64,000 nt of DNA from Polytrichum commune. Lineage: Eukaryota > Streptophyta > Polytrichopsida > Polytrichales > Polytrichaceae. Position numbers and translations under genes: made by a program. The stretch spans positions 4,898,001-4,962,000 of the forward strand of contig OX485806.1 of NCBI GenBank assembly GCA_950295325.1, given 5' to 3'. Positions 1-64,000 of the stretch are shown here, one piece after another (positions within the stretch are counted from its first letter, which is position 1; every line of letters starts with the position of its first letter). Below the pieces are notes generated by a model. It ran no database searches and was not told the origin of the DNA. It was given only the letters and a program-made list of their open reading frames with translations.

Positions 1-3000
1 CCGAGTCCGAATCTCATCCTCATCAGCCATAAATTGAGCATCATCCCCAAGAATATCTTCCTCTCCCTCAAGTCCGTCCTCAAGGATTTCCAACTCTGGC
101 TGCATTCTTTCTGATACTTGTGTAGAAGGTGGCGAAGATGCAGCATGTACCTACAATTTTGAAATTTTATTTTCAAGAAAGTAAGAATCATTTCTTCGGG
201 GAAACACATAAACGCTTTTAGCTGATCCACATATTCACCTCGATCAATTGAAAATCAACAATAGCAACTAACCACCTACCAGATATCCCTCAACCCCCAG
301 CAACCCTTGGACTCAAATCAAATTCAGTCACATATCAAGTCATAACCCCCGAACCAGATTCCCTCAACCCCAAGTCAACCGCATAGCCTTATCAAACTCA
401 CTAACATATTAAACCCCCAAAAAGGTGTGTCGGGGCCGAGACACCTTTTATAAGCTTCAATTTCAATTTCAGATTCTTAGAAATATCAAAATTTGACACT
501 TCTACCCCCTACCAGAATCCCCTCCTCCCTCACCCACCCTGAGCCTCACATCAAATTCAGTCATATATCAAGTCCTAACCCCCGAACCAGATTCCCTCAA
601 CCCCAAGTCAACCTCATAGTGATATCAAACTCACTAACATATTAGACCCCCAACAAGGTGTGTCGGGGCCGAGACACCTTTTATGAGTCCCACATTTCAA
701 TTTCAGATCTTTAGAAATATCAAAATTTCACACTTCTACCCCCTACCAGAATCCCCTCCTCCCTCACCCACCCTGAGCCTCACATCAAATTCAGTCATAT
801 ATCAAGTCCTAACCCCCGAACCAGATTCCCTCAACCCCAAGTCAACCTCATAGTCTTATCAAACTCACTAACATATTAGACCCCCAAAAATGTGTGTCGG
901 GGCCGAGACACCTTTTATGAGTCCCACATTTCAATTTCAGATCTCTAGAAATATCAAAATTTGGCACTTCTACCCCCTACCAGAATCCCCTCCTCCCTCA
1001 CCCACCCTGAGCCTCACATCATATTCAGTCACATATCAAGTCATAACCCCCGAACCAGATTCCCTCCACCCCAAGTCAACCTCATAGTGATATCAAACTC
1101 ACTAACATATTAGACCCCCAAAAAGGTGTGTCGGGGCCGAGACACCTTTTATGAGCTTCAATTTCAATTTCAGATTTTTAGAAATATCAAAATTTGACAC
1201 TTCTACCCCCTACCAGAATCCCCTCTTCCCACACCCACAATGAGCCTCACATCAAATTCAGTCACATATCAAGTCCGAACCCCCGAACCAGATTCCCTCA
1301 ACCCCAAGTCAACCTCATAGTCTTATCAAACTCACTAACATATTAGACCCCCAAAAAGGTGTGTCGGGGCCGAGACACCTTTTATGAGCTTCAATTTCAA
1401 TTTCAGATTTTTAGAAAATTCAAAATTTGACACTTCTAACTCTTACCAGAATCCCCTCTTCCCACACCCACAATCAGCCTCACATCAAAATCAATCACAT
1501 ATCAAGTCATAACCCCCGAACCAAATTCCCTCCACCCCAAATCAACCTCATAGTGATATCAAACTCACTAACATATTAGACCCCCAGAAAGGTGTATCGG
1601 GGCCGAGACACCTTTTATGAGCCCACATTTCAATTTCAGATCTCTAGAAATATCAAAATTTGGCACTTCTACCCCCTACCAGAATCCCCTCCTCCCTCAC
1701 CCACCCTGAGCTTCACATTAAATTCAGTCACATATCAAGTCCTAACCCCCGAACCAGATTCCTTCAACCCCAAGTCAACCTCATAGTCTTATCAAACTCA
1801 CTGACATATTAGACCCCCAAAAATGTGTGTCGGGGCCGAGACACCTTTTATGAGTCCCACATTTCAATTTCAGATTTTTAGAAAATTCAAAATTTGACAC
1901 TTCTACCCCCTACCAGAATCCCCTCCTCCCTCACCCACCCTGAGCCTCACATCAAATTCAGTCACATATCAAGTCATAACCCCCGAACCAGATTCCCTCA
2001 ACCCCAAGTCGACCTCATAGTCTTATCAAACTCACTGGCATATTAGACCCCCAAAAATGTGTGTCGGGGCCGAGACACCTTTTATGATCTTCAATTTCAA
2101 TTTCAGATTTTTAGAAAATTCAAAATTTGACACTTCTAACCCCTACCAGAATCCCCTCTTCCCACACCCACAATGAGGCTCACATCAAATTCAGTCACAT
2201 ATCAAGTCATAACCCCCGAACCAGATTCCCCAAACCCCAAGTCAACCTCATAGTCTTATCAAACTCACTGACATATTAGACCCCCAAAAAGGTGTGTCGG
2301 GGCCGAGACACCTTTTATGAGCTTCAATTTCAATTTCAGATTTTTAGAAATATCAAAATTTGACACTTCTACCCCCTACCAGAATCCCCTCTTCCCACAC
2401 CCACAATGAGCCTCACATCAAATTCAGTCACATATCAAGTCCGAACCCCCGAACCAGATTCCCTCAACCCCAAGTCAACCTCATAGTCTTATCAAACTCA
2501 CTAACATATTAGACCCCCAAAAAGGTGTGTCGGGGCCGAGACACCTTTTATGACTCCCACATTTCAATTTCAGATTTTTAGAAATATCAAAATCTGACAC
2601 TTCTACCTCCTACCAAAATCCCCTCTTCCCTCACCCACAATGTGAATCAAATCAAATTCAGTCACATATCAAGTCCTAACCCCCGAACTAGATTCCCTCA
2701 ACCCCAAGTCAACCTCATAGTGATATCAAACTCACTAACATATTAGACCCCCAAAAAGGTGTCTCGGGGCCGAGACACCTTTTATGAGCTTCAATTTCAA
2801 TATCAGATTTTTAGAAATATCAAAATTTGACACTTCTACCCCCTACCAAAATCCCCTCTTCCCTCACCCACCCTGAGCCTCACATCAAATTCAGTCACAT
2901 ATCAAGTCATAACCCCCGAACCAGATTCCCTCAACCCCAAGTCGACCTCATAGTCTTATCAAACTCACTGGCATATTAGACCCCTAAAAATGTGTGTCGG

Positions 3001-4676
3001 GGCCGAGACACCTTTTATGAGCTTCAATTTCAATTTCAGATTTTTAGAAAATTCAAAATTTGACACTTCTAACCCCTACCAGAATCTCCTCTTCCCTCAC
3101 CCACCCTGAGCCTCACATCAAATTCAGTCACATGTCAAGTCATAACCCCCGAACCAGATTCCCCAAACCCCAAGTCAACCTCATAGTCTTATCAAACTCA
3201 CTGACATATTAGACCCCCAAAAAGGTGTGTCGGGGCCGAGACACCTTTTATGAGCTTCAATTTCAATTTCAGATTTTTAGAAATATCAAAATTTGACACT
3301 TCTACCCCCTACCAGAATCCCCTCTTCCCACACCCACAATGAGCCTCACATCAAATTCAGTCACATATCAAGTCCGAACCCCCGAACCAGATTCCCTCAA
3401 CCCCAAGTCAACCTCATAGTCTTATCAAACTCACTGACATATTAGACCCCCAAAAATGTGTGTCGGGGCCGAGACACCTTTTATGAGTCCCACATTTCAA
3501 TTTCAGATTTTTAGAAAATTCAAAATTTGACACTTCTACCCCCTACCAGAATCCCCTCTTCCCACACCCACCCTGAGCCTCACATCAAATTCAGTCACAT
3601 ATCAAGTCATAACCCCCGAACCAGATTCCCTCAACCCCAAGTCAACCTCATAGTGATATCAAACTCACTAACATATTAGACCCCTCTCCCACATTGAGCC
3701 TCACATCAAATTGAGTCACATATCAAGTCCTAACCCCCGAGCCAGATTCCCTCAACCCCAAGTCAACCTCATAGTCCGCCATCCCTAAAGCCGTTCTCCC
3801 GCACCCTCAAGCTCAACCCTCAACCCTCCTCCTCACCTCCTCACCCTCAACCCTCCCCTTCACCCTCACGTTCGCCGAGTATAGGTTCCAGAATATTTCA
3901 ATTCCCACGAAAAATTTACATTCAATTATTTATGGGTGGGACAACCTACCTCTTCCCCAAAGTGTTGCTCTTCATTGTCCATGTTGGCTTCTCGAAGATC
4001 ACCCACATCAGCGCCGCGATCAAATTCTCCTAGGCTCTGTCAAGTGTATATATCCTTTGCTCATTAGCTATGAAGTTGGCCTCGGACAGCGTTAGCTTTG
4101 CAAAGAAACCTAAACCTACACCAATGGCCCTACAAGTCACCAATTGAGTCCAATCTTTACAAACCTGCTCCTCACTCTCATATGATGTGGAGGCACTTGA
4201 GGCTGCCCCAGGTTGAAGCTCTGTCTGCGTAAGTCGCTGTTCCAGATGCCCAACCCAAACCCAATTCACAATCCCACACCAAAGATAAAATACGATATAA
4301 AGGAGCCGATGGAAGTTAATGTTTGTCAACTATTCTAATTACCGTGAATACACATAAAAAAAATGGCATTAGGCTTGCAGATAATCAACACCTCACTGCC
4401 CCCTTTGTCAACTTGGTTCTCTTCCTCCGATACAAGAAATAAAACGATGGGAGCTACCGCTGAGACATCAAACATTTTTTCTCCTTTGGAACCTCTACCT
4501 GTGCCCCTAGCAGAATTAAGCCCTCGTCTACCCATTGTTGTCCGCAAGTTGTACGGCGTCCCTATTCTCTCTCGTGATTCGAACCTTTGCCTTCTCTCAA
4601 TACGCCTCTGTTTTTCAATATTCCTTCTAACTTCTCGATCTGCTCTCGCTCTCAACCTAGTGTTCATCTCTAACAA
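1..4676 (-). CDS. Spliced gene of unknown function, 3' end outside window
   Basis: No family is recognised. On the minus strand two coding blocks join cleanly. One runs 4036-3950 (29 codons, acceptor TTGACAG, donor GAAGAG|GTAGGT). The next runs from 150 off the window edge (acceptor TTGTAG) and stays open for 50 codons. Both are phase 0 and both are acidic and rich in E, D and Q. A further exon ending at 4165 (GAGCAG|GTTTGT, also phase 0) and an arginine-rich N-terminal part near 4676-4440 (RRNIEKQRRIERRQRF) probably belong to it, but their junctions are less certain. The 3.8-kb intron between 3949 and 151 holds the 233-bp tandem array. The model rests on splice-site and phase agreement plus composition, so it could still be a chance chain of open frames. 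The product may be a charged nuclear or transposon-associated protein. Confidence 0.4.
280..3775. repeat. Tandem array, about 14 units of 233 bp
   Basis: A unit of 232-234 bp repeats from about 280 to 3775. The GTGTCGGGGCCGAGACACC landmark starts at 425, 657, 891, 1125, 1358, 1591, 1824, 2058, 2291, 2524, 2758, 2991, 3224 and 3457. The first and last units are partial. Units differ by point changes, mainly GGTGTG versus TGTGTG at the palindrome and CTTATC versus GATATC further on. Both variants are interspersed, which fits unequal exchange. Open frames across it (for example 890-1087) follow the repeat and are not genes. It resembles a satellite, but it lies between two coding exons of the minus-strand gene, so it may be an intronic minisatellite. 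Confidence 0.95.
2758..2779. repeat. Best copy of the palindrome found in every 233-bp unit
   Basis: GGTGTCTCGG, GG, CCGAGACACC is a perfect 10-bp inverted repeat around a 2-bp centre. Flanking A and T runs extend it to about 14-bp arms. The other 13 units carry GGTGTGTCGG (or TGTGTGTCGG) on the left arm, one or two mismatches from perfect. A related, less perfect form with a CC centre (GTCTCGGCCCCGATAC) occurs in the duplicated block at 5607-5815. The inverted repeat is seen directly; any protein-binding or structural role is inference. Confidence 0.85.
3776..3949. repeat. Pyrimidine-rich low-complexity DNA
   Basis: Imperfect CCCTCAACCCTC and CCTCCTCACC runs at about 3790-3865 follow the end of the tandem array, next to the donor site of the minus-strand exon at 3950. 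No gene is seen. Confidence 0.6.
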
Positions 4677-4722
4677 TACCGAAGCAAACAGTTCCTATAT
4701 ATCATTGTCATGTCTGTCATAA

Positions 4723-5045
4723 TTTACATCTTTGCGCCATCATTATGTTCACATTTTGGATAATTATGTTCACATTGGTTTTAGATAATTAATCTGGGGC
4801 TTCTTAAATAATCCCTCGGTTAATCCACACTGCATTAATACACTACAAAAGGCGCCGCTAAAACCTCTTTTACATATTCCAATCTTGCCATGTCAGATTT
4901 TTGGTGGTGCTAAAGGATTGACTATTGTTGTCTTACATTCTATTCCTACATGAAACAAGTTGTCCAACATTTCCATAAATAAATATTGACTATGTATTGA
5001 TCTAACAAGTTGTCAAATATTCGGGTATTGGTGTCTACCCTTGGT
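4723..5045. other. AT-rich intergenic stretch, nothing recognised
   Basis: This is AT-rich DNA between the start of the minus-strand gene and the TATA box of the next plus-strand ORF. It contains a short repeat of 'ATTATGTTCACAT' near 4743-4770. No coding potential or RNA gene was recognised. Confidence 0.5.
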
Positions 5046-5055
5046 GTATATAATA
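5046..5055 (+). promoter_or_regulatory. TATA box
   Basis: GTATATAATA lies about 60 bp before the ATG at 5107, a normal plant spacing for a start site near 5080. It supports transcription of the small ORF that follows. It is seen in sequence only. Confidence 0.5.
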
Positions 5056-5106
5056 CCCGATTACTTGTACCCATTCCTTCATGTCATCTCATCATATTCT
5101 TCTCCA

Positions 5107-5553
5107 ATGGGTACTGACTCAAGTCTCCCAAGCCTTGCTCCTTTAGGTGCCCCTAGTTCATCTCAAATTCACGCCACGTTGTCCATCGATGGTTCTGCAG
5201 ACGTCAACAACATGAAGATTGCTCAGTTGACTCCGGCGATCGTCCCACATGACTGCTCAGTTACTCCGGCGGTCATGGTTCAGAGTCCACATGCACGGAC
5301 TCCACCTTCGCAAGAGGATGTTGCAATGCTGATAGAGGACAAGTCTACTTTACAGACTCATGCCTATTCTAGAGTAGGGATTATTAAACCGGGCACTTAC
5401 TCTAGATCTCTATTAAGGAGTGCCCCACGTCCCAAAGGTCAAGGACTGGGTTGCGAAGGATGCACTGCAGTTCATAGTTTAGGGATTGACCATTGTCATA
5501 AACATGACGGTGACAAAAATGGCAAAGGTCCCCATAAGCGTCTTCGTCGCTAA
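5107..5553 (+). CDS. Small protein of unknown function, 148 aa
   Basis: The ATG at 5107 is chosen because it follows the TATA box; the frame is open further upstream but without a better start. The product is Ser/Pro/Thr-rich at the N-terminus (MGTDSSLPSLAPLGAPSSS). It has a Cys/His cluster near the C-terminus (GCEGCTAVHSLGIDHCHKH) and ends in a basic tail (GKGPHKRLRR) that could act as a nuclear signal. No signal peptide or membrane segment is visible. The cluster C-x2-C-x5-H-x5-H-C-x-K-H could bind metal. It may be a short nuclear protein, or the N-terminal exon of something longer, since no intron signals were resolved. No family is recognised. Confidence 0.45.
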   Translation: MGTDSSLPSLAPLGAPSSSQIHATLSIDGSADVNNMKIAQLTPAIVPHDCSVTPAVMVQSPHARTPPSQEDVAMLIEDKSTLQTHAYSRVGIIKPGTYSRSLLRSAPRPKGQGLGCEGCTAVHSLGIDHCHKHDGDKNGKGPHKRLRR

Positions 5554-5606
5554 TCAGAATGTAGCATTCTAGTGTTTAGAATTTATTATTGCATAGCTAC
5601 TATCAT

Positions 5607-5815
5607 GGAATTCCTAGTCTCGGCCCCGATACGCTCTTTTCAGGTTCAATCAGTGAGGCCAGAGAGGGTTTAGGCTAGGCTTGGGTGGGATTAGTAAGTG
5701 ATAGATTTTGATTTTGATGTCTGGAATTCCTAGTCTCGGCCACGATACGCTCTTTTCAGGTTCAATTAGTGAGGCCAGGGAGGGTTAAGGCTAGGCTTGG
5801 GGTGGGATTAGTTTG
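5607..5815. repeat. Direct duplication, two units of about 116 bp
   Basis: GGAATTCCTAGTCTCGGCC starts at 5607 and again at 5723. The shared part covers about 90 bp, including the GCTCTTTTCAGGTTCAAT and GAGGCCAG segments, with few differences. Each unit carries a quasi-palindrome around CTCGGCCCCGA related to that of the 233-bp array. The block lies downstream of the small ORF and upstream of the SWIM gene. Confidence 0.85.
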
Positions 5816-6139
5816 ATATAGCTTTATTGTAGTACAATGTTATCCTACATGCCCTATATATTTGCCTATATATATTATAATGTCCCTTACATCCACTAAA
5901 TGGTTCACGTGGTCTCTGGTGTATTTATAATTACGGCACTCGGCATTCAACCTCATGTTTTTTCTTAATATATCTACATTGGATTGGCATATGATCATGA
6001 CTAACTTAAGTAATTGCTGCAGTGCATTTTCAGTTCTTAATCATGTTGCTATCATGAGTCGGCTTATTATTCCACTACTAATCCAAGTCTCCACCGTCTT
6101 TCACATATTCCCTCTTGCCATGGCCTGCTCATCACATCA

Positions 6140-6147
6140 CTATATAC
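6140..6147 (+). promoter_or_regulatory. TATA box of the SWIM/MULE-like gene
   Basis: CTATATAC lies 77 bp upstream of the ATG at 6217, which would put transcription start near 6170. This placement favours the 6217 start over the in-frame ATG at 6115, which lies upstream of the TATA. Confidence 0.5.
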
Positions 6148-6216
6148 ACAACCCACTTTCTGCTCAGCTTAAGTCCATTGCCCGTTTGGCCGACTCGCAT
6201 TTACATTCCTTCTACA

Positions 6217-9200
6217 ATGGCCACCATCAGAGCACTGCACCATTCCATCCCCCTTATGATCCCTCTAGGAGATGATGGTCTAGCCAAAGTCGCAGAGTCA
6301 TTCCTTAGTTTGAGATTTAGATTCCACCCAGACTCAATTCATGTCGAGGAAGAGGTCTTTAATGACAACGGTGACTTGAGTCACACTGTCCTTCAGATGT
6401 CCTTTCGCATTGACGATGGTAGAGTTTGGTTCTTGCTCCCTGCAAAGTACAAGGCCATAGGCGTCACCGAGTCTGAGATGGCCACCACTACTGTGTTGCT
6501 AACACCAGGCGTGTCCCTCACCTCCACCACGCAGGCTCCTCTTCTGGCGACGGTCAAGAAGGAGCCCGGCATCCAAGAGGTTACCTATCTCAGCGATGAC
6601 TCTGATGATGATGTGCCACCTGCCTCTGACTTTGCCTCACTTACCCCACCTCCATCGCAGGATCAGCCCTTCATCAATCCTCCCAGGATTCCACACTCGC
6701 CTACCGTAAGTCAACCATCTACTTCCAGACCCCCAGTTCACCCAGGTGTGTCTATAGATCGTCCCAGTGTTGTCCACCACTTGAAGTTGCTTGCAACCCG
6801 ACCAGGGTCCAAGAACATCCTCAAGAGTATTGATTATGAATCTGTTAGGCTTGAGAAGGTTGACTTCCTCCCTTCTGTTTTTGACGGCGACGTCATCTTT
6901 GAGTTCCCTCCTCTCGGAGCTGATGCTCCCCATTCCCATGCTAGACTCATGTTCGGAATGGACAAGCGTTTCGACGGTCATGCTTGGTGTAGGACAAAGA
7001 CGTCTAACATTACCAATGATCTCAGCTTGACCTTCCGGTTTTCATGTTGTGTTGGCCATCTACGTTGTAATAACGAGGGTTGTGATTACCTCAACCGCCC
7101 CAATCGGGCCACTACCGTCAACGAGACCGAATGGGAAGGCTGTACCGCCTCACCCTTCTCCGCAGGAGCTGATCCCCCAGCTGGGTCATCTCTCGTTTGT
7201 AAGGTCTGTAAGACACCACCCTACTGTCTTGATACTTGCCAAGCTAAGATGTACTATGTTCTTGGCAAAGGTGACATGACCCGTGCATGCATCCATATGG
7301 GTCATCACCATCACCCCGTTTCGCAAGGTGTCTGTAGAGAGTCTAAGGTCGAAATTCATGATCTCATTGGTAGAGAGGTTGAGAGGACTCCCACCGCCAC
7401 CAACTCTGCCATTGCATTGGCTGCAAGTAAAGAGTTCCTGGCCAAGTATCTTCTACGCACGGGATCTGATCCCAATAAAGTTATGGACCTCGAGTCCATG
7501 AAGTTTGTCATGGACAGGTACCAACACCTCAGCACCCCGAGTATTCGAAACACTGTCACTTCCTTCAAGCGCATTGGGCGAGGGGGGATCATTGACAGCA
7601 TCACCGGACTCAGAGGTCATAGCAATTGGCCCTATGCGCAAGAAAACAAATTCCCAGGCCAAGGAAAGTTGTTGGAGAAAGTCTATGTGTTCAAGATGTC
7701 CGAGGTGGGCCCTGGCTCTGGAGTTGACCTTGTCAGGAGAATGCAACCACACGGTGATTTGCAGGATGCTTGGGTCATGTTTGACCATGTCAAGCGTGTC
7801 AAGGGGTGGACAACCATGGCTTGCCATGTCTATGACTCGGCCTACTGCCGGGTTATGACTATTGCAATATGTGATATGCAGTCTGAGGACGTCACGGCGT
7901 AGAGCCTTCTTTGGCATGGGCTCAATGAAGTTATGCACAGACATGGCATTGCTAAAGTTAACTTCAAAGGGTTCATGGCGGACAGTGCACAAGCCAATTG
8001 GAATGCAGTTAGGATTATCTATGGCAGTAGTGATCCCAAGGTTCCTATGGAGTCTCGCGAGAGGACATGTCTATTGCATTGGACGGTGTCTATGGAACGC
8101 CACACCACCACCCACATCAAGCCCGACCTCCAACATCAACACAAGTTGTTATGCAAGCAGTACAAGGATGCCAAGACTCCCGAGCAGTCCGAGTCCCGTT
8201 ATCTTGCCATCCGGGCATGGTGGCTTTCCTCTGGAGCTGCATCCGAGGAAGGAATCAAGGACCTTGATACATGGCTTGCATTCTGGCACTTTCGTTACCG
8301 TCAATGGGGTGGTTTCATGCAACTAGTGAGTACCCACCCACTTTCTATTTCGCTTTTTGGTGTCAACTTTTTTTTGGGTTCTTTTTTGGGTTTTTTGGGT
8401 TTTTCTTTTTCTTTTTGGTGCCAGTTTAGGCTTTTGGTTTGTTTTTGTGCAAAACGTACTCACTAAATTTTATTTACTTCTCTCAGAATTTCACAGATTC
8501 TGAGTTGGCAGAGATGCCATCTTGCAACCTCTCCGAGACAGTCCATAACAAATGGCTTCAGCAATCTGGAAACCGTGGCTCTGATCTGTATGTTGCGACC
8601 GTGGATGATTTCGTGAGGGCGTTCATGCAATGTACGAACTACTACACCTACTTGAAGGGTGATCGCTCTGGTACTGGCCCAGGAAAAGAAGAACTCCGCC
8701 TTCGTGCTGCACAACGATCCGGTGACGTCAAGAGAATTGTTGCAGCCCTCGAGCACATGCCTGGAGCAGAGCATTGGTGCACCCGCAAACCGCAACTCGA
8801 AGGAGAGGAGGTCTTTGGCACCACCAAGCGCAAACTTGATATGCCCCCTGGTTTTGATCAAGATTCACATAGACCCGACAAGGTCAGTTTCTCTCATCCA
8901 CGAGTGAGCACTAGGTCAACCAAGGCACGTACTGATTCCTCCACACCATCAGACCTGCCCCTAGCACAATCACCCGAGAAATCGATTCCACAACGGGTCA
9001 CCCACGTCAATAACATTCAGGAGACCCACTGCGATGTCTCCAAGTGGCACATTTCTAGACTGCCCAAGACTTCCGCCAAGGCCTGCTTCGCCATGCAAGC
9101 TCGCACAAAGACCAAGTGCACCCAGAAGATCGTTCGGCATGGTAAAAGTACTCCAGCTCCTACGTACACCGGCTACATGCACGACTACAAGAAGAACAAG

Positions 9201-9896
9201 GAATTCTTGACACAGTTCTTCTTCTGCAACGACGACATTGAGAGATGTGTCAAAGGCACTAGGAGGAAGTGGGTGCAGCACCGTCCGGATGTCCCGGACG
9301 TCTGGCCTGTCCTCACTGGGACAAACCTCACTCTCCAGGAGGTTCTGGCCCTTGAAGAAGGGGGATTCCAACTTCAGCAGCGTCAAGATGTGTCACCCAG
9401 AAGACTCTTCGGCAACTCCTCCAATGTTGCCTCATCCATGGCCGAACTCCCTACCCCGACCCAAGCCGATCAATACCCTACGCTGAGGTTTGGAAAGAAG
9501 ATCCGACGCAGTAACAACGGTCCATGCGTCCAACAACGCAACAAGTGGGAGTCAGCCCTCAACGTCGACAGACAAATCACCTCCGTCACAATGATACCTC
9601 ACCCAGGGATCGGGTGCATCATTCTGTTCCAGTCCCGAAAGAAGGCTAAGGTTGAAGAGTACCGTATCACTATTAGCACCTTCCCGTCATGCACGTGCCC
9701 GGATTTCGTGGAGATGTCAGCAAGAGCACTTGGGAAGCGGCGCCCTTGGGTGAACTGCAAGCACTTGTACTTCATCTTCCGTGTGACCTGCAACTTGGAT
9801 CAATACCAAGACACTTTCATCCATGCTCCGAGCCTTAGTTTCAATGAAGTGAAGCACCTCCTCGAAAGTGGCATCATGAAGCATGTGGGACCTTAG
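6217..9896 (+). pseudogene. SWIM zinc-finger / MULE transposase-like protein, two exons, one in-frame TAG
   Basis: Exon 1 is 6217-8325 (CAACTA|GTGAGT) and exon 2 is 8487-9896 (TCTCTCAG|AAT), both phase 0, giving about 1,170 residues. The ATG at 6217 has a plant-like ACAATGGCC context. Domains in order: an N-terminal region; a Cys/His cluster (CCVGHLRC, CKVCKTPPYCLDTC, then ACIHMGHHHHPV) like those before MULE transposase domains; a transposase-like core with VYDSAYC and FMADSAQANW carrying the two candidate catalytic Asp; the SWIM finger (CTC ... NCKH) near 9688-9765, usually a DNA- or protein-binding module. A TAG at 7900-7902 interrupts the core, while the same frame continues with good coding character for 423 nt. 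The codon fits an original CAG (Gln). It is either a freshly inactivated transposase or a domesticated gene carrying one null mutation; transposon ends were not found. Confidence 0.75.
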
Positions 9897-10439
9897 CGTG
9901 GATACCTATAGGAGCTAGGCTGCCCCCCCTTATTTATAAGTTGTCGCTAAGTATTATTGCGTTGAGTATACTATAGTATGAGTGCACGTTTTCCGAAAAT
10001 ATCGCCGATATATCAGACCTATCATTATCTACATGATGTGAATTGTATTCGTTTTTAAATATCTATAAAGGTTTCTAAATATTTATGGGTCTCTCCTTCC
10101 AACAGTAGCTTTAGATGTTATTGAATGGTATGAGTTTAGCTACTTCGCTTCAATGCTTGAATGCTTGAATTTTTTGACTTAGAATTTTCTCTTACGTTGT
10201 GACCATAGCCTATGATTATCCGGCTCTCACCATAATATGGACAGCCAAAAGTTCCCTGGTTTAAGTAAATCATGTGAACTAGTCTCTCTGAAAGGCACCC
10301 TAAAACCAAGTCTCTGTCCTGAAAGCCCTCAAAATTTGCACGGAAATAGGTCCATTATTTTTACTAAAAAAAGAGGTCCCACAAATTTTCTATTTATATT
10401 TTCTAAATTTGGAACTTTTATTACTATAATTGGAAAGCG
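9897..10439. other. AT-rich 3' flank and spacer, nothing recognised
   Basis: This is AT-rich sequence after the SWIM gene stop. It probably includes that gene's 3' UTR. No coding or structural feature was found before the LINE 5' end. Confidence 0.5.
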
Positions 10440-10459
10440 TTGACTTTTTTCTGCTCACC

Positions 10460-10512
10460 GTGAGCAGATTTTCTGCTCACCGCTCACCGCTCGCGTCCCA
10501 CCGCTCACACGG
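10460..10512 (+). repeat. GCTCACCG repeats at the LINE 5' end
   Basis: CTGCTCACCGTGAGCAG is followed by several CCGCTCAC units. The 5' end of the second LINE (44930-44985, minus strand) also begins with CCGCTCAC/GCTCATTG repeats even though that copy lacks nearly all the coding region. The motif therefore marks the 5' end of both copies. Confidence 0.6.
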
Positions 10513-10594
10513 TAGCGTCGTTGACACGCACCCCAATCCCCCACCTATCCCCAATCCATCACCGCCACCTAGACCAACTCCATTAACAAGCCTA

Positions 10595-13500
10595 GAATCA
10601 TATGCCATTACTTGGAATGCCTCCTCACTCAACACTGCTATGCCATGTTTACAAGACCTAATTACGGCAACCCAAGAACCCCCATCGATCATCACCATAC
10701 AAGAACCCAAACTATCCGCCACAAAATCCACAAAACATATACAAAGGCTATTCCCCCAATATAAACTCTTCTTTAACAATATGCATAACATCACGAGAAT
10801 AACACGACAAAGAATGACTTATAGAGGATACAGAGGAGGCCTCCTCTTATTTATCCATAACAAACATGCGTTCCCATGAAACATTTCTAAAATTCCCACT
10901 CCCGCAGACATATCCCCGTTCCTCCAAATAACATGCATAACCAACCAACCCCTACAACCCTGGCTCTTAATTAACATATACATGCCCTCTCATGAGGAGA
11001 ACATACCTCTCATTTCCACCATTCAAAATACCATAACTAACCACATAAATACCCACCCTAACCATACATATATTTTATGTGGAGACTTTAACAGAGACAT
11101 CGCCTTAATAGGAAGACAAAACAACCAACAAACCACACCACCACAAATGGAGGACTACCTATGGAGAACCTTTACAACGGGCCTCGAATTGACATATGTC
11201 CCAACAAACACAACATTCTCCAGACAAGGAGGATACAACTACACACAAAACAGTCTAATAGATGGTTTCTTCATCAAAACCCCCAATAACAACCAATACA
11301 CCTCAACTACAAACCAAAACACCCCACTCAACTCGGATCATTTGCCCATACAACTAATAATCCCCCCAAACACACTAATCGCTAAAGCACCAATCACAAC
11401 GCCAGAACCGCCTCCTAGAATACTTAACCCCATTCCAAAGGAGAAAATAGAAGATTTTCACATTAAATTCTTCGAAAGAAATTCAAACCAAATAGACGAA
11501 CTCATATTACTCCTACAACACAACTACTTGACAGATGACCAATGGCAAATGGCTTGTAACTCACTAAATGCCATCACCGACAACATCACCGCCACCATCT
11601 TAGAAACACGCAGTGCCGCACCCATCCCCACACTACCAAACAGAACTGCCAACCAAGGGGGCTATCTCCCAAAGAAACCCCAAAAAAGTTGGAAAGCACA
11701 CCTATCTACATACCACCTCATCCGAAAGGTAATTTACACAACAAAAAACAATCCGAACTGGCGCACCCACCCCATCATCACCCAAGGAATAAACAATCAC
11801 AATCATACTAGCATACCCCCACCGCCAAATCCCTCTCTCCCACACGACTCATGGATAGATGAATTAGCCAAAATCGCCAAAGAAGCTAAATACAAAGCCC
11901 GCAAAATCACAACCGAATACACCACCAAGCAAATTAAAAAAGCCATAGCCAAATACCAACAACTTTATGATAAAAGACCAAAAATAATAAACAGAAAAGT
12001 TTTTAAAAATACTGACACCCCCCCCCATTAAATTGCCTCATAGACAGATACAATAATATCCTTACAAGCCCAACAGACATCGCACAAGAAATACATGCCC
12101 AACAATCAATCAGCAATAGGCCAACTGTCCCAACCTATCACTACCAACCCGACCACCCACAACAATGCATATGCGGAGTCCGACAATACCCGTGGCACGA
12201 CTTGAATGGATATGCCCTCGAAAAAAAAGGAGAGGCATTGACTCCCCTACACTCATATCTAAACCAAGAAACATATGGCATGTGCCTTAAAAACCTAGCA
12301 AATGGAAAAACCCCCGGACCCGACAAAATACCTAATGACATATTGAAAAATATGCCATCAAGATTCCACAAACTTCTCCTATCATTCTTCACTCACTGCT
12401 ATAAACAAAAACAAATTCTTGAATCATGAAAAACAAGCACCACAATACTCCTATACAAAAAAGGAAACCCCCACCATCCAATCAACCACAGACCAATCGC
12501 ACTCGCCAACTCAATATATAAATTATTTACTAGCACATTTACAAGTATCCTATCCACATATGGTGAAAAATACCAAATCCTACATGACAACCAAGAAGGA
12601 TTCCGAGCTGAACGATGCACCGCCCGACAGCTACAAACCCCCATAGCAGCATTAGAAGACGCAAGACTTACCACCCAAGACATATATATTGTATATCGAC
12701 TTCAAAAATGCCTTCGGCTCCATTGACCACGCCAGGCTCCTCGCCATTATGAAAGACTTAGGCTACCCACAAGATGCAGTAGCCCTAGTAGGCAATATAT
12801 ATTCACAATCTACTACCACATTTACTAGAGAATATTTCGAGAAAACACAACCAATACCCATACAAAGAGGCACCATACAAGAGGACACATTGAGCCCATA
12901 TCTCTTTATCATATTTCTTGAACCACTTCTAAGATGGTTACAAAGAAGAAACAACGGGTACACCTTTAACACCTCTAATACAAAACTCTGCTCTGCAGCC
13001 TACGCAGATGACCTTGTTGCGATATCTAATAATTTGACATCCCTCCAACATCAACTAAATAAACTAAACAAATTTTGTGAATGGGCAGGAATGGACCTTG
13101 GCATTCCAAAATGCGCAATCACAGGCTGCCCCAACCAAACAAAATTAAACCCCCACGCCTTCAAAACACACATACAAACCGCTAATATAAACTTCAGAAA
13201 TCAACCCATACCTATACTAAGTCAACACGAGCCGTACGTCTATCTCGGAATCAACCTAGTCCCATCACTACAGTGGAAAACCCAAACGCATATAACAACA
13301 ACTAAACTAATTAAACAATGCAAACTACTGACTACATGCCCAGCCACTATGAAACAAAAAATACAAATGGTTGATACGGTCATAAGAGCCGGCATCGCAT
13401 ATAGTTTCTACGCCATCCCATACTCACTCCCCGCCATTAAGAAACTCGATAAAAGACTAATCGCCCTACACAAGAATATATGTGGACTACCGAAATGTAT

Positions 13501-13749
13501 GTCCAATGCAGTTACACAACTACCACAAGATATGTTCGGCACAGAAGTTTTTTCACTAAAATATGCATACCTCACATGTATAGGTGAACAACTTATTAAC
13601 GCCCTCAATGACAAAGGAAGACTCGGAAGAATATATAATGGATTAACTAACCACATACTTGCCAAACACGGCGGATCTATCAACCTACCACGACTATCCC
13701 GTCAAGACTGTATTAGATCCCCAATTGCACGTACATTATTCCTACTCAA
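10595..13749 (+). pseudogene. LINE endonuclease and reverse transcriptase, broken
   Basis: The endonuclease begins near ITWNASSL and contains INIYMP, CGDFNRD and NSDHLPIQL, the Asn/Asp/His motifs of the APE-like family. The reverse transcriptase has ANGKTPGPDKIP, IDFKNAFGSID, SPYLFIIFLEPLL and the catalytic AYADD at 13001-13012. Lesions: in-frame TGA at 10877-10879 and 12427-12429, both where Trp (TGG) would fit; a frameshift at a nine-C run (12018-12026); and another near 12684. The reading frame stops at the insertion that starts at 13750 and resumes in frame at 16078. The family nicks genomic DNA and reverse-transcribes its own RNA at the nick; this copy cannot. Confidence 0.9.
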
Positions 13750-16077
13750 AACAACTAGTGGCATACACCTTCGGAGCAAGCTCGGAAAATTCTGATACAC
13801 CCCGTGGGTCGTTCTCTTGCAAATTAGCTCAAGAAGACTCACGGTGAGACATCACGTAAATTTATATTCGCTTCAGAACTACCGTGCCTCATTAATATGT
13901 TCGGTCTCGAATTAATAATCCCTCTCTTCTCCTTATGATATGAATATAATTATTGGAGTGAACACAATCTCATTATCTTAATTCTTACTCTCAATGTAAG
14001 GCATCATTGATAATAAGAACCATTAGATTTAAAGAAAGCTTCAAGAGGTGTAACAATATCCTCGATAATAATATAGTTTTCAATAAATCATATGAGTCTT
14101 TAAGACTCGTAATTCATAAGCATCAATCACATAAATGATAGTATCTTATAATAATGAAGAAGATATAATATTCTTGAGTCTTCTTTTTTAAGCTCAAGTG
14201 TTACTACGTATAATATTGTAACTTGACAATTATGCATATAGTAGTTATAAGTTCATGAACACTTCATTAATTGTTTTGCAATGTCACGTTGAACTTCAAA
14301 GTGTTTTAATAACAAGAATAATTATACTCTCTTGAGTTTTACTCAAGAGTAAGAACTCCTCTTTGATTGTTAATGACATCCAACAACTCACAAAGTATCT
14401 TAAGAGAATAAGCACTTTTACTACAAAGTGTTTCTTGATGACGAGAAGATAAACCTATCTCTCTTGAGTTTTGCTCAAGAGAAGAGAGATCTTCTCTTAA
14501 ATAGATAATCCTTCAAATTGTAATGACATCCAACAACTCACAAAGAATCTTAAAGTAAGAAGTTTCAATAACAATTGTAGTAAGTAAATTATCTTATATC
14601 AATATTACTTCATTCATATGTATTCAAACTTTGATATGAATTAATGTCTTCATCATTCTTATTAATCATAAGTTCAACAATCAATATGTAGTATAATATG
14701 TATAATACTTATAAGTCAATTATGTAGTTTTCAATAATAAGCTCCTCCTCTTTTGAAGGAGTTGTAATTGTTAAGTTGTTTTGCTTAAATCATAACATGC
14801 ATATAATTCTTCAATCATTCAATCACATGTATATTTATAATTCCCTTTTGAGGAGATCAATGATAAGTTCCGCTTTGAGAGATAATCTTGTTTCATTCAC
14901 TCAAGTTTGACAATCGCTTTCTCAATTCAATCTCTCTCAAAGTCCCATTGATTCTCCAATTTGTCTTGAGCGCTTTGTTCTCACCCTCACACTATCTTTT
15001 GAGTTCTTTCTCAAAAGAGTCTACTCAATCTACTCTACTCTCGGTTGCTCAATCACTTAAGCTACAAAGTACCATTGACGACTCGTAGTTCAAATTGAGA
15101 GAGGTAGAAAGATCACACGCATTTGTAGAAAAGATAATTGTATTGCAAAAGTTCCTCGAGAGGAGAGTTACAAAAGCTTCAAGTGATTCTTGACACTCAA
15201 ATTTAAGATAACTTCGTTGTGTAGAAAATGAGGTATAGGTCTCCTAAAATGCTTCCCTTATATAGTCTTTTCTTCCTATCCAAAATCTATACTAAGAGTG
15301 GTTGTTAACTTCCACTTTCCTAGATACTTACTATCTTTGATATATGTAGATGATTCTTATCCTAAACGGTTACAACCGTTTCGTCACCTTGATGTTCATA
15401 ATTCCAAGATTTCCCTAACTCCTTGTTGTGGCTACATTCTAAACTCTTTTTGGAGATCACTCAATTCTTCATGTTGATTGATTGATGATCATGCCAATAG
15501 AATGTACCATATTCCTCTTAATGTCTTCATAATGTCTCCTTGAGTTTAATAACTCAATTTCCCATATATTCCATCATCGTGCTTCCTCAAAATCCTATAT
15601 TCTACCTATTCCATAATCATGCTTCATTGGATATTCATTCATCCTCAATGCAATCCTAAATACATAATTATGTCTCTTTGATATCCCTTCATGCTCAAAA
15701 TCCTATATTCTAATATATTTTTATAACCCTCTTAATTCATCCTTAATATACTCCTAATACATCCCTAATACTCCCCTTAATATGCCCCTAATATATATCC
15801 CTTTAAAGTCCTTTGATTAACACTAGAATTCCTTTGTAAGCTGCCGGCACCCTACTACCGTGGGTAAGGGCGCCTAATACCGCGCGTAAGGTACGTAATG
15901 CCGTGGCAAAGGGCCCTATTGCCGTGGTCGAACTCCATGGCCGAGCTTCCTTCGGCGTTCCTCTTCGGTGTTGCTCTCCTTCCTCTTCATGAATCCTTCC
16001 TCCCAAGTTGCATGCTTGTCGATTTAAGTGCCGTTTGAGTGTTGATGTGTATAACTTCCTTTATCTCTACAATGTTG
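13750..16077. mobile_element. 2.3-kb insertion inside the LINE, 8-bp target duplication
   Basis: CTACTCAA occurs at 13742-13749 and again at 16078-16085, and removing one copy plus the insert restores the LINE frame. An 8-bp duplication of form nTnnnnAn fits hAT transposons. The ends (AACAACTAG ... ATGTTG) share only a CAAC/GTTG end, so the class is not proven. The inside is AT-rich with no transposase frame. It contains a partial repeat of about 100 bp (TGACATCCAACAACTCACAAAG at about 14372 and 14522) and a GC-rich segment near 15838-15990. It is probably a non-autonomous DNA transposon. Confidence 0.7.
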
Positions 16078-16734
16078 CTACTCAACAAATTCCCCCTCCT
16101 CCCCACACCACTGGAAACACAATGGATCCACCAAGCACAAACTATATCAACACTAACCCCCATAACCTCCCTTAAATACCTACACAAATTCATACTCCAC
16201 AACATAACCGAACTCAAGCACATAACACACCCCAATGGCACACAATTAATGACAAATGATGATTTCAAACACTACTATGACACACCCACCAAAACAATTC
16301 AAGCCGCCCTAGATCAAGCTCGAGCTCTCTTTTGCGAGCCACCACGCCACAACCCATGCCCCAACAACTGCCTATCACATACCCTACCAAACACCCTTAA
16401 AAACGCCTATAGAATACAAAACCACCACATAGACCCAAGAACAAATAGACACAATATACACCCCCCCACAAACCCCCCAATAGAATATCCAAAACCCCCC
16501 CTTACATATACAGAAAAACCACATACAATACCCAATACATTCTATACTAAAAGACCGACCCCATACTTACAAGGACAAAAATAAAATTACAAAAAAATAC
16601 ACATCATACCTATGCCAATGGATACTCCCAAACGAAACCATATACAACAAATGGCTCCCACAAAGACAATTGTTCCCATGGAACAATCAAAACACCATAA
16701 ATCACAACATCCTACTACTAACACAATACTATAC
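16078..16734 (+). pseudogene. LINE coding segment between the two insertions
   Basis: The LINE frame resumes in phase at CTACTC (16078) and runs to a TAA at 16582-16584 in an A-rich stretch. A one-base shift there opens the continuing frame (LCQWILPNETIYNKW and onward) to 16734. This is the linker between reverse transcriptase and RNase H, and no domain was recognised in it. The segment ends at the TATAC duplication that flanks the second insertion. Confidence 0.7.
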
Positions 16735-18898
16735 TGTGAGGCCAAACCCCCCACCCTTAAGCGTCCGTAGTCCGAGTAGTGGGTTTGGGCTCACATTCCT
16801 CCGCGGTATTGGATTTGGACTTGGATGAGTCCATAGTGCAAGGTTCACCCTTCAAGTGGTCTTGGATTTAACTGGAATTTCACTTTTAACAACTCAATGT
16901 ACGATTTCAATACGTATGTGGAGAATGCACAAGTTAACTATGTTATTTTAACCTCCTTATGCTCGGGTGCTATTTTGTCTTTGTTTGCTTCTAACGTCCA
17001 TCCGGCCGCTTTAGCTACACAAGCCCTTAAGGATATCCCTCTCCTAAATGGAGTCCGTGCCGTTGACTCTATACTACCACTTGAACTATCACTTGTGTAT
17101 TCCGTATCGCTACTATAAGAGGTCTCACTTGGTGTCTCCATACCGTACATAAGCCTTTAAGTATTAAGAAATACTTATGTGACTTATGTCAATCTCTCCC
17201 TCGCACCTTTGGTCTTTGCTTCCTTTGTCTTGCCATCGCGAGAGTGCTCCACATTCTCCATTAATTTGTGCACGTGGTTTATTTTTAAAGAGAGGATGCA
17301 AGTGTTAAAAAAACACTATTCTCTATAGTCAATCTCAAATACATTTACTTGTGAAAGCCACACATAACACTAACTAGCATAATGTAACTAACTACTTGTC
17401 TATGAGCTAATTAGGTAGGCTATCTACTAAGCTCCTTCATGAACCCATCTCTTTACTTTCTAATTACATAAACCTAGCTCCTTCATAAACCTAGCTCCTT
17501 CATAAACCCAGCTCCTTCATAAACCCAGCTTCTTAGCTTCTAACTAAACAAACCCAGCTCCTTCATGAACCCAGCTCCTTAGCTTCTAACTAAACAAACC
17601 CAGGTCCTTCATAAACCCAGCTCTTTACTTTCTAACTAAACAAACCCAGCTCCTTCATAAACCCAGCTCCTTCATGAACCCACAACTTTGTAGTTGTAAT
17701 CCCCAACTACCTCACTAATTATTCAAGCCCTTAACTAATCTTCCTACCTAATTTCCCTAATTCTACTAACAACCCCTTTCTAATCACACAATTCTTCTCT
17801 AATCCTAAAATCCTAAAATCCTAGAGAGGAGAGGGGGAGAGAGAATTTCCTAACTTCACTAAGACTAACTAATCCACACAAGTATATTTTTGCACTCATC
17901 ACAACATCAAGTGCTCAACTCTTAAACATGGAACTTGCAACCACGTGTATTCAAAACATGAACTTTAAGTACCACAAATTGGAATCATGAATTAACTTTA
18001 AAATCCTTCACGTCAACACTAATTCTACCAAGAGGTCAAGCCCTCTTCAAGGCTAACAAGCCTTGGCTCTCAAACTAAAAACTAAGCACACACATGTGCT
18101 CCAATATGGCTTCCCACACCCACACTTATAACTCGTGGGGTGCCTTGGAGCACAAAGGAAAGAGAGGATGAGTGAGGGAAGAATGAGGGATTATATAGTA
18201 AGCTTGAGGGGGTGAGCACCCTCAAGGCTCACGATAAGCCCTTGAGATTTCCTCCTACTTAGTAGGCGCCAATCCTATCTTCTAAGCCTTCCTCCCTCAA
18301 ATGATCAACAAGGATCCTAATTCGAACATTTAACTAGCCTTGGCTTTCTACCTACCACACTTTACCAAACTTGGGATGCTTCAACCCAAACTTAGCCTCC
18401 TTCGTTTTCCGCCGCCATAACTTTCTCCCCTTACTTTCCCAAATCGTCGCTCACCACTTAATTCAAACCACGATGCTTAACTCGTGATTTGATTGGTGCT
18501 TTGAGAATTTGCTTATCCTCCACCTTGCGTTCTTCCTTGGACCTTCCCCATTAAGTGGCCATGATGAGGTGGTCCACTTGTGCGCTCCATGTGATCCTCC
18601 ATTCATCCCAATTCGAATGCACTTGCCTCTTGAGTCACTTTGGTTGTCTCCATCCATTTGTACTAGCCTACTCACTAACTATTCAATCCAAGTTCTCCTT
18701 ACCTATCCTCATTCACTCAAATCCTTCCGAAGGTAAAAACACAATAACAACTCACATCCTAGCCTCTTACAACATGGTACTTCTAAGACTAACATTTCAC
18801 TCTTTTTATATTTTTGTGAAGTAACATGCTACTTCAAAGTGCATCAACTAACGTTTCAAGGGTCTAAGACTAAATGTGGGCACCCTTTTGGGCTCACA
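16735..18898. mobile_element. Solo-LTR-like insertion of 2,164 bp with 5-bp target duplication
   Basis: The insert begins TGTGAGGCCAAA and ends TTTGGGCTCACA, so it has TG...CA ends and near-perfect terminal inverted repeats. TATAC flanks it on both sides (16730-16734 and 18899-18903). Five-base duplication with TG/CA ends is the signature of an LTR element. There is no polyprotein, primer site or second LTR inside, so a solo LTR is the simplest reading; a non-coding retroelement is the alternative. Excision in silico restores the LINE frame across the site. Confidence 0.7.
17462..17690. repeat. Minisatellite inside the solo-LTR-like insertion
   Basis: There are about ten imperfect copies of a 16-18-bp unit resembling AACCCAGCTCCTTCATAA. 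Longer variants add CTTCTAACTAAACA. Non-coding. Confidence 0.8.
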
Positions 18899-21457
18899 TA
18901 TACCCATAAACAAAACCAACACTTCACCAACATATTACAATTACACTTCAATGAAGAACAACTAAGGGACACAAGATATATTCCCCCGCCACAAGTTATA
19001 CCCCTATGTCGTATCCACATAAATGAATGTAATCCAGATAATGACATAGCATGTACCCAAAATACCATCCAAAGCCAACATGGCGTATCACACATCTATG
19101 ATAATGACGGCCGCCACCTAATTACCATCCCCGAACAAAGGTTGAAATGGCTATGGGAACAATACCAAAATGCATTAAGCACACCACACAATTTAGAACC
19201 CCCCACACAATCATTCGAAAAAGAAGTTGTATGGTTATACCAACGGTACAAATATAAACTGCCCAAAAATGACCCCCTGAAATTCTCACAATATACACTC
19301 CCAAATGACATCCTTGAACATATTATTGATTCCTTTCACATCACACATTCATACTTCTCATCCCCAGTTACATGCCCTATTAAACTAAGACAGTTCTCCT
19401 CTACATTCTCCCGAGACAAAGTTTTCGGGTCAATAGGGACGGCATTCCAACATAAATGGACAGGCAATGGATATGCCCACCCACATACAGAAAATGACAC
19501 TCAACAAGCCCTCCATTGGGCAAGACTTGCAGCCCAAAACAACCCAGACACAATTACAATACTTATAACAATGGATCCAAATTGGTATCACAACGACAAT
19601 CCCCATGAAGGTCCTTTTCCGGACTCACACGTCATCACACACTTTAAAGCGGACACCATTACATATGACGAACCCACAATACCACCAGAACTACAAATTG
19701 AACCCCGAACAGAATGCCGCAACATTAGGATATTATGCATACACCACAGAACCACACTCATCGAACCAACAGGATACGCACATCGCATGTACAATATTGG
19801 CAAATCTTTACAAATACCGGCTATATTTAACACAACCGCGCCACCCACACCAATAAATACCTCAGTGAATCGTAGTAAGAACTGGTCACAACTCACATAC
19901 CCGCCACCCCCACCCCCGACCCAAACTACCAATATTCCACCACTCACGAATCATGACATATGCCTACCCCTCAAATATCCACCCCAATTCTGCTACTATA
20001 CCGATGGGTCATTTATACCACCCAAAGCAATAACTCAAGAACATTGGAGACGAGAAAAGGCAGGATACGGCATATATAACCCTTTTAAAAACCTTAAAAT
20101 TGTAGAAAGACTACCAGGCCTCCAAAATATACTACGAGCCGAACTAATGGCTATTCATCACACTTTATGCCTCCTCACTACTACATACCGAAATGAACCA
20201 GCACACATTTTCACAGATTGTCTTAATGTGTTATACCTCCTAAACACACAAACAAAACATCCAACCTCACACAATAGTCACCCAGACAAGAAAATACTTG
20301 AATCAATAGTTACGATGCTACAATCCCGCACACAACTCACCACACTAAATAAAGTCAAAGCCCACACAAATATAAGTGGCAACGAACAAGCGGACAAACT
20401 AGCCAAAAGGGGATGTGAACTAAGTCATAGAGATGCCTTAGCAACACACGAACATGCACATCCCACGCCATACTACCTCCAAAAAGGATGGTGGCACTCA
20501 ATGCAAGAAACACCAGATAAAGGCCCCATCCGACACCTTGGTAAATACATCGCTAAACATGACAAAAAACATAACCTATCCATTATAGCAACCCAAACAC
20601 ATCAACTACACAAGTGGCTAGACAACAAAGACATTGACAAAACATTATCAAACGATTTTTGGAACAACCCGATTATCACATATAAACAAAAAACATGCCT
20701 AATCAAATTCAGAACCGGACAATACATGGGACATGCTAGAAAACAACTCTTTTTCGGAAGAATTGCATATCCCTCACACACGTGCCCCATATGCAACACA
20801 CAAGAAGCAGACACATGGTTACATGTACTTCTCAAATGTAAACAACAACACATACACGCACTAATAACCAAAAGACATAACAAAGCCGTATGGGAAATAC
20901 GCAAACTTCTCATCTCAAACAAAAAGACAAGATACTACACACTCATGAATGCAGGAACATATAATGAACTCCCCCAAGAAAACACAGTACCATCATGGTT
21001 ACTACCATGCACATGTACCACCCAAAGATGTCACTGCAACGCTAGGCTCAAACCTGACATATTATGCATACTAGGACACCCATATAAGTCCCCACCACCA
21101 GAAGCACCCACACCGGACATTACAGTTCAATTCATAGAATTCACATACTGTAATGACAGATTCTCTAATGACACCATAAATCAAAAAATTACAAAATACC
21201 AACCACTCATAAACAATATTATCGCAAAGGGTTGGAACGTAGCCCCACTTATTGTATTAGCATTTGGTGCTAGAGCCACAACTCACATCCCCTCAATGAA
21301 CGAACTTGAAACAAAGCTTAAACTCCCTACATCACAAATTAGGAACACATTCAAACAACTTAACATAATTGCCATACAATATGCACACTCAATATTAATC
21401 CACAAAAGACGAATAGAAAATAGACAACCCATTACAGACTTACAAAATCATAATTAA
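18899..21457 (+). CDS. LINE C-terminal segment: unassigned domain, RNase H and Cys/His finger
   Basis: One frame stays open for about 850 codons. An unassigned domain lies at about 19380-19800 (KVFGSIGTAF, GNGYAHPHT, ALHWARLAAQ, ILITMDPNWY, DSHVITHF). A proline-rich spacer follows. Then comes an RNase H domain at about 19990-20430 with all acidic positions visible (YTDGSF, RAELMAI, FTDCLNVLY, GNEQADKLAK) and the His in VKAHTNIS. After it is the finger CPIC-x4-ADTWLHVLLKC typical of LINE C-termini. The end of the protein (AFGARATTHIPSM, YAHSIL) is matched by the second LINE copy. It has no stop codon for 2.5 kb, unlike the upstream half, so inactivation may be recent. Confidence 0.85.
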   Translation, partial: YTHKQNQHFTNILQLHFNEEQLRDTRYIPPPQVIPLCRIHINECNPDNDIACTQNTIQSQHGVSHIYDNDGRHLITIPEQRLKWLWEQYQNALSTPHNLEPPTQSFEKEVVWLYQRYKYKLPKNDPLKFSQYTLPNDILEHIIDSFHITHSYFSSPVTCPIKLRQFSSTFSRDKVFGSIGTAFQHKWTGNGYAHPHTENDTQQALHWARLAAQNNPDTITILITMDPNWYHNDNPHEGPFPDSHVITHFKADTITYDEPTIPPELQIEPRTECRNIRILCIHHRTTLIEPTGYAHRMYNIGKSLQIPAIFNTTAPPTPINTSVNRSKNWSQLTYPPPPPPTQTTNIPPLTNHDICLPLKYPPQFCYYTDGSFIPPKAITQEHWRREKAGYGIYNPFKNLKIVERLPGLQNILRAELMAIHHTLCLLTTTYRNEPAHIFTDCLNVLYLLNTQTKHPTSHNSHPDKKILESIVTMLQSRTQLTTLNKVKAHTNISGNEQADKLAKRGCELSHRDALATHEHAHPTPYYLQKGWWHSMQETPDKGPIRHLGKYIAKHDKKHNLSIIATQTHQLHKWLDNKDIDKTLSNDFWNNPIITYKQKTCLIKFRTGQYMGHARKQLFFGRIAYPSHTCPICNTQEADTWLHVLLKCKQQHIHALITKRHNKAVWEIRKLLISNKKTRYYTLMNAGTYNELPQENTVPSWLLPCTCTTQRCHCNARLKPDILCILGHPYKSPPPEAPTPDITVQFIEFTYCNDRFSNDTINQKITKYQPLINNIIAKGWNVAPLIVLAFGARATTHIPSMNELETKLKLPTSQIRNTFKQLNIIAIQYAHSILIHKRRIENRQPITDLQNHN

Positions 21458-21996
21458 AAATTAGAAAGGGGTAGTGGTTAGACCACTAGTTATTAAAGAT
21501 ATCACCTATAGCTCAGAAAGGCGGGGAGTAGCCGGCTGGTTGGCATAATTTTCCTGCCTATGATTAACTCACTTGCAGCACCAAGTCAAAGTGTATTGCA
21601 CTAATACGCTCAGACGGATTCAACGCGAATCGAACCCCGACCGTATTAACACAACACGCACGTCCTTATCCAACCAACCTTGGAACCATGACTTGGCGAC
21701 CAACTATACAACCAATCACCACTTATACTCCAAACGAATACGCACGCTTCTCGTCTCAAACAAAGTAGCAAGACTCACAAAATTCTAATTCAAGCCCCTA
21801 CATAACCCCCCCCCCCCCGGTTCAACCGGTTAAAACCCCAGTTACTAACATAGTGTCTACTCCCTGCAAAGGGTGAAGTAGTATTACACCCAAAGCCGCT
21901 ACCCTTGGGTACATCCACGGTTGTCCTACGAACAAACACTTTATTCACTCCGGCCCCTAGTAGGGACCGGAGTTTTTTTTTTTTTTTTTTTTTTTT
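21458..21996 (+). other. LINE 3' UTR with poly-T tail and a tRNA-like B box
   Basis: The last 170 bp match the 3' UTR of the second LINE copy. The element ends in a run of about 24 T (21973-21996). Between 21475 and 21720 the sequence is absent from the other copy. It contains the reverse complement of a polymerase III B box (GCGAATCGAACC at 21625-21636), so a tRNA-derived SINE fragment may be inserted here. The stretch near 21738-21790 resembles LINE coding sequence at 20890-20945 and may be a small duplication. Confidence 0.55.
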
Positions 21997-22186
21997 GAGG
22001 AGCATACAATACGAATATTGACATTGGTGTCCAAGAACAATACGTATGTATATGGGAAAAAGTAGAATGGTATGGATGTAAGAAATATTAGTCTTTTACA
22101 CAATAGACAATATTTATGTCGATCAAAATAACAATACATAAAAAGTATGAGATGAGATATATGAACGGTCGTTTTTATACCTTCCA

Positions 22187-22311
22187 TTGCAATACCTATC
22201 TACACATGATCAGCTTGTGGACATCTTCACCAAACCTCTCCCTAGTGACCGTTTCACTCGACTTCCTGCACTCTTGGGTGGTACTGATCCCCTTGAAAGT
22301 GAAAGGCTGTA
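22187..22311 (+). pseudogene. Ty1/copia polyprotein C-terminal scrap
   Basis: Frame 1 of this short stretch reads HDQLVDIFTKPLPSDRF, then LLGG, and ends at TAA. This is the conserved end of copia RNase H (the 'ADxLTKPLP ... F ... LG' signature). Only about 40 residues survive. No LTRs were seen, and the adjoining TA-flanked element at 22361 lies 50 bp further on. Confidence 0.75.
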
Positions 22312-22360
22312 AGATGTGTGTTTTCGACACGGGGAAGTCACTCCATTGTCAAGTTGAATA

Positions 22361-23330
22361 CCGTACGTTAAGGGCTGGTTCGGCACAAAATAATTCTAAA
22401 AATAGATGCCGAAAATTTTGGAAAATTATTGACATTTTTTGCCGAATATAAAATTAATTATTTTTCAAAATTGCCGAAAAGTAAGAAATTTTAACTTCTC
22501 ACTAGAATTTTACTTACACTGGAAGCATATATGAATTTTGAAGGAGAGAAGGTGCTCCTTTTGTAATCAAGCTCACTTACATTAGTCCACAAAGAATATG
22601 GGTTAAGAAGTAGCAAGACTCTAAGTGAGGCTTTTCAAATGTGTTGTACATAATGTTTTGGAGTCCAATTGAGCATAGAAGATGAAGTTTTATAGAATTT
22701 TGTCCAACTAACAAAAGTTGAGAAATCAAGTAATCTTCCACCTCCAACAAGTTTTGTGTCAAAATAAGTCTTTATGCAAAAGATATGGACAAAACATTGC
22801 AGCCGTGTAAAGATCAAAAAATTAAAATGCGTTCATAACAGTTTTTCGGAGCTCATTTGTGCATAGAAGATCAACTTTTTTGGAATTTTGTTGCTCTAAG
22901 AAAAGTTTGGAAATCAAGTAAACTTTCACCTCCAACAAATTTTATGTCATTTGAAGACTCTATGCAAAAGTTATGCGTGTTATAAAAATGAAGTCTAACT
23001 AGGTGCTTCACCTCAAACTTTACATATCCCATATGCATTGTTGAACACAACTCCACTCTACTTGTATAAAGCACAGAGCATTCTCAACTCTTCACAAAAT
23101 CGTGAAAGATTTGTATCTTTTGTAAAACTCTTCACACAAATTGTGAAATCGTGAATGAACATCCTTGTTAACCGTTAGATAATAACTTCTTGGATGTATG
23201 CTGAAATTTGCACTATTAAACTATTTAAAATGCCAAAAAATTTAGTAATTTTTTTTTGGCGCCGAACACTGTTTTTTTACTTTTAATAATTATTTGGCAA
23301 GAGAGCGCCGAAGCTGCCCTTAACGTACGG
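22361..23330. mobile_element. 970-bp terminal-inverted-repeat element with TA duplication
   Basis: The ends are exact inverted repeats: CCGTACGTTAAGGGC at 22361 and GCCCTTAACGTACGG ending at 23330. The match continues with a few mismatches into TTCGGC. TA flanks both sides (22359-22360, 23331-23332). TA duplication suggests a non-autonomous Tc1/mariner-type element. The inside is AT-rich with no transposase. A segment of about 110 bp is partly repeated inside (AAGATGAAGTTTTATAGAAT near 22678 and a diverged copy near 22866). Confidence 0.8.
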
Positions 23331-23332
23331 TA

Positions 23333-24001
23333 CCACGTGTGAACAAAGTTTGCTACCCCTATATTACATGCCATAGATAATTCTAAAATTTATGATATTT
23401 TTTCTACATATACATAACCATTGATAGTATCTTTTGAAAAAAAAATTGAATTTTTTGGTCATTTTCATTTTTATAGTAATTATTTTAGTTCAATTCTGCG
23501 TCATTCCAGTTAGAAACGGTATGTTTTACAAACAAACAAACAAACAAAAAATCATCAAATTTAATTACAGATTTTTATTATGTAATAGGTACCGTGTATA
23601 TCTACTCATAACACTATATTCGGTATTTGGAGACTTTTTGTTGATTATGAGACTATATAAGGATGCACCTTTCAAAATTGGACCAGTAATGACGACTAAA
23701 AATTCCATATGTATAATGGTATGCTACTATTATTATACATAAAGGCATGGAAGTGAACAAAAATGTGAGGCATACATGAAAATAGTTGCGTATGAAATCA
23801 CAACTCGTTATGAATGGAAGGGAAGGTGCGAAGAATGAATGGAAGTTGAATGAATTAATTGGGATTGAAATACAATTATAATGGAAATACCATCAATGTC
23901 TTGAGTAACTTGGAATAGCATAGAAAGTAAGCACTTAAATATGTTCTACACCTAAGCCCATTTAGGGAGTCCGTCCCACTAGTACGCTTCTAGACGTCAC
24001 A
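23333..24001. other. AT-rich spacer, nothing recognised
   Basis: Low-complexity AT-rich DNA; the open frame at 23434-23742 is hydrophobic low-complexity translation with no family resemblance and is not called. Confidence 0.5.
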
Positions 24002-25002
24002 CTAGTCCGACCCATTATTTTTTTTTGCGGCTAAGCCCTTTTTTTTGGCGGCCTCCATGGCTCTAAAAATCTCAGGCCCACGACTGTATCCTTGTGTGTT
24101 GCCTGGACAGGAATATGTGTCGTTCTTGCATGTTTCAGGACGCGCTCCCGAATTGTAAGAGGTGGTATTATAAGTAGAATGCGAGGGTGTTTGCGAAAGG
24201 GAACGTCTTGCGCTTCTCCGGAGGGCCAGACAACGATCGGACTCGGAAGATGCGGCCTTGAGGGCGTGCCTATCCAAGGAGGACGTGGAGGAGGGCCGGG
24301 CACCAAGCGAGCGGGTAACCACCTACGAAACAACGTCATAGGAAGATAAGAATAGGAATGGAGTGGGGAAAATAATGAGGGCGGTTTGGGATGGGCGCTC
24401 GTAAAGAGAACGGCACACAAACGGAAGACAAGGAAAGCAAAAGCGAGAAAGGGGTTCAGGGTTGAGGAGGGCACCTTGGCTTTGGGGACGTCCATGCGGG
24501 GAACGGTGGGAACGAGGGGGGCGTCGACGGGAGCATCCGGAGCCGATGGAACTATTGCAATTATGTTGGATGGCGGGGGGGAGTCGAGGCGTGGAGGGCC
24601 CACGATCGCGGAGGACGTTGCGGGGGGAGGAACGGAGTCGGCGGGGGAGGTGTGGCAACGGGGGCCTTCCATGCGGAGACGCCGGCTCGGCCCGCGACGA
24701 GCGACGGCGTCGTCCCTCGAGGGCGAGAGGTGTCCCAAACGAACGAGCGTCCGTTTCTCCTTGGAGAGGGGGGAGGGCGACGGGGCGTAGGCGCGGGCGA
24801 CAAGTGGTGGGGGCGGGCTGTTGACGACGCCGTCGTCGATGCCGACGTCGCGGGAGTAATCCACGGCCGAGGCCGCGTCGACCGCCGAGAACTGGTAGAG
24901 GGATGGCATTTGGAAGCCCGTGACGTCGCGGGAAGGGGAGGCAGGGGGCGAGAGGGGACGGGAAGGGCCGTCGACCACAGGGGCGTCGCATATGGGGGCA
25001 GA
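24002..25002 (-). CDS. GC-rich, proline/serine-rich ORF of unknown function
   Basis: On the minus strand the sequence changes sharply to high GC with all three frames largely open, so the coding frame is uncertain. A good acceptor (TTGTTGTTCTTGCCCATAG) precedes 25002. The longest frame then gives a Pro/Ser/Ala-rich, disordered protein (PSRPLSPPASPSRD, NSPPPPLVARAYAPSPSP) running to 24031. A second possible acceptor (GTTTCGTAG near 24325) would lead to the last exon in another frame ending at 24002 (SLDRHALKAASSESD, RRSARRSLS). It may be a separate gene or 3' sequence downstream of the phosphatase. No function is assigned. Confidence 0.3.
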
Positions 25003-25113
25003 CTATGGGCAAGAACAACAACAACAACAATCACAACAACAAAAGACATCCAAAAACGAAGCAAGCATTAGTAAATGTGAACCACATGATACAAGCAAAG
25101 ACATGGAGGCATT

Positions 25114-25881
25114 TCAAATCAATTTATTGAGTTTGGCGAGCCTCATGATGCTCTTGAATACATTATCGCGGGGGCTTAGCGCCGCATTGCCGAAGGGGTT
25201 GGACCTAACAAAAAATGGGATGCTACCGGCGTGGAGCACGAGCCTTCTAAGGTAGGGGGCTAGCCTATCGACCAAAAATGTGTCTTGCCTATCGCCGGTC
25301 CAAGTGTCCGGGAAGATGACGTTGCCCGGGGGGTTCAAGACACTCTTGGTGGGGCTGTCGTCGATGAGGACGGTGTTCTCTGGAGTCGGCCACCACCCGT
25401 GCGGCGTCCCTTGCAGACGGGGGACGCCTCGCCAGAGTCTCGAGCGGAGGACCTTGAGGAACTGTTGTCCTCCGCCCCGACCGCCAAACTTGGGCACCGG
25501 TTGACCTTTCTCGTCGAGCAGCTCGTCGCAGTCCTCTTGGCCGAGGACGAGGCAAGGGCTCGGGAGATCGCGGAACAAGAAGTGCACGATGGGCTCGGTG
25601 TTCTCCATGACCATGGAGCTCCACACAATGACGTGAGCGAACTCGACCACCTCGCGAAGGAAGTCACGCAAGCCGGGACGGGCGCGGACAGCCTTGCGGT
25701 TAATGAGGGTGTCGAGCTCGCCGTCGTAGTCCCTTTCGTCGGGGTGACGGAAGGGACGCGTGGGGACCCTTGGGATGTGTTGGGTGTGACACAACACCCC
25801 GTTGAGGTCAAAAACGATGAAAGGTTTGTTCCGGGTGGGAGGTCCACTGGTAGAGGGGTTGCGACCAATCTCCGGGGGGTC
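25114..25881 (-). CDS. NLI-interacting factor / FCP1-like phosphatase domain, last exon
   Basis: The exon starts at 25881 after the acceptor TTCATCACAG, since an in-frame TAG lies upstream in the intron, and codes for 255 residues to the stop at 25114. HAD-type features: strand and nucleophile FIVFDLNGVLCH (the second acid of the usual DxDx(T/V) is Asn, as in the plant DLNG subgroup); VIVWSSM as motif II; ENTVLIDDSP as the acidic pair of motif IV. The family dephosphorylates Ser/Thr proteins such as the polymerase II tail. The Asn change suggests altered or lost catalysis. The upstream exon was not found; the region where it should lie contains four palindromes. The flanking DGQHS gene is on the same strand upstream. 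Confidence 0.75.
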   Translation of the reverse strand, partial: DPPEIGRNPSTSGPPTRNKPFIVFDLNGVLCHTQHIPRVPTRPFRHPDERDYDGELDTLINRKAVRARPGLRDFLREVVEFAHVIVWSSMVMENTEPIVHFLFRDLPSPCLVLGQEDCDELLDEKGQPVPKFGGRGGGQQFLKVLRSRLWRGVPRLQGTPHGWWPTPENTVLIDDSPTKSVLNPPGNVIFPDTWTGDRQDTFLVDRLAPYLRRLVLHAGSIPFFVRSNPFGNAALSPRDNVFKSIMRLAKLNKLI

Positions 25882-26016
25882 CTGTGATGAACAACTCGAC
25901 TAGTTTAATTCTATGATCCAATAATGAAATTTTGCGTAGAAAATGAAGACGGTGCATTATGGGGAAAGACGAGGAAGTGAGGAGAGTGCAAGGAAAATGT
26001 GCTCAAGGGCACACTT

Positions 26017-26166
26017 GCGAACGAGCGTTCGTGAATGAAGGCTGCGGGGGCGGTGCGCATCATTTACGAGTGCTCGTTCGTGAGCGCGGCTACACGTACA
26101 TTTACGAGCGGTCGTTCGCGAATGAGGTGGACAGTGGGTCGCAGCCTTTCACGAACGAGCGTTCGC
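26017..26166. repeat. Cluster of four degenerate ACGAACG-type palindromes
   Basis: 16-bp cores lie at 26017-26032, 26066-26081, 26104-26119 and 26151-26166. All four carry changes (for example GCGAACG or CGTTCGC) relative to ACGAACG-NN-CGTTCGT. They sit between the 3' end of the DGQHS gene and the phosphatase exon. Confidence 0.8.
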
Positions 26167-26331
26167 GAATGAGGTGGGTATGCAAGAATGAACATAATCT
26201 CATCAACATATACAACATACGAGAAGGGGTCGAGGGCAGAGAATTTGAAGCAACGCGATGCAGATAACATAGGCTCATATATTAATCCGTTGAATATTTA
26301 CATTTCTCACGTGATAGTCTATCACATTTTC

Positions 26332-29300
26332 CTAAGGCAAAATGATGCCGTGTCCTACAAAACTGTTCGGCCCTAAGGGGGACCGCTGAAGAGGGCTCTC
26401 GCAAGGCCACTGGATGTCGATGAAGAGAAAAACATCGCGATGTTAGAGAGGTTACGAACGCGCGTTCGTTAAAAAATGGTATTCTCAGAGGAGAGTTACC
26501 TCGTCATCGGGGGGAGGGGTAGCGGCGCTGGACCGAGCAGCAGGTCCCTCCTCAACGATTAACGAACGCGCGTTCGTAACCTCCACAGCTGCAGCCGCCT
26601 CTGTCTCCATGGCCTCTGCCTCACGCTCCGGTTGAGAGGCATGTGTCGCCTGGATGCGCAGCGCGTCTTCTTCCTCGGCGCCCAGGTCGAGCGCGTCCAT
26701 CCTGACATCCTCCATCCACGCCGCATGGGTTTCTTCCACGTCCATCCCATGCACCCCTGGTGCGTCATTGGGGCTCCCCTGCGTGTCCTCCACAATGACC
26801 ATGTCAGTGTGTCGCGCAGAGTCATCGCCATGTCTGTCTACTACCCTGGGGACGACGGTGAAAGACGATGCATCGGTGTATGAGGGCAGTCCTACCCTTG
26901 AAGGGGGAGGGGTGAGGACTGGAGGACCTGAAGATTCACGAACGCGCGTTCGTAAATCCTCGTCCTCCTGGATGGCCGCCGCCACAGCATCGTGGGAGGT
27001 GGTCGAGGGAACCTCTGGTGGCGGAGGAGTGCCAACAGGCGTGGGGTGGGGCGCCTGCTGGCGGGAAGGCCCTCCGGTGAACATGCCCGGTGGAGGGGAT
27101 TGGGAGGGGTATCCTCCAGTGAAGGGGTAGGCCGGCTGGGGGGGCGCCGAGAAGCTCTGCATACGCTGGAGCATGGCGAGGATGGCGTCCGTCTTCTCGT
27201 TCGACTGCCTCAGCTCCTCCTGAATTGCGAACATTTTCTTGGCATTCTCCTCTGCCGCCTTCGCCATGTCCTCCTTCATCTTTTGCTCGAGCTTGGCGTT
27301 AAGCTCGGCGACGGACAACGCCTCCTCTTTGACCCTCTTGTTTTTGTCAAAGTCTACCCCCAGCTCGACCATGATCTCCATGTCGCCCTCGTCCTCATCG
27401 GAGACCTCGATGATTGCCCCCGGAGGCAGCTCCACGTAGGGGGTCTTCTTCATCCTCCGCCTCGTGTTGCGGTACTGGTCCAACGTCGGTCGGGACCGTT
27501 GGTCCAGAAGGTCGAGGTTCTCCATCTTGGGAACCACGATCGGCCTGGGCGACACGGATGTCGAGCATCCCCCGGGAGTGCCGAATGCCTCCGCTCCAGA
27601 CGTTCTCGCGGGGAGGACATCTTGGGTTGTCCCCGCCGACGACCCCGTGTATCCACCCGGAGTCCCTTGCACGTCGGATGGATTTCCCGACGGCGCCAAA
27701 ATGCGGAGAGGAGTGACGTCCAAGGATCGGAGGATCGCCTCGACGTTGTAGGAGGGCGCGGGCTCGTCGTCGTCCGTCTCCATGGCGGGCATGCCTTCGT
27801 CGACGGGCATGTTGATGTCCGTCCTCGGGAGGGACATGTCCTCCAGGTCCATCGTGGAGGCCTTCGCCCTGTGCACGTGGAAGTCCTCCTCGTCGATGGC
27901 TTCAATGAAGCTGTTGACGACCAGCCCCAGCATCTGAGATTCAAGCAAATACGTTAGAAAATACGAACGTGCGTTCGTAAACATCAACGACGAGAAACAA
28001 TGTCATCAAACCCAAGACAAGTTGAGGTGAACTTTACGAACGAGCGTTCGTAAATATTAGTTGGAGAGCTTACCATCGCAGCGTACATGAACTTGCTGCC
28101 GCCACAAACGTTGTACACGGTCTCTCCGCTTATTGCCACGCTCTGCAAAACGGAGACGTAGAACTCCAACCTGAGTTCCATCGCCGGGAAGACAGTGTAC
28201 AAGGTCTCCTGCAGCAGATCCTTGGGAGGGGGATGGGGGATGCTGTAGATCTTCTTGAACGTAGTGTTCGCCTTGACAGGGGCTCGCCCATTCCGCAGCG
28301 CGTTGTACGTCAAGAAGACGAGGCTGACCGCCCCCACCTGTTTGTTCCCCCTGGCCTCGTTGATGGCCACGATCCCTTCCGTCTTGGCGGGCACGTAAGT
28401 GCTGTGGAAGATGCTGTACTCAAATTTGATCGACTTCTCGTACAGGTCGACTACAGCAGAGAGCTTCTCCTGCTCGACTATCCACAGCCAAACGTGAGGC
28501 TCCATCATGTCCGGAGACTTGTGCTCCTTGAACTTGGCCATGAAGGGGTCATAGAAAGGTATGTCCTTCCCCCCCTGCCTCGACGCACCGGGGATCCCCC
28601 TGAAATCGATCAGGGCAAATGGGCACCCCCGTCGATCCTCCCTCACCTCGGCCCTGCTCATGGTCCGGTCCCACTTGGAAAATGTCACCCTCTCCACTCC
28701 TTTTGTCAACAGATAAAATCTGGCCACTCCTTCGAATGTGGCCAACCTCTTCCGCGTCAAAAAGCTTCTGTATTGCTCCACCTCCTGGGGATCCGTCTCG
28801 GTTTTCTTTGTCCTCTTGTTCCCCTTCTGCTTCAAAATGGAGGCGTGCTCCTTGACAAGACAACGCATTGAGGGTCCGGAGATGTTGTAGTCGACCTTGA
28901 ACATCTTCCAGCTGGCCCAATTAATGTCCCCGTCGGCTAGGATGAGTGCGTACTCTGGTATTAGGGCGCTCAACTCCCTCATTGCAGCAGTCTTCAGCTT
29001 GCGGTGTTCGCACCATTCCTTGATGGAATACGTGCCGGGCTTGTGTCTTGGCCTCTTCAAAAATATCTTCGGGTATGGGATGGTTCTTCCCACAGTGTTC
29101 CCAAGAAGATGCACCGCGCACCTCTGCAACTCGGACTCTGTTAACCCTTGAAGGGACCTGAAGAACTCCCTCAGTAGTGGAGGGGCCTCCCCGGTCTTCT
29201 CCGCGTTGTACTTCTCCTCGGTGTCGGGGTTGACCAGATCGCCCGAGCTGTGCGCATCAAAAAATTGTGTCCACAACTCCCAAGTGTCCCTGTTGCAACA

Positions 29301-30816
29301 GATGAGGCGGAGCTCACCCTTGAGCTCCAGGACAGACTTGGTTGTTGTAGACTTCATGTCGATGGAGGAGAACTTGTCCACCATCGCGTCGCAGAATGCC
29401 TGCAGCAAGAAAAACATCAGTAACGCACAAAATACGAACGCACGTTCGTAAGTTTGAATGTCAAAGAACTTGAAATTTTGAATGTCAAAGATATTTACGA
29501 ACGTTCGTTCGTAAACTCACCTTCCATTGTGGAGACGGCGTCTTCGCGTTCTCCCTTTCTTTAGGGGGGCACCCGTGGGCGACCCAGACGTCCCTTGCAG
29601 CCACTATGTTGGCTGCCCACGACGCCTCGAAGGCCTTGATTTTGTTGCCGGAGTTGAGGAAGGTGGATATCTTCCGCAGCTTGTCCCAATCGTCCGACCA
29701 CACCAAGAACGCCTTCCAGTAGCGCAAGTCCTCCTTCAGCTCATGCTGGAAGTTGTCGTCCTTGAGAATTATTTGGGACGCCTCCAAGCTGTGTTGGCCG
29801 TCTATGATCCAGAACTCTCCATTCTGGATCCGTGGCCAGTCCTTCTCCGTCGGACGGGATGTCAGCCCCTTCGGCATGACGCAGACGGTCTGCCTGTCCC
29901 ACTTGACGTTGTTCATTAGATTATTTATCTGCCACTTCACACCACCGCTTTCGCGAGAGCGAACCACCCATTTGTTGGGGGACATCTCGCACTTGAAGCA
30001 GTCCACGTTGAATGTGAAGTGGCGTCCCATGGGCCAGCAATCCTTCGAGTAGTTGTTGAAGTCTCGAAGGATCCTCGTGGCCTTCACAGCGTCAGGGTTC
30101 TCACCCTTTTTCAAGGGGGTGGGCATTACGACAGGCGAGGTCACCTCTGCGGTCTCCGTTACTCCCGATTTCTCCATCTCCTCCCTTGTCCTCTTCGATG
30201 GCGTGGAGTGTCTACTGGGGCCCTCCGTCGCCCTGCTAGCGGAAGGCACAGGCCTGGGTGCACTTCTAGATCCTCCTGCCCCTGATGTGGATGGTTTCCT
30301 GGGGCTCTTCTTCTTCTTGTTTGCCTCAGTGACCACACTGTTGTATTTGGAGATGTTCAATGCAAGGGCGGTCAATTTCCTTGCAGTCCAGTATGGGCTC
30401 AACGCATATTTGGAGAAGAGGCCGTCCAGGTCGAAGTGCTTGGCATCTTCCGCTACGTTATTGGTGGCGTATTGGTAGGAGAAGGTATTTTTCTGAAAAT
30501 GCAACAAGAGGTTGATATGATCCTTCTTGTTCTTCATGTCCAGAATTACATACTCCCCCTGGGCCTCTATGGACTCTATCTCCCACGTCTTCATTTGAAC
30601 CCACTGTTCGGGCTGGTCCGGTCTTGTCTCCAGCTCGTAGGTGAAGCGCATGCAGAAGAGGCCGTCCCCGATCTTCTCTGGCAGTGCCGTCCACTCCCCC
30701 ATGAAGTCTTCCTTGGGGACATAGTTGTCGTTGCCGTTATCGTCTAACACCGACTCTGGGAGGCCATCGACCTTCACCGCGAACATCTCAATGGCGCTTC
30801 TGCTTGATCTTGCCAT
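26332..30816 (-). CDS. ParB/DGQHR-like protein with C-terminal coiled coil, three or four exons
   Basis: Exons: 30816-29521 (432 codons), 29399-28074 (442), 27933-26485 (482 plus TGA), all phase 0 with canonical sites (GGAAG|GTGAGT, GCTGCAG, GATG|GTAAGC, TCTCAG). A GAG|GTAACT donor at 26500 and an acceptor before 26409 offer a fourth short exon to 26332. The ATG directly follows an acceptor, so an upstream exon or 5' UTR intron is likely. Exon 1 contains a ParB-superfamily core: FWIIDGQHSLEAS with KISTFLNSGNK about 65 residues later; the usual Arg of DGQHR is Ser. A basic Ser-rich segment (KKKKSPRKPS) precedes it. Exon 2 is globular and unassigned. Exon 3 is disordered, with SUMO-like acidic IEVSDEDEGD, a coiled coil (LNAKLEQKMKEDM ...) and proline-rich tail. 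The family cleaves or clamps DNA in bacteria; the role here is unknown. Confidence 0.8.
26454..26469. repeat. Palindrome core just past the exon 3 stop
   Basis: ACGAACG-CG-CGTTCGT lies in the 3' UTR or alternative last intron of the DGQHS gene. The duplicate at 35802-35817 occupies the same relative position in the truncated copy, so this site predates the duplication. Confidence 0.9.
26562..26577. repeat. Palindrome core inside coding exon 3
   Basis: ACGAACG-CG-CGTTCGT is read on the minus strand as part of VTNARSLIV, near the C-terminus of the DGQHS protein. Confidence 0.9.
26938..26953. repeat. Second palindrome core inside coding exon 3
   Basis: ACGAACG-CG-CGTTCGT is read on the minus strand in a different phase from the 26562 copy, giving LRTRVRE within the disordered region. 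Confidence 0.9.
27963..28051. repeat. Two palindromes in intron 2 of the DGQHS gene
   Basis: Cores at 27963-27978 (centre TG) and 28036-28051 (centre AG) lie within the 140-bp intron 28073-27934. They take up about a third of the intron. Confidence 0.9.
29434..29512. repeat. Two palindromes in intron 1 of the DGQHS gene
   Basis: Cores at 29434-29449 (centre CA) and 29497-29512 (centre TT) lie within the 121-bp intron 29520-29400. The second begins 3 bp inside the GTGAGT donor. Confidence 0.9.
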
Positions 30817-30847
30817 CTGCAACAGAATATAAACAATTAGTGACTTT

Positions 30848-31473
30848 ACGAACGAACGTTCGTAAGTGACATGCATATCCCACAGACTACGCAGTGTTAA
30901 TGCGTCTTTGCAATTGATGTAATTATATTTACGAACGTTCGCTCGTAAATGAGGGGTTGCAAGATCATATAAATTTTTAGTATTGAGTTTACGAACGAGC
31001 GTTCGTAAAAGATATGAAGATCAAAGAGACTACTCGTCATGAATGTGTTTGTAATATATTTGGTTATTTTTACGAACGATCGTTCGTAAAAGATATAGGT
31101 TTTATAGGTTTGGATTCATTTACGAACGTGCGTTCGTAAGTATGTCCATTTGGTCTATCTTTTCGGATATTTGGTTGATTTATCTTTCGTAAGTACATGT
31201 GATTTGTCTTATTGGTGTTCGCAAAATTGTATTTGTTCTTTAGATATTCATAGAGGTTCATATTTAAGTTAAGGTTCCTTCTGAGTGATATTTTGAGTAT
31301 ATTTACGAACGTGCGTTCGTAAATATAGATCATTTCAAAGAACGTGGAGTGCGTATTTACGAACGCACGTTCGTAAATGGAGGTTCGGTATGCAGTGTAT
31401 GTCCATTTACGAACGAGCGTTCGTAAATGGAGGTGGGTATGCAGTGTATGTCCATTTACGAACGAGCGTTCGT
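30848..31473. repeat. Upstream array of nine ACGAACG-NN-CGTTCGT palindromes
   Basis: Cores start at 30848, 30931, 30991, 31072, 31122, 31305, 31359, 31409 and 31458. Most extend to TTTACGAACG and CGTTCGTAAA arms, and the two central bases vary (AA, TT, AG, AT, TG, TG, CA, AG, AG). Spacers are 33-167 bp and mostly unrelated, so the motif is conserved rather than a longer unit. Part of the last two spacers repeats (GGTATGCAGTGTATGTCCA). The array is directly upstream of the DGQHS coding region, where its promoter and first intron should be. Confidence 0.95.
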
Positions 31474-31499
31474 ATATGTGATGGTTTTGGGATCCCCTG

Positions 31500-31560
31500 T
31501 CCGTACATATATGTATTCGTGTATATACGAATACATATATATATGTATATGTATATAACT
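31500..31560. repeat. AT-rich microsatellite-like palindromic stretch
   Basis: TATATGTATTCGTGTATATACGAATACATATATATATG forms a hairpin-prone alternating run just beyond the palindrome array. No gene. Confidence 0.6.
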
Positions 31561-31970
31561 CACTTATTAGCTACTCTGCTTGCAGCCGTGCCTGCAAAAT
31601 TTTGGTCAGAATGATGCAATTCTTCAATCATAAAGCAATTGAGATGCAGAATGAGATGCAGAATGAAACATGAAGAAAAGAGTGATAGTTCACATTGCAT
31701 GTAACAAAAGAAATTGAATTCAAGAAGCAACATTTTCAGAATGTGAGAGGAGTTGGAAAGGATAACAAATTACATTGAAATGCTGCACACTGCAATCCCT
31801 GCTTCTTCTCTTTCTGAAAATCCCAGAAATCCTCACAACTGCACACTCAATTGCCTTTCAAATGCACACTCAGATAACTCTCTAATGCAGACCTCAAGCC
31901 TTCACAGCTTATATACAAACCCTAGTATACTCCTATGTACACAAAACTCACAACCTTGTAGCTCTCAAGC
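31561..31970. other. No feature recognised
   Basis: AT-rich DNA without recognisable coding content. Confidence 0.4.
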
Positions 31971-32290
31971 TTCTGAACTCTTAAGCAAACCCTAAACTCT
32001 CAAGCTTCCCTAAACTCTCAAGCTTCACTTCTGAAGCTTCCTTAAACTCTCAAGCTTCAACTCTGAAGCTTCCTTAAACTCTCAAGCTTCTAAAGATCAC
32101 CCTCAAGCTCTCAATCCGAAACTCTGAAGCTTTCCTACTCAAGCTCTCAAGCTTTTGAAACTCACAAACTCTCACACTGAAAGCTTTCACAAACTCACAA
32201 GCTTTCACAATGAAAGCTTTCACAAACTCAAAAGCTTTCACACAAGCTCTCAATCTGAAATCTCTCAAAACTTGCAACAAAACTAATTTA
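31971..32290. repeat. Minisatellite of CTCTCAAGCTTC-type units
   Basis: Imperfect 15-20-bp units alternate AACTCTCAAGCTTC, CTCTGAAGCTTCCTTA and CACAAGCTTTCACA forms. It is non-coding; short frames on either strand are by-products. Confidence 0.8.
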
Positions 32291-32458
32291 AAACTTCAAG
32301 ACTAAAAAAAGCAAGAGCTTCGCTCTCTAAACGCTCCGCTCCTCCTCTCCTCGAAATGACAAATGAGGAGAAGAGGAAGGGGCGCGGGGAGGTAGGTGCG
32401 CCGCTAGGGTTTCCCAGCACCTGCCACGTGGCACAACTCCACTGGCTAGGGTTGGGAG

Positions 32459-32535
32459 AGAGATGGGATGGGATGGTATGGGAGGTGATGGGAAGGGATG
32501 GGATGGGATGGGATGCGATGGGAGATGGGAGATGG
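32459..32535. repeat. GGGAT minisatellite
   Basis: Repeats of GGGAT and GGGAGATG type run over about 75 bp. Confidence 0.8.
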
Positions 32536-34175
32536 TTGTATATTGGAACCCTTCATGTTATTCTCATGCTTTGACATATTTATATGTAATGGACACGTTT
32601 AAGGCATTAACTTGACAAGCTTAGTTCAAATACATGAATTTTACTCGTTTTATTTCCTTAGTACCTCTACATTTGGATTCCTTGTAAACATATTTTAGGA
32701 AAATATGCTCAGTTAATTCGTAATAAACAATGCATGTCACTCCCTAGGTTGTCAATGTAGAATCCACCCCCAAAGATATATATCTGGTGTTTTAAAATAT
32801 AGTTTATGTAAGAGCTAGATATCTTTCAATTAATTCGATGGTTCCTCAAATAAATATTACATGCAAAAAAGAATTCATAATAATATGAGATTGCGCAGAG
32901 TTGCTATACGATAGGATGTCAATTCAAGTTCTAATATTAGGTGTTAGCTTGAACTAATGCATTTCTGGAGTGGTCAACTATTTTGCTAGCATCAACTACG
33001 AGCTTGCGATGAATGAAGTTAATGCAATTACAAGGGTTTTTGAGGAGTCAATATTGTTTGTGTGTGTAATGTATCCTAGTAACAATCTAAAACCTAAACC
33101 CAAATACCACATACACAACTTTCACAAACCCTAAACCCCTAAACCCTACCCCCAAACCCTTACCCTAAACCCTAACCGCAAACCCTAAACCCTACATCCC
33201 TGCATCTTTTTATCTTACCAACCTTTCTTATATGTGGCCATGTTGTTTTCTGAGGGCAGGTCAAATTGGTCTACCAATGTTGGTTGGATGGAGAATGCTT
33301 AATTCCGTTCATAACAACTATAATAATTGATAATGATGGCAATTGTCAATTTCACATTCCAAATTAATAGATTTGAGATAAAACTTTGGTTTAAGTGATA
33401 AGTGAAATTTCAAATATTCCCACTTTCACCTTAATAGTTCTGAGTGAAATTTCATCACACAATCCACGATCTTATTATAATAACATGCATGTCTTAAGAC
33501 TTCAATTTATATCAACACTTTAAGCTATGATGATGCACATCCTTCTCATAGGATGCAAAACATATATTAATTGTAAGTACATACTATTGTATGCACCATT
33601 CCAAATTAATAGTGCATTTCCCCAAACCCTAAAAGTCTATTTCCAATAGGACCTCAACTCATTTAATCATGTGGCAACTTAAACTAACAATCGAACAATG
33701 CATTCCACTATAAATATCACCAATGATCTAATAAACATTTAACCAATGTGTATCCGTACCCTTACAACAAGTGGACGAAAATTCAATTTCCAATAGGACG
33801 TCAAACACATAATAATTGTAACTATGATTCAACGTTACGGTAGCTAGTATGGTTTCAAGTCTCAATGATCATTACGCTATCATACTATGCAGCATTACAA
33901 ATTGATTAATCCTTCCTACTCATGCCATTTTAATTCCTTATTTTCACACCTAGATACCATTTGAAAGAAGACCTAACTTACATATATTATTAGGTATAAT
34001 TAGTTCATAGTGTCCTCAATCTACCCTAGTGCAAGCCATTATGGATTAACCCGATTTTTTAGTTGTATTCATGCACTTGGTGACCATATTACGGTCATTT
34101 TTTGATGTGAAACATATGATACCTATAATTTTAGGGGCGTCCGCAACATGTTTCTTAGCCACTCTGACCTCATTG

Positions 34176-34218
<43 letters not shown>

Positions 34219-34744
34219 CTATGACTTCGACATTCATAACTTTATTAGGCATCAATTGTCAATTAACTTGGACTTCATACCTTAGTCGCAAATCATTAAA
34301 TATTCAATGTTAACCATCTCCATATTTAGACATTATGTGTATATATATATATATACGTATATACATATATTTCGATGAGACCTTGGTCACAACTAAGGTG
34401 TGCAACCGATTTATATATTTTCAATATGTTGGCGTGCATGCAAGGCATGTTCCATACATGACAATGCTATTTATATAATTCCGCATGGATGGAATGGGAG
34501 ATTGTTAGGTCAAAGAAGGCGGCGGGAATCTGCTTTTTAAAGAGCATCCAAGGGATTTTGAACCAGCGGGGTGAAGTACTTAAAGCTCTTCCCCCCACAA
34601 CAAAGCTCTTTTCAGCGGCACATGCAAGTGTGCGCTCTACAGACCTCACCGAACGCGCTCAAGCCATTTCGTGTGCGCCAACCCTACACCACCCAGGTAC
34701 AGTACAGGCTGTACCTACCGCATATACCGCCGTAAATACCGGAA
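32536..34744. other. AT-rich intergenic DNA with microsatellites
   Basis: No coding gene is recognised. It contains the telomere-like block at 33125-33193, a GT-then-TA microsatellite at 34176-34219 and a TA run at 34337-34360. Repeated phrases such as TTTCCAATAGGACCTCAA and TTTCCAATAGGACGTCAA (near 33640 and 33787) suggest old decayed repeats. Confidence 0.5.
33125..33193. repeat. Interstitial telomere-like block (CCCTAAA)n
   Basis: Degenerate CCCTAAAC, CCCTAAACC and CCCCAAACC units are the complement of the Arabidopsis-type TTTAGGG telomere repeat. This points to a plant-lineage genome. Confidence 0.75.
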
Positions 34745-34748
34745 CTTT

Positions 34749-35536
34749 ACGAACGCACGTTCGTAAAGATGAAGAGCTTCAGGTTTAGACAAACGATTCG
34801 GACCTGGACATGGCAAGGATTTACGAACGCGCGTTCGTAAATTCCACATGAGAGCATGTTCTGGATTGGGCTACTCATATGGATAGTCACATGCACGTAA
34901 TCCATCTCAGTTATTTACGAATGTGCGTTCGTAAATATGCCTTCGAGGACCATGCAGACATATTTGACCCTTATCTATTGGTACCTGATGGTCGGTAATT
35001 TACGAACGTGCGTTCGTAAATCCCACAGGAGATCATGTTTTGGATTGAGCTACTCATGGATAGTCACATGCACATCATCCATGGCATTTATTTACGAACG
35101 TGCGTTCGTAAATATGCCTTCGAGTTTCATACATACATATTTGACCCTTGTCTATTGGTACCTGTTGGTCGGTAATTTACGAACGTGCGTTCGTAAATCC
35201 CACATGAGAGCATGTTCTGGATTGAGGTACTCATATGGTTAGTCACATGCACTTAATCCATGACAGTCATTTACGAACGTGCGTTCGTAAATATGCCTTC
35301 GAGGATCATACATACTTATTTGACCCGTATCTATTGTTACCTGATGGTCGGGAATTTACGAACGTTCGTTCGTAAATACATGTCATTATTGTCTACACAT
35401 CCAGCAACACATCTTCATTCATGCACATCAGTATGGCAGTAATTTACGAACACAGAATAGCAAGAAAAATATGCTCATCGCTCGTCCGTGAAGGATGTGA
35501 ACACGGGGTCGCACCCATTTACGAACGTCCGTTCGT
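34749..35536. repeat. Second palindrome array, nine sites, partly regular
   Basis: Cores start at 34749, 34823, 34917, 35002, 35094, 35179, 35273, 35358 and 35521. From 34917 to 35358 the steps are 85, 92, 85, 94 and 85 bp. Here two alternating spacers recur: ATATGCCTTCGAG ... GGTCGG(T/G)AA, and TCCCACA(T/G)GAGA ... CATGCAC. So this part is a higher-order tandem repeat of about 178 bp with two palindromes each. Open frames across it (IYERAFVN, NLRTCVRKS) are translations of the palindrome. The spacers do not match those of the upstream array at 30.8-31.5 kb. Confidence 0.95.
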
Positions 35537-35935
35537 AAATGGGTAGGTACGCAAAAGTCAACATAATCAAATTCACAATATGGAGGTGCTCAGTGTTCAA
35601 AATATTGTTGGAGTTGATTCAGGCATCATCTGCAGATTTGCTAATTTTGTGCGTATGGACAAGTGTTCTCTTGTGATAGTATATCGCGCAGGTTCCTAAG
35701 TCAACATGGTACTTTGACCTACAAAACCGATATTCCTCAGGGTGCTCTCATTTGAGGGATCTCGAAGGCCGCCGGATGTACATGGAGAAGTTACTGAGGT
35801 CACGAACGCGCGTTCGTAAATGCATGTGGCGTTCTCGGATTTCTGATTTCGTCGTCGGTTGTATGTGGACAGGCGCTGGTCCGAACAGCAGGGCCCTCCT
35901 GGACGACTAACGAGTGTTCTCCTCTTTGTCCATGT
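35460..35935 (-). pseudogene. Truncated duplicate of the DGQHS gene 3' end
   Basis: This block aligns in the same orientation with 26090-26575. Shared landmarks: GTCGCA, then palindrome, then AACATAATC; GTTTTGTAGG and TTAGG of the possible last exon; the palindrome at 35802 in the place of 26454; CTGGTCCGAACAGCAGGGCCCTCCT versus CTGGACCGAGCAGCAGGTCCCTCCT of exon 3. Similarity stops near 35935, within the exon 3 C-terminus, and the rest of the gene is missing. It shows that the DGQHS locus and its palindromes were copied as one unit. Confidence 0.75.
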
Positions 35936-36142
35936 ATTGTTTACATTAGTGAACAACCTAGACGTATGCTTAAAACGTTTTTTTGGGACGCGCGTTCGTC
36001 TTTGTGCGTGAGGTTCTCCAATGGTGCACCAAAATTTGTTTGTCAATTTTGGGCCATTTATCTCCACATATATTCTATCCTCTCTTGTATGCATTGCGGT
36101 GGTGGTTGGGTTGATCATGTCCTGGTGGTTGGTATAGGCTGT

Positions 36143-39100
36143 ATGGCGTTGCATGTGGGTGATAGTTCATTGGAGTTGTCGACGTATGCATCGTCATCCG
36201 ATGCTGAATGTGAACTGTCTTCCCCGTCGGCAGATAGTAATGGTGTGCCAAACGTGAGGGGGGTGTTTGTGGATACATCCTCCCATGAATCTTTGGAAGT
36301 CCACGAACAATCTCTGCGTTCCGGAGATGACCACGATGACATTCCGTTGTGTGCCGGTTTCGGGAGGGAGCAATGGGTTGGCCTTGATGTCGTTCTACTC
36401 AACGAGGTTGGTGTCCCGGTGGCAGATGGTATATGTAGAAACTCCAATCCCCGTGATTGTGTCGATGCCAACGCCCTAGGTCTCGATGATGTTGGCGTGT
36501 GCATCTTGAACTCTTTGCTTCCGGTAGAGTTCCCGGTGACATGGAGATTTTCCTTGCGTCGATGGCCGCTTCGTCGAGTTCTACATGAGGAAGTGAGTTT
36601 GTGGGATCATGAGCGGCGGCATAAGCAAACACAATTAGCTTTGTTGGCCACAACACGTCCTCGCAAAGGCCTCCGTAGATATGATTCAAACCGTGTGCCT
36701 CGCGGAGATAAGGAGCGTCGACGGGATCGGCTTTTGGGGGACGAATCTATCCGTCTAGTGTCCGGCAAGGATTGTTGCGCGAGGAAATGTTGCCAATTTT
36801 TCCCGCGGGAGAAAATTAGATCTCTGCGTCAAGAGATGTGGCTTGCGGATTTTCGTATGAGGTCGGCTAAGAAACTCGAGGTCCACAGAAATTTGCACCT
36901 TGATACCCATGGGCATAAGGTGGTGACACTTGAGAATGTTGATGTGTGTTGTACAGCGTGGTATACCATCCACGCCGTCTCCAAGGCTGACTTTTATAGG
37001 TTTCGAAAATATTCATCGTTGGGTCGCCGCTCTCGATTTCATGGCAACTCGGGCACAAAGAAACCTAGGGAGGCTACACTGCAAGCGTCCGCGACACTAT
37101 CCACCATCATAGTGCCATTGGCCGATGCAATGCCCCACAAGACGAGGACATTGTCGTCAAGGGAGAAGGTTGTTCAAATGGTGTTGCCCACGGGCACAAA
37201 ATGGAAGAACATCTTAACGGACATCAATGAAGTGGGTCGCATAGCGGGATGTGGGCCCATTTCTTTGTCCAAGTTGAGTGTGATTAAAAACCAGCAGTTT
37301 GCGGAATACATTCTGAAAAGACCCGGGGACAAGTTCGCTAGATGTACGACGTGTGAAAAATACAAAGGTCTTCGAGACGCCCACCCCATAGGCACTGAAT
37401 CTCATTCCAGACACCAGAAAAATATATTGAACATGTCAACAATCAAGAGGCACACCGTCAAGATTACTATAAGAATCGTGCTCTATCCATAATGAGGCCC
37501 ACAGAGGTTCTAACAGTCATCCATGATAAAATGGACCACGCCAAAACCGCATGCCCTTGTTATGCACGCAAAATAAAGGCCACGGATGGTCTCTTCAAGT
37601 TGCCCGTAGCTGTCATAGGTTTGTATGAAATCACAACTACGTGTTTAAAGTCTATCCAATTTTCTTGGGTGTGTTTGGCAAATGTCCAACTCCATACATC
37701 CGTTTAGTGGTTATTTGATTATTTTGGTCACGCATCGTTTGTTTTTTCCAGGTATGATTGCCCACGGCCATGGGGACGTAAAGTATGCCCATTATGGTTT
37801 GGATTTTTACCCTGGGGATGCTAACCACACGGTGGGTTCATTTGCAAAACTGTTGCGCGATCTTGAGAAGCCACCGGTACATTCTTCCCGTGCACTTTTT
37901 GATGGTTGTGGAACCACATCCCTTTATGAGGCAGTGCTTTTGGGGAAGGAGGTTTGTATGTCGTCATTGCCAGAACCACCCGGAGAGCCCATTTGTGCAA
38001 AACCATTGCCTCCAACTCTCCACGTTCAACTTGATAATTGTGCGAAGGACAACAAATGTCGATACGTATTTTGTTTTTGGTCATTGCTCGTGGCGAAAGG
38101 AATCTTCAAGGAGGTGTTTGTGTCTTTCTTGATGGTGGGACATACACACGACGACATTGATGCATCATTCGGACGGTGGAGCATGAAGTTGCATGAAGAA
38201 GATTTTCCAACCATACCTCTTCTTATGAAATCGTATATGGATTTGGACCATATGCCAGTAATTCCGCACTTGATTGAGGAAGTACCAAATTTCAAGGCCT
38301 TCATCAAGCCATACATGTTGAAGGGAGGGGACCGTTTGGTGGGGCATACCAAAGCACAACAATTCCGATTTTATATGAGGGACGATGGTCTCCCGGCCAT
38401 GCAATTCAAGCTTTTGTGCACATCTCCTAATTGGGGCCCGGATGATGGTATACTCGTATGGCGTCAAGACAATGATGGGAAATGTTTGGTCCCGGATGGG
38501 GAACCAAAGCCTTGCAAACCCGAACCCATGAGGAATGGGCCGGAAATCATCAAAGGCATATCCGGATTCATTGAATATTGGAAAGAGTTGTGCGAGGAGG
38601 ACATCACAAGACGTGTTAGAGATACCCATGAACCGTTGATCGCGTATTGGGATCGCATTCGCTCAGCCTTGATGACACTTGGTGGCGACACCCGTACGAC
38701 TTTGACACAAGGATTTTGGCCACAAAGTCGTTTGACGGTTGTCGAGTCCGATACTATGTTTTTCAGCAATGGAGACGTTCGTGAAGAGTTCGCAATGGAC
38801 GAGCATTACGTTGGCCCTGCCCGCAATCGACCGGCACCGTCGTTTCGTGTAGGTGTTGATTGCCATGAAGGGTATTTGGTCCTCGTACGAGCTGGGGATG
38901 AGGAGCATCCCAAGCCAATTTGGTTGGTAAAAGCATTGTCTTCACCCAATTTTGTTCGAACTAGCCCCAACTTTCGTCAAATTGAGGTGGAATATTGTCG
39001 TCCAAACACTAAAGACCACAACGTGCTCCGCACTTATTTAGGTTGGGACACCAAAAAGAATTTTAAGTGGACAGTGGACTCAGCGTACACACCGGTTTGG

Positions 39101-39274
39101 ATAAACACGGATACTATACTTTGTGCTTGGAAGCCGCGCAAAGGTTCCAACACAGAAGCAATGACCATCCCCCAAAAACATATACATTTTGCCAAAGACA
39201 ACTTGGCACGTATTGCAGCTGCGGAAAATGACGCCGAGAATGGATATGAAGCGGAAGATGGAGATGGGTAAACA
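36143..39274 (+). pseudogene. DUF7869-family protein, two exons with one frameshift
   Basis: The ATG at 36143 opens the acidic N-terminal region; an upstream exon is possible. Exon 1 ends at 37618 (CATAG|GTTTGT), exon 2 starts at 37752 (TTTTTTCCAG|GT), phase 1, and the frame ends at 39269-39271 (about 1,000 residues). Mid-exon 1 has Cys pairs (DCCARKCCQFF, ARCTTCEKYK). Exon 2 has the family hallmark LQLDNCA-like HVQLDNCAKDNKCRYVFCF and SFLMVGHTHDDIDASF. The C-terminus is basic and globular (KPIWLVKALSSPNF). A one-base loss in the A-run near 37420 shifts the frame between the HSRHQK and HVNNQEAHRQDYY segments. The domain resembles DDE-type integrases and is common in plant transposon-like proteins; function is unknown. 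Confidence 0.75.
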
Positions 39275-40390
39275 TAACATAGGTGAAAGTTAACGGCGGG
39301 AAAAAACATTAGTACTTAGTAGTCTTGGTTTTTAATAGACTTAGTAGACTTGTCACACTCCATTGTGGTATACGTTTGGGATGTGCCATCCAAAACCATA
39401 AGAACCTTACTTATGGGATGCGCACCCCAAACTCTATAATGACATAAACCATTTGTTTTTTATATTCGCTTGTTATTTTCCACATGGAGTTCACGTTTTC
39501 ATTATAATTGCAATTTTCTATTTTTAGTATTAGGAATATTCTTTACGTGCGAATTTTTAAATTGTCATGTTCTTGATGTTCCCAACATTCCATATGCCCA
39601 CAATATTGGCATCCCAAACTATGGGCATATTTTATTTTGAGACTTTCAAAAGTCTCCGATTAACGAATATAGTGTTTCATGAAAAAACATTGATAAAAGT
39701 TTGACCCATTTTGGTGATGCTTTATGTAAAAAGTAGATTTTTTTACATCTAAAATGTTCGCACGTGGTTGTTTAAGTTTACAATGGAGTGACCTCCCCGT
39801 GGTTTTCAATGCTCCCAGTAACAAGTGAGAGTGTTGTAATATGAGGGTTAAATGTTATTGCTTGCATTGAACTAACTAGTTACTCCATTGGTTAATTGGT
39901 TCTCAAAGGTTCCAGAACACTGTGTTCCCGCTAGAGGTTTCTTGTAAGTAGCCGATTGCAATCATAGTTGCTAAGTAGTCTTGTAATAGGTGACTAGAAG
40001 ATAAGAGAGCATGTGACAAACCTGCATAACAATGAGTTTTACAATACATTGCATGTGTTGAAGTAAATGTGTGTGCTAATGGAATAGTGTGAAGCTGATG
40101 TGACAGTATACAAATTGTAGCAATGTACAGTTGATTGAATCTGGTGTGGTGTGTATGATTGTGTGTTAGGTAGCAATGTATATGTTTGTACCTATGTGTT
40201 AACAGTTTCGGTTGTGTAATTAGATTGTTGTATTTCAAAAGTATCGAGTGCAAAGGATGTGCCATACTCGCTGTGGATTGGGAATACTCCTACGCCACTG
40301 TGTGGAAACACTCACAGCTCGTCGTTCATGAACCAATTTTTTGAATAGCATTTTCTTGCAAGCCTCCATGCTGATGCCGTATTCAACTTT
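39275..40390. other. AT-rich intergenic DNA, nothing recognised
   Basis: No gene, RNA or element ends were recognised. The minus-strand frame at 40265-39903 is low-complexity His/Thr-rich translation and is not called. Confidence 0.45.
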
Positions 40391-40397
40391 GATCTCT

Positions 40398-40834
40398 CTA
40401 CCCAACAACCTTAAAATGAGCACACATAGTCTTCATCCTTGTGCAATTTTGTCCTGCCATTAATTCGTCTACTGAATTGTATGATATATTTTGATGTCCC
40501 AGTGGACGACCCTCTGCAACCTGTTGTAATCCAAATCCTCCTACAAGCCATTTTTTGCAACATCCAGAAGGACACCGCCCATCCAATCTAAGCATTTCTT
40601 CACATGTGTCACTCCTATGGAGGAAGCTGCCATTCCAAAGAACAACATCTTTTGCCAACAACAACTCTTGCATTGTCCACTCTCTCTTGAACCGTTTCGT
40701 ACTCTCCGCTTTATCGCCAACATCAGTGACCTTCATTAGCTAAATCATATTCTCCCTTGCTGGTGTCTAGGACTACAAGCACCACTGGAGCATTTCTGTA
40801 ATACATTCGCACCTTTGGAATCTCCGCCACTTTA
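40398..40834 (-). pseudogene. Possible Rab-type small GTPase relic
   Basis: On the minus strand near 40834-40757 the sequence reads IPKVRMYYRNAPVVLVVLD, like the segment after the DTAGQE box of Rab GTPases. After a frame break the frame FKREWTMQELLLAKDVV is compatible with the following helix. The GTP-binding boxes themselves (GxxxxGK, NKxD) are not visible and the remaining frame to 40398 is unrecognised. It could equally be a chance resemblance. Confidence 0.25.
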
Positions 40835-40953
40835 CTACTTTCATATATGCACAATGTATCTATCCATAGCCATTATGTGCCCACAAAACCCACCATGTCA
40901 TGAAAACTTGCAGTGCCCTCACATTGGGCATCTGATTGATGAATACCTAGGAT

Positions 40954-41179
40954 CAATGATCGGGGAGAACCGGCAGTTAGTTACAAATGAACTGGTTGAG
41001 TTTGAGAAATAACCGGTTGAAGTTCAAGACTGCAGGAAAATTACCGATCATTTAAGAGGAATTTCTAGAATATACCCCAATTTAATATAGGAAAACCAGA
41101 GAATGTCAACTAATAACCGGTTGGACTTGCAAACACTAGGATCTTAACCGGTTATGTCCAAAAATCTCCCCGATCACTG
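40954..41179. mobile_element. hAT-type MITE, 226 bp, 8-bp duplication
   Basis: Ends are CAATGATCGGGGAGA and TCTCCCCGATCACTG, a 15-bp inverted repeat with one difference. CCTAGGAT flanks both ends (40946-40953 and 41180-41187). CA(A/G)TG ends with 8-bp duplications fit the hAT superfamily. The inside holds several AACCGGTT sites and no coding frame. Confidence 0.85.
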
Positions 41180-41634
41180 CCTAGGATGTCCTTGCTCGTA
41201 CTATCCCACATGGACCATGTGTGAGATATGGCAGTGCAAGTCACTCCATTGACAATATCTGCACCATTTACCAAGGTCTTTGCCAACTTGCTACACAAGA
41301 GCCTGAGGTCACCCATGGAATAGGTAGAAGGTGAGCGAAGCTAGGACATGAGCATGAGCACGGGCCTGTTTTTGTGGTACAAGGGATCTATATATAGGCA
41401 TATTCATAAAAATCGAGGTGGCACAAGGGTTTCATATTTTTTGGGGCTACCCAGAAAATAATTAATTTTTACGGGATGCCCAAAAAAAGTTGTAGGTGTG
41501 ACCAAAATATATCCATGGTTGATTGCATTGTGGTAGGGAGGTCTTGCAATTTTTCATTCACAAACACCAAAAGATTAGCTATGCTATTAGTGTTATGAGG
41601 TGTATGCCTATGTTACACAATGGGCTACAAGTTG

Positions 41635-41945
41635 CACTAGTAAAAAACTATGCAAAAAAGAACTATAGTTGTTTTCCCATTGCTCTGCAGTCATTCAACA
41701 ACTTTAGATTTTTTTTAATTTTTTTTACCAACTTAAATTTTAGGAATTTGGGGGCTTGTAATATACTTTGGAAAGGTCTTGAAAACACCTTTCCAATAGT
41801 ATATTACATGCCCGGAAATTTAAAAATTGCACTTGCAAAACGAAAAAAAGAAAAATTTGTAGTCGCCAACTACAAATTAGGGTGGTCAAAAAAACCGCAA
41901 TGGGAAAACGACTACGGTTCTTTTTTGCATAGTTTTCTACTAGTG
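41635..41945. mobile_element. CACTA fold-back MITE, 311 bp, TTG duplication
   Basis: It begins CACTAGTAAAAAACTATG and ends CATAGTTTTCTACTAGTG, with TTG on both sides (41632-41634, 41946-41948), the 3-bp duplication of CACTA transposons. Inverted similarity continues inward (AAAAAAGAAC, GTTTTCCCATTGC) and to the centre (TGTAATATACT...GGAAAGGT), so almost the whole element can fold into one hairpin. The open frame across it is not a gene. Confidence 0.9.
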
Positions 41946-41948
41946 TTG

Positions 41949-44425
41949 ACTAAAGTGTACACAAATGACACTTGGCATTAGTGTGCTCAAGAATATCTTC
42001 CTCTTGCATACTAAATTATAAGCACATGACACATGCCATTAGTATGCTCAATAACATTACCCTTGCATATTAAAACACAACTATAATCTCAAGTATCCCA
42101 ATGTGCTACACTGAATGTCATGATATAAATGATTATTCACTTTAAAAAGTTACTTATGTTAACTAATAACACCATATTGGCAATACGGGGACGTGACACT
42201 TTGAGACCTCTAGGCATCTAGTTTTGGCCATTTACAAATAGTGTACGTGACACCAAATACCATAATCGGTGTAGTGCTTTGAAGCAATCCGAGGGGACGC
42301 ATTTTGAGTTAACTTAGACCAATTGATGTGTTAAATATCTAGTGTGGTTGAAGCCCTCATACTGTAAGCAGTCGGAAGGAGCTAAATCGACGTTCCAAAA
42401 CCGAGACCAAGAGGTTGTATCAGAGTCGCAATTGGTATCACAGTTTTTGGATGATAGCAGCCAAGTTAGAACAACCATGAACACTTCTTTGTCTTCATAG
42501 GTACGGGCATTTTTGAAAAGGATCTACTTAGGAATCCGGTAGTATGCTCATTACCACTATTCACAGTTTTATATTGTCAAGTTGGTGGGAGCAAGTCAAG
42601 ATTGTGTTGGAGGAAGAAGCGGCTCATCCACACTTTCAGTCAGGCGTGGGTGTTTCAAGGGAAACTATAACCAAGGTAGAAGATTATTATGTGAGAGAGG
42701 TGGTGTACTACCGAGGAATGACATACCATATAAGGTACATGTGCCCAATTCGGTTACTTATCTTAATCGGGCACCTAATTTGACTAGTACATGGTTAGGT
42801 GTGGCTCCAAGAACATATATTAAAACGATATTTGTTTAAAAGAGATTAGACTATGTATATAAAAAAATATGATCACCATTTTACATTCTATAATTAACAT
42901 AATCGGGGTGACCTATACGACCATTTAATGAGCACAAGAACTTTCGATTTGATAATGAATGAAGAGATTCATGTGAGTTTTTTAGATCATGAGGAAAGTG
43001 GCTACGGCCTCAATTTGGAATTGCTTACAATCTTTGTACTAATTGCGTGTTTCGTATCCTAGGAGAAGTGGCGTAGCCATATAAATATAAATCCTCTAAA
43101 AAAAAGTAACCATTCAAGATCCATCACAAAGATTACCATTTCAAGTTTCAAAATCAAAGATTACCATTGTTTTAACTATCAAACCTAGATTTCTAAGGCA
43201 TGTGACCTTGTTGTGGGCACTTCCAACTCCGCATATAATTTTAGATGTTTCATTGGATCATGAACAATGTCACCTAGTTAGCAATTGCGAATCACAAGAC
43301 TATCAGTTCATGTTTCCAAATCAAATTTGAGATGACTAAGTTATAAGAGGTCAAAGTGAAGATTCCCTTTCTCTTCAAGGGATCTAAACCCCCCCCCCCC
43401 AATCATGGTAACTATTGAACCTAGATTCGTATCTACATTTTGAGCTCATAATCCAATCTCATTGGAGCACTTGTCATTTGGTGTCCGTTCTACACACCAA
43501 CATTTGCCATATACCTACCTCTCAAAAATAGGTGTCCTATTTGAAGAGTGACCACATAAGGCCCACGTACCTTGTTAACTACATGATTGATGCACCCCAA
43601 TGGGTTTTGGTTGGAGGCATGCCTTCCATGTCTATACTTGTAACTTTGCATAGGTACATGGGATCAAGAGGGTAAGAATAAGTAGAGACATGTTGAAGCT
43701 GACATCTCCCATAAAGTCTTCCAGATACTTGACTTGGTTTTGGGAAGAGCTCACTCTGCTAGCCTGACATTATCACCTGATTAAATAAGGTATTATAAAT
43801 TTTGGGACAGAGGAAAGTATACCCTATGGCCCCATAAGGTTCTCACAAGAGGAGTTTATTTTGTCCATATTACCTTATACCATCTAAAAGTTTATATGTA
43901 CTACTTCATAAAGCAATACATGTCATCACCCGTGTCATTTTGGTAGTAAAGGTAGGTGTACAAAACGGGGTTATTGAATTTAGAGAGAGAAATTTACAAT
44001 AGATGTGTTATTTCATCTGATTCAAATTTTCATTCATTATTGCCATATGGTTATAGTCCTTCATGACTACTATGTCTATTCTTGTTAGGGTTTGCATTTA
44101 GGTTTTAGTTCTTTTACAAGCTGGAGGCTCTTGGAGCACTCATGGGCTTCCTTGAGTTATGCTCTCCGGATTGTGGCTAAGTTATTGTGCTCTTGTCTTT
44201 GATTTTTCAATACAATCATTGATGTACATGCTATGAATGAAAATAACTTCGTCATTGGAAAGTGAGAGTGAATTTTAATTGTAATAAAGGCTTATTGTAC
44301 ACTTATTTAAATAGCGCACCTTTTAAGCTATAGGCTATTCATGGGTAATTCTCCTTTTTATATGAAGCCTTACATTCTTTGTAAAGATTGACCATACACA
44401 TATGAGATGCTTACGTGGATCTACT
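41949..44425. other. Intergenic DNA, nothing firmly recognised
   Basis: No supported gene. There is a partial direct repeat at 41965-42075 (GACACTTGGCATTAGTGTGCTCAA and a diverged copy) and a C-run at 43391-43400. The open frame at 42582-42839 gives no family resemblance. Confidence 0.45.
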
Positions 44426-44429
44426 CCAT

Positions 44430-44990
44430 TTAACAGAATAAGAAGAAGAAGAAGAAGAAGAAGAACTCTAGTCTTCGGAGGAGGCCGGAGTGAATAAAGT
44501 GTATGTTCGTAGAACACCCTAGGCCATGCCTCATGGCAGTGGCGTTAGATGTAAAACTACTTCGCCCTTTGCAGGACGTAGACACTATATTTAGTAACCA
44601 ATAGTAAATTTTAGTAGCCAATTATTAAGTACGGGCCATGTTTTGGGATAGTTAATGGGGGGATCTGTGTTGGGTTGGAGGTAATGTTTATTTATGCGGG
44701 ATCTTGGAGATCATTAATAGTTTGTCGATTTTCTAGCCTTCGTTTGTGGACTAATATGGAGTGTGCATATCGTGTGGCGATTATGTTAATTTGTTTGAAC
44801 GTGTTTTTGATTTTTGTGATGGGGATTGTGAACGTTATTTCTAGTTTTTTCATTGATGGGATATGTGTTGTGCCTCTTGCTCCTGCGACTAGTACCATTA
44901 GTGGGGCTACGTTCGGGGAGTGCTATCTTATGAGCGGTGAGCAATGAGCGGTGAGCGATGAGCGGTAACTTATGAGCAGTGAGGAAGATG
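44430..44990 (-). mobile_element. 5'-truncated second LINE copy
   Basis: On the minus strand 44898-44692 encodes 68 residues matching the C-terminus of the first LINE (GARGTTHIPSMKKLE, NTFKQINIIA, RYAHSIL). The 3' UTR matches the first copy (CTGCAAAGGGCGAAGTAGT, CACTTTATTCACTCCGGCC). The copy ends in nine TTC units plus a variant (44435-44465). Its 5' side (44930-44985) consists of CCGCTCAC-type repeats joined directly to the last 80 codons. It is a typical 5'-truncated, dead insertion. The target duplication was not found. Confidence 0.85.
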
Positions 44991-45111
44991 AAAATTTTGG
45001 TAATAGGGCCACCAATATCCTATAACCGTGGAATTGTGGCCTTAAAAATGATGATTTTAGGGTTTAGTAATAAGAGGGTTGAGAAGGATAAACAACATGA
45101 AGTCCAAAAAT

Positions 45112-48100
45112 TTATTCATCAGTAGTAGCACTAGACATGAAACTATCTTTTGCCTCGTCATCTATATATATTCGAGCACCTTTGCATTGCGAATTGATTT
45201 TGGAACTATAGCAAGATTCTTCATTTGGATCCGAATCTTCGAGATTCAACATTGCAATTGCAACATTCTCGGCATATGATAGGAGACGCGGGCTACGGCT
45301 TGGACTTCGTAGGAATTGTCTATGTGCCCAAAACGGGAGACATGTCCTCTTTCCAATCGTATTCCTGAAATCAATTCGATGAAACATGTAAATAATGTGA
45401 AGAAATAAAAATGAACCAATGAATTGAATGAAATGAATGATTTGAATAAAAATTTATTGTATTAAAACTTACTCACACTCAAATTCAAGCATCTCCTCAT
45501 CTGAGAGGTTATCATCTTCTTTTGTGAGATCTTGTATATTCTTCTTAGATGACCCCTCTTTCAAAACGTTTTCCAAAAGCGGTTTCAATATGTGCTCAAA
45601 CATGTCATTATCACCCTCAAATGCAAGAAGATGTCTGCCACATGCGCGTGTTGCTAGGATAGAAGCTCCAGTGGAACATGTCAAATCAACAATGCGTCCA
45701 TTCGATGGTGTAAACAATTCAATAAGATCTTGAAAAAAAACGCGGCGATTTTTGATATGCCCCCTCCAAGGTCTTCCCGATTTTTGAAGAAGCATGTTTT
45801 TTTCATCCACAAAATTGAAAAGCAAGTTTTTTCTTTTCAATCCAGTGCCAAAAAAAATGGAGTTTGGTTGTCTCGTGGATTTTGTGGTAGTAAAATCCCT
45901 TACCAAGACATGAGCCATAAATGCCGGAGTCTACAAAAAAATATAAATTGTGTTAAAACTATATACAATGCAAATAACACCAAAATAATTAAATAGAAAC
46001 AATTGTGATATGTTATACTTACGGTGTAGGTTGGAGACTCCGGATCCTTGAACACCATGTACGAATTGAGGCAAATAAAAGTCCTAAGAACTTTCATGTT
46101 GCCGTTGTGTAAGGTTGAATTCAAAACCTTCTTGGTTTGCATATCGATAGCAGAAAATACTATGAGGACGCCATCATCAGACAAGATGGACTTGCACAAG
46201 GACATTGTTGCAACCATCCAGTTCTTGTCATATTTATTCCAAAGAGGAATTTCAGCAGGTCTATTGGAGAGGTTGAAGTCAAAACCGTCCGGAAATTGCA
46301 GAAAAACCAAGTCAACGGCAAATGGAGTCGGACTTCCCATGACATGAAATTCGCGATTGTCTTTGAACTGAAATACCACAACATATCACAATATAAGACA
46401 CAAAATAAAATCCAAATGAAAGTAAGAACATTACAGAAAATACCAAAACAATAATACTTACGTTTTCAAGAAATGTCCGCCATTGGATCCACTCAGGAGG
46501 GCCTATTTCAACCCCTTCAGACTTGTTCTTGACAGCAGTAGATCGAGCAAAAGAGAGCGTGAGAAAGTTCTTCAGTATGAATAACTATTTTCTCAAAACA
46601 TTCGTTGGCGTACGATGAATAGCGTCATAGGTGCTCGAGTAATGGAATTCCAATACATCGCACCCTGACTTTGAACTTTCGCCTCCAAGTGGATTCTTAT
46701 CCAAATCATTGGAAATAACAAGCAATTCTTCATGTTGTGAAATTTCCGATTGATCTTGTATTTTGGTTTCAGGAACATGTTTTCTCTTACGACGTTTTGT
46801 CTCTTTTGGTTCTGGCTCTCTAAGTTTAAGCTGCACAATTTGTGCTTGCAAAATTGCAGTATCAAGAGGATCCACATTTTTAGCATCATTTATCTGACGG
46901 ATTGTCTTCTCACTTGACGGACATGCATCTTTAGGATAATCAAGATACCAACCACAATCCTCATAGTGTGGGAGGGACCAATCCAAACAAATCTATTGCC
47001 ATTCCAAAGCTTGAGCCATCCAACTTTGACTTCTGTATCCACATTACTGACAGCAACACGATGAACTTTCTCTTGTAGCATTTCAGGCACCGAAAATGAA
47101 CCCCAATGGTGCTTAACTTCTTCAAGGAAAACAGAGGTAAGGTTGATATCGGCAATCGCTAGTTGTTTCGTAAAACTAGAAGATAACATTGCACGTTTTT
47201 TGTTGACAGCTGCGGACATTGCTTTTGAAACTCCGTCTGATGTCCGTTCAAGAGGATGAGTTTCATTGTACTGGTTGAAAGCAATATCGCTAGCCTCAGC
47301 AAGTTCTTGCTGAAAAATCAAACAAAAGTCAATATTTATAAGTTCATATAGATGTAATGTAAAATCAAGGTGAATAAAAATAAGGCACATATTAGCAATG
47401 GTAGAAGAACTTACACTGTACATGTAATCCAAAAAAATTGGTCATGTTAAAGAATACCAAGTTTCGACGGACTTCTCCTCACATCGTTTATAACTCTTTC
47501 GATCCAGTTGCTTTCTGAAGGAAGTCAAAGGCATGGTGCCAATACTTTACATCCGATATAAAGTATGCACCAAATTGGTGGATACGTGAGAATTTTCGGT
47601 TGACCTAAAAGAAACATTAAATTGATTAGATTCATAATGATATAATTTGGAAAACAAAATATAAACTAGAAATAAGTGTAAAAAAATAGGTAAGAACATT
47701 ACTTGTTGATGTCATGCATAGCAGTCAACAAACTTGGAATGTCGTCAGGCTCGGGCGCCAAAATGATAGAATCCACAAAGACATGACGTTCATAATCTTC
47801 GGTATATACGCGGTCAATATAATTTTTCCAAGCAAGAAATCTGTGATTTCCATCCCATATAAAAAACATCTTGTTCTTGTATGACGTCAATGACAAATCT
47901 GTATCCAATTGAGATTCAAACAGGGCATTGGCTTGAGCCCAATTTGGGCTCCAAGATGCGCGAACCTCATCATCCACGAATTGACAGTTTCCCTTAGAAT
48001 CGGTGGCCGATATATAAAATACACGGTCACCATCACGATAACCATTGAAAAAATCAGCCTCCAATTTAGTAATGTCACCCTTCAAAGCAGGACGCACAAT

Positions 48101-48419
48101 CGGCATAGGAACCATACGACATAAGGATACATGCAAGCGAGCATTACGTCCAGCACGGATTGAAGAAATTGTGGAAGTGGAATTGACCTTTCGTTTGTTC
48201 GTAAGCTCCCACACTTTCTCTTGATAAGTTTTATTGTCACCATCATTATCTTCCTCCGAGTCAAAATCATCGAGAGATTCATTTTTTATTTTATTTTTTA
48301 TTATGAAGATTTGACGATATGTCCTGATGATGATGAACTTGTTGAGATGGACGATCTTGAGTTGAATGCATTGTGGAATCATCATCAGTAGAAATAGAAG
48401 TCGTTCTTTCCAAAACCAT
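45112..48419 (-). pseudogene. ParB-like domain fused to beta-order DNA amino-methyltransferase, six exons, decayed
   Basis: Exons: 48419-47703, 47604-47415, 47309-46462, 46367-46023, 45930-45473, 45364-45112, all with GT-AG sites (for example CAGT|GTAAGT, TTTTTCAG|CAA). Exon 1 holds a ParB-like core, FIWDGNHRFLAW, about 200 residues in. Exon 4 has the amino-methyltransferase strand-helix-strand of motif IV (VDLVFLQFPDGFDF ... LSDDGVLIVFSA); the usual (D/N/S)PP(Y/W/F) is not present. Exon 5 has motif I (RIVDLTCSTGASILAT, GRHLLAFEGD). Order IV before I is that of beta-class N6A/N4C enzymes. Lesions: frameshift in an A/T run near 48295, TAA and TGA in exon 2, a CA insertion near 46990 and TAG at 46585-46587. 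Bacterial and phage ParB-methyltransferase fusions are the nearest known architecture. Confidence 0.7.
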
Positions 48420-48639
48420 TGATTGGTCCTAAAACAAATGAAATAAGTTTCATAAATATTTCAAAACAAGTAGCAACACATTAGCAATAACATTACAAAA
48501 CATCAACAATAGCAACAACAATAACAACAGAATACCACGAACACAGGGAAGAATGACAAAAATTTATTCTAGACACAGTTATTTGCACCTTTAAATATTG
48601 TACGATTAGGGTGGCCGCTCACCCCAAACTACAAGGCCA

Positions 48640-48784
48640 GACCCTGTACGTTAACGCACAGGGTCTGTGCGTCCAACTACAGGTCTAACAAAGTTGGACA
48701 CGAGGTTTGGGTCGAACGACCCAAACCATGCTCACAGTTTGGGTCGATCGACCAAAACTAGGTAGACAGTTCGGGTCGGCCGAC
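48640..48784. repeat. Cluster of inverted repeats including three GGGTCG-NN-CGACCC palindromes
   Basis: TTTGGGTCG-AA-CGACCCAAA at 48706-48725 is perfect outside the centre. TTTGGGTCG-AT-CGACC(-)AAA follows at 48738-48756 with one base missing. TTCGGGTCG-GC-CGACC at 48769-48784 is cut by the LTR that begins at 48785. GACCCTGT...ACAGGGTC (about 48641-48664) and GTCCAAC...GTTGGAC (48671-48699) add further inverted repeats. The cluster is about 220-370 bp upstream of the start of the ParB-methyltransferase gene. Confidence 0.85.
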
Positions 48785-49758
48785 CTGTCGCAACCCTTGC
48801 TAGCCCCCTTAGCAATCTTACCAATTTTCGTTTCTAGCAAAGGTTACGAGCGCTAACCCTTCGCATACCGCCATGCTAATGGTTAGCTCCTCCTACCCCG
48901 GACCTTATAGTTCATAGGAGGGAACCAACCCTCCTACTTTGCTTTCGGGACTCACCCCTTAATCGGTAACCCATTCCTAGATGTGGACTTCCATTCATGG
49001 AAGTCCAATCCCATGTTGATCATCGCATTGCCGGAGCAACACTACAACAACCCGAACCATACTAGGCAACTATGGCCTCACAATGGGCCAATGCCCATGG
49101 AGGCCTTGCCGTTCGGCCTCGGGTGGGTGAGGCCACACCACCTCACCCATATAAGCCTCTAGGACTCTACACGGAGCCCCTACCCCACCGCCAACGAACC
49201 TCTTGTCTCTCTACCAAGAGTTGGGGCCAAGTGGACATTTTCCCTTAGCTGCTGGGCCTAGAACCCCCCCAGCAGCTTCAGACCATCATAACTTCCTTGT
49301 ATGATGTCTGATCATAACAACCAACCGCTCTATCCTCATCTACGCTTCACGTAGATGCCGATGGACTCCTTGCTTGCCCCATTCGGGCAAGTCTTGAGGA
49401 AGTTATGCCTGTTTGAACCTTGGCAGTCCCGGGAATCACTCCCAGGCACTGCTGTACCAGGGCGCTGTCCCGGGACAGCACCCCACTCAAATGGCCATAA
49501 CTCCTAGCTCACACCTCCGATTGAGGTGTTCTTGAGCATTCTAGAATCACCACGCCATGAGCTACGCATAGCTCATGGCCTCACCCTCATGCCTCCTAGT
49601 CTTTGTGGGTGGGAGGCGTTCCCAACGCCCGGGGCCCTCACCCACACTAGGATCACTTGGGCCCTCTCACCAACGGCGCCACAAGTCCCGGGTGTCACTC
49701 CGGGGTCCCCCTTGTGCCCATGGTGTTTCGGCCACTCCTCATGGAGTAGTGCGCAACA
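48785..49758 (-). repeat. 3' LTR of M1 (974 bp)
   Basis: On the plus strand it starts TGTCGCAACCC and ends GCGCAACA, matching 54348-55320 over its length. The internal side is bordered by the complement of a purine tract (CTCACCCCCACCAAAC). Confidence 0.9.
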
Positions 49759-50759
49759 CTCACCCCCACCAAACGGAGTCCATGCCCTCATCGACTATAC
49801 TCGTAGTCGGCACACCAATTCTCAAGTTGCCATCCTCTATGGTGCGGCATTGTGTTTACCTTAGGGCGCGACCCCCACAATCCATCTTCAAATTTGGCAT
49901 GGTCCCAAAGGTGTCGTTCCTAGGTGGTCCGTTAGCGACCTTGGATCTCTCATCCAAGGACCTAACCTATACTAGACCCACATACTTTGGGACTCACTTG
50001 GGTTGCCCCTCCTTTGGGGCCTCCCCCGTTAGGCTCCACTAGCCTAACATGACACATCTAGGCGAGACCTCAACGCTTCCACTAAGTTGTCTCAGTTGCA
50101 ACTCCGAGATGGCTTTCCATTGTTAAGCCACGCCTCGATCGCACGGGGGTGATGCCAAGTCCCGCCCGACTCGGTTCCCACTTTGCTCTTTCGAGACATG
50201 GGTTCATGACTCCCATGCGCCAACTCTCGTTAGCTCGCGGGTAGCACTTTTATGAGCACGCGCCATCACCTTGTCCCCGCCCGGACAAGCCCACAACTAA
50301 GAAGTTTCTTGGTTTTATCCAAGGCCCTTCCAAGCCATAGCCCCCAATTACTCGGCTTACCCAACCTAGTTTGGCATATCTATTCCCCCTCTTCCATTAA
50401 CCAAGCACAAGTACAAGACTAGGACCTCATCTCATACTTTTCTCTTTGCACCACTAAAGTTTGGACTTTATTCCCTCAAGCCAAAGAACAAGTTCATGTT
50501 GTGGAGGAATTAGCCTCGAAGCTAAGTGTGCTACTAGGGTCTCTCCCGCACTAAAGGAGATTGATGTCCTCACTTACGCTTGTATGTCAAAATACTTTTA
50601 GGACACATTGTCCATGTAGATCTTTGCTTTGTGCGACCCCAAATAATGTCACCACATCTTCAAGCAATGCACTACGGCAAAGAAGTTCTTTGTCATGAGT
50701 TGGTTGTCTTCTTTGACAACCATGGAGCGCCAAGCCCCCATATGCAAAGGCCATCCATC

Positions 50760-52620
50760 TTACATTAACAATCCATCATTGGCAAAGCTACTCGCCCCCG
50801 TATGCACCTCAAAAGGTTTGTCAAACTCCACGAACTTGAGCACGGGCGGCGAAGAGAACTTGCTCTTAAGCTCCCCAAAGACTTGGTGACAAGGCTAGTC
50901 CCACTCTTGGGATAGCCATTTCTTTCACAAGTCGGAAAACCATCGAGCTTCATGTTCCCATATGCAATGGCCATTTTTAAAATTAAAAAAAAAATCAACA
51001 TCCGCCAATGATAAAGTCACTCGCCCCCGTATGCACCTCAAACGGTATGTCAAACTCCGCGAACTTGAGCACGGGCGGCGAAGAGAACTTCGTCTTAAGC
51101 TCCTCAAGGACTTGGTGGCACGGCTCATCCCACTCTTGGGATAACCATGTCTTGCACAAGCCGGACAAGATTTAACAACCATTTAGCTTATTGCTCTCAT
51201 ATGCAATGGTCCTCCATCTTGGATCAACATCCGCCAATGGCAAAGTGACTCGCCCCCGTATGTACCTCAAAAGGTTTGGTAAACTCCGCAAGCTTGACCA
51301 CGGGTAGCAAAGACAACTTGCTCTTAAGCTCCCCAATGGCTTGGTGGCACGGCTCATCCACTCTTGGGATAGCCATTTCTTGCACAAGCCGGACAAGGTT
51401 CGACAACCATTGTCGCAACCCTTGCTAGGTCCCTTAATAATCTTGCCAATTTTCAATTCTAGCAAAGGTTACGAGTCGCTAACCCTTCGCATTCCGCCAT
51501 GCTAATGGATAGCTCCTCTTACCCCGGACCAATAGTTCATAGGAGGGAACCAACCCTCCTACTTTGCTTTCGGGACTCACCCCTTAATCGGTAACCCATT
51601 TCCCCAATGTGGACTTCCATCCATGGAAGTCCAATCCTATGTTGATCATCGCGTTGCCGGAGCAACACTACAACAACCCGAACCATACTAGGCAACTATG
51701 GCCTCACAATGGGCCAATGCCCATGGAGGCCTTGCCGTTCGGCCTCGGGTGGGTGAGGCCACACCACCTCACCCATATAAGCCTCTAGGACTCTACGCGG
51801 GGCCCCTACCCCACCGTCAACCAACCTCTTGTCTCTCTACCAAGAGTTGGGGCCAAGTGGACATTTTCCCTTAGCCGCTGGGCCTAGAAGCCCCCACAGC
51901 TTGAGACCATCATAACTTCCTTGTATGATGTCTGATTCCAGCAACCAACCACTCCATCTTCATCTACGCTTCACGTAGATGCCGATGCACTCCTCACTTG
52001 CCCCATTCGGCCAAGTGGTGAGGAAGTTATGCCTGTTTGAACCTTGGCAGTCCCGGGAATCACTCCCAGGCACTGCTGTAGCAGGGCGCTGTCCCGGGAC
52101 AGCGCCCCACTCAAATGGCCATAACTCCTAGCTCACACCTCGGATTGAGGTGTTCTTGAGCATTCTAGAATCACCACGCCATGAGCTACGCATAGCTCAT
52201 GGCCTTACCCTTGTGCCTCCTATTCTTCGTGGATGGGAGGCGTTCCCAACGCCCGGGGACCTCACCCACACTAGGATCACTTGGGCCCTCTCACCAACGG
52301 CGCCACAAGTCCCGGGTGTCACTCCGGGGTCCCCCTTGTGCCCATGGTGTTTCGGCCACTCCTCATGGAGAGGTGCGCGACAACCATGGAGCTTAATGCT
52401 CTCATAAGCAATGATCATCCATCTTGGATAAACATCCGCCAATGGTAAAATCCTTTGCCTCCATGTGCACCTCAAAATACTTGTGAACACCTGAGAACTT
52501 GACCACATCTTGTGAAGAGAACTTGCTCTTGAGTTTCCTTATAGGCTTGGTGATAAGGCTCATCCCACTCTTGGGATAGCCATTTCTTTTTCAACAAGTT
52601 GAGGAAGGTCCTAGCAACCT
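50760..52620 (-). repeat. Tandem copies of the gypsy RT/RNase H connection segment in M1
   Basis: A unit of about 235 bp contains GAAATGGCTATCCCAAGAGTGG, AAGTTCGCGGAGTTTGAC-like and TTTTGAGGTGCATACGGGGG landmarks. It occurs at about 52600-52383, 51410-51180, 51179-50940 and 50939-50765, with the solo LTR between the first two. The encoded segment corresponds to W..C..AFEELK ... PVL ... PFEVHTDAS of gypsy elements, so the region was internally multiplied. Confidence 0.8.
51411..52382. mobile_element. Solo LTR (972 bp) with ACCAT duplication
   Basis: Ends are TGTCGCAACCC and GTGCGCGACA (TG...CA with 6-bp inverted TGTCGC/GCGACA). ACCAT is present at 51406-51410 and 52383-52387. It matches the M1 and P1 LTRs. 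A single LTR with an intact 5-bp duplication shows integration followed by LTR-LTR recombination, and it defines the LTR limits used for the other copies. Confidence 0.92.
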
Positions 52621-54325
52621 TAGAAAAATCTCGAATGAAGTTGTGGTAGTAGTTGGCTAGGCCAACAAATGACCTAAGCCCTTTTTTGAGTCAAGGGTCA
52701 ATTCTCCTCTTGGATTGCCTTGAAATTCTTCATGTTTGTCCACCAACTTCCTTTGTCACCACATGCCTCAAGAACTCAATTTCTTCTTGAGCAAAATTGC
52801 AATTCACTCCTTGGCGGTAACATTTTGAGCAACACATTGGTGAATACATCCTTGTATCTCACCAACATCCCACAAGTATGGTTTGGGGGAGGCCCATATT
52901 TCCTAGCCTCCCCATGAGTTCTTTGGAGTTGCTCCAATTGAACCACGACCATTATGTTTTTTATTTTTCATTTGGTCCATTAAGACCAAATTCAACTTGG
53001 GTCCTCCTATCATAGGAGTCCTTGTCAATTTGAACCTCAATTCTTTGCCATTATGACACATTATAATGCACCGCAAGCACACCGGCTTGCACCTCACATC
53101 TATCATGTGAGTTTCAAAGAAGGTGACCTTTACAATGACATGCACCTTATTAATTTCACATGGTGTGAAATTTTGACAAAATTTAATGTCCCACATTGAA
53201 AGGTTACATGCATCGCGGCTTCCTTTGCTTCATGCGGTTCGCCCTTTGCAAACCGCACCTTGGTGGGCTTGCCCGCTCTATGCGTCGACAAGCCCCAACC
53301 CCCTTATGAGCTTTGGGCTCATGAAAGAGTCCATTGCCTCTTTGTCAACACATGAGACATTTCTCTCATTCATTGAGCCTCAAGGTACAAAAGATTTGGC
53401 CTTGGCTTAAGGCTACTAGCCTTGGCCACAATGCCATCGTCTTACATTCGGTCCTCAGCAACTTGGCTTGGCTTGGTCCGCAAAGCCAACTTTAAACATT
53501 TCGTCCGCGGAACAAATTGGTTTGGTGCCACAAAACCAATTTTTAATAGTTTGTCCGCGGAACAAACATGATTTGCCTTGGTAGCACAAAGCTACCTTTC
53601 ACACTTTGTCCGTGGCACGAACATGAATTGCCTTGGTAGGATCAACCCACCTCCCAACATTCCGTCCGCGGCACGACTATGTTTTGCCTTGGTATAATGG
53701 GCCAAACTACTTTCGTCCATTTCTTTGGGACCAATATCGGCTAAAACCCACTTTGTGGTGATGCGCCGCCCCACTTCTTTTCGGGACCATCGGCTTCAAT
53801 GTTCTTCAAATCTTAAAGATTCCCGATACGTCCTCAAGAAGCTTTGGGGAGTTGAACAAGATATTCACCACCCGTTTTTGAAATCTCATTTAAAACGATG
53901 TGTTTCTTAGCCAACTAGTCAATCTTAGTTGTGCCATTCATTATGGTGGTTAAATCGCAGACATAGGCCTAAAAGCCTTGAGTGCCGCATTTGCACCCAT
54001 TCCAACTTCACCACATTCTAAGCAATTTGGATTGGAATTTCAATCCAATATTACCACCGTCCAAGCTTTCGGATGCATTCGGTATTCTAGCCCCCGAATA
54101 CTTTTCGAGGTTTGCGGGAGCCCTTTCAAAGCACTCCTCCATTTTCCTCACCGAATCCACCCTCATGCCCACCATTGTCATTAGAATCAATGGTATGGTC
54201 ACAATCCACTTGCACATGATCCTTGTTCCAATTTGAGCCTCACAACCTTTTAGAAACCCCGGGCTCACCATCATAACCCGCATTTTTGATAGCCATACTT
54301 CCCTCAAAGTGCAAGCTCAAAAATT

Positions 54326-54345
54326 GGAACCCTGCTCTGATACCA
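54326..54345 (-). other. Primer binding site of M1 (initiator Met tRNA)
   Basis: On the minus strand TGGTATCAGAGCAGGGTTCC lies two bases after the 5' LTR end. TGGTATCAGAGC is the complement of the 3' end of plant initiator-Met tRNA, the usual primer of plant gypsy and copia elements. Confidence 0.9.
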
Positions 54346-54347
54346 CG

Positions 54348-55320
54348 TGTCGCAACCCTTGCTAGCCCCCTTAGCAATCTTGCCAATTTTCGTTTCTAGC
54401 AAAGGTTACGAGCGCTAACCCTTCGCATACCGCCATGCTAATGGTTAGCTCCTCCTACCCCGGACCTTATAGTTCATAGGAGGGAACCAACCCTCCTACT
54501 TTGCTTTCGGGACTCACCCCTTAATCGGTAACCCATTCCTAGATGTGGACTTCCATTCATGGAAGTCCAATCCCATGTTGATCATCGCATTGCCGGAGCA
54601 ACACTACAACAACCCGAACCATACTAGGCAACTATGGCCTCACAATGGGCCAATGCCCATGGAGGCCTTGCCGTTCGGCCTCGGGTGGGTGAGGCCACAC
54701 CACCTCACCCATATAAGCCTCTAGGACTCTACACGGAGCCCCTACCCCACCGCCAACGAACCTCTTGTCTCTCTACCAAGAGTTGGGGCCAAGTGGACAT
54801 TTTCCCTTAGCTGCTGGGCCTAGAACCCCCCCAGCAGCTTCAGACCATCATAACTTCCTTGTATGATGTCTGATCATAACAACCAACCGCTCTATCCTCA
54901 TCTACGCTTCACGTAGATGCCGATGGACTCCTTGCTTGCCCCATTCGGGCAAGTCTTGAGGAAGTTATGCCTGTTTGAACCTTGGCAGTCCCGGGAATCA
55001 CTCCCAGGCACTGCTGTACCAGGGCGCTGTCCCGGGACAGCGCCCCACTCAAATGGCCATAACTCCTAGCTCACACCTCCGATTGAGGTGTTCTTGAGCT
55101 TTCTAGAATCACCACGCCATGAGCTACGCATAACTCATGGCCTTACCCTTGTGCCTCCTAGTCTTCGTGGGTGGGAGGCGTTCCCAACGCCCGGGGCCCT
55201 CACCCACACTAGGATCACTTGGGCCCTCTCACCAACGGCGCCACAAGTCCCGGGTGTCACTCCGGGGTCCCCCTTGTGCCCATGGTGTTTCGGCCACTCC
55301 TCACGGAGAGGTGCGTGACA
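54348..55320 (-). repeat. LTR shared by M1 (5') and M2 (3')
   Basis: Its left side leads into the M1 primer site. Its right side leads into CTCACCCCCACCAAAC, the purine-tract side of a second element. One LTR thus serves two internal regions, as in tandem elements formed by unequal LTR recombination. Confidence 0.85.
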
Positions 55321-56557
55321 CTCACCCCCACCAAACGGAGTCGATGCCCTCATCGACTATACTCGTAGTCGGCACACCAATTCTCAAGTTGCCATCCTCT
55401 ATGGTGCGGCATTGTGTTTACCTTAGGGCGCGACCCCCACAATGCATCTTCAAATTTGGCATAGTCCCAAAGGTGTCGTTCCTAGGTGGTCCGTTAGCGA
55501 CCATGGATCTTTCATCCAAGGACCTAACCTATAATAGACCCACCTACTTTGGGATTCACTTGGGTTGCCCCTCCTTTGGGGCCTCCCCCGTTAGGCTCCA
55601 CTAGCCTAACATGACACATCTAGGCGAGACCTCAACGCTTCCACTAAGTTGTCTCGGTTGCAATTCCGAGATGGCTTTCCATTGTTAAGCCACGCCTCGA
55701 TCGCACGGGGGTGATGCCAAGTCCCGCCCGACTCGGTTCCCACTTTGCTCTTTCGAGACATGGGTTCATGACTCCCATGCGCCAACTCTCGTTAGCTCGT
55801 GGGTAGCACTTTTATGAGCACGCGCCATCACCTTGTCCCCGCCCGGACAAGCCCACGGCTAAGAAGTTTCTTGGTTTTATCCAAGGCCCTTCCAAGCCAT
55901 GGCCCCCAATTACTCGGCTTACCCAACCTAGTTTGGCATGTCTATTCCCCCTCTTCCACTAACCAAGCACAAGTACAAGACTAGGACCTCATCTCATACT
56001 TTTCTCTTTGCACCACTAAAGTTTGGACTTTATTTCCTTAAGCCAAAGAACAAGTTCATGTTGTGGAGTAATTAGCCTCGAAGCTAAGTGTGCTACTAGG
56101 GTCTCTCCCGCACTAAACCTTAGTTTCATTCCGACCTCCTTAGAGAAATGCATTGAAAATGCACTTGTGAACTTTGGATCTTGATCGCACACAATCACTC
56201 TTGGCAACCCGTGGTGCCTCAACCATCCTTTGAGAAAAGGCTATGCGGTCTCCAACGCGGTGGCGGTTCCCACAATCGGCACCATGTGTGCCAACTTGGC
56301 AAACCGCTCTACCATCAACAAGATGGTATCATACCCATGTGACTCTGGCAAATTTGTCATCAAATCCATGCACATAGTATGCCATGGTGCCGACGGGATA
56401 GGGAACGGTTGCAAGAAACCGCCTTGCTTTTGGTAAGAGGCTCGGTTCACTTGGCACTTTGTTCACGCCTTCACAAAGTGGGTTATATTCTCTTTTATGC
56501 ACCGCCAATGGTACCTCTTTGACACCATTCTATGGCGGCTTTTTCTTTCTCCTCTAT
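55321..56557 (-). mobile_element. Partial Ty3/gypsy element M2
   Basis: On the minus strand it keeps the 3' UTR (55321-56117, nearly identical to 49759-50545) and an integrase fragment (56118-56557: RASYQKQGGFLQPFP, CMDLMTNLPES, CDQDPKFTS). The integrase joins the 3' UTR directly at about 56117, so the C-terminal integrase and chromodomain are deleted. The LTR of M3 interrupts it at 56558. Confidence 0.85.
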
Positions 56558-57786
56558 TGTCGCGACCCTTGCTAGTTTTTCTCCACTTAGCTCAATCGCT
56601 TTCCAACTCTAGCAAGTGTCCCGAGCGCTAACCTGCACATCCCACGCACATGCATGGTTAGCTCCCAAAACCGCGGACCTTCAATCCCATATTTGGTCAC
56701 CAAACCCTCCTACACATGCATTCGGGACTCTTTCCCCTTAGTAGGTAACCCATCGCTAAGGTGGACTTCCATCCATGGAAGTCCACTCCCTACTTGGTCA
56801 TAGTGTTGCTAGGACAACACTACAACCACCCGGAGCACATTGCCAAGTATGCTCCGGGGGGGGGTCGGTCGGCAAAGCCGCCTCACCCATATAAGCCTCT
56901 AGGACTTTTGGCGGGGCCCCTCCCCCACCGTCAACATCCCTTTTGTCTCTCTACCAAGAGTTGGGGCCAAGTAGACATTTTCCCTTAGCCGCTGGGTCTA
57001 GAAGCCTCCCTGCAGCTTCAGACCTTCATAACTTCCACGTGCGGTCTCTGAATCTAACAACCAACCACTCTATCGTCATGTACATTTCACGTAGATCCCT
57101 ATGGACACCTCACTTGCCCTATTCGGGCAAGTATTGAGGAAGTTATGCCTGTTTAAACCTTTGCAGTCCCGGGAGCCACTCCCAGGCCCCTGCTGTTCCA
57201 GGGCGCTGTCCCGGGACAGCATCCCACTCAAAGTGCCATATCTCCTAGCTCACACCTCAGATTGAGGTGTTCTTTAGCATTCTAGAATCGGGACGCCATA
57301 AGCTACTCATAGCTTATGGCTTTACCCTCATGACTCCTAGTCTTTGTGGGTGGGAGGCGTTCTAAACGCCCGGGGCCCTCACCCACCTTAGGATCACTTG
57401 GTCCCTCTCACCAATGGCGTCACAAGTCCCGGGTGTCACTCCGGGGTCCCCCTTGTGCCCATGGTGTTGCGGGCACTCCTCATGGAGAGGTGCGCGACAC
57501 TCACCCCCACCAAATGGAGTCGATGCCCTCATCGACTATACTTATAGTCGGGCACACCAATTCTCAAGTTGCCATCCTCTCTTGGTGTGGCATTGTGTTT
57601 TCTTTAGGGCGCTACTCCCACAATGCATCTTCAAATTTGGCAAAGTCTCAAAGGTGTCGATCCTAGGTGGTCCGTTTAGGAAAACCCCGGACATCTTGTC
57701 CAAGGACCTAAACTACACTAGACTCACCTACTTTGAGACTTACTTGGGTGACCCTTCCTTTGGGGCCACCCAAGTTAGGCTCCACT
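56558..57786 (-). mobile_element. Partial Ty3/gypsy element M3 (3' LTR and 3' UTR)
   Basis: The LTR 56558-57499 (942 bp, TGTCGCGACCC ... GCGCGACA) is a more diverged subfamily. It is inserted into the M2 integrase region next to TCTAT. The purine-tract side and 3' UTR (57500-57786) follow until P1 inserts at 57787 after CCACT. The rest of M3 should lie beyond P1, outside the window. Confidence 0.8.
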
Positions 57787-58778
57787 TGTCGCGCACCTCT
57801 CCATGAGGAGTGCCCGAAACACCATGGGCACAAGGGGGACCCCGGAGTGACACCCGGGACTTGTGGCGCCGTTGGTGAGAGGGCCCAAGTGATCCTAGTG
57901 TGGGTGAGGGCCCCGGGCGTTGGGAACGCCTCCCACCCACGAAGACTAGGAGGCACAAGGGTAAGGCCATGAGCTATGCGTAGCTCATGGCGTGGTGATT
58001 CTAGAATGCTCAAGAACACCTCAATCGGAGGTGTGAGCTAGGAGTTATGGCCATTTGAGTGGGGCGCTGTCCCGGGACAGCGCCCTGGTACAGCAGTGCC
58101 TGGGAGGGATTCCCGGGACTGCCAAGGTTCAAACAGGCATAACTTCCCCAAGACTTGCTCGAATGGAGCAAGTGAGGAGTCCATCGGCATCTACGTGAAG
58201 CGTAGATGAGGATGGAGTGGTTGGTTGTTATGATCAGACATCATACAAGAAAGTTATGATGGTCTGAAGCTGCTGGGGGGTTCTAGGCCCAGCAGCTAAA
58301 GGAAATTGTCCACTTGGCCCCAACTCTTGGTAGGGAGACAAGAGGTTGGTTGACGGTGGGGTAGGGGCCCCGCGTAGAGTCCTAGAGGCTTATATGGGTG
58401 AGGTGGTGTGGCCTCACCCACCCGAGGCCGAACGGCACGGCCTCCATTGGCATTGGCCTAATGTGAGGCCATAGTTGCCTAGTATGGTTCGGGTTGTTGT
58501 AGTGTTGCTCCGGCAACGCGATGATCAACATAAGATTGGACTTCCATGGATGGAAGTCCACATCTAAGGATTGGTTACCGATTAAAGGGGTTGGTTAGCG
58601 ATTAAGGGGTGAGTCCCGAAAGCAAAGTAGGAGGGTTGGTTCCCTCCTATGAACTATTGGTCCGGGGTAAGAGGAGCTATCCATTAGCATGGCGGAATGC
58701 GAATGGTTAGCGCTCGTAACCTTTGGTAGAAATGAAAATTGGCAAGATTGTCAAGGGGGGCTAGCAAGGGTTGCGACA
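57787..58778 (+). repeat. 5' LTR of P1 (992 bp)
   Basis: It starts TGTCGCGCACC and ends TTGCGACA. It contains a TATA-like CTTATATG at 58388-58395 and a small local duplication near 58570-58605 (GGTTACCGATTAAAGGGG then GGTTAGCGATTAAGGGG), which makes it about 20 bp longer than the others. Confidence 0.9.
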
Positions 58779-58780
58779 CG

Positions 58781-58800
58781 TGGTATCAGAGCAGGGTTCC
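58781..58800 (+). other. Primer binding site of P1 (initiator Met tRNA)
   Basis: TGGTATCAGAGCAGGGTTCC lies two bases downstream of the 5' LTR, identical to the M1 site. Confidence 0.92.
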
Positions 58801-59429
58801 AAGTTTTGAGCTCGCACTTTGAGGGAAACATGGGTATCAAAAATGAGGGTTATGATGGTGAGCCCGGGGTTTCCAAAAGGTTGTGAGGCTCAAATTGGAA
58901 CAAGGATCATGTGCAAGTGGAATTTGACCATACCATTGGTTCAAATGACAATGGTGGGCATGAGGGTGGATTTGGTAAGGAAAATGGAGGAGTGCTTTGA
59001 AAAGGGCTCCCGCAAACCTCAAAAAACATTTGGGGCCTAGAATACCGAAAGCACCCAAAACCTTGGAGGGCATTAATGTTGGATTGAAATTCCAATTCGA
59101 AATGCTTGGAAGGTATTGATGTTGGAATGAATTTAGTGCTAATGAGGCACCCGGGGCCTCTTAAGGCCTATGTGCGCTATTCAAACGCACAAATGAAGGA
59201 TACACCTAAAACGGACGAGCTTTCTAAGAAATGCATCCTTTTAGGTGGGGTTTTAAAAGCGGGTGGTGGATGCCTTGTTTAAGTCCCCAAGGCTTCTTGA
59301 GGACATGGTGGGGACCATCAAGTTTGCAAGAGCATTGAAGCCAATGGTCCCAAAGAGAAGTTCGGCGGCGCATCACCACAAGTGGCTTTAGCCAAAGTAG
59401 GTCCCAAAGAAATGAGTGCAAATTGTTTG

Positions 59430-59775
59430 GTCCAATTTACTTAGGGAAAACATGTTGGTGCCGCGGACGGAATGTTGAAAGGTGGATTTATGCTTCCAAA
59501 GCAAATCATACTTGTGCCGTGGACGGAATGTTGGGAGGTGGGTTTGTCCTACCAAGGCAATTCATGTTCGTGCCGCGGACGGAGTGTGGGAAGGTGGCTT
59601 TGTGCTACCAAGGCAAAACATGTTTGTTTTGCGGATAAATTATTAGAAATTGGTTTTGTGGCACCAAACCAATTTGTCCCGCGGACGAAATGTTTAAAGT
59701 TGGCTTTGCGGACCAAGCCAAGCCAAGTTGCCGAGGACCAAATGTTGGACGATGGCTTTGTGGCCAAGGCTAGTA
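59430..59775 (+). repeat. About six 58-bp tandem units in the P1 gag-like region
   Basis: Each unit contains CCGCGGACGGAATGTTG-like and CTACCAAGGCAA-like phrases, at about 59459, 59518, 59575, 59633, 59682 and 59733. M1 has the same series on the minus strand at about 53760-53440. The repeated peptide is of the FVPRTECGKV type. No gag domain was recognised. Confidence 0.7.
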
Positions 59776-59959
59776 GCCTTAAGCCGAGGCCAAGTATTTT
59801 GTACCTTGAGGCTCAAATGAATGGGAGGCTTGTCTCAGGGGTTGACAAAGAGTTAAGGCATTCTTTCATGACCCCAAAGCTCACAAGGGAGCTGGGGTTT
59901 GCCGATTGGTAGAGTGGTGAAGCCCACCAAGGTGCGGTTTGGAAAGGGCGAACCGCATG

Positions 59960-60420
59960 AGACAAAGGAGGCCGCGATGCATGTAACCTTTCAATGTGGG
60001 ACATTGGAATTTTATCAAAATTTCACACCATGTGAAATAGATGAAATGCATGTCATTGTGAAGGCCGCCTTCTTTGAAACTCACATGATAGATGTGAGGT
60101 GCAAGCCGGTGTGCTTGCCGTGCATTATGATGTGTCATAATGACAAAGAATTGAAGTTCAAATTGACAAGGACTCCTATGGTAGGAGGACCCAAGTTGAA
60201 TTTGGTCTTAATGGACCAAATTAAATGAAATATGGTAAATATAATGGTCGTGGTTCAATTGAAGCAACTCCAAGGAACTCATGGGGAGGCTAGGAAAGAT
60301 GGGCCTCCCCCAAACCATACTTGTGGGATGTTGGTGAGATACAAGGATGTATTCACCAATGTGTTGCTCAAAATGTTACCGCCAAGAAGTGAATTGCAAC
60401 TTTGCTCAAGAAGAAATTGA
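59960..60420 (+). pseudogene. Gypsy protease-RT linker ending at a deletion of the RT core
   Basis: FYQNFTPCEIDEMHVIV, FFETHMIDVR and KLTRTPMVGGPKL match the region before gypsy reverse transcriptase. YKDVFTNVLL and LPPRSELQL follow. The sequence then jumps within a few bases (about 60405) to EEIEFLRHVVTKE-like sequence, which in intact elements lies after the YADD motif. About 150 residues containing the catalytic core are thus missing. Confidence 0.75.
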
Positions 60421-60599
60421 GTTCTTGAGGCATGTGGTGACAAAGGAAGTTGGTGGACAAACATGAAGAATTTCAAGGCAATCCAAGAGGAGAATTGGTG
60501 CTTGACTAAAAAAAAAAAAGCTTAGGTCATTGGTTGGCCTAGCCAACTACTACCACCACTTCATTCTAGATTTGTTTTAAGGTTGCTAGGGCCTTACTC

Positions 60600-61245
60600 G
60601 ACTTATTGAGGAAATGGCTATTCCAAGAGTGGGATGAGCCTTGTCACCAAGCCCTTGGAAAGCTCAAGAGCAAGTTCCCTTCACAAGATGTGGTTAAATT
60701 TCCGGGTTTTCATAAGCATTTTGAGGTGCACATGGAGACGTAGGACTTTATCATTGGCGGATGTTGATCCAAGATGGATGACCATTGCTTATGAGAGCAT
60801 TAAGCTCCATGGTTGTCGAACCTTGTCCGGCTTGTGCAAGAAATGGCTATCCCAAGAGTGGGATGAGCCGTGCCACCAAGCCATTGAGGAGCTTAAGACG
60901 AAGTTCTCTTCGCCGCCCGTGCTCAAGTTCGCGGAGTTTGACATACCTTTTGAGGTGCATACGGGGGCGAGAGACTTTATTTGGCGGATGTGGATGTAAA
61001 AAAAAAAAAGATGGCCATTGCATATGAAAGCATGAAGCTCGATGGTTGTCCCACCTTGTGCGACTTGTGGAAGAAATGGCTATCCCAAGAGTGGGATGAT
61101 GTTTGTCACGAGTCTTTGGGGAGTTTAACACCAAGTTCTATTCGCCGCCCGTGCTCAAGTTCATGGAGTTTGACAAACCTTTTGAGGTGCTTACGGGGGT
61201 GAGTAACTTTGCCAATGCCAATGATGGATTGTTAATGTAAGATGG
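60600..61245 (+). repeat. Tandem copies of the RT/RNase H connection segment in P1
   Basis: Three successive units begin at GAAATGGCTATTCCAAGAGTGG (about 60612), about 60838 and about 61071. Each includes the W..EW.E.C.QA.EELK segment and a CCTTTTGAGGTGCATACGGGGG-type end. The second unit ends in an A-run (60999-61009) that M1 also has at the matching place. Confidence 0.8.
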
Positions 61246-61279
61246 ATGGCCTTTGCATATGGGGGCTTGAGGCTCGATG

Positions 61280-61620
61280 GTTGTCAAAGAAGACAACCAA
61301 CTCATGACAAAGAACTTCTTTGCCGTAGTGCATTGCTTGAAGATGTGGCGACATTATTTGGGGTCGCACAAAGCAAAGGTCTACATGGACAATGTGTCCT
61401 AAAAGTATTTTAACGTATACAAGCACAAGTGAGCGCCAAGTCATTGCGGTGGCATGATAGTTTGGCGCTTATGAAGGTGGATTTGGTCCACAAACCGGAC
61501 CATGGAAATGTGGTGCCAGATGCGCTAAGTAGACCGGATGAGTTCCAAGCAATGAGAACCATCCAAACCTTGTGGCTAATGTGTGCCGGCGAAGGAAACT
61601 TGTGATGCAAGATACGGGAG
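61280..61620 (+). pseudogene. Gypsy RNase H remnant of P1
   Basis: After frame correction the sequence reads KELLCRSALLEDVA-type overlap, KVYMDNVS and, further on, LVHKPDHGNVVPDALSRPDEF, the end of gypsy RNase H. Several in-frame stops are present. Confidence 0.7.
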
Positions 61621-61677
61621 GGGTAAATTAACTACCCCGAGGCACAAAAGCTTTTAGGTGAGCTTCGCAAGAGCAAG

Positions 61678-62634
61678 GTGCTCAAAGAGGTTAAGTTGGT
61701 GGACGGATTGTTCAAGTGTAAGCAAAGTCGGGTGTATGTGCCTCAAGGCAAGTTGAGGCTATCGGTTTTGAAGGAAAAATGTGATAGTCCTATTGCCGGC
61801 CATAGAGGAGAAAGAAAAAACCGCCATAGAATGGTGTCATGGAGGTACCATTGGCGGTGCATAAAGGAGGATATAACCCACTTTGTGAAGGCGTGAATAA
61901 AGTGCCAAGTGAACCGAGCCTCTTACCAAAAGCAAGGCGGTTTCTTGCAACCGTTGCCTATCCCGTCGGCGCCATGGCATAGTATGTGCATGGACTTGAT
62001 CACAAGTTTGCCGGAGTCACATGGGTATGATGCCATCTTGTTGATGGTAGAGCGGTTTGCCAAGTTGGCACACATGGTGCCGATTGTGGGAACCGCCACC
62101 GCGTTGGAGACCGCATAGCCTTTTCTCAAAGGATGGTTGAGGCACCACGGGTTGCCAAGAGTGATTGTGTGGGATCAAGATCCAAAGTTCACAAGTGCAT
62201 TTTCAATGCATTTCTCTAAGGAGGTCGGAATGAAACTAAGGTTTAGCACGGCCTTGCATTCCCAAATGAATGGGAAAGCGGAGCATGTGAATGGAGTCTT
62301 GAAGCAATACTTGAGGAACTTGGTGGGGGCGGACCAAGGAGATTGGGCGGACTATGTGGGTCGAGCGGAGTGTAATTGCAATGTAGCCACGCACTTGGCT
62401 ACCAAGGGGTGGTCTTTGGTGGTGGCTTATGGAGTGGATGCGCTCCAACCTATTAACCTAGCTCTCGAGGGGGCACATTCAACACTAGAGTTCAACCAAG
62501 ATGGTGAGGACTTGGCCAAGGATGGTAAACAAGTCTTGGAGATGACCAAGTTGTTGGTGGAGAAAGCCCGAAGGTGCTACGGAGTGCAAATCAATGCCGG
62601 AAGACGCGAAGTGGAGTATGAGATGGGCCAATAA
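61678..62634 (+). pseudogene. Gypsy integrase of P1
   Basis: The zinc-binding part shows AGHRGERKNR with the later Cys pair partly disrupted by stops. The catalytic core shows D in CMDLITSLPES, D in VWDQDPKFTSAF and E in NGKAEHVNGVLKQYL, the D,D(35)E pattern. Stops at about 61894-61896 and 62116-62118 (TAG after TALETA) break the frame. The open part 62137-62634 runs into the C-terminal domain. Confidence 0.85.
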
Positions 62635-62949
62635 GGTGGGCCAATAAGGTGTTGTTGAATGTGGACAACTTCACCTTGCCCAAAGGCCTTACTTCAAAAG
62701 TTCATGTCCAAAATTGGAGCTTCGTTTTCCATTGTGGAACAAGTGTTCAAGGACATGTATAAGTTGGAATTACCGCCGGAGATCAAAGTGCATCCGAAAT
62801 TTCATGTCTCAATACGAAAGTCATTTTAGGACGACACCTTGTGGCCCGATCACAAGCAAGTGATTAGGCCACCTCCCGACCTTATGGAGGTCATTTGGAA
62901 CATGAGGTAGGAGGGCACCCTCAAGTGTAGGAAGCCCAAGTGAAAAGGA

Positions 62950-63111
62950 AAAAAAAAAATGTACAAAGGAGTACTTGGTGAAATGGTGTGGATACCATGA
63001 AAAAGAAACCGCTTGGGTGGCGGCAAGAGACATGGTGAACACCAATGAATAGGTGAAGCACTTTGAAGAAACTAAGGCTAAGGATTCCAATAAAAAGAAG
63101 CGTAGGCATTG
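62950..63111 (+). pseudogene. Chromodomain at the end of the P1 polyprotein
   Basis: KEYLVKWCGYHEKETAWVAA is the core of a chromodomain (YLVKWxGY...E.TW). It is followed by a Lys-rich tail and a TGA near 63110. The domain directs integration to marked chromatin in chromoviruses and classes this family as a plant chromovirus. Confidence 0.85.
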
Positions 63112-63911
63112 ATGAGGACATCAATCTCCTTTAGTGGGGGAGAGACGCTAGTAGCACACTTAGCTTCGAGGTTAATTACTCCACAACATGAACTTGTTCT
63201 TTGGCTTGAGGGAATAAAGTCCAAACTTTAGTGGTGCAAAGAGAAAAGTATGAGATGAGGTCCTAGTCTTGTACTTGTGCTTGGTTAATGGAAGAGGGGG
63301 AATAGATATGCCAAACTAGGTTGGGTAAGCCGAGTAATTGGGGCCATTGCTTGGAGGGGCCTTGGATAAAACCAAGAAACTTCTTAGTTGTGGGCTTGTC
63401 CGGGCGGGGGCAAGGTGATGGCGCATGCTCATAAAAGTGCTACCCGCGAGCTAACGAGAGTTGGCGCATGGGAGTCATGAACCCATGTCTCGAAAGAGCA
63501 AAGTGGGAACCGAGTCGGGCGGGACTTGGCATCACCCCCGTGCGATCGAGGCGTGGCTTAACAATGGAAAGCCATCTCGGAGTTGCAACCGAGACAACTT
63601 AGTGGAAGCGTTGAGGTCTCGCCTAGATGTGTCACGTTAGGCTAGTGGAGCCTAACGGGGGGGGAGGCCCCAAAAGAGGGGCAACCCATGTGAGTCCCGA
63701 AGTAGGTGGGTCTAGTATAGGTTAGGTCCTTGGAGGAGTTCCAAGGTCGCTAACGGACCACCTAGTAACGACACCTTTGGGACTATGCCAAATTAGAAGA
63801 TGCATTGTGGGGGTCGCGCCCTAAGGTAAACACAATGCCGCACCATAGAGGATGGCAACTTGAGAATTGGTGTGCCGACTACGAGTATAGTCGATGAGGG
63901 CATCGACTCCG

Positions 63912-63926
63912 TTTGGTGGGGGTGAG
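63912..63926 (+). other. Polypurine tract of P1
   Basis: TTTGGTGGGGGTGAG lies directly before the 3' LTR start (TGTCGCGC at 63927). It is the expected primer for plus-strand synthesis, and its complement borders the 3' LTRs of M1, M2 and M3. Confidence 0.8.
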
Positions 63927-64000
63927 TGTCGCGCACCTCTCCATGAGGAGTGCCCGAAACACCATGGGCACAAGGGGGACCCCGGAGTGACACCCGGGAC
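63927..64000 (+). repeat. 3' LTR of P1, truncated by window end
   Basis: It starts TGTCGCGCACCTCTCC and matches the start of 57787-58778 for all 74 bases available. Confidence 0.9.

Follow-up and report, generated by a model that had tools for sequence, protein, structure and literature searches.

An intron-bearing gene for a predicted ParB-like protein lies among many copies of one palindrome: a candidate protein-and-site pair

The window analyzed here, a stretch of DNA of 64 kb, contains a minus-strand gene that we model as four exons separated by three phase-0 introns, encoding 1377 amino acids; given its introns, it is presumably eukaryotic. The original prediction had placed a spliced gene at 30816-26332; its extent stands, but it has three introns rather than two. 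Around and within this gene lie numerous copies of one palindrome, ACGAACGNNCGTTCGT, here called type A. Allowing up to two mismatches, we found 32 matches in the window versus 0.04 expected (100 shuffles, largest value 1). The match at 30852 overlaps its neighbor, so that there are 31 distinct sites: nine upstream, five intronic, two in coding exon 3, four on the 3' side, one at 24739 and ten in a second array. The earlier count of about 30 copies is thus borne out, as are those for the upstream region, the coding exon and the second array. The introns, however, hold five sites instead of four (the four-exon model makes the site at 26454 intronic), and the 3' side four instead of five. Nor is the rest of the window, where none had been noticed, free of palindromes: the site at 24739 lies outside the range then described, and 48706-48789 holds another palindrome that shares the design but not the sequence. 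Features of the window are as follows, with strand where one applies:

24739: lone related type-A site
26014-26169: 3' array, four palindromes, one or two core mismatches in each
26332-26409, minus strand: exon 4, residues 1353-1377 and stop
26451-26472: one palindrome in intron 3 (26410-26499), the site at 26454
26500-27933, minus strand: exon 3, residues 875-1352, where the methyltransferase-like domain ends (judged by sequence) and a long tail of low complexity follows
26559-26580: palindrome in coding exon 3, read as TNARS
26935-26956: palindrome in coding exon 3, read as LRTRVRE
27960-28054: two palindromes in intron 2 (27934-28073)
28074-28739, minus strand: methyltransferase-like domain, window residues about 653-874 and on into exon 3 (residues 640-863 of relative P0001)
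28074-29399, minus strand: exon 2, residues 433-874, a helical region followed by the greater part of the methyltransferase-like domain
29431-29515: two palindromes in intron 1 (29400-29520)
29521-30816, minus strand: exon 1, residues 1-432, a beta domain at the N-terminus, a variable linker and the DGQHS-containing ParB-like N-domain
29638-30024, minus strand: ParB-like N-domain, window residues about 265-393 (P0001 254-382)
30845-31476: upstream array, nine palindromes
34746-35820: second array, ten palindromes, partly arranged as a tandem repeat whose unit of about 178 bp holds two of them
35479-35913, minus strand: remnant of a related copy of the gene, from its 3' end
48706-48789: type-C palindromes

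Exon 1 is supported by phase-0 splice sites, by matching exon ends in the open reading frames of relatives and by the predicted fold of relative P0001. The truncated duplicate described previously is indeed a related copy, of which the 3' end alone is present (35479-35913 versus 26109-26565, 65% identity, E 1e-42). A nearby ORF (37682-39271) encodes a DUF7869 domain, has no link to the ParB-like gene, and yielded no findings in a literature search. Comparing the profile of the gene-1 family with gene 2 gave no significant result (P 0.057 and 0.16), so that the case for their kinship is one of motif and position only.

The protein was initially proposed to have a ParB-like core, and structure prediction agrees: the model of relative P0001 shows a ParB/sulfiredoxin-type N-domain fold. 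This model derives from a 36-row alignment (A5), about a third of the available sequences; an 86-row alignment was set aside for its misplaced exon-2 ORFs, as was a four-sequence AlphaFold model with a mean pLDDT of 33. In the ParB superfamily a helix-turn-helix DNA-binding domain follows the N-domain; in the model, seven ParB, Noc or KorB matches reach residues 553-564 (140-163 residues aligned, rmsd 10.8-17.0), so that some ParB structure matches tentatively continue into the helical region of exon 2. Family scans of exon 1 used a 38-row alignment (A6) that leaves out fragments P0033 and P0034. The 'ParB-like partition protein' profile PHROG_1033 matched 17 of the 38 members, with a best E of 0.0013 where single-member chance-level matches reach 0.0077, and DUF6551 matched 14 of 38 (best E 0.012). 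TIGR03187 was found in one member at E 0.5, which does not support membership in the DndB family. The window protein itself has no ParB-type profile match, and searches of Pfam, NCBIfam and PDB sequences gave nothing above cut-off for the gene; the sole match in exon 3 is a weak one to HAUS-augmin3 (1068-1137, E 0.014).

Structure prediction tentatively gives P0001 a methyltransferase-like fold as well. Beta-class DNA N6/N4 methyltransferases carry a catalytic DPPY/W motif and an FxGxG motif. Neither was seen in the aligned or pattern-matched relatives: at the place expected for the catalytic motif we read DF[RC] in all nine aligned sequences and DFR in 58 of 61 pattern-matched ones, together with GG[ST]K in 53 of 56 pattern-matched sequences. 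Judging from these motifs, the methyltransferase-like domain has probably lost catalysis.

Relatives of the gene number at least 116 proteins, a lower bound since each of three protein searches scored only about 8,000 candidates, those with the most words in common. Many of their reading frames run beyond the exons, and these flanks encode palindromes: peptide motifs corresponding to palindromes match 96 times in 143 flanks (3,413 residues) versus none in 48,058 exon-body residues, and shuffled flanks give a mean of 0.18 and a maximum of 3 (1000 rounds). Of the 96 matches, 47 come from the three type-A patterns, which were translated from DNA of the window itself (13, 13 and 21, the last pattern also fitting type B); one match lies in the exon-3 part of P0002, which has no exon profile and was counted as flank. 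Among flanks of at least 12 amino acids, 66 of 87 carry a motif; several of the other 21 are apparently one change off or shortened (P0003, P0007, P0020, P0042, P0044). Back-translation of the first 45 proteins gave a weaker signal than the motif test: a palindrome with 9-bp arms was encodable at 52 of 3,614 noncoding versus 254 of 57,471 coding offsets.

Three palindrome types, A, B and C, each fall into one clade in the exon 1 tree (8, 10 and 10 labeled sequences, support 0.995-1.0) and in the exon 2 tree (11, 6 and 14, support 0.94-0.995). The trees, of 39 and 68 sequences, were built from stretches that cover more than 250 positions of the profile; among all 116 relatives, 50 proteins have no label and nine only a motif common to A and B. 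Both arms change jointly between clades. The spacer keeps its length of 2 nt and its flanking CG in all inferred types. In public sequence data, related genes appear to have other palindromes in corresponding positions, a pattern suggestive of co-evolution between protein and DNA mark. The type-C sequence was derived from clade-C peptides and found afterwards as DNA in the window, TTTGGGTCG-AA-CGACCCAAA at 48706; a second copy, at 48738, has a single mismatch in the core, and a third, recognized by eye at about 48770, is decayed. Types A and C are therefore both present in the window; a type-B search at two to three mismatches retrieved type-A sites alone. Where the second array is tandemly repeated, at spacings of 177 and 179 bp, palindrome arms are less variable than the remaining repeat, with differences at 2 of 120 versus 52 of 413 positions (Fisher p 1.2e-4).

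The 31 sites, the palindromes read through in relatives, the clade-specific types and the predicted ParB fold support the suggestion that the gene and its palindromes form a protein-and-site pair, which we regard as very probable. The gene product would be a nuclear member of the ParB superfamily, with a methyltransferase-like domain fused to its ParB part. Dimers of this protein would recognize the palindrome of their own clade (a T-rich end, GRNCG-NN-CGNYC, an A-rich end), many copies of which lie upstream of the gene that encodes it, within the introns and tail exon of that gene, and on its flanks; protein and palindrome would form a lock-and-key pair, evolving together. By binding many clustered sites, the protein may cover the gene, or a mobile unit containing it, with a nucleoprotein patch, possibly by ParB-like nucleotide-dependent loading or spreading. 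The likeliest use would be self-specific control of expression, chiefly keeping the unit active or free of methylation in a host that methylates CpG, much as VANC proteins act for VANDAL transposons. The window is CpG-depleted (observed/expected 0.69) and TpG-rich (1.17), and type-A sites contain four CpGs each. We slightly favor this explanation taken as a whole; given a protein/site pair, the choice of anti-silencing over plain autoregulation is about even.

Plain autoregulation supposes a host gene family whose protein uses the palindromes as operators to repress or activate the gene encoding it, with no mobile element or effect on silencing. The nine upstream palindromes suit it, as does the TTGCAG acceptor immediately 5' of the ATG: seven relatives have Q directly before the equivalent start, of which P0003 has a palindrome peptide further upstream and P0007 and P0044 have near-misses. 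No transposon ends were found (no exact terminal repeats of at least 14 bp in the flanks tried, AT-rich exact 12-13-mers alone), and masked CpG observed/expected in the second array equals the window average. DndB and KorB, moreover, have palindromic operators (PMC4507180, PMC11790492). However, an operator has no need of sites in each of the three introns, in the coding tail, on the 3' side and in an array devoid of an intact gene, and the remnant, on sequence similarity, shows at least one duplication of the gene, relatives alone being no proof of spread within a genome. We consider autoregulation possible but rather unlikely.

That the palindromes are RNA or DNA hairpins, such as splicing or 3'-end elements whose clade differences are compensatory, would account for their abundance in introns or leader and for the joint change of both arms. 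Yet our reading of the site list reveals nine core substitutions at seven window sites, with the opposite arm unchanged every time: what is kept is a fixed sequence, not pairing. Palindromes also occur upstream and in the gene-less array, and the spacer length and its flanking CG are kept in every inferred type; hairpins seem highly improbable. An Rfam search gave no match. Hardly better is the prospect of recombinase or transposase targets, the ParB-like protein being part of a transposition machinery. Arrays do flank the gene on both sides and adjoin the remnant, an arrangement comparable to subterminal transposase-binding sites, but cleavage sites rarely lie in introns or coding sequence or nine in a row. 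Fold searches showed no transposase among the matches listed, and the terminal repeats sought above are missing from the flanks tried. A literature search on TnpA sites had no findings.

Returning to self-recognition, a wider scenario is doubtful but may be considered: a selfish system that arose from a captured bacterial or phage ParB-methylase fusion and radiated in the nuclei of a single, perhaps plant-like, lineage of eukaryotes. In each lineage a ParB-type clamp would load on its own 20-22 bp parS-like palindromes (upstream, in introns and in the coding tail), spread over the element and keep it unsilenced, with several codes per genome, as types A and C in the window would exemplify. A tblastn search with P0009 gave no match in phages, scans of viral contigs for relatives or exact palindromes gave none confirmed, and none of 46 pattern matches to A6 in prokaryote genomes was confirmed. 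The exact 22-bp type-A palindrome occurs in two isolated prokaryote contigs, and a near search found none in plasmids. If our explanation is true, a ParB-type protein/palindrome pair works in the nucleus; among the open-licence papers listed by our searches, none has a title or abstract opening that describes a nuclear ParB family of this kind. Three protein clades with three palindrome codes and one common core would be natural replicates of co-evolution, making a ParB-type specificity code directly testable through clade/palindrome swaps. The family would also represent an independent origin of VANC-like self-recognition and a source of sequence-specific DNA binders.

Bacterial ParB proteins have palindromic sites at or near their own gene, and carry a GERR-type motif. 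Like ParB/parS, Noc/NBS and KorB/OB, our system combines a predicted ParB N-domain fold with palindromes at or near the encoding gene. In contrast to bacterial ParB, Noc and KorB, the window gene has introns, with sites in introns and an exon, and its protein has DGQHS instead of the GERR-type motif, a methyltransferase-like domain and a long tail. The KorB operator core TTTAGCGGCTAAA (PMC11790492) resembles the window palindrome in having one T-rich and one A-rich end. DndB, a bacterial DGQHR protein, binds TACG-N10-CGTA palindromes at its own promoter (PMC4507180); the window protein shares the DGQH motif, and TACG-N10-CGTA lies inside type A and the peptide-inferred type B. Post hoc, we noticed that this pattern has 24 window matches versus 0.26 expected, 22 of them type-A palindromes. 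Type C, unlike the DndB operator, lacks TACG, and DndB has two sites as opposed to many.

In the Arabidopsis VANC/VANDAL system (PMC5735166), motif arrays occupy introns and noncoding parts, grow as tandem repeats and change motif between relatives. In the window, likewise, motifs cluster in introns and other noncoding stretches of the unit that encodes the protein, with a family-specific sequence and tandem-repeat growth. It differs in its 20-22 bp palindrome (the VANC motif is 9 bp), in the absence of DUF1985/DUF287 matches in Pfam for the gene and the relatives scanned, and in that no transposase was identified at the gene. Finally, some bacterial proteins fuse a ParB domain to an adenine methylase, for example Bacillus cereus Bce_0392, whose ParB domain reportedly nicks DNA with no specificity for sequence (PMC5512222). 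The window protein similarly joins a ParB-like and a methylase-like domain; unlike these bacterial fusions, it combines degenerate methylase motifs with palindromic sites at its own gene.

Searching the 64 kb window for ACGAACGNNCGTTCGT with up to two mismatches yielded 32 matches, against 0.04 expected. One overlaps another, leaving 31 distinct sites of this type (type A), in agreement with the original prediction of about 30 palindromes of one design around the ParB-like DGQHS gene (gene 1). We model gene 1 as four exons with phase-0 introns, encoding 1377 amino acids and with a stop ending at 26332. Nine sites lie upstream, 2, 2 and 1 in the three introns, two in coding exon 3 and four just 3' of the gene; ten occupy the second array and one is at 24739. 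The earlier counts upstream, in the coding exon and in the second array are thus recovered, whereas those for the introns (four in two introns) and the 3' side (five) are revised. Confinement to the gene and the second array holds for the most part, the exceptions being the type-A site at 24739 and the type-C palindromes, of the same design but another sequence, at 48706-48789. The truncated duplicate expected beside the second array is present as a gene remnant, but of the 3' end only:

35479-35913: 3'-end remnant of a related gene copy, beside the second array, 65% identity to 26109-26565
35966-39271, plus strand: two ORFs adjoining the remnant, the second a DUF7869 protein (E 3.8e-40), possibly an enzyme from a different mobile element

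Within the second array is a tandem repeat (unit about 178 bp, two palindromes per unit). Among three units compared, differences affect 2 of 120 positions in palindrome arms and 52 of 413 elsewhere (Fisher p 1.2e-4), so that the palindromes are kept while the surrounding repeat sequence drifts. A NIF-like phosphatase ORF (25114-25797, minus strand, E 2e-13) lies immediately downstream of gene 1 in the same GC-rich block; the palindrome at 24739, with one mismatch, is beyond it.

An initial search for relatives of the gene-1 protein returned P0001 (48% identity across exons 1 and 2) and P0002; profile searches then gave 44 and 81 proteins, for a total of at least 116 different relatives, a lower bound since scoring was restricted to about 8,000 candidates per search. 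Many of these relatives consist of a single-exon ORF that ends at or just past a gene-1 intron position, with examples from each of the three clades introduced below; seven start just ahead of the ...Q|M start. At least some residues fall outside the exon profiles in 104 of the 116. In the one good fold model, that of P0001, residues 1-125 (window exon 1) form a beta-rich N-terminal domain, mostly well predicted (block pLDDT 71-95); two of the 38 members show weak YEATS matches here (best E 0.019).

Since the relatives' ORFs read past exon ends, the flanking peptides represent sequence after the exon, presumably intron. The type-A palindrome, TTTACGAACG-NN-CGTTCGTAAA, reads in three frames as LRTxVRK, FTNxRS* and YERxFV, and these peptides directly follow exon ends in close relatives. 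Clade-B flanks carry FTDxRP*, YGRxSV and LRPxGRK, three frames of a palindrome with arms TTTACGGACG or TTTACGGCCG; clade-C flanks carry VWVxRPK, FGSxDPN and LGRxTQ, from arms TTTGGGTCG, with variants such as VS[GV]xRPK giving TTTCGGGCG or TTTCGGTCG. After separating exon and flank parts by exon profiles, we counted 96 matches to 14 peptide patterns in 3,413 flank residues versus none in 48,058 exon-body residues, the type-A patterns being independent of the relatives' tails because they are translated from the window's own DNA, and the type-B and type-C patterns being derived from those tails. Shuffling each flank (1000 rounds) gave a mean of 0.18 matches and a maximum of 3. A motif is present in 66 of the 87 flanks of at least 12 amino acids and absent from 21. 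The type-B and type-C patterns are supported by dyad symmetry and clade, and type C also by DNA. The exon-3 part of P0002 itself contains a type-C peptide, FGSTDPN, paralleling the in-exon sites of gene 1.

Trees were built from 39 exon-1 and 68 exon-2 sequences. In both, each of the labels A, B and C is confined to a single clade, and no clade combines different labels. Labelled members number 8/9, 10/17 and 10/13 for exon 1 (support 0.997, 0.995 and 1.0) and 11/22, 6/21 and 14/22 for exon 2 (0.995, 0.941 and 0.974), the others having no label or only a motif common to A and B. Changes from clade to clade hit both palindrome arms together. Half-site comparison shows that all inferred types share, from the centre outward, GRNCG-NN-CGNYC, with T-rich outer ends.

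The type-C palindrome was written down from peptides before it was found as DNA in the window, near a second gene (gene 2):

48706: perfect type-C palindrome, TTTGGGTCG-AA-CGACCCAAA
48738: type-C palindrome, one mismatch
about 48770: decayed type-C palindrome
48460-45472, minus strand: gene 2, known here as ORFs, containing FIWDGNHRFLAW

With three mismatches allowed, the window holds two type-C matches versus 0.23 expected, and 3 of 100 shuffles reach two; the weight of this match rests on the perfect copy, specified over 18 bp. A window search for the type-B palindrome, known through translation alone, returned type-A sites only. Gene 2 has its first in-frame ATG at 48385, with the type-C palindromes about 320-405 bp upstream of it; its last ORF has a match to the phage DNA methyltransferase family phrog_3008 (E 2.9e-4). 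Profile comparison of the gene-1 family with gene 2 was not significant. If confirmed, this would place two divergent ParB-methyltransferase-like genes in one 64 kb window, each beside a palindrome array. Other features of the window are:

271-3776: tandem satellite, unit about 233 bp
18839-21457, plus strand: ORF with RNase H and PCIF1_WW matches, perhaps part of one LINE with ORFs at 10982-13795
48783-64000: large repeats, both direct and inverted, that contain palindromes such as GGGCGCTGTCCCGGGACAGCGCCC (three copies)

Degenerate CCCTAAA-type repeats occur at about 33,120-33,190, a weak pointer to the green lineage. No exact terminal repeats of at least 14 bp, as a sign of mobility, were found in the flanks searched.

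We propose that the gene-1 protein would dimerise on its own palindrome, and that site clusters may assemble a nucleoprotein patch over gene 1, which would maintain or tune its expression. The palindromes might instead act as RNA hairpins; however, by our inspection of the type-A sites, none of the nine core substitutions, spread over seven sites in the window, is accompanied by a change in the opposite arm, which disfavours this reading. As to the effect of putative protein binding, our tentative first choice is anti-silencing rather than plain autoregulation, because sites are found in introns, in the coding tail and in an array that lacks an intact gene. The window is depleted in CpG (o/e 0.69) and rich in TpG (1.17), suggesting CpG methylation, and each type-A site carries four CpGs. 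Masking the palindromes leaves a CpG o/e of 0.95 for the upstream array and 0.69 for the second, so that protection, if any, is not seen outside the sites in the latter.

Anti-silencing of this kind has a parallel in the Arabidopsis VANC proteins. Each binds clusters of a short motif within the VANDAL transposons that encode it, in introns and other noncoding stretches, and causes loss of DNA methylation there; the motifs vary by family, and their clusters grow through tandem repeats (PMC5735166). The gene-1 system combines a VANC-like site layout with a protein of the ParB type and a DndB-like site. ParB-methylase fusions are reported in bacteria (PMC5512222), and KorB, a ParB-type repressor, has operators of the TTTTAGCGGCTAAAA type (PMC11790492). 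In bacteria, the DGQHR-motif protein DndB binds its own operon's promoter at TACG-N10-CGTA palindromes (PMC4507180). The type-A palindrome holds this exact string; the window has 24 occurrences of it where 0.26 would be expected, and 22 of these are type-A sites.
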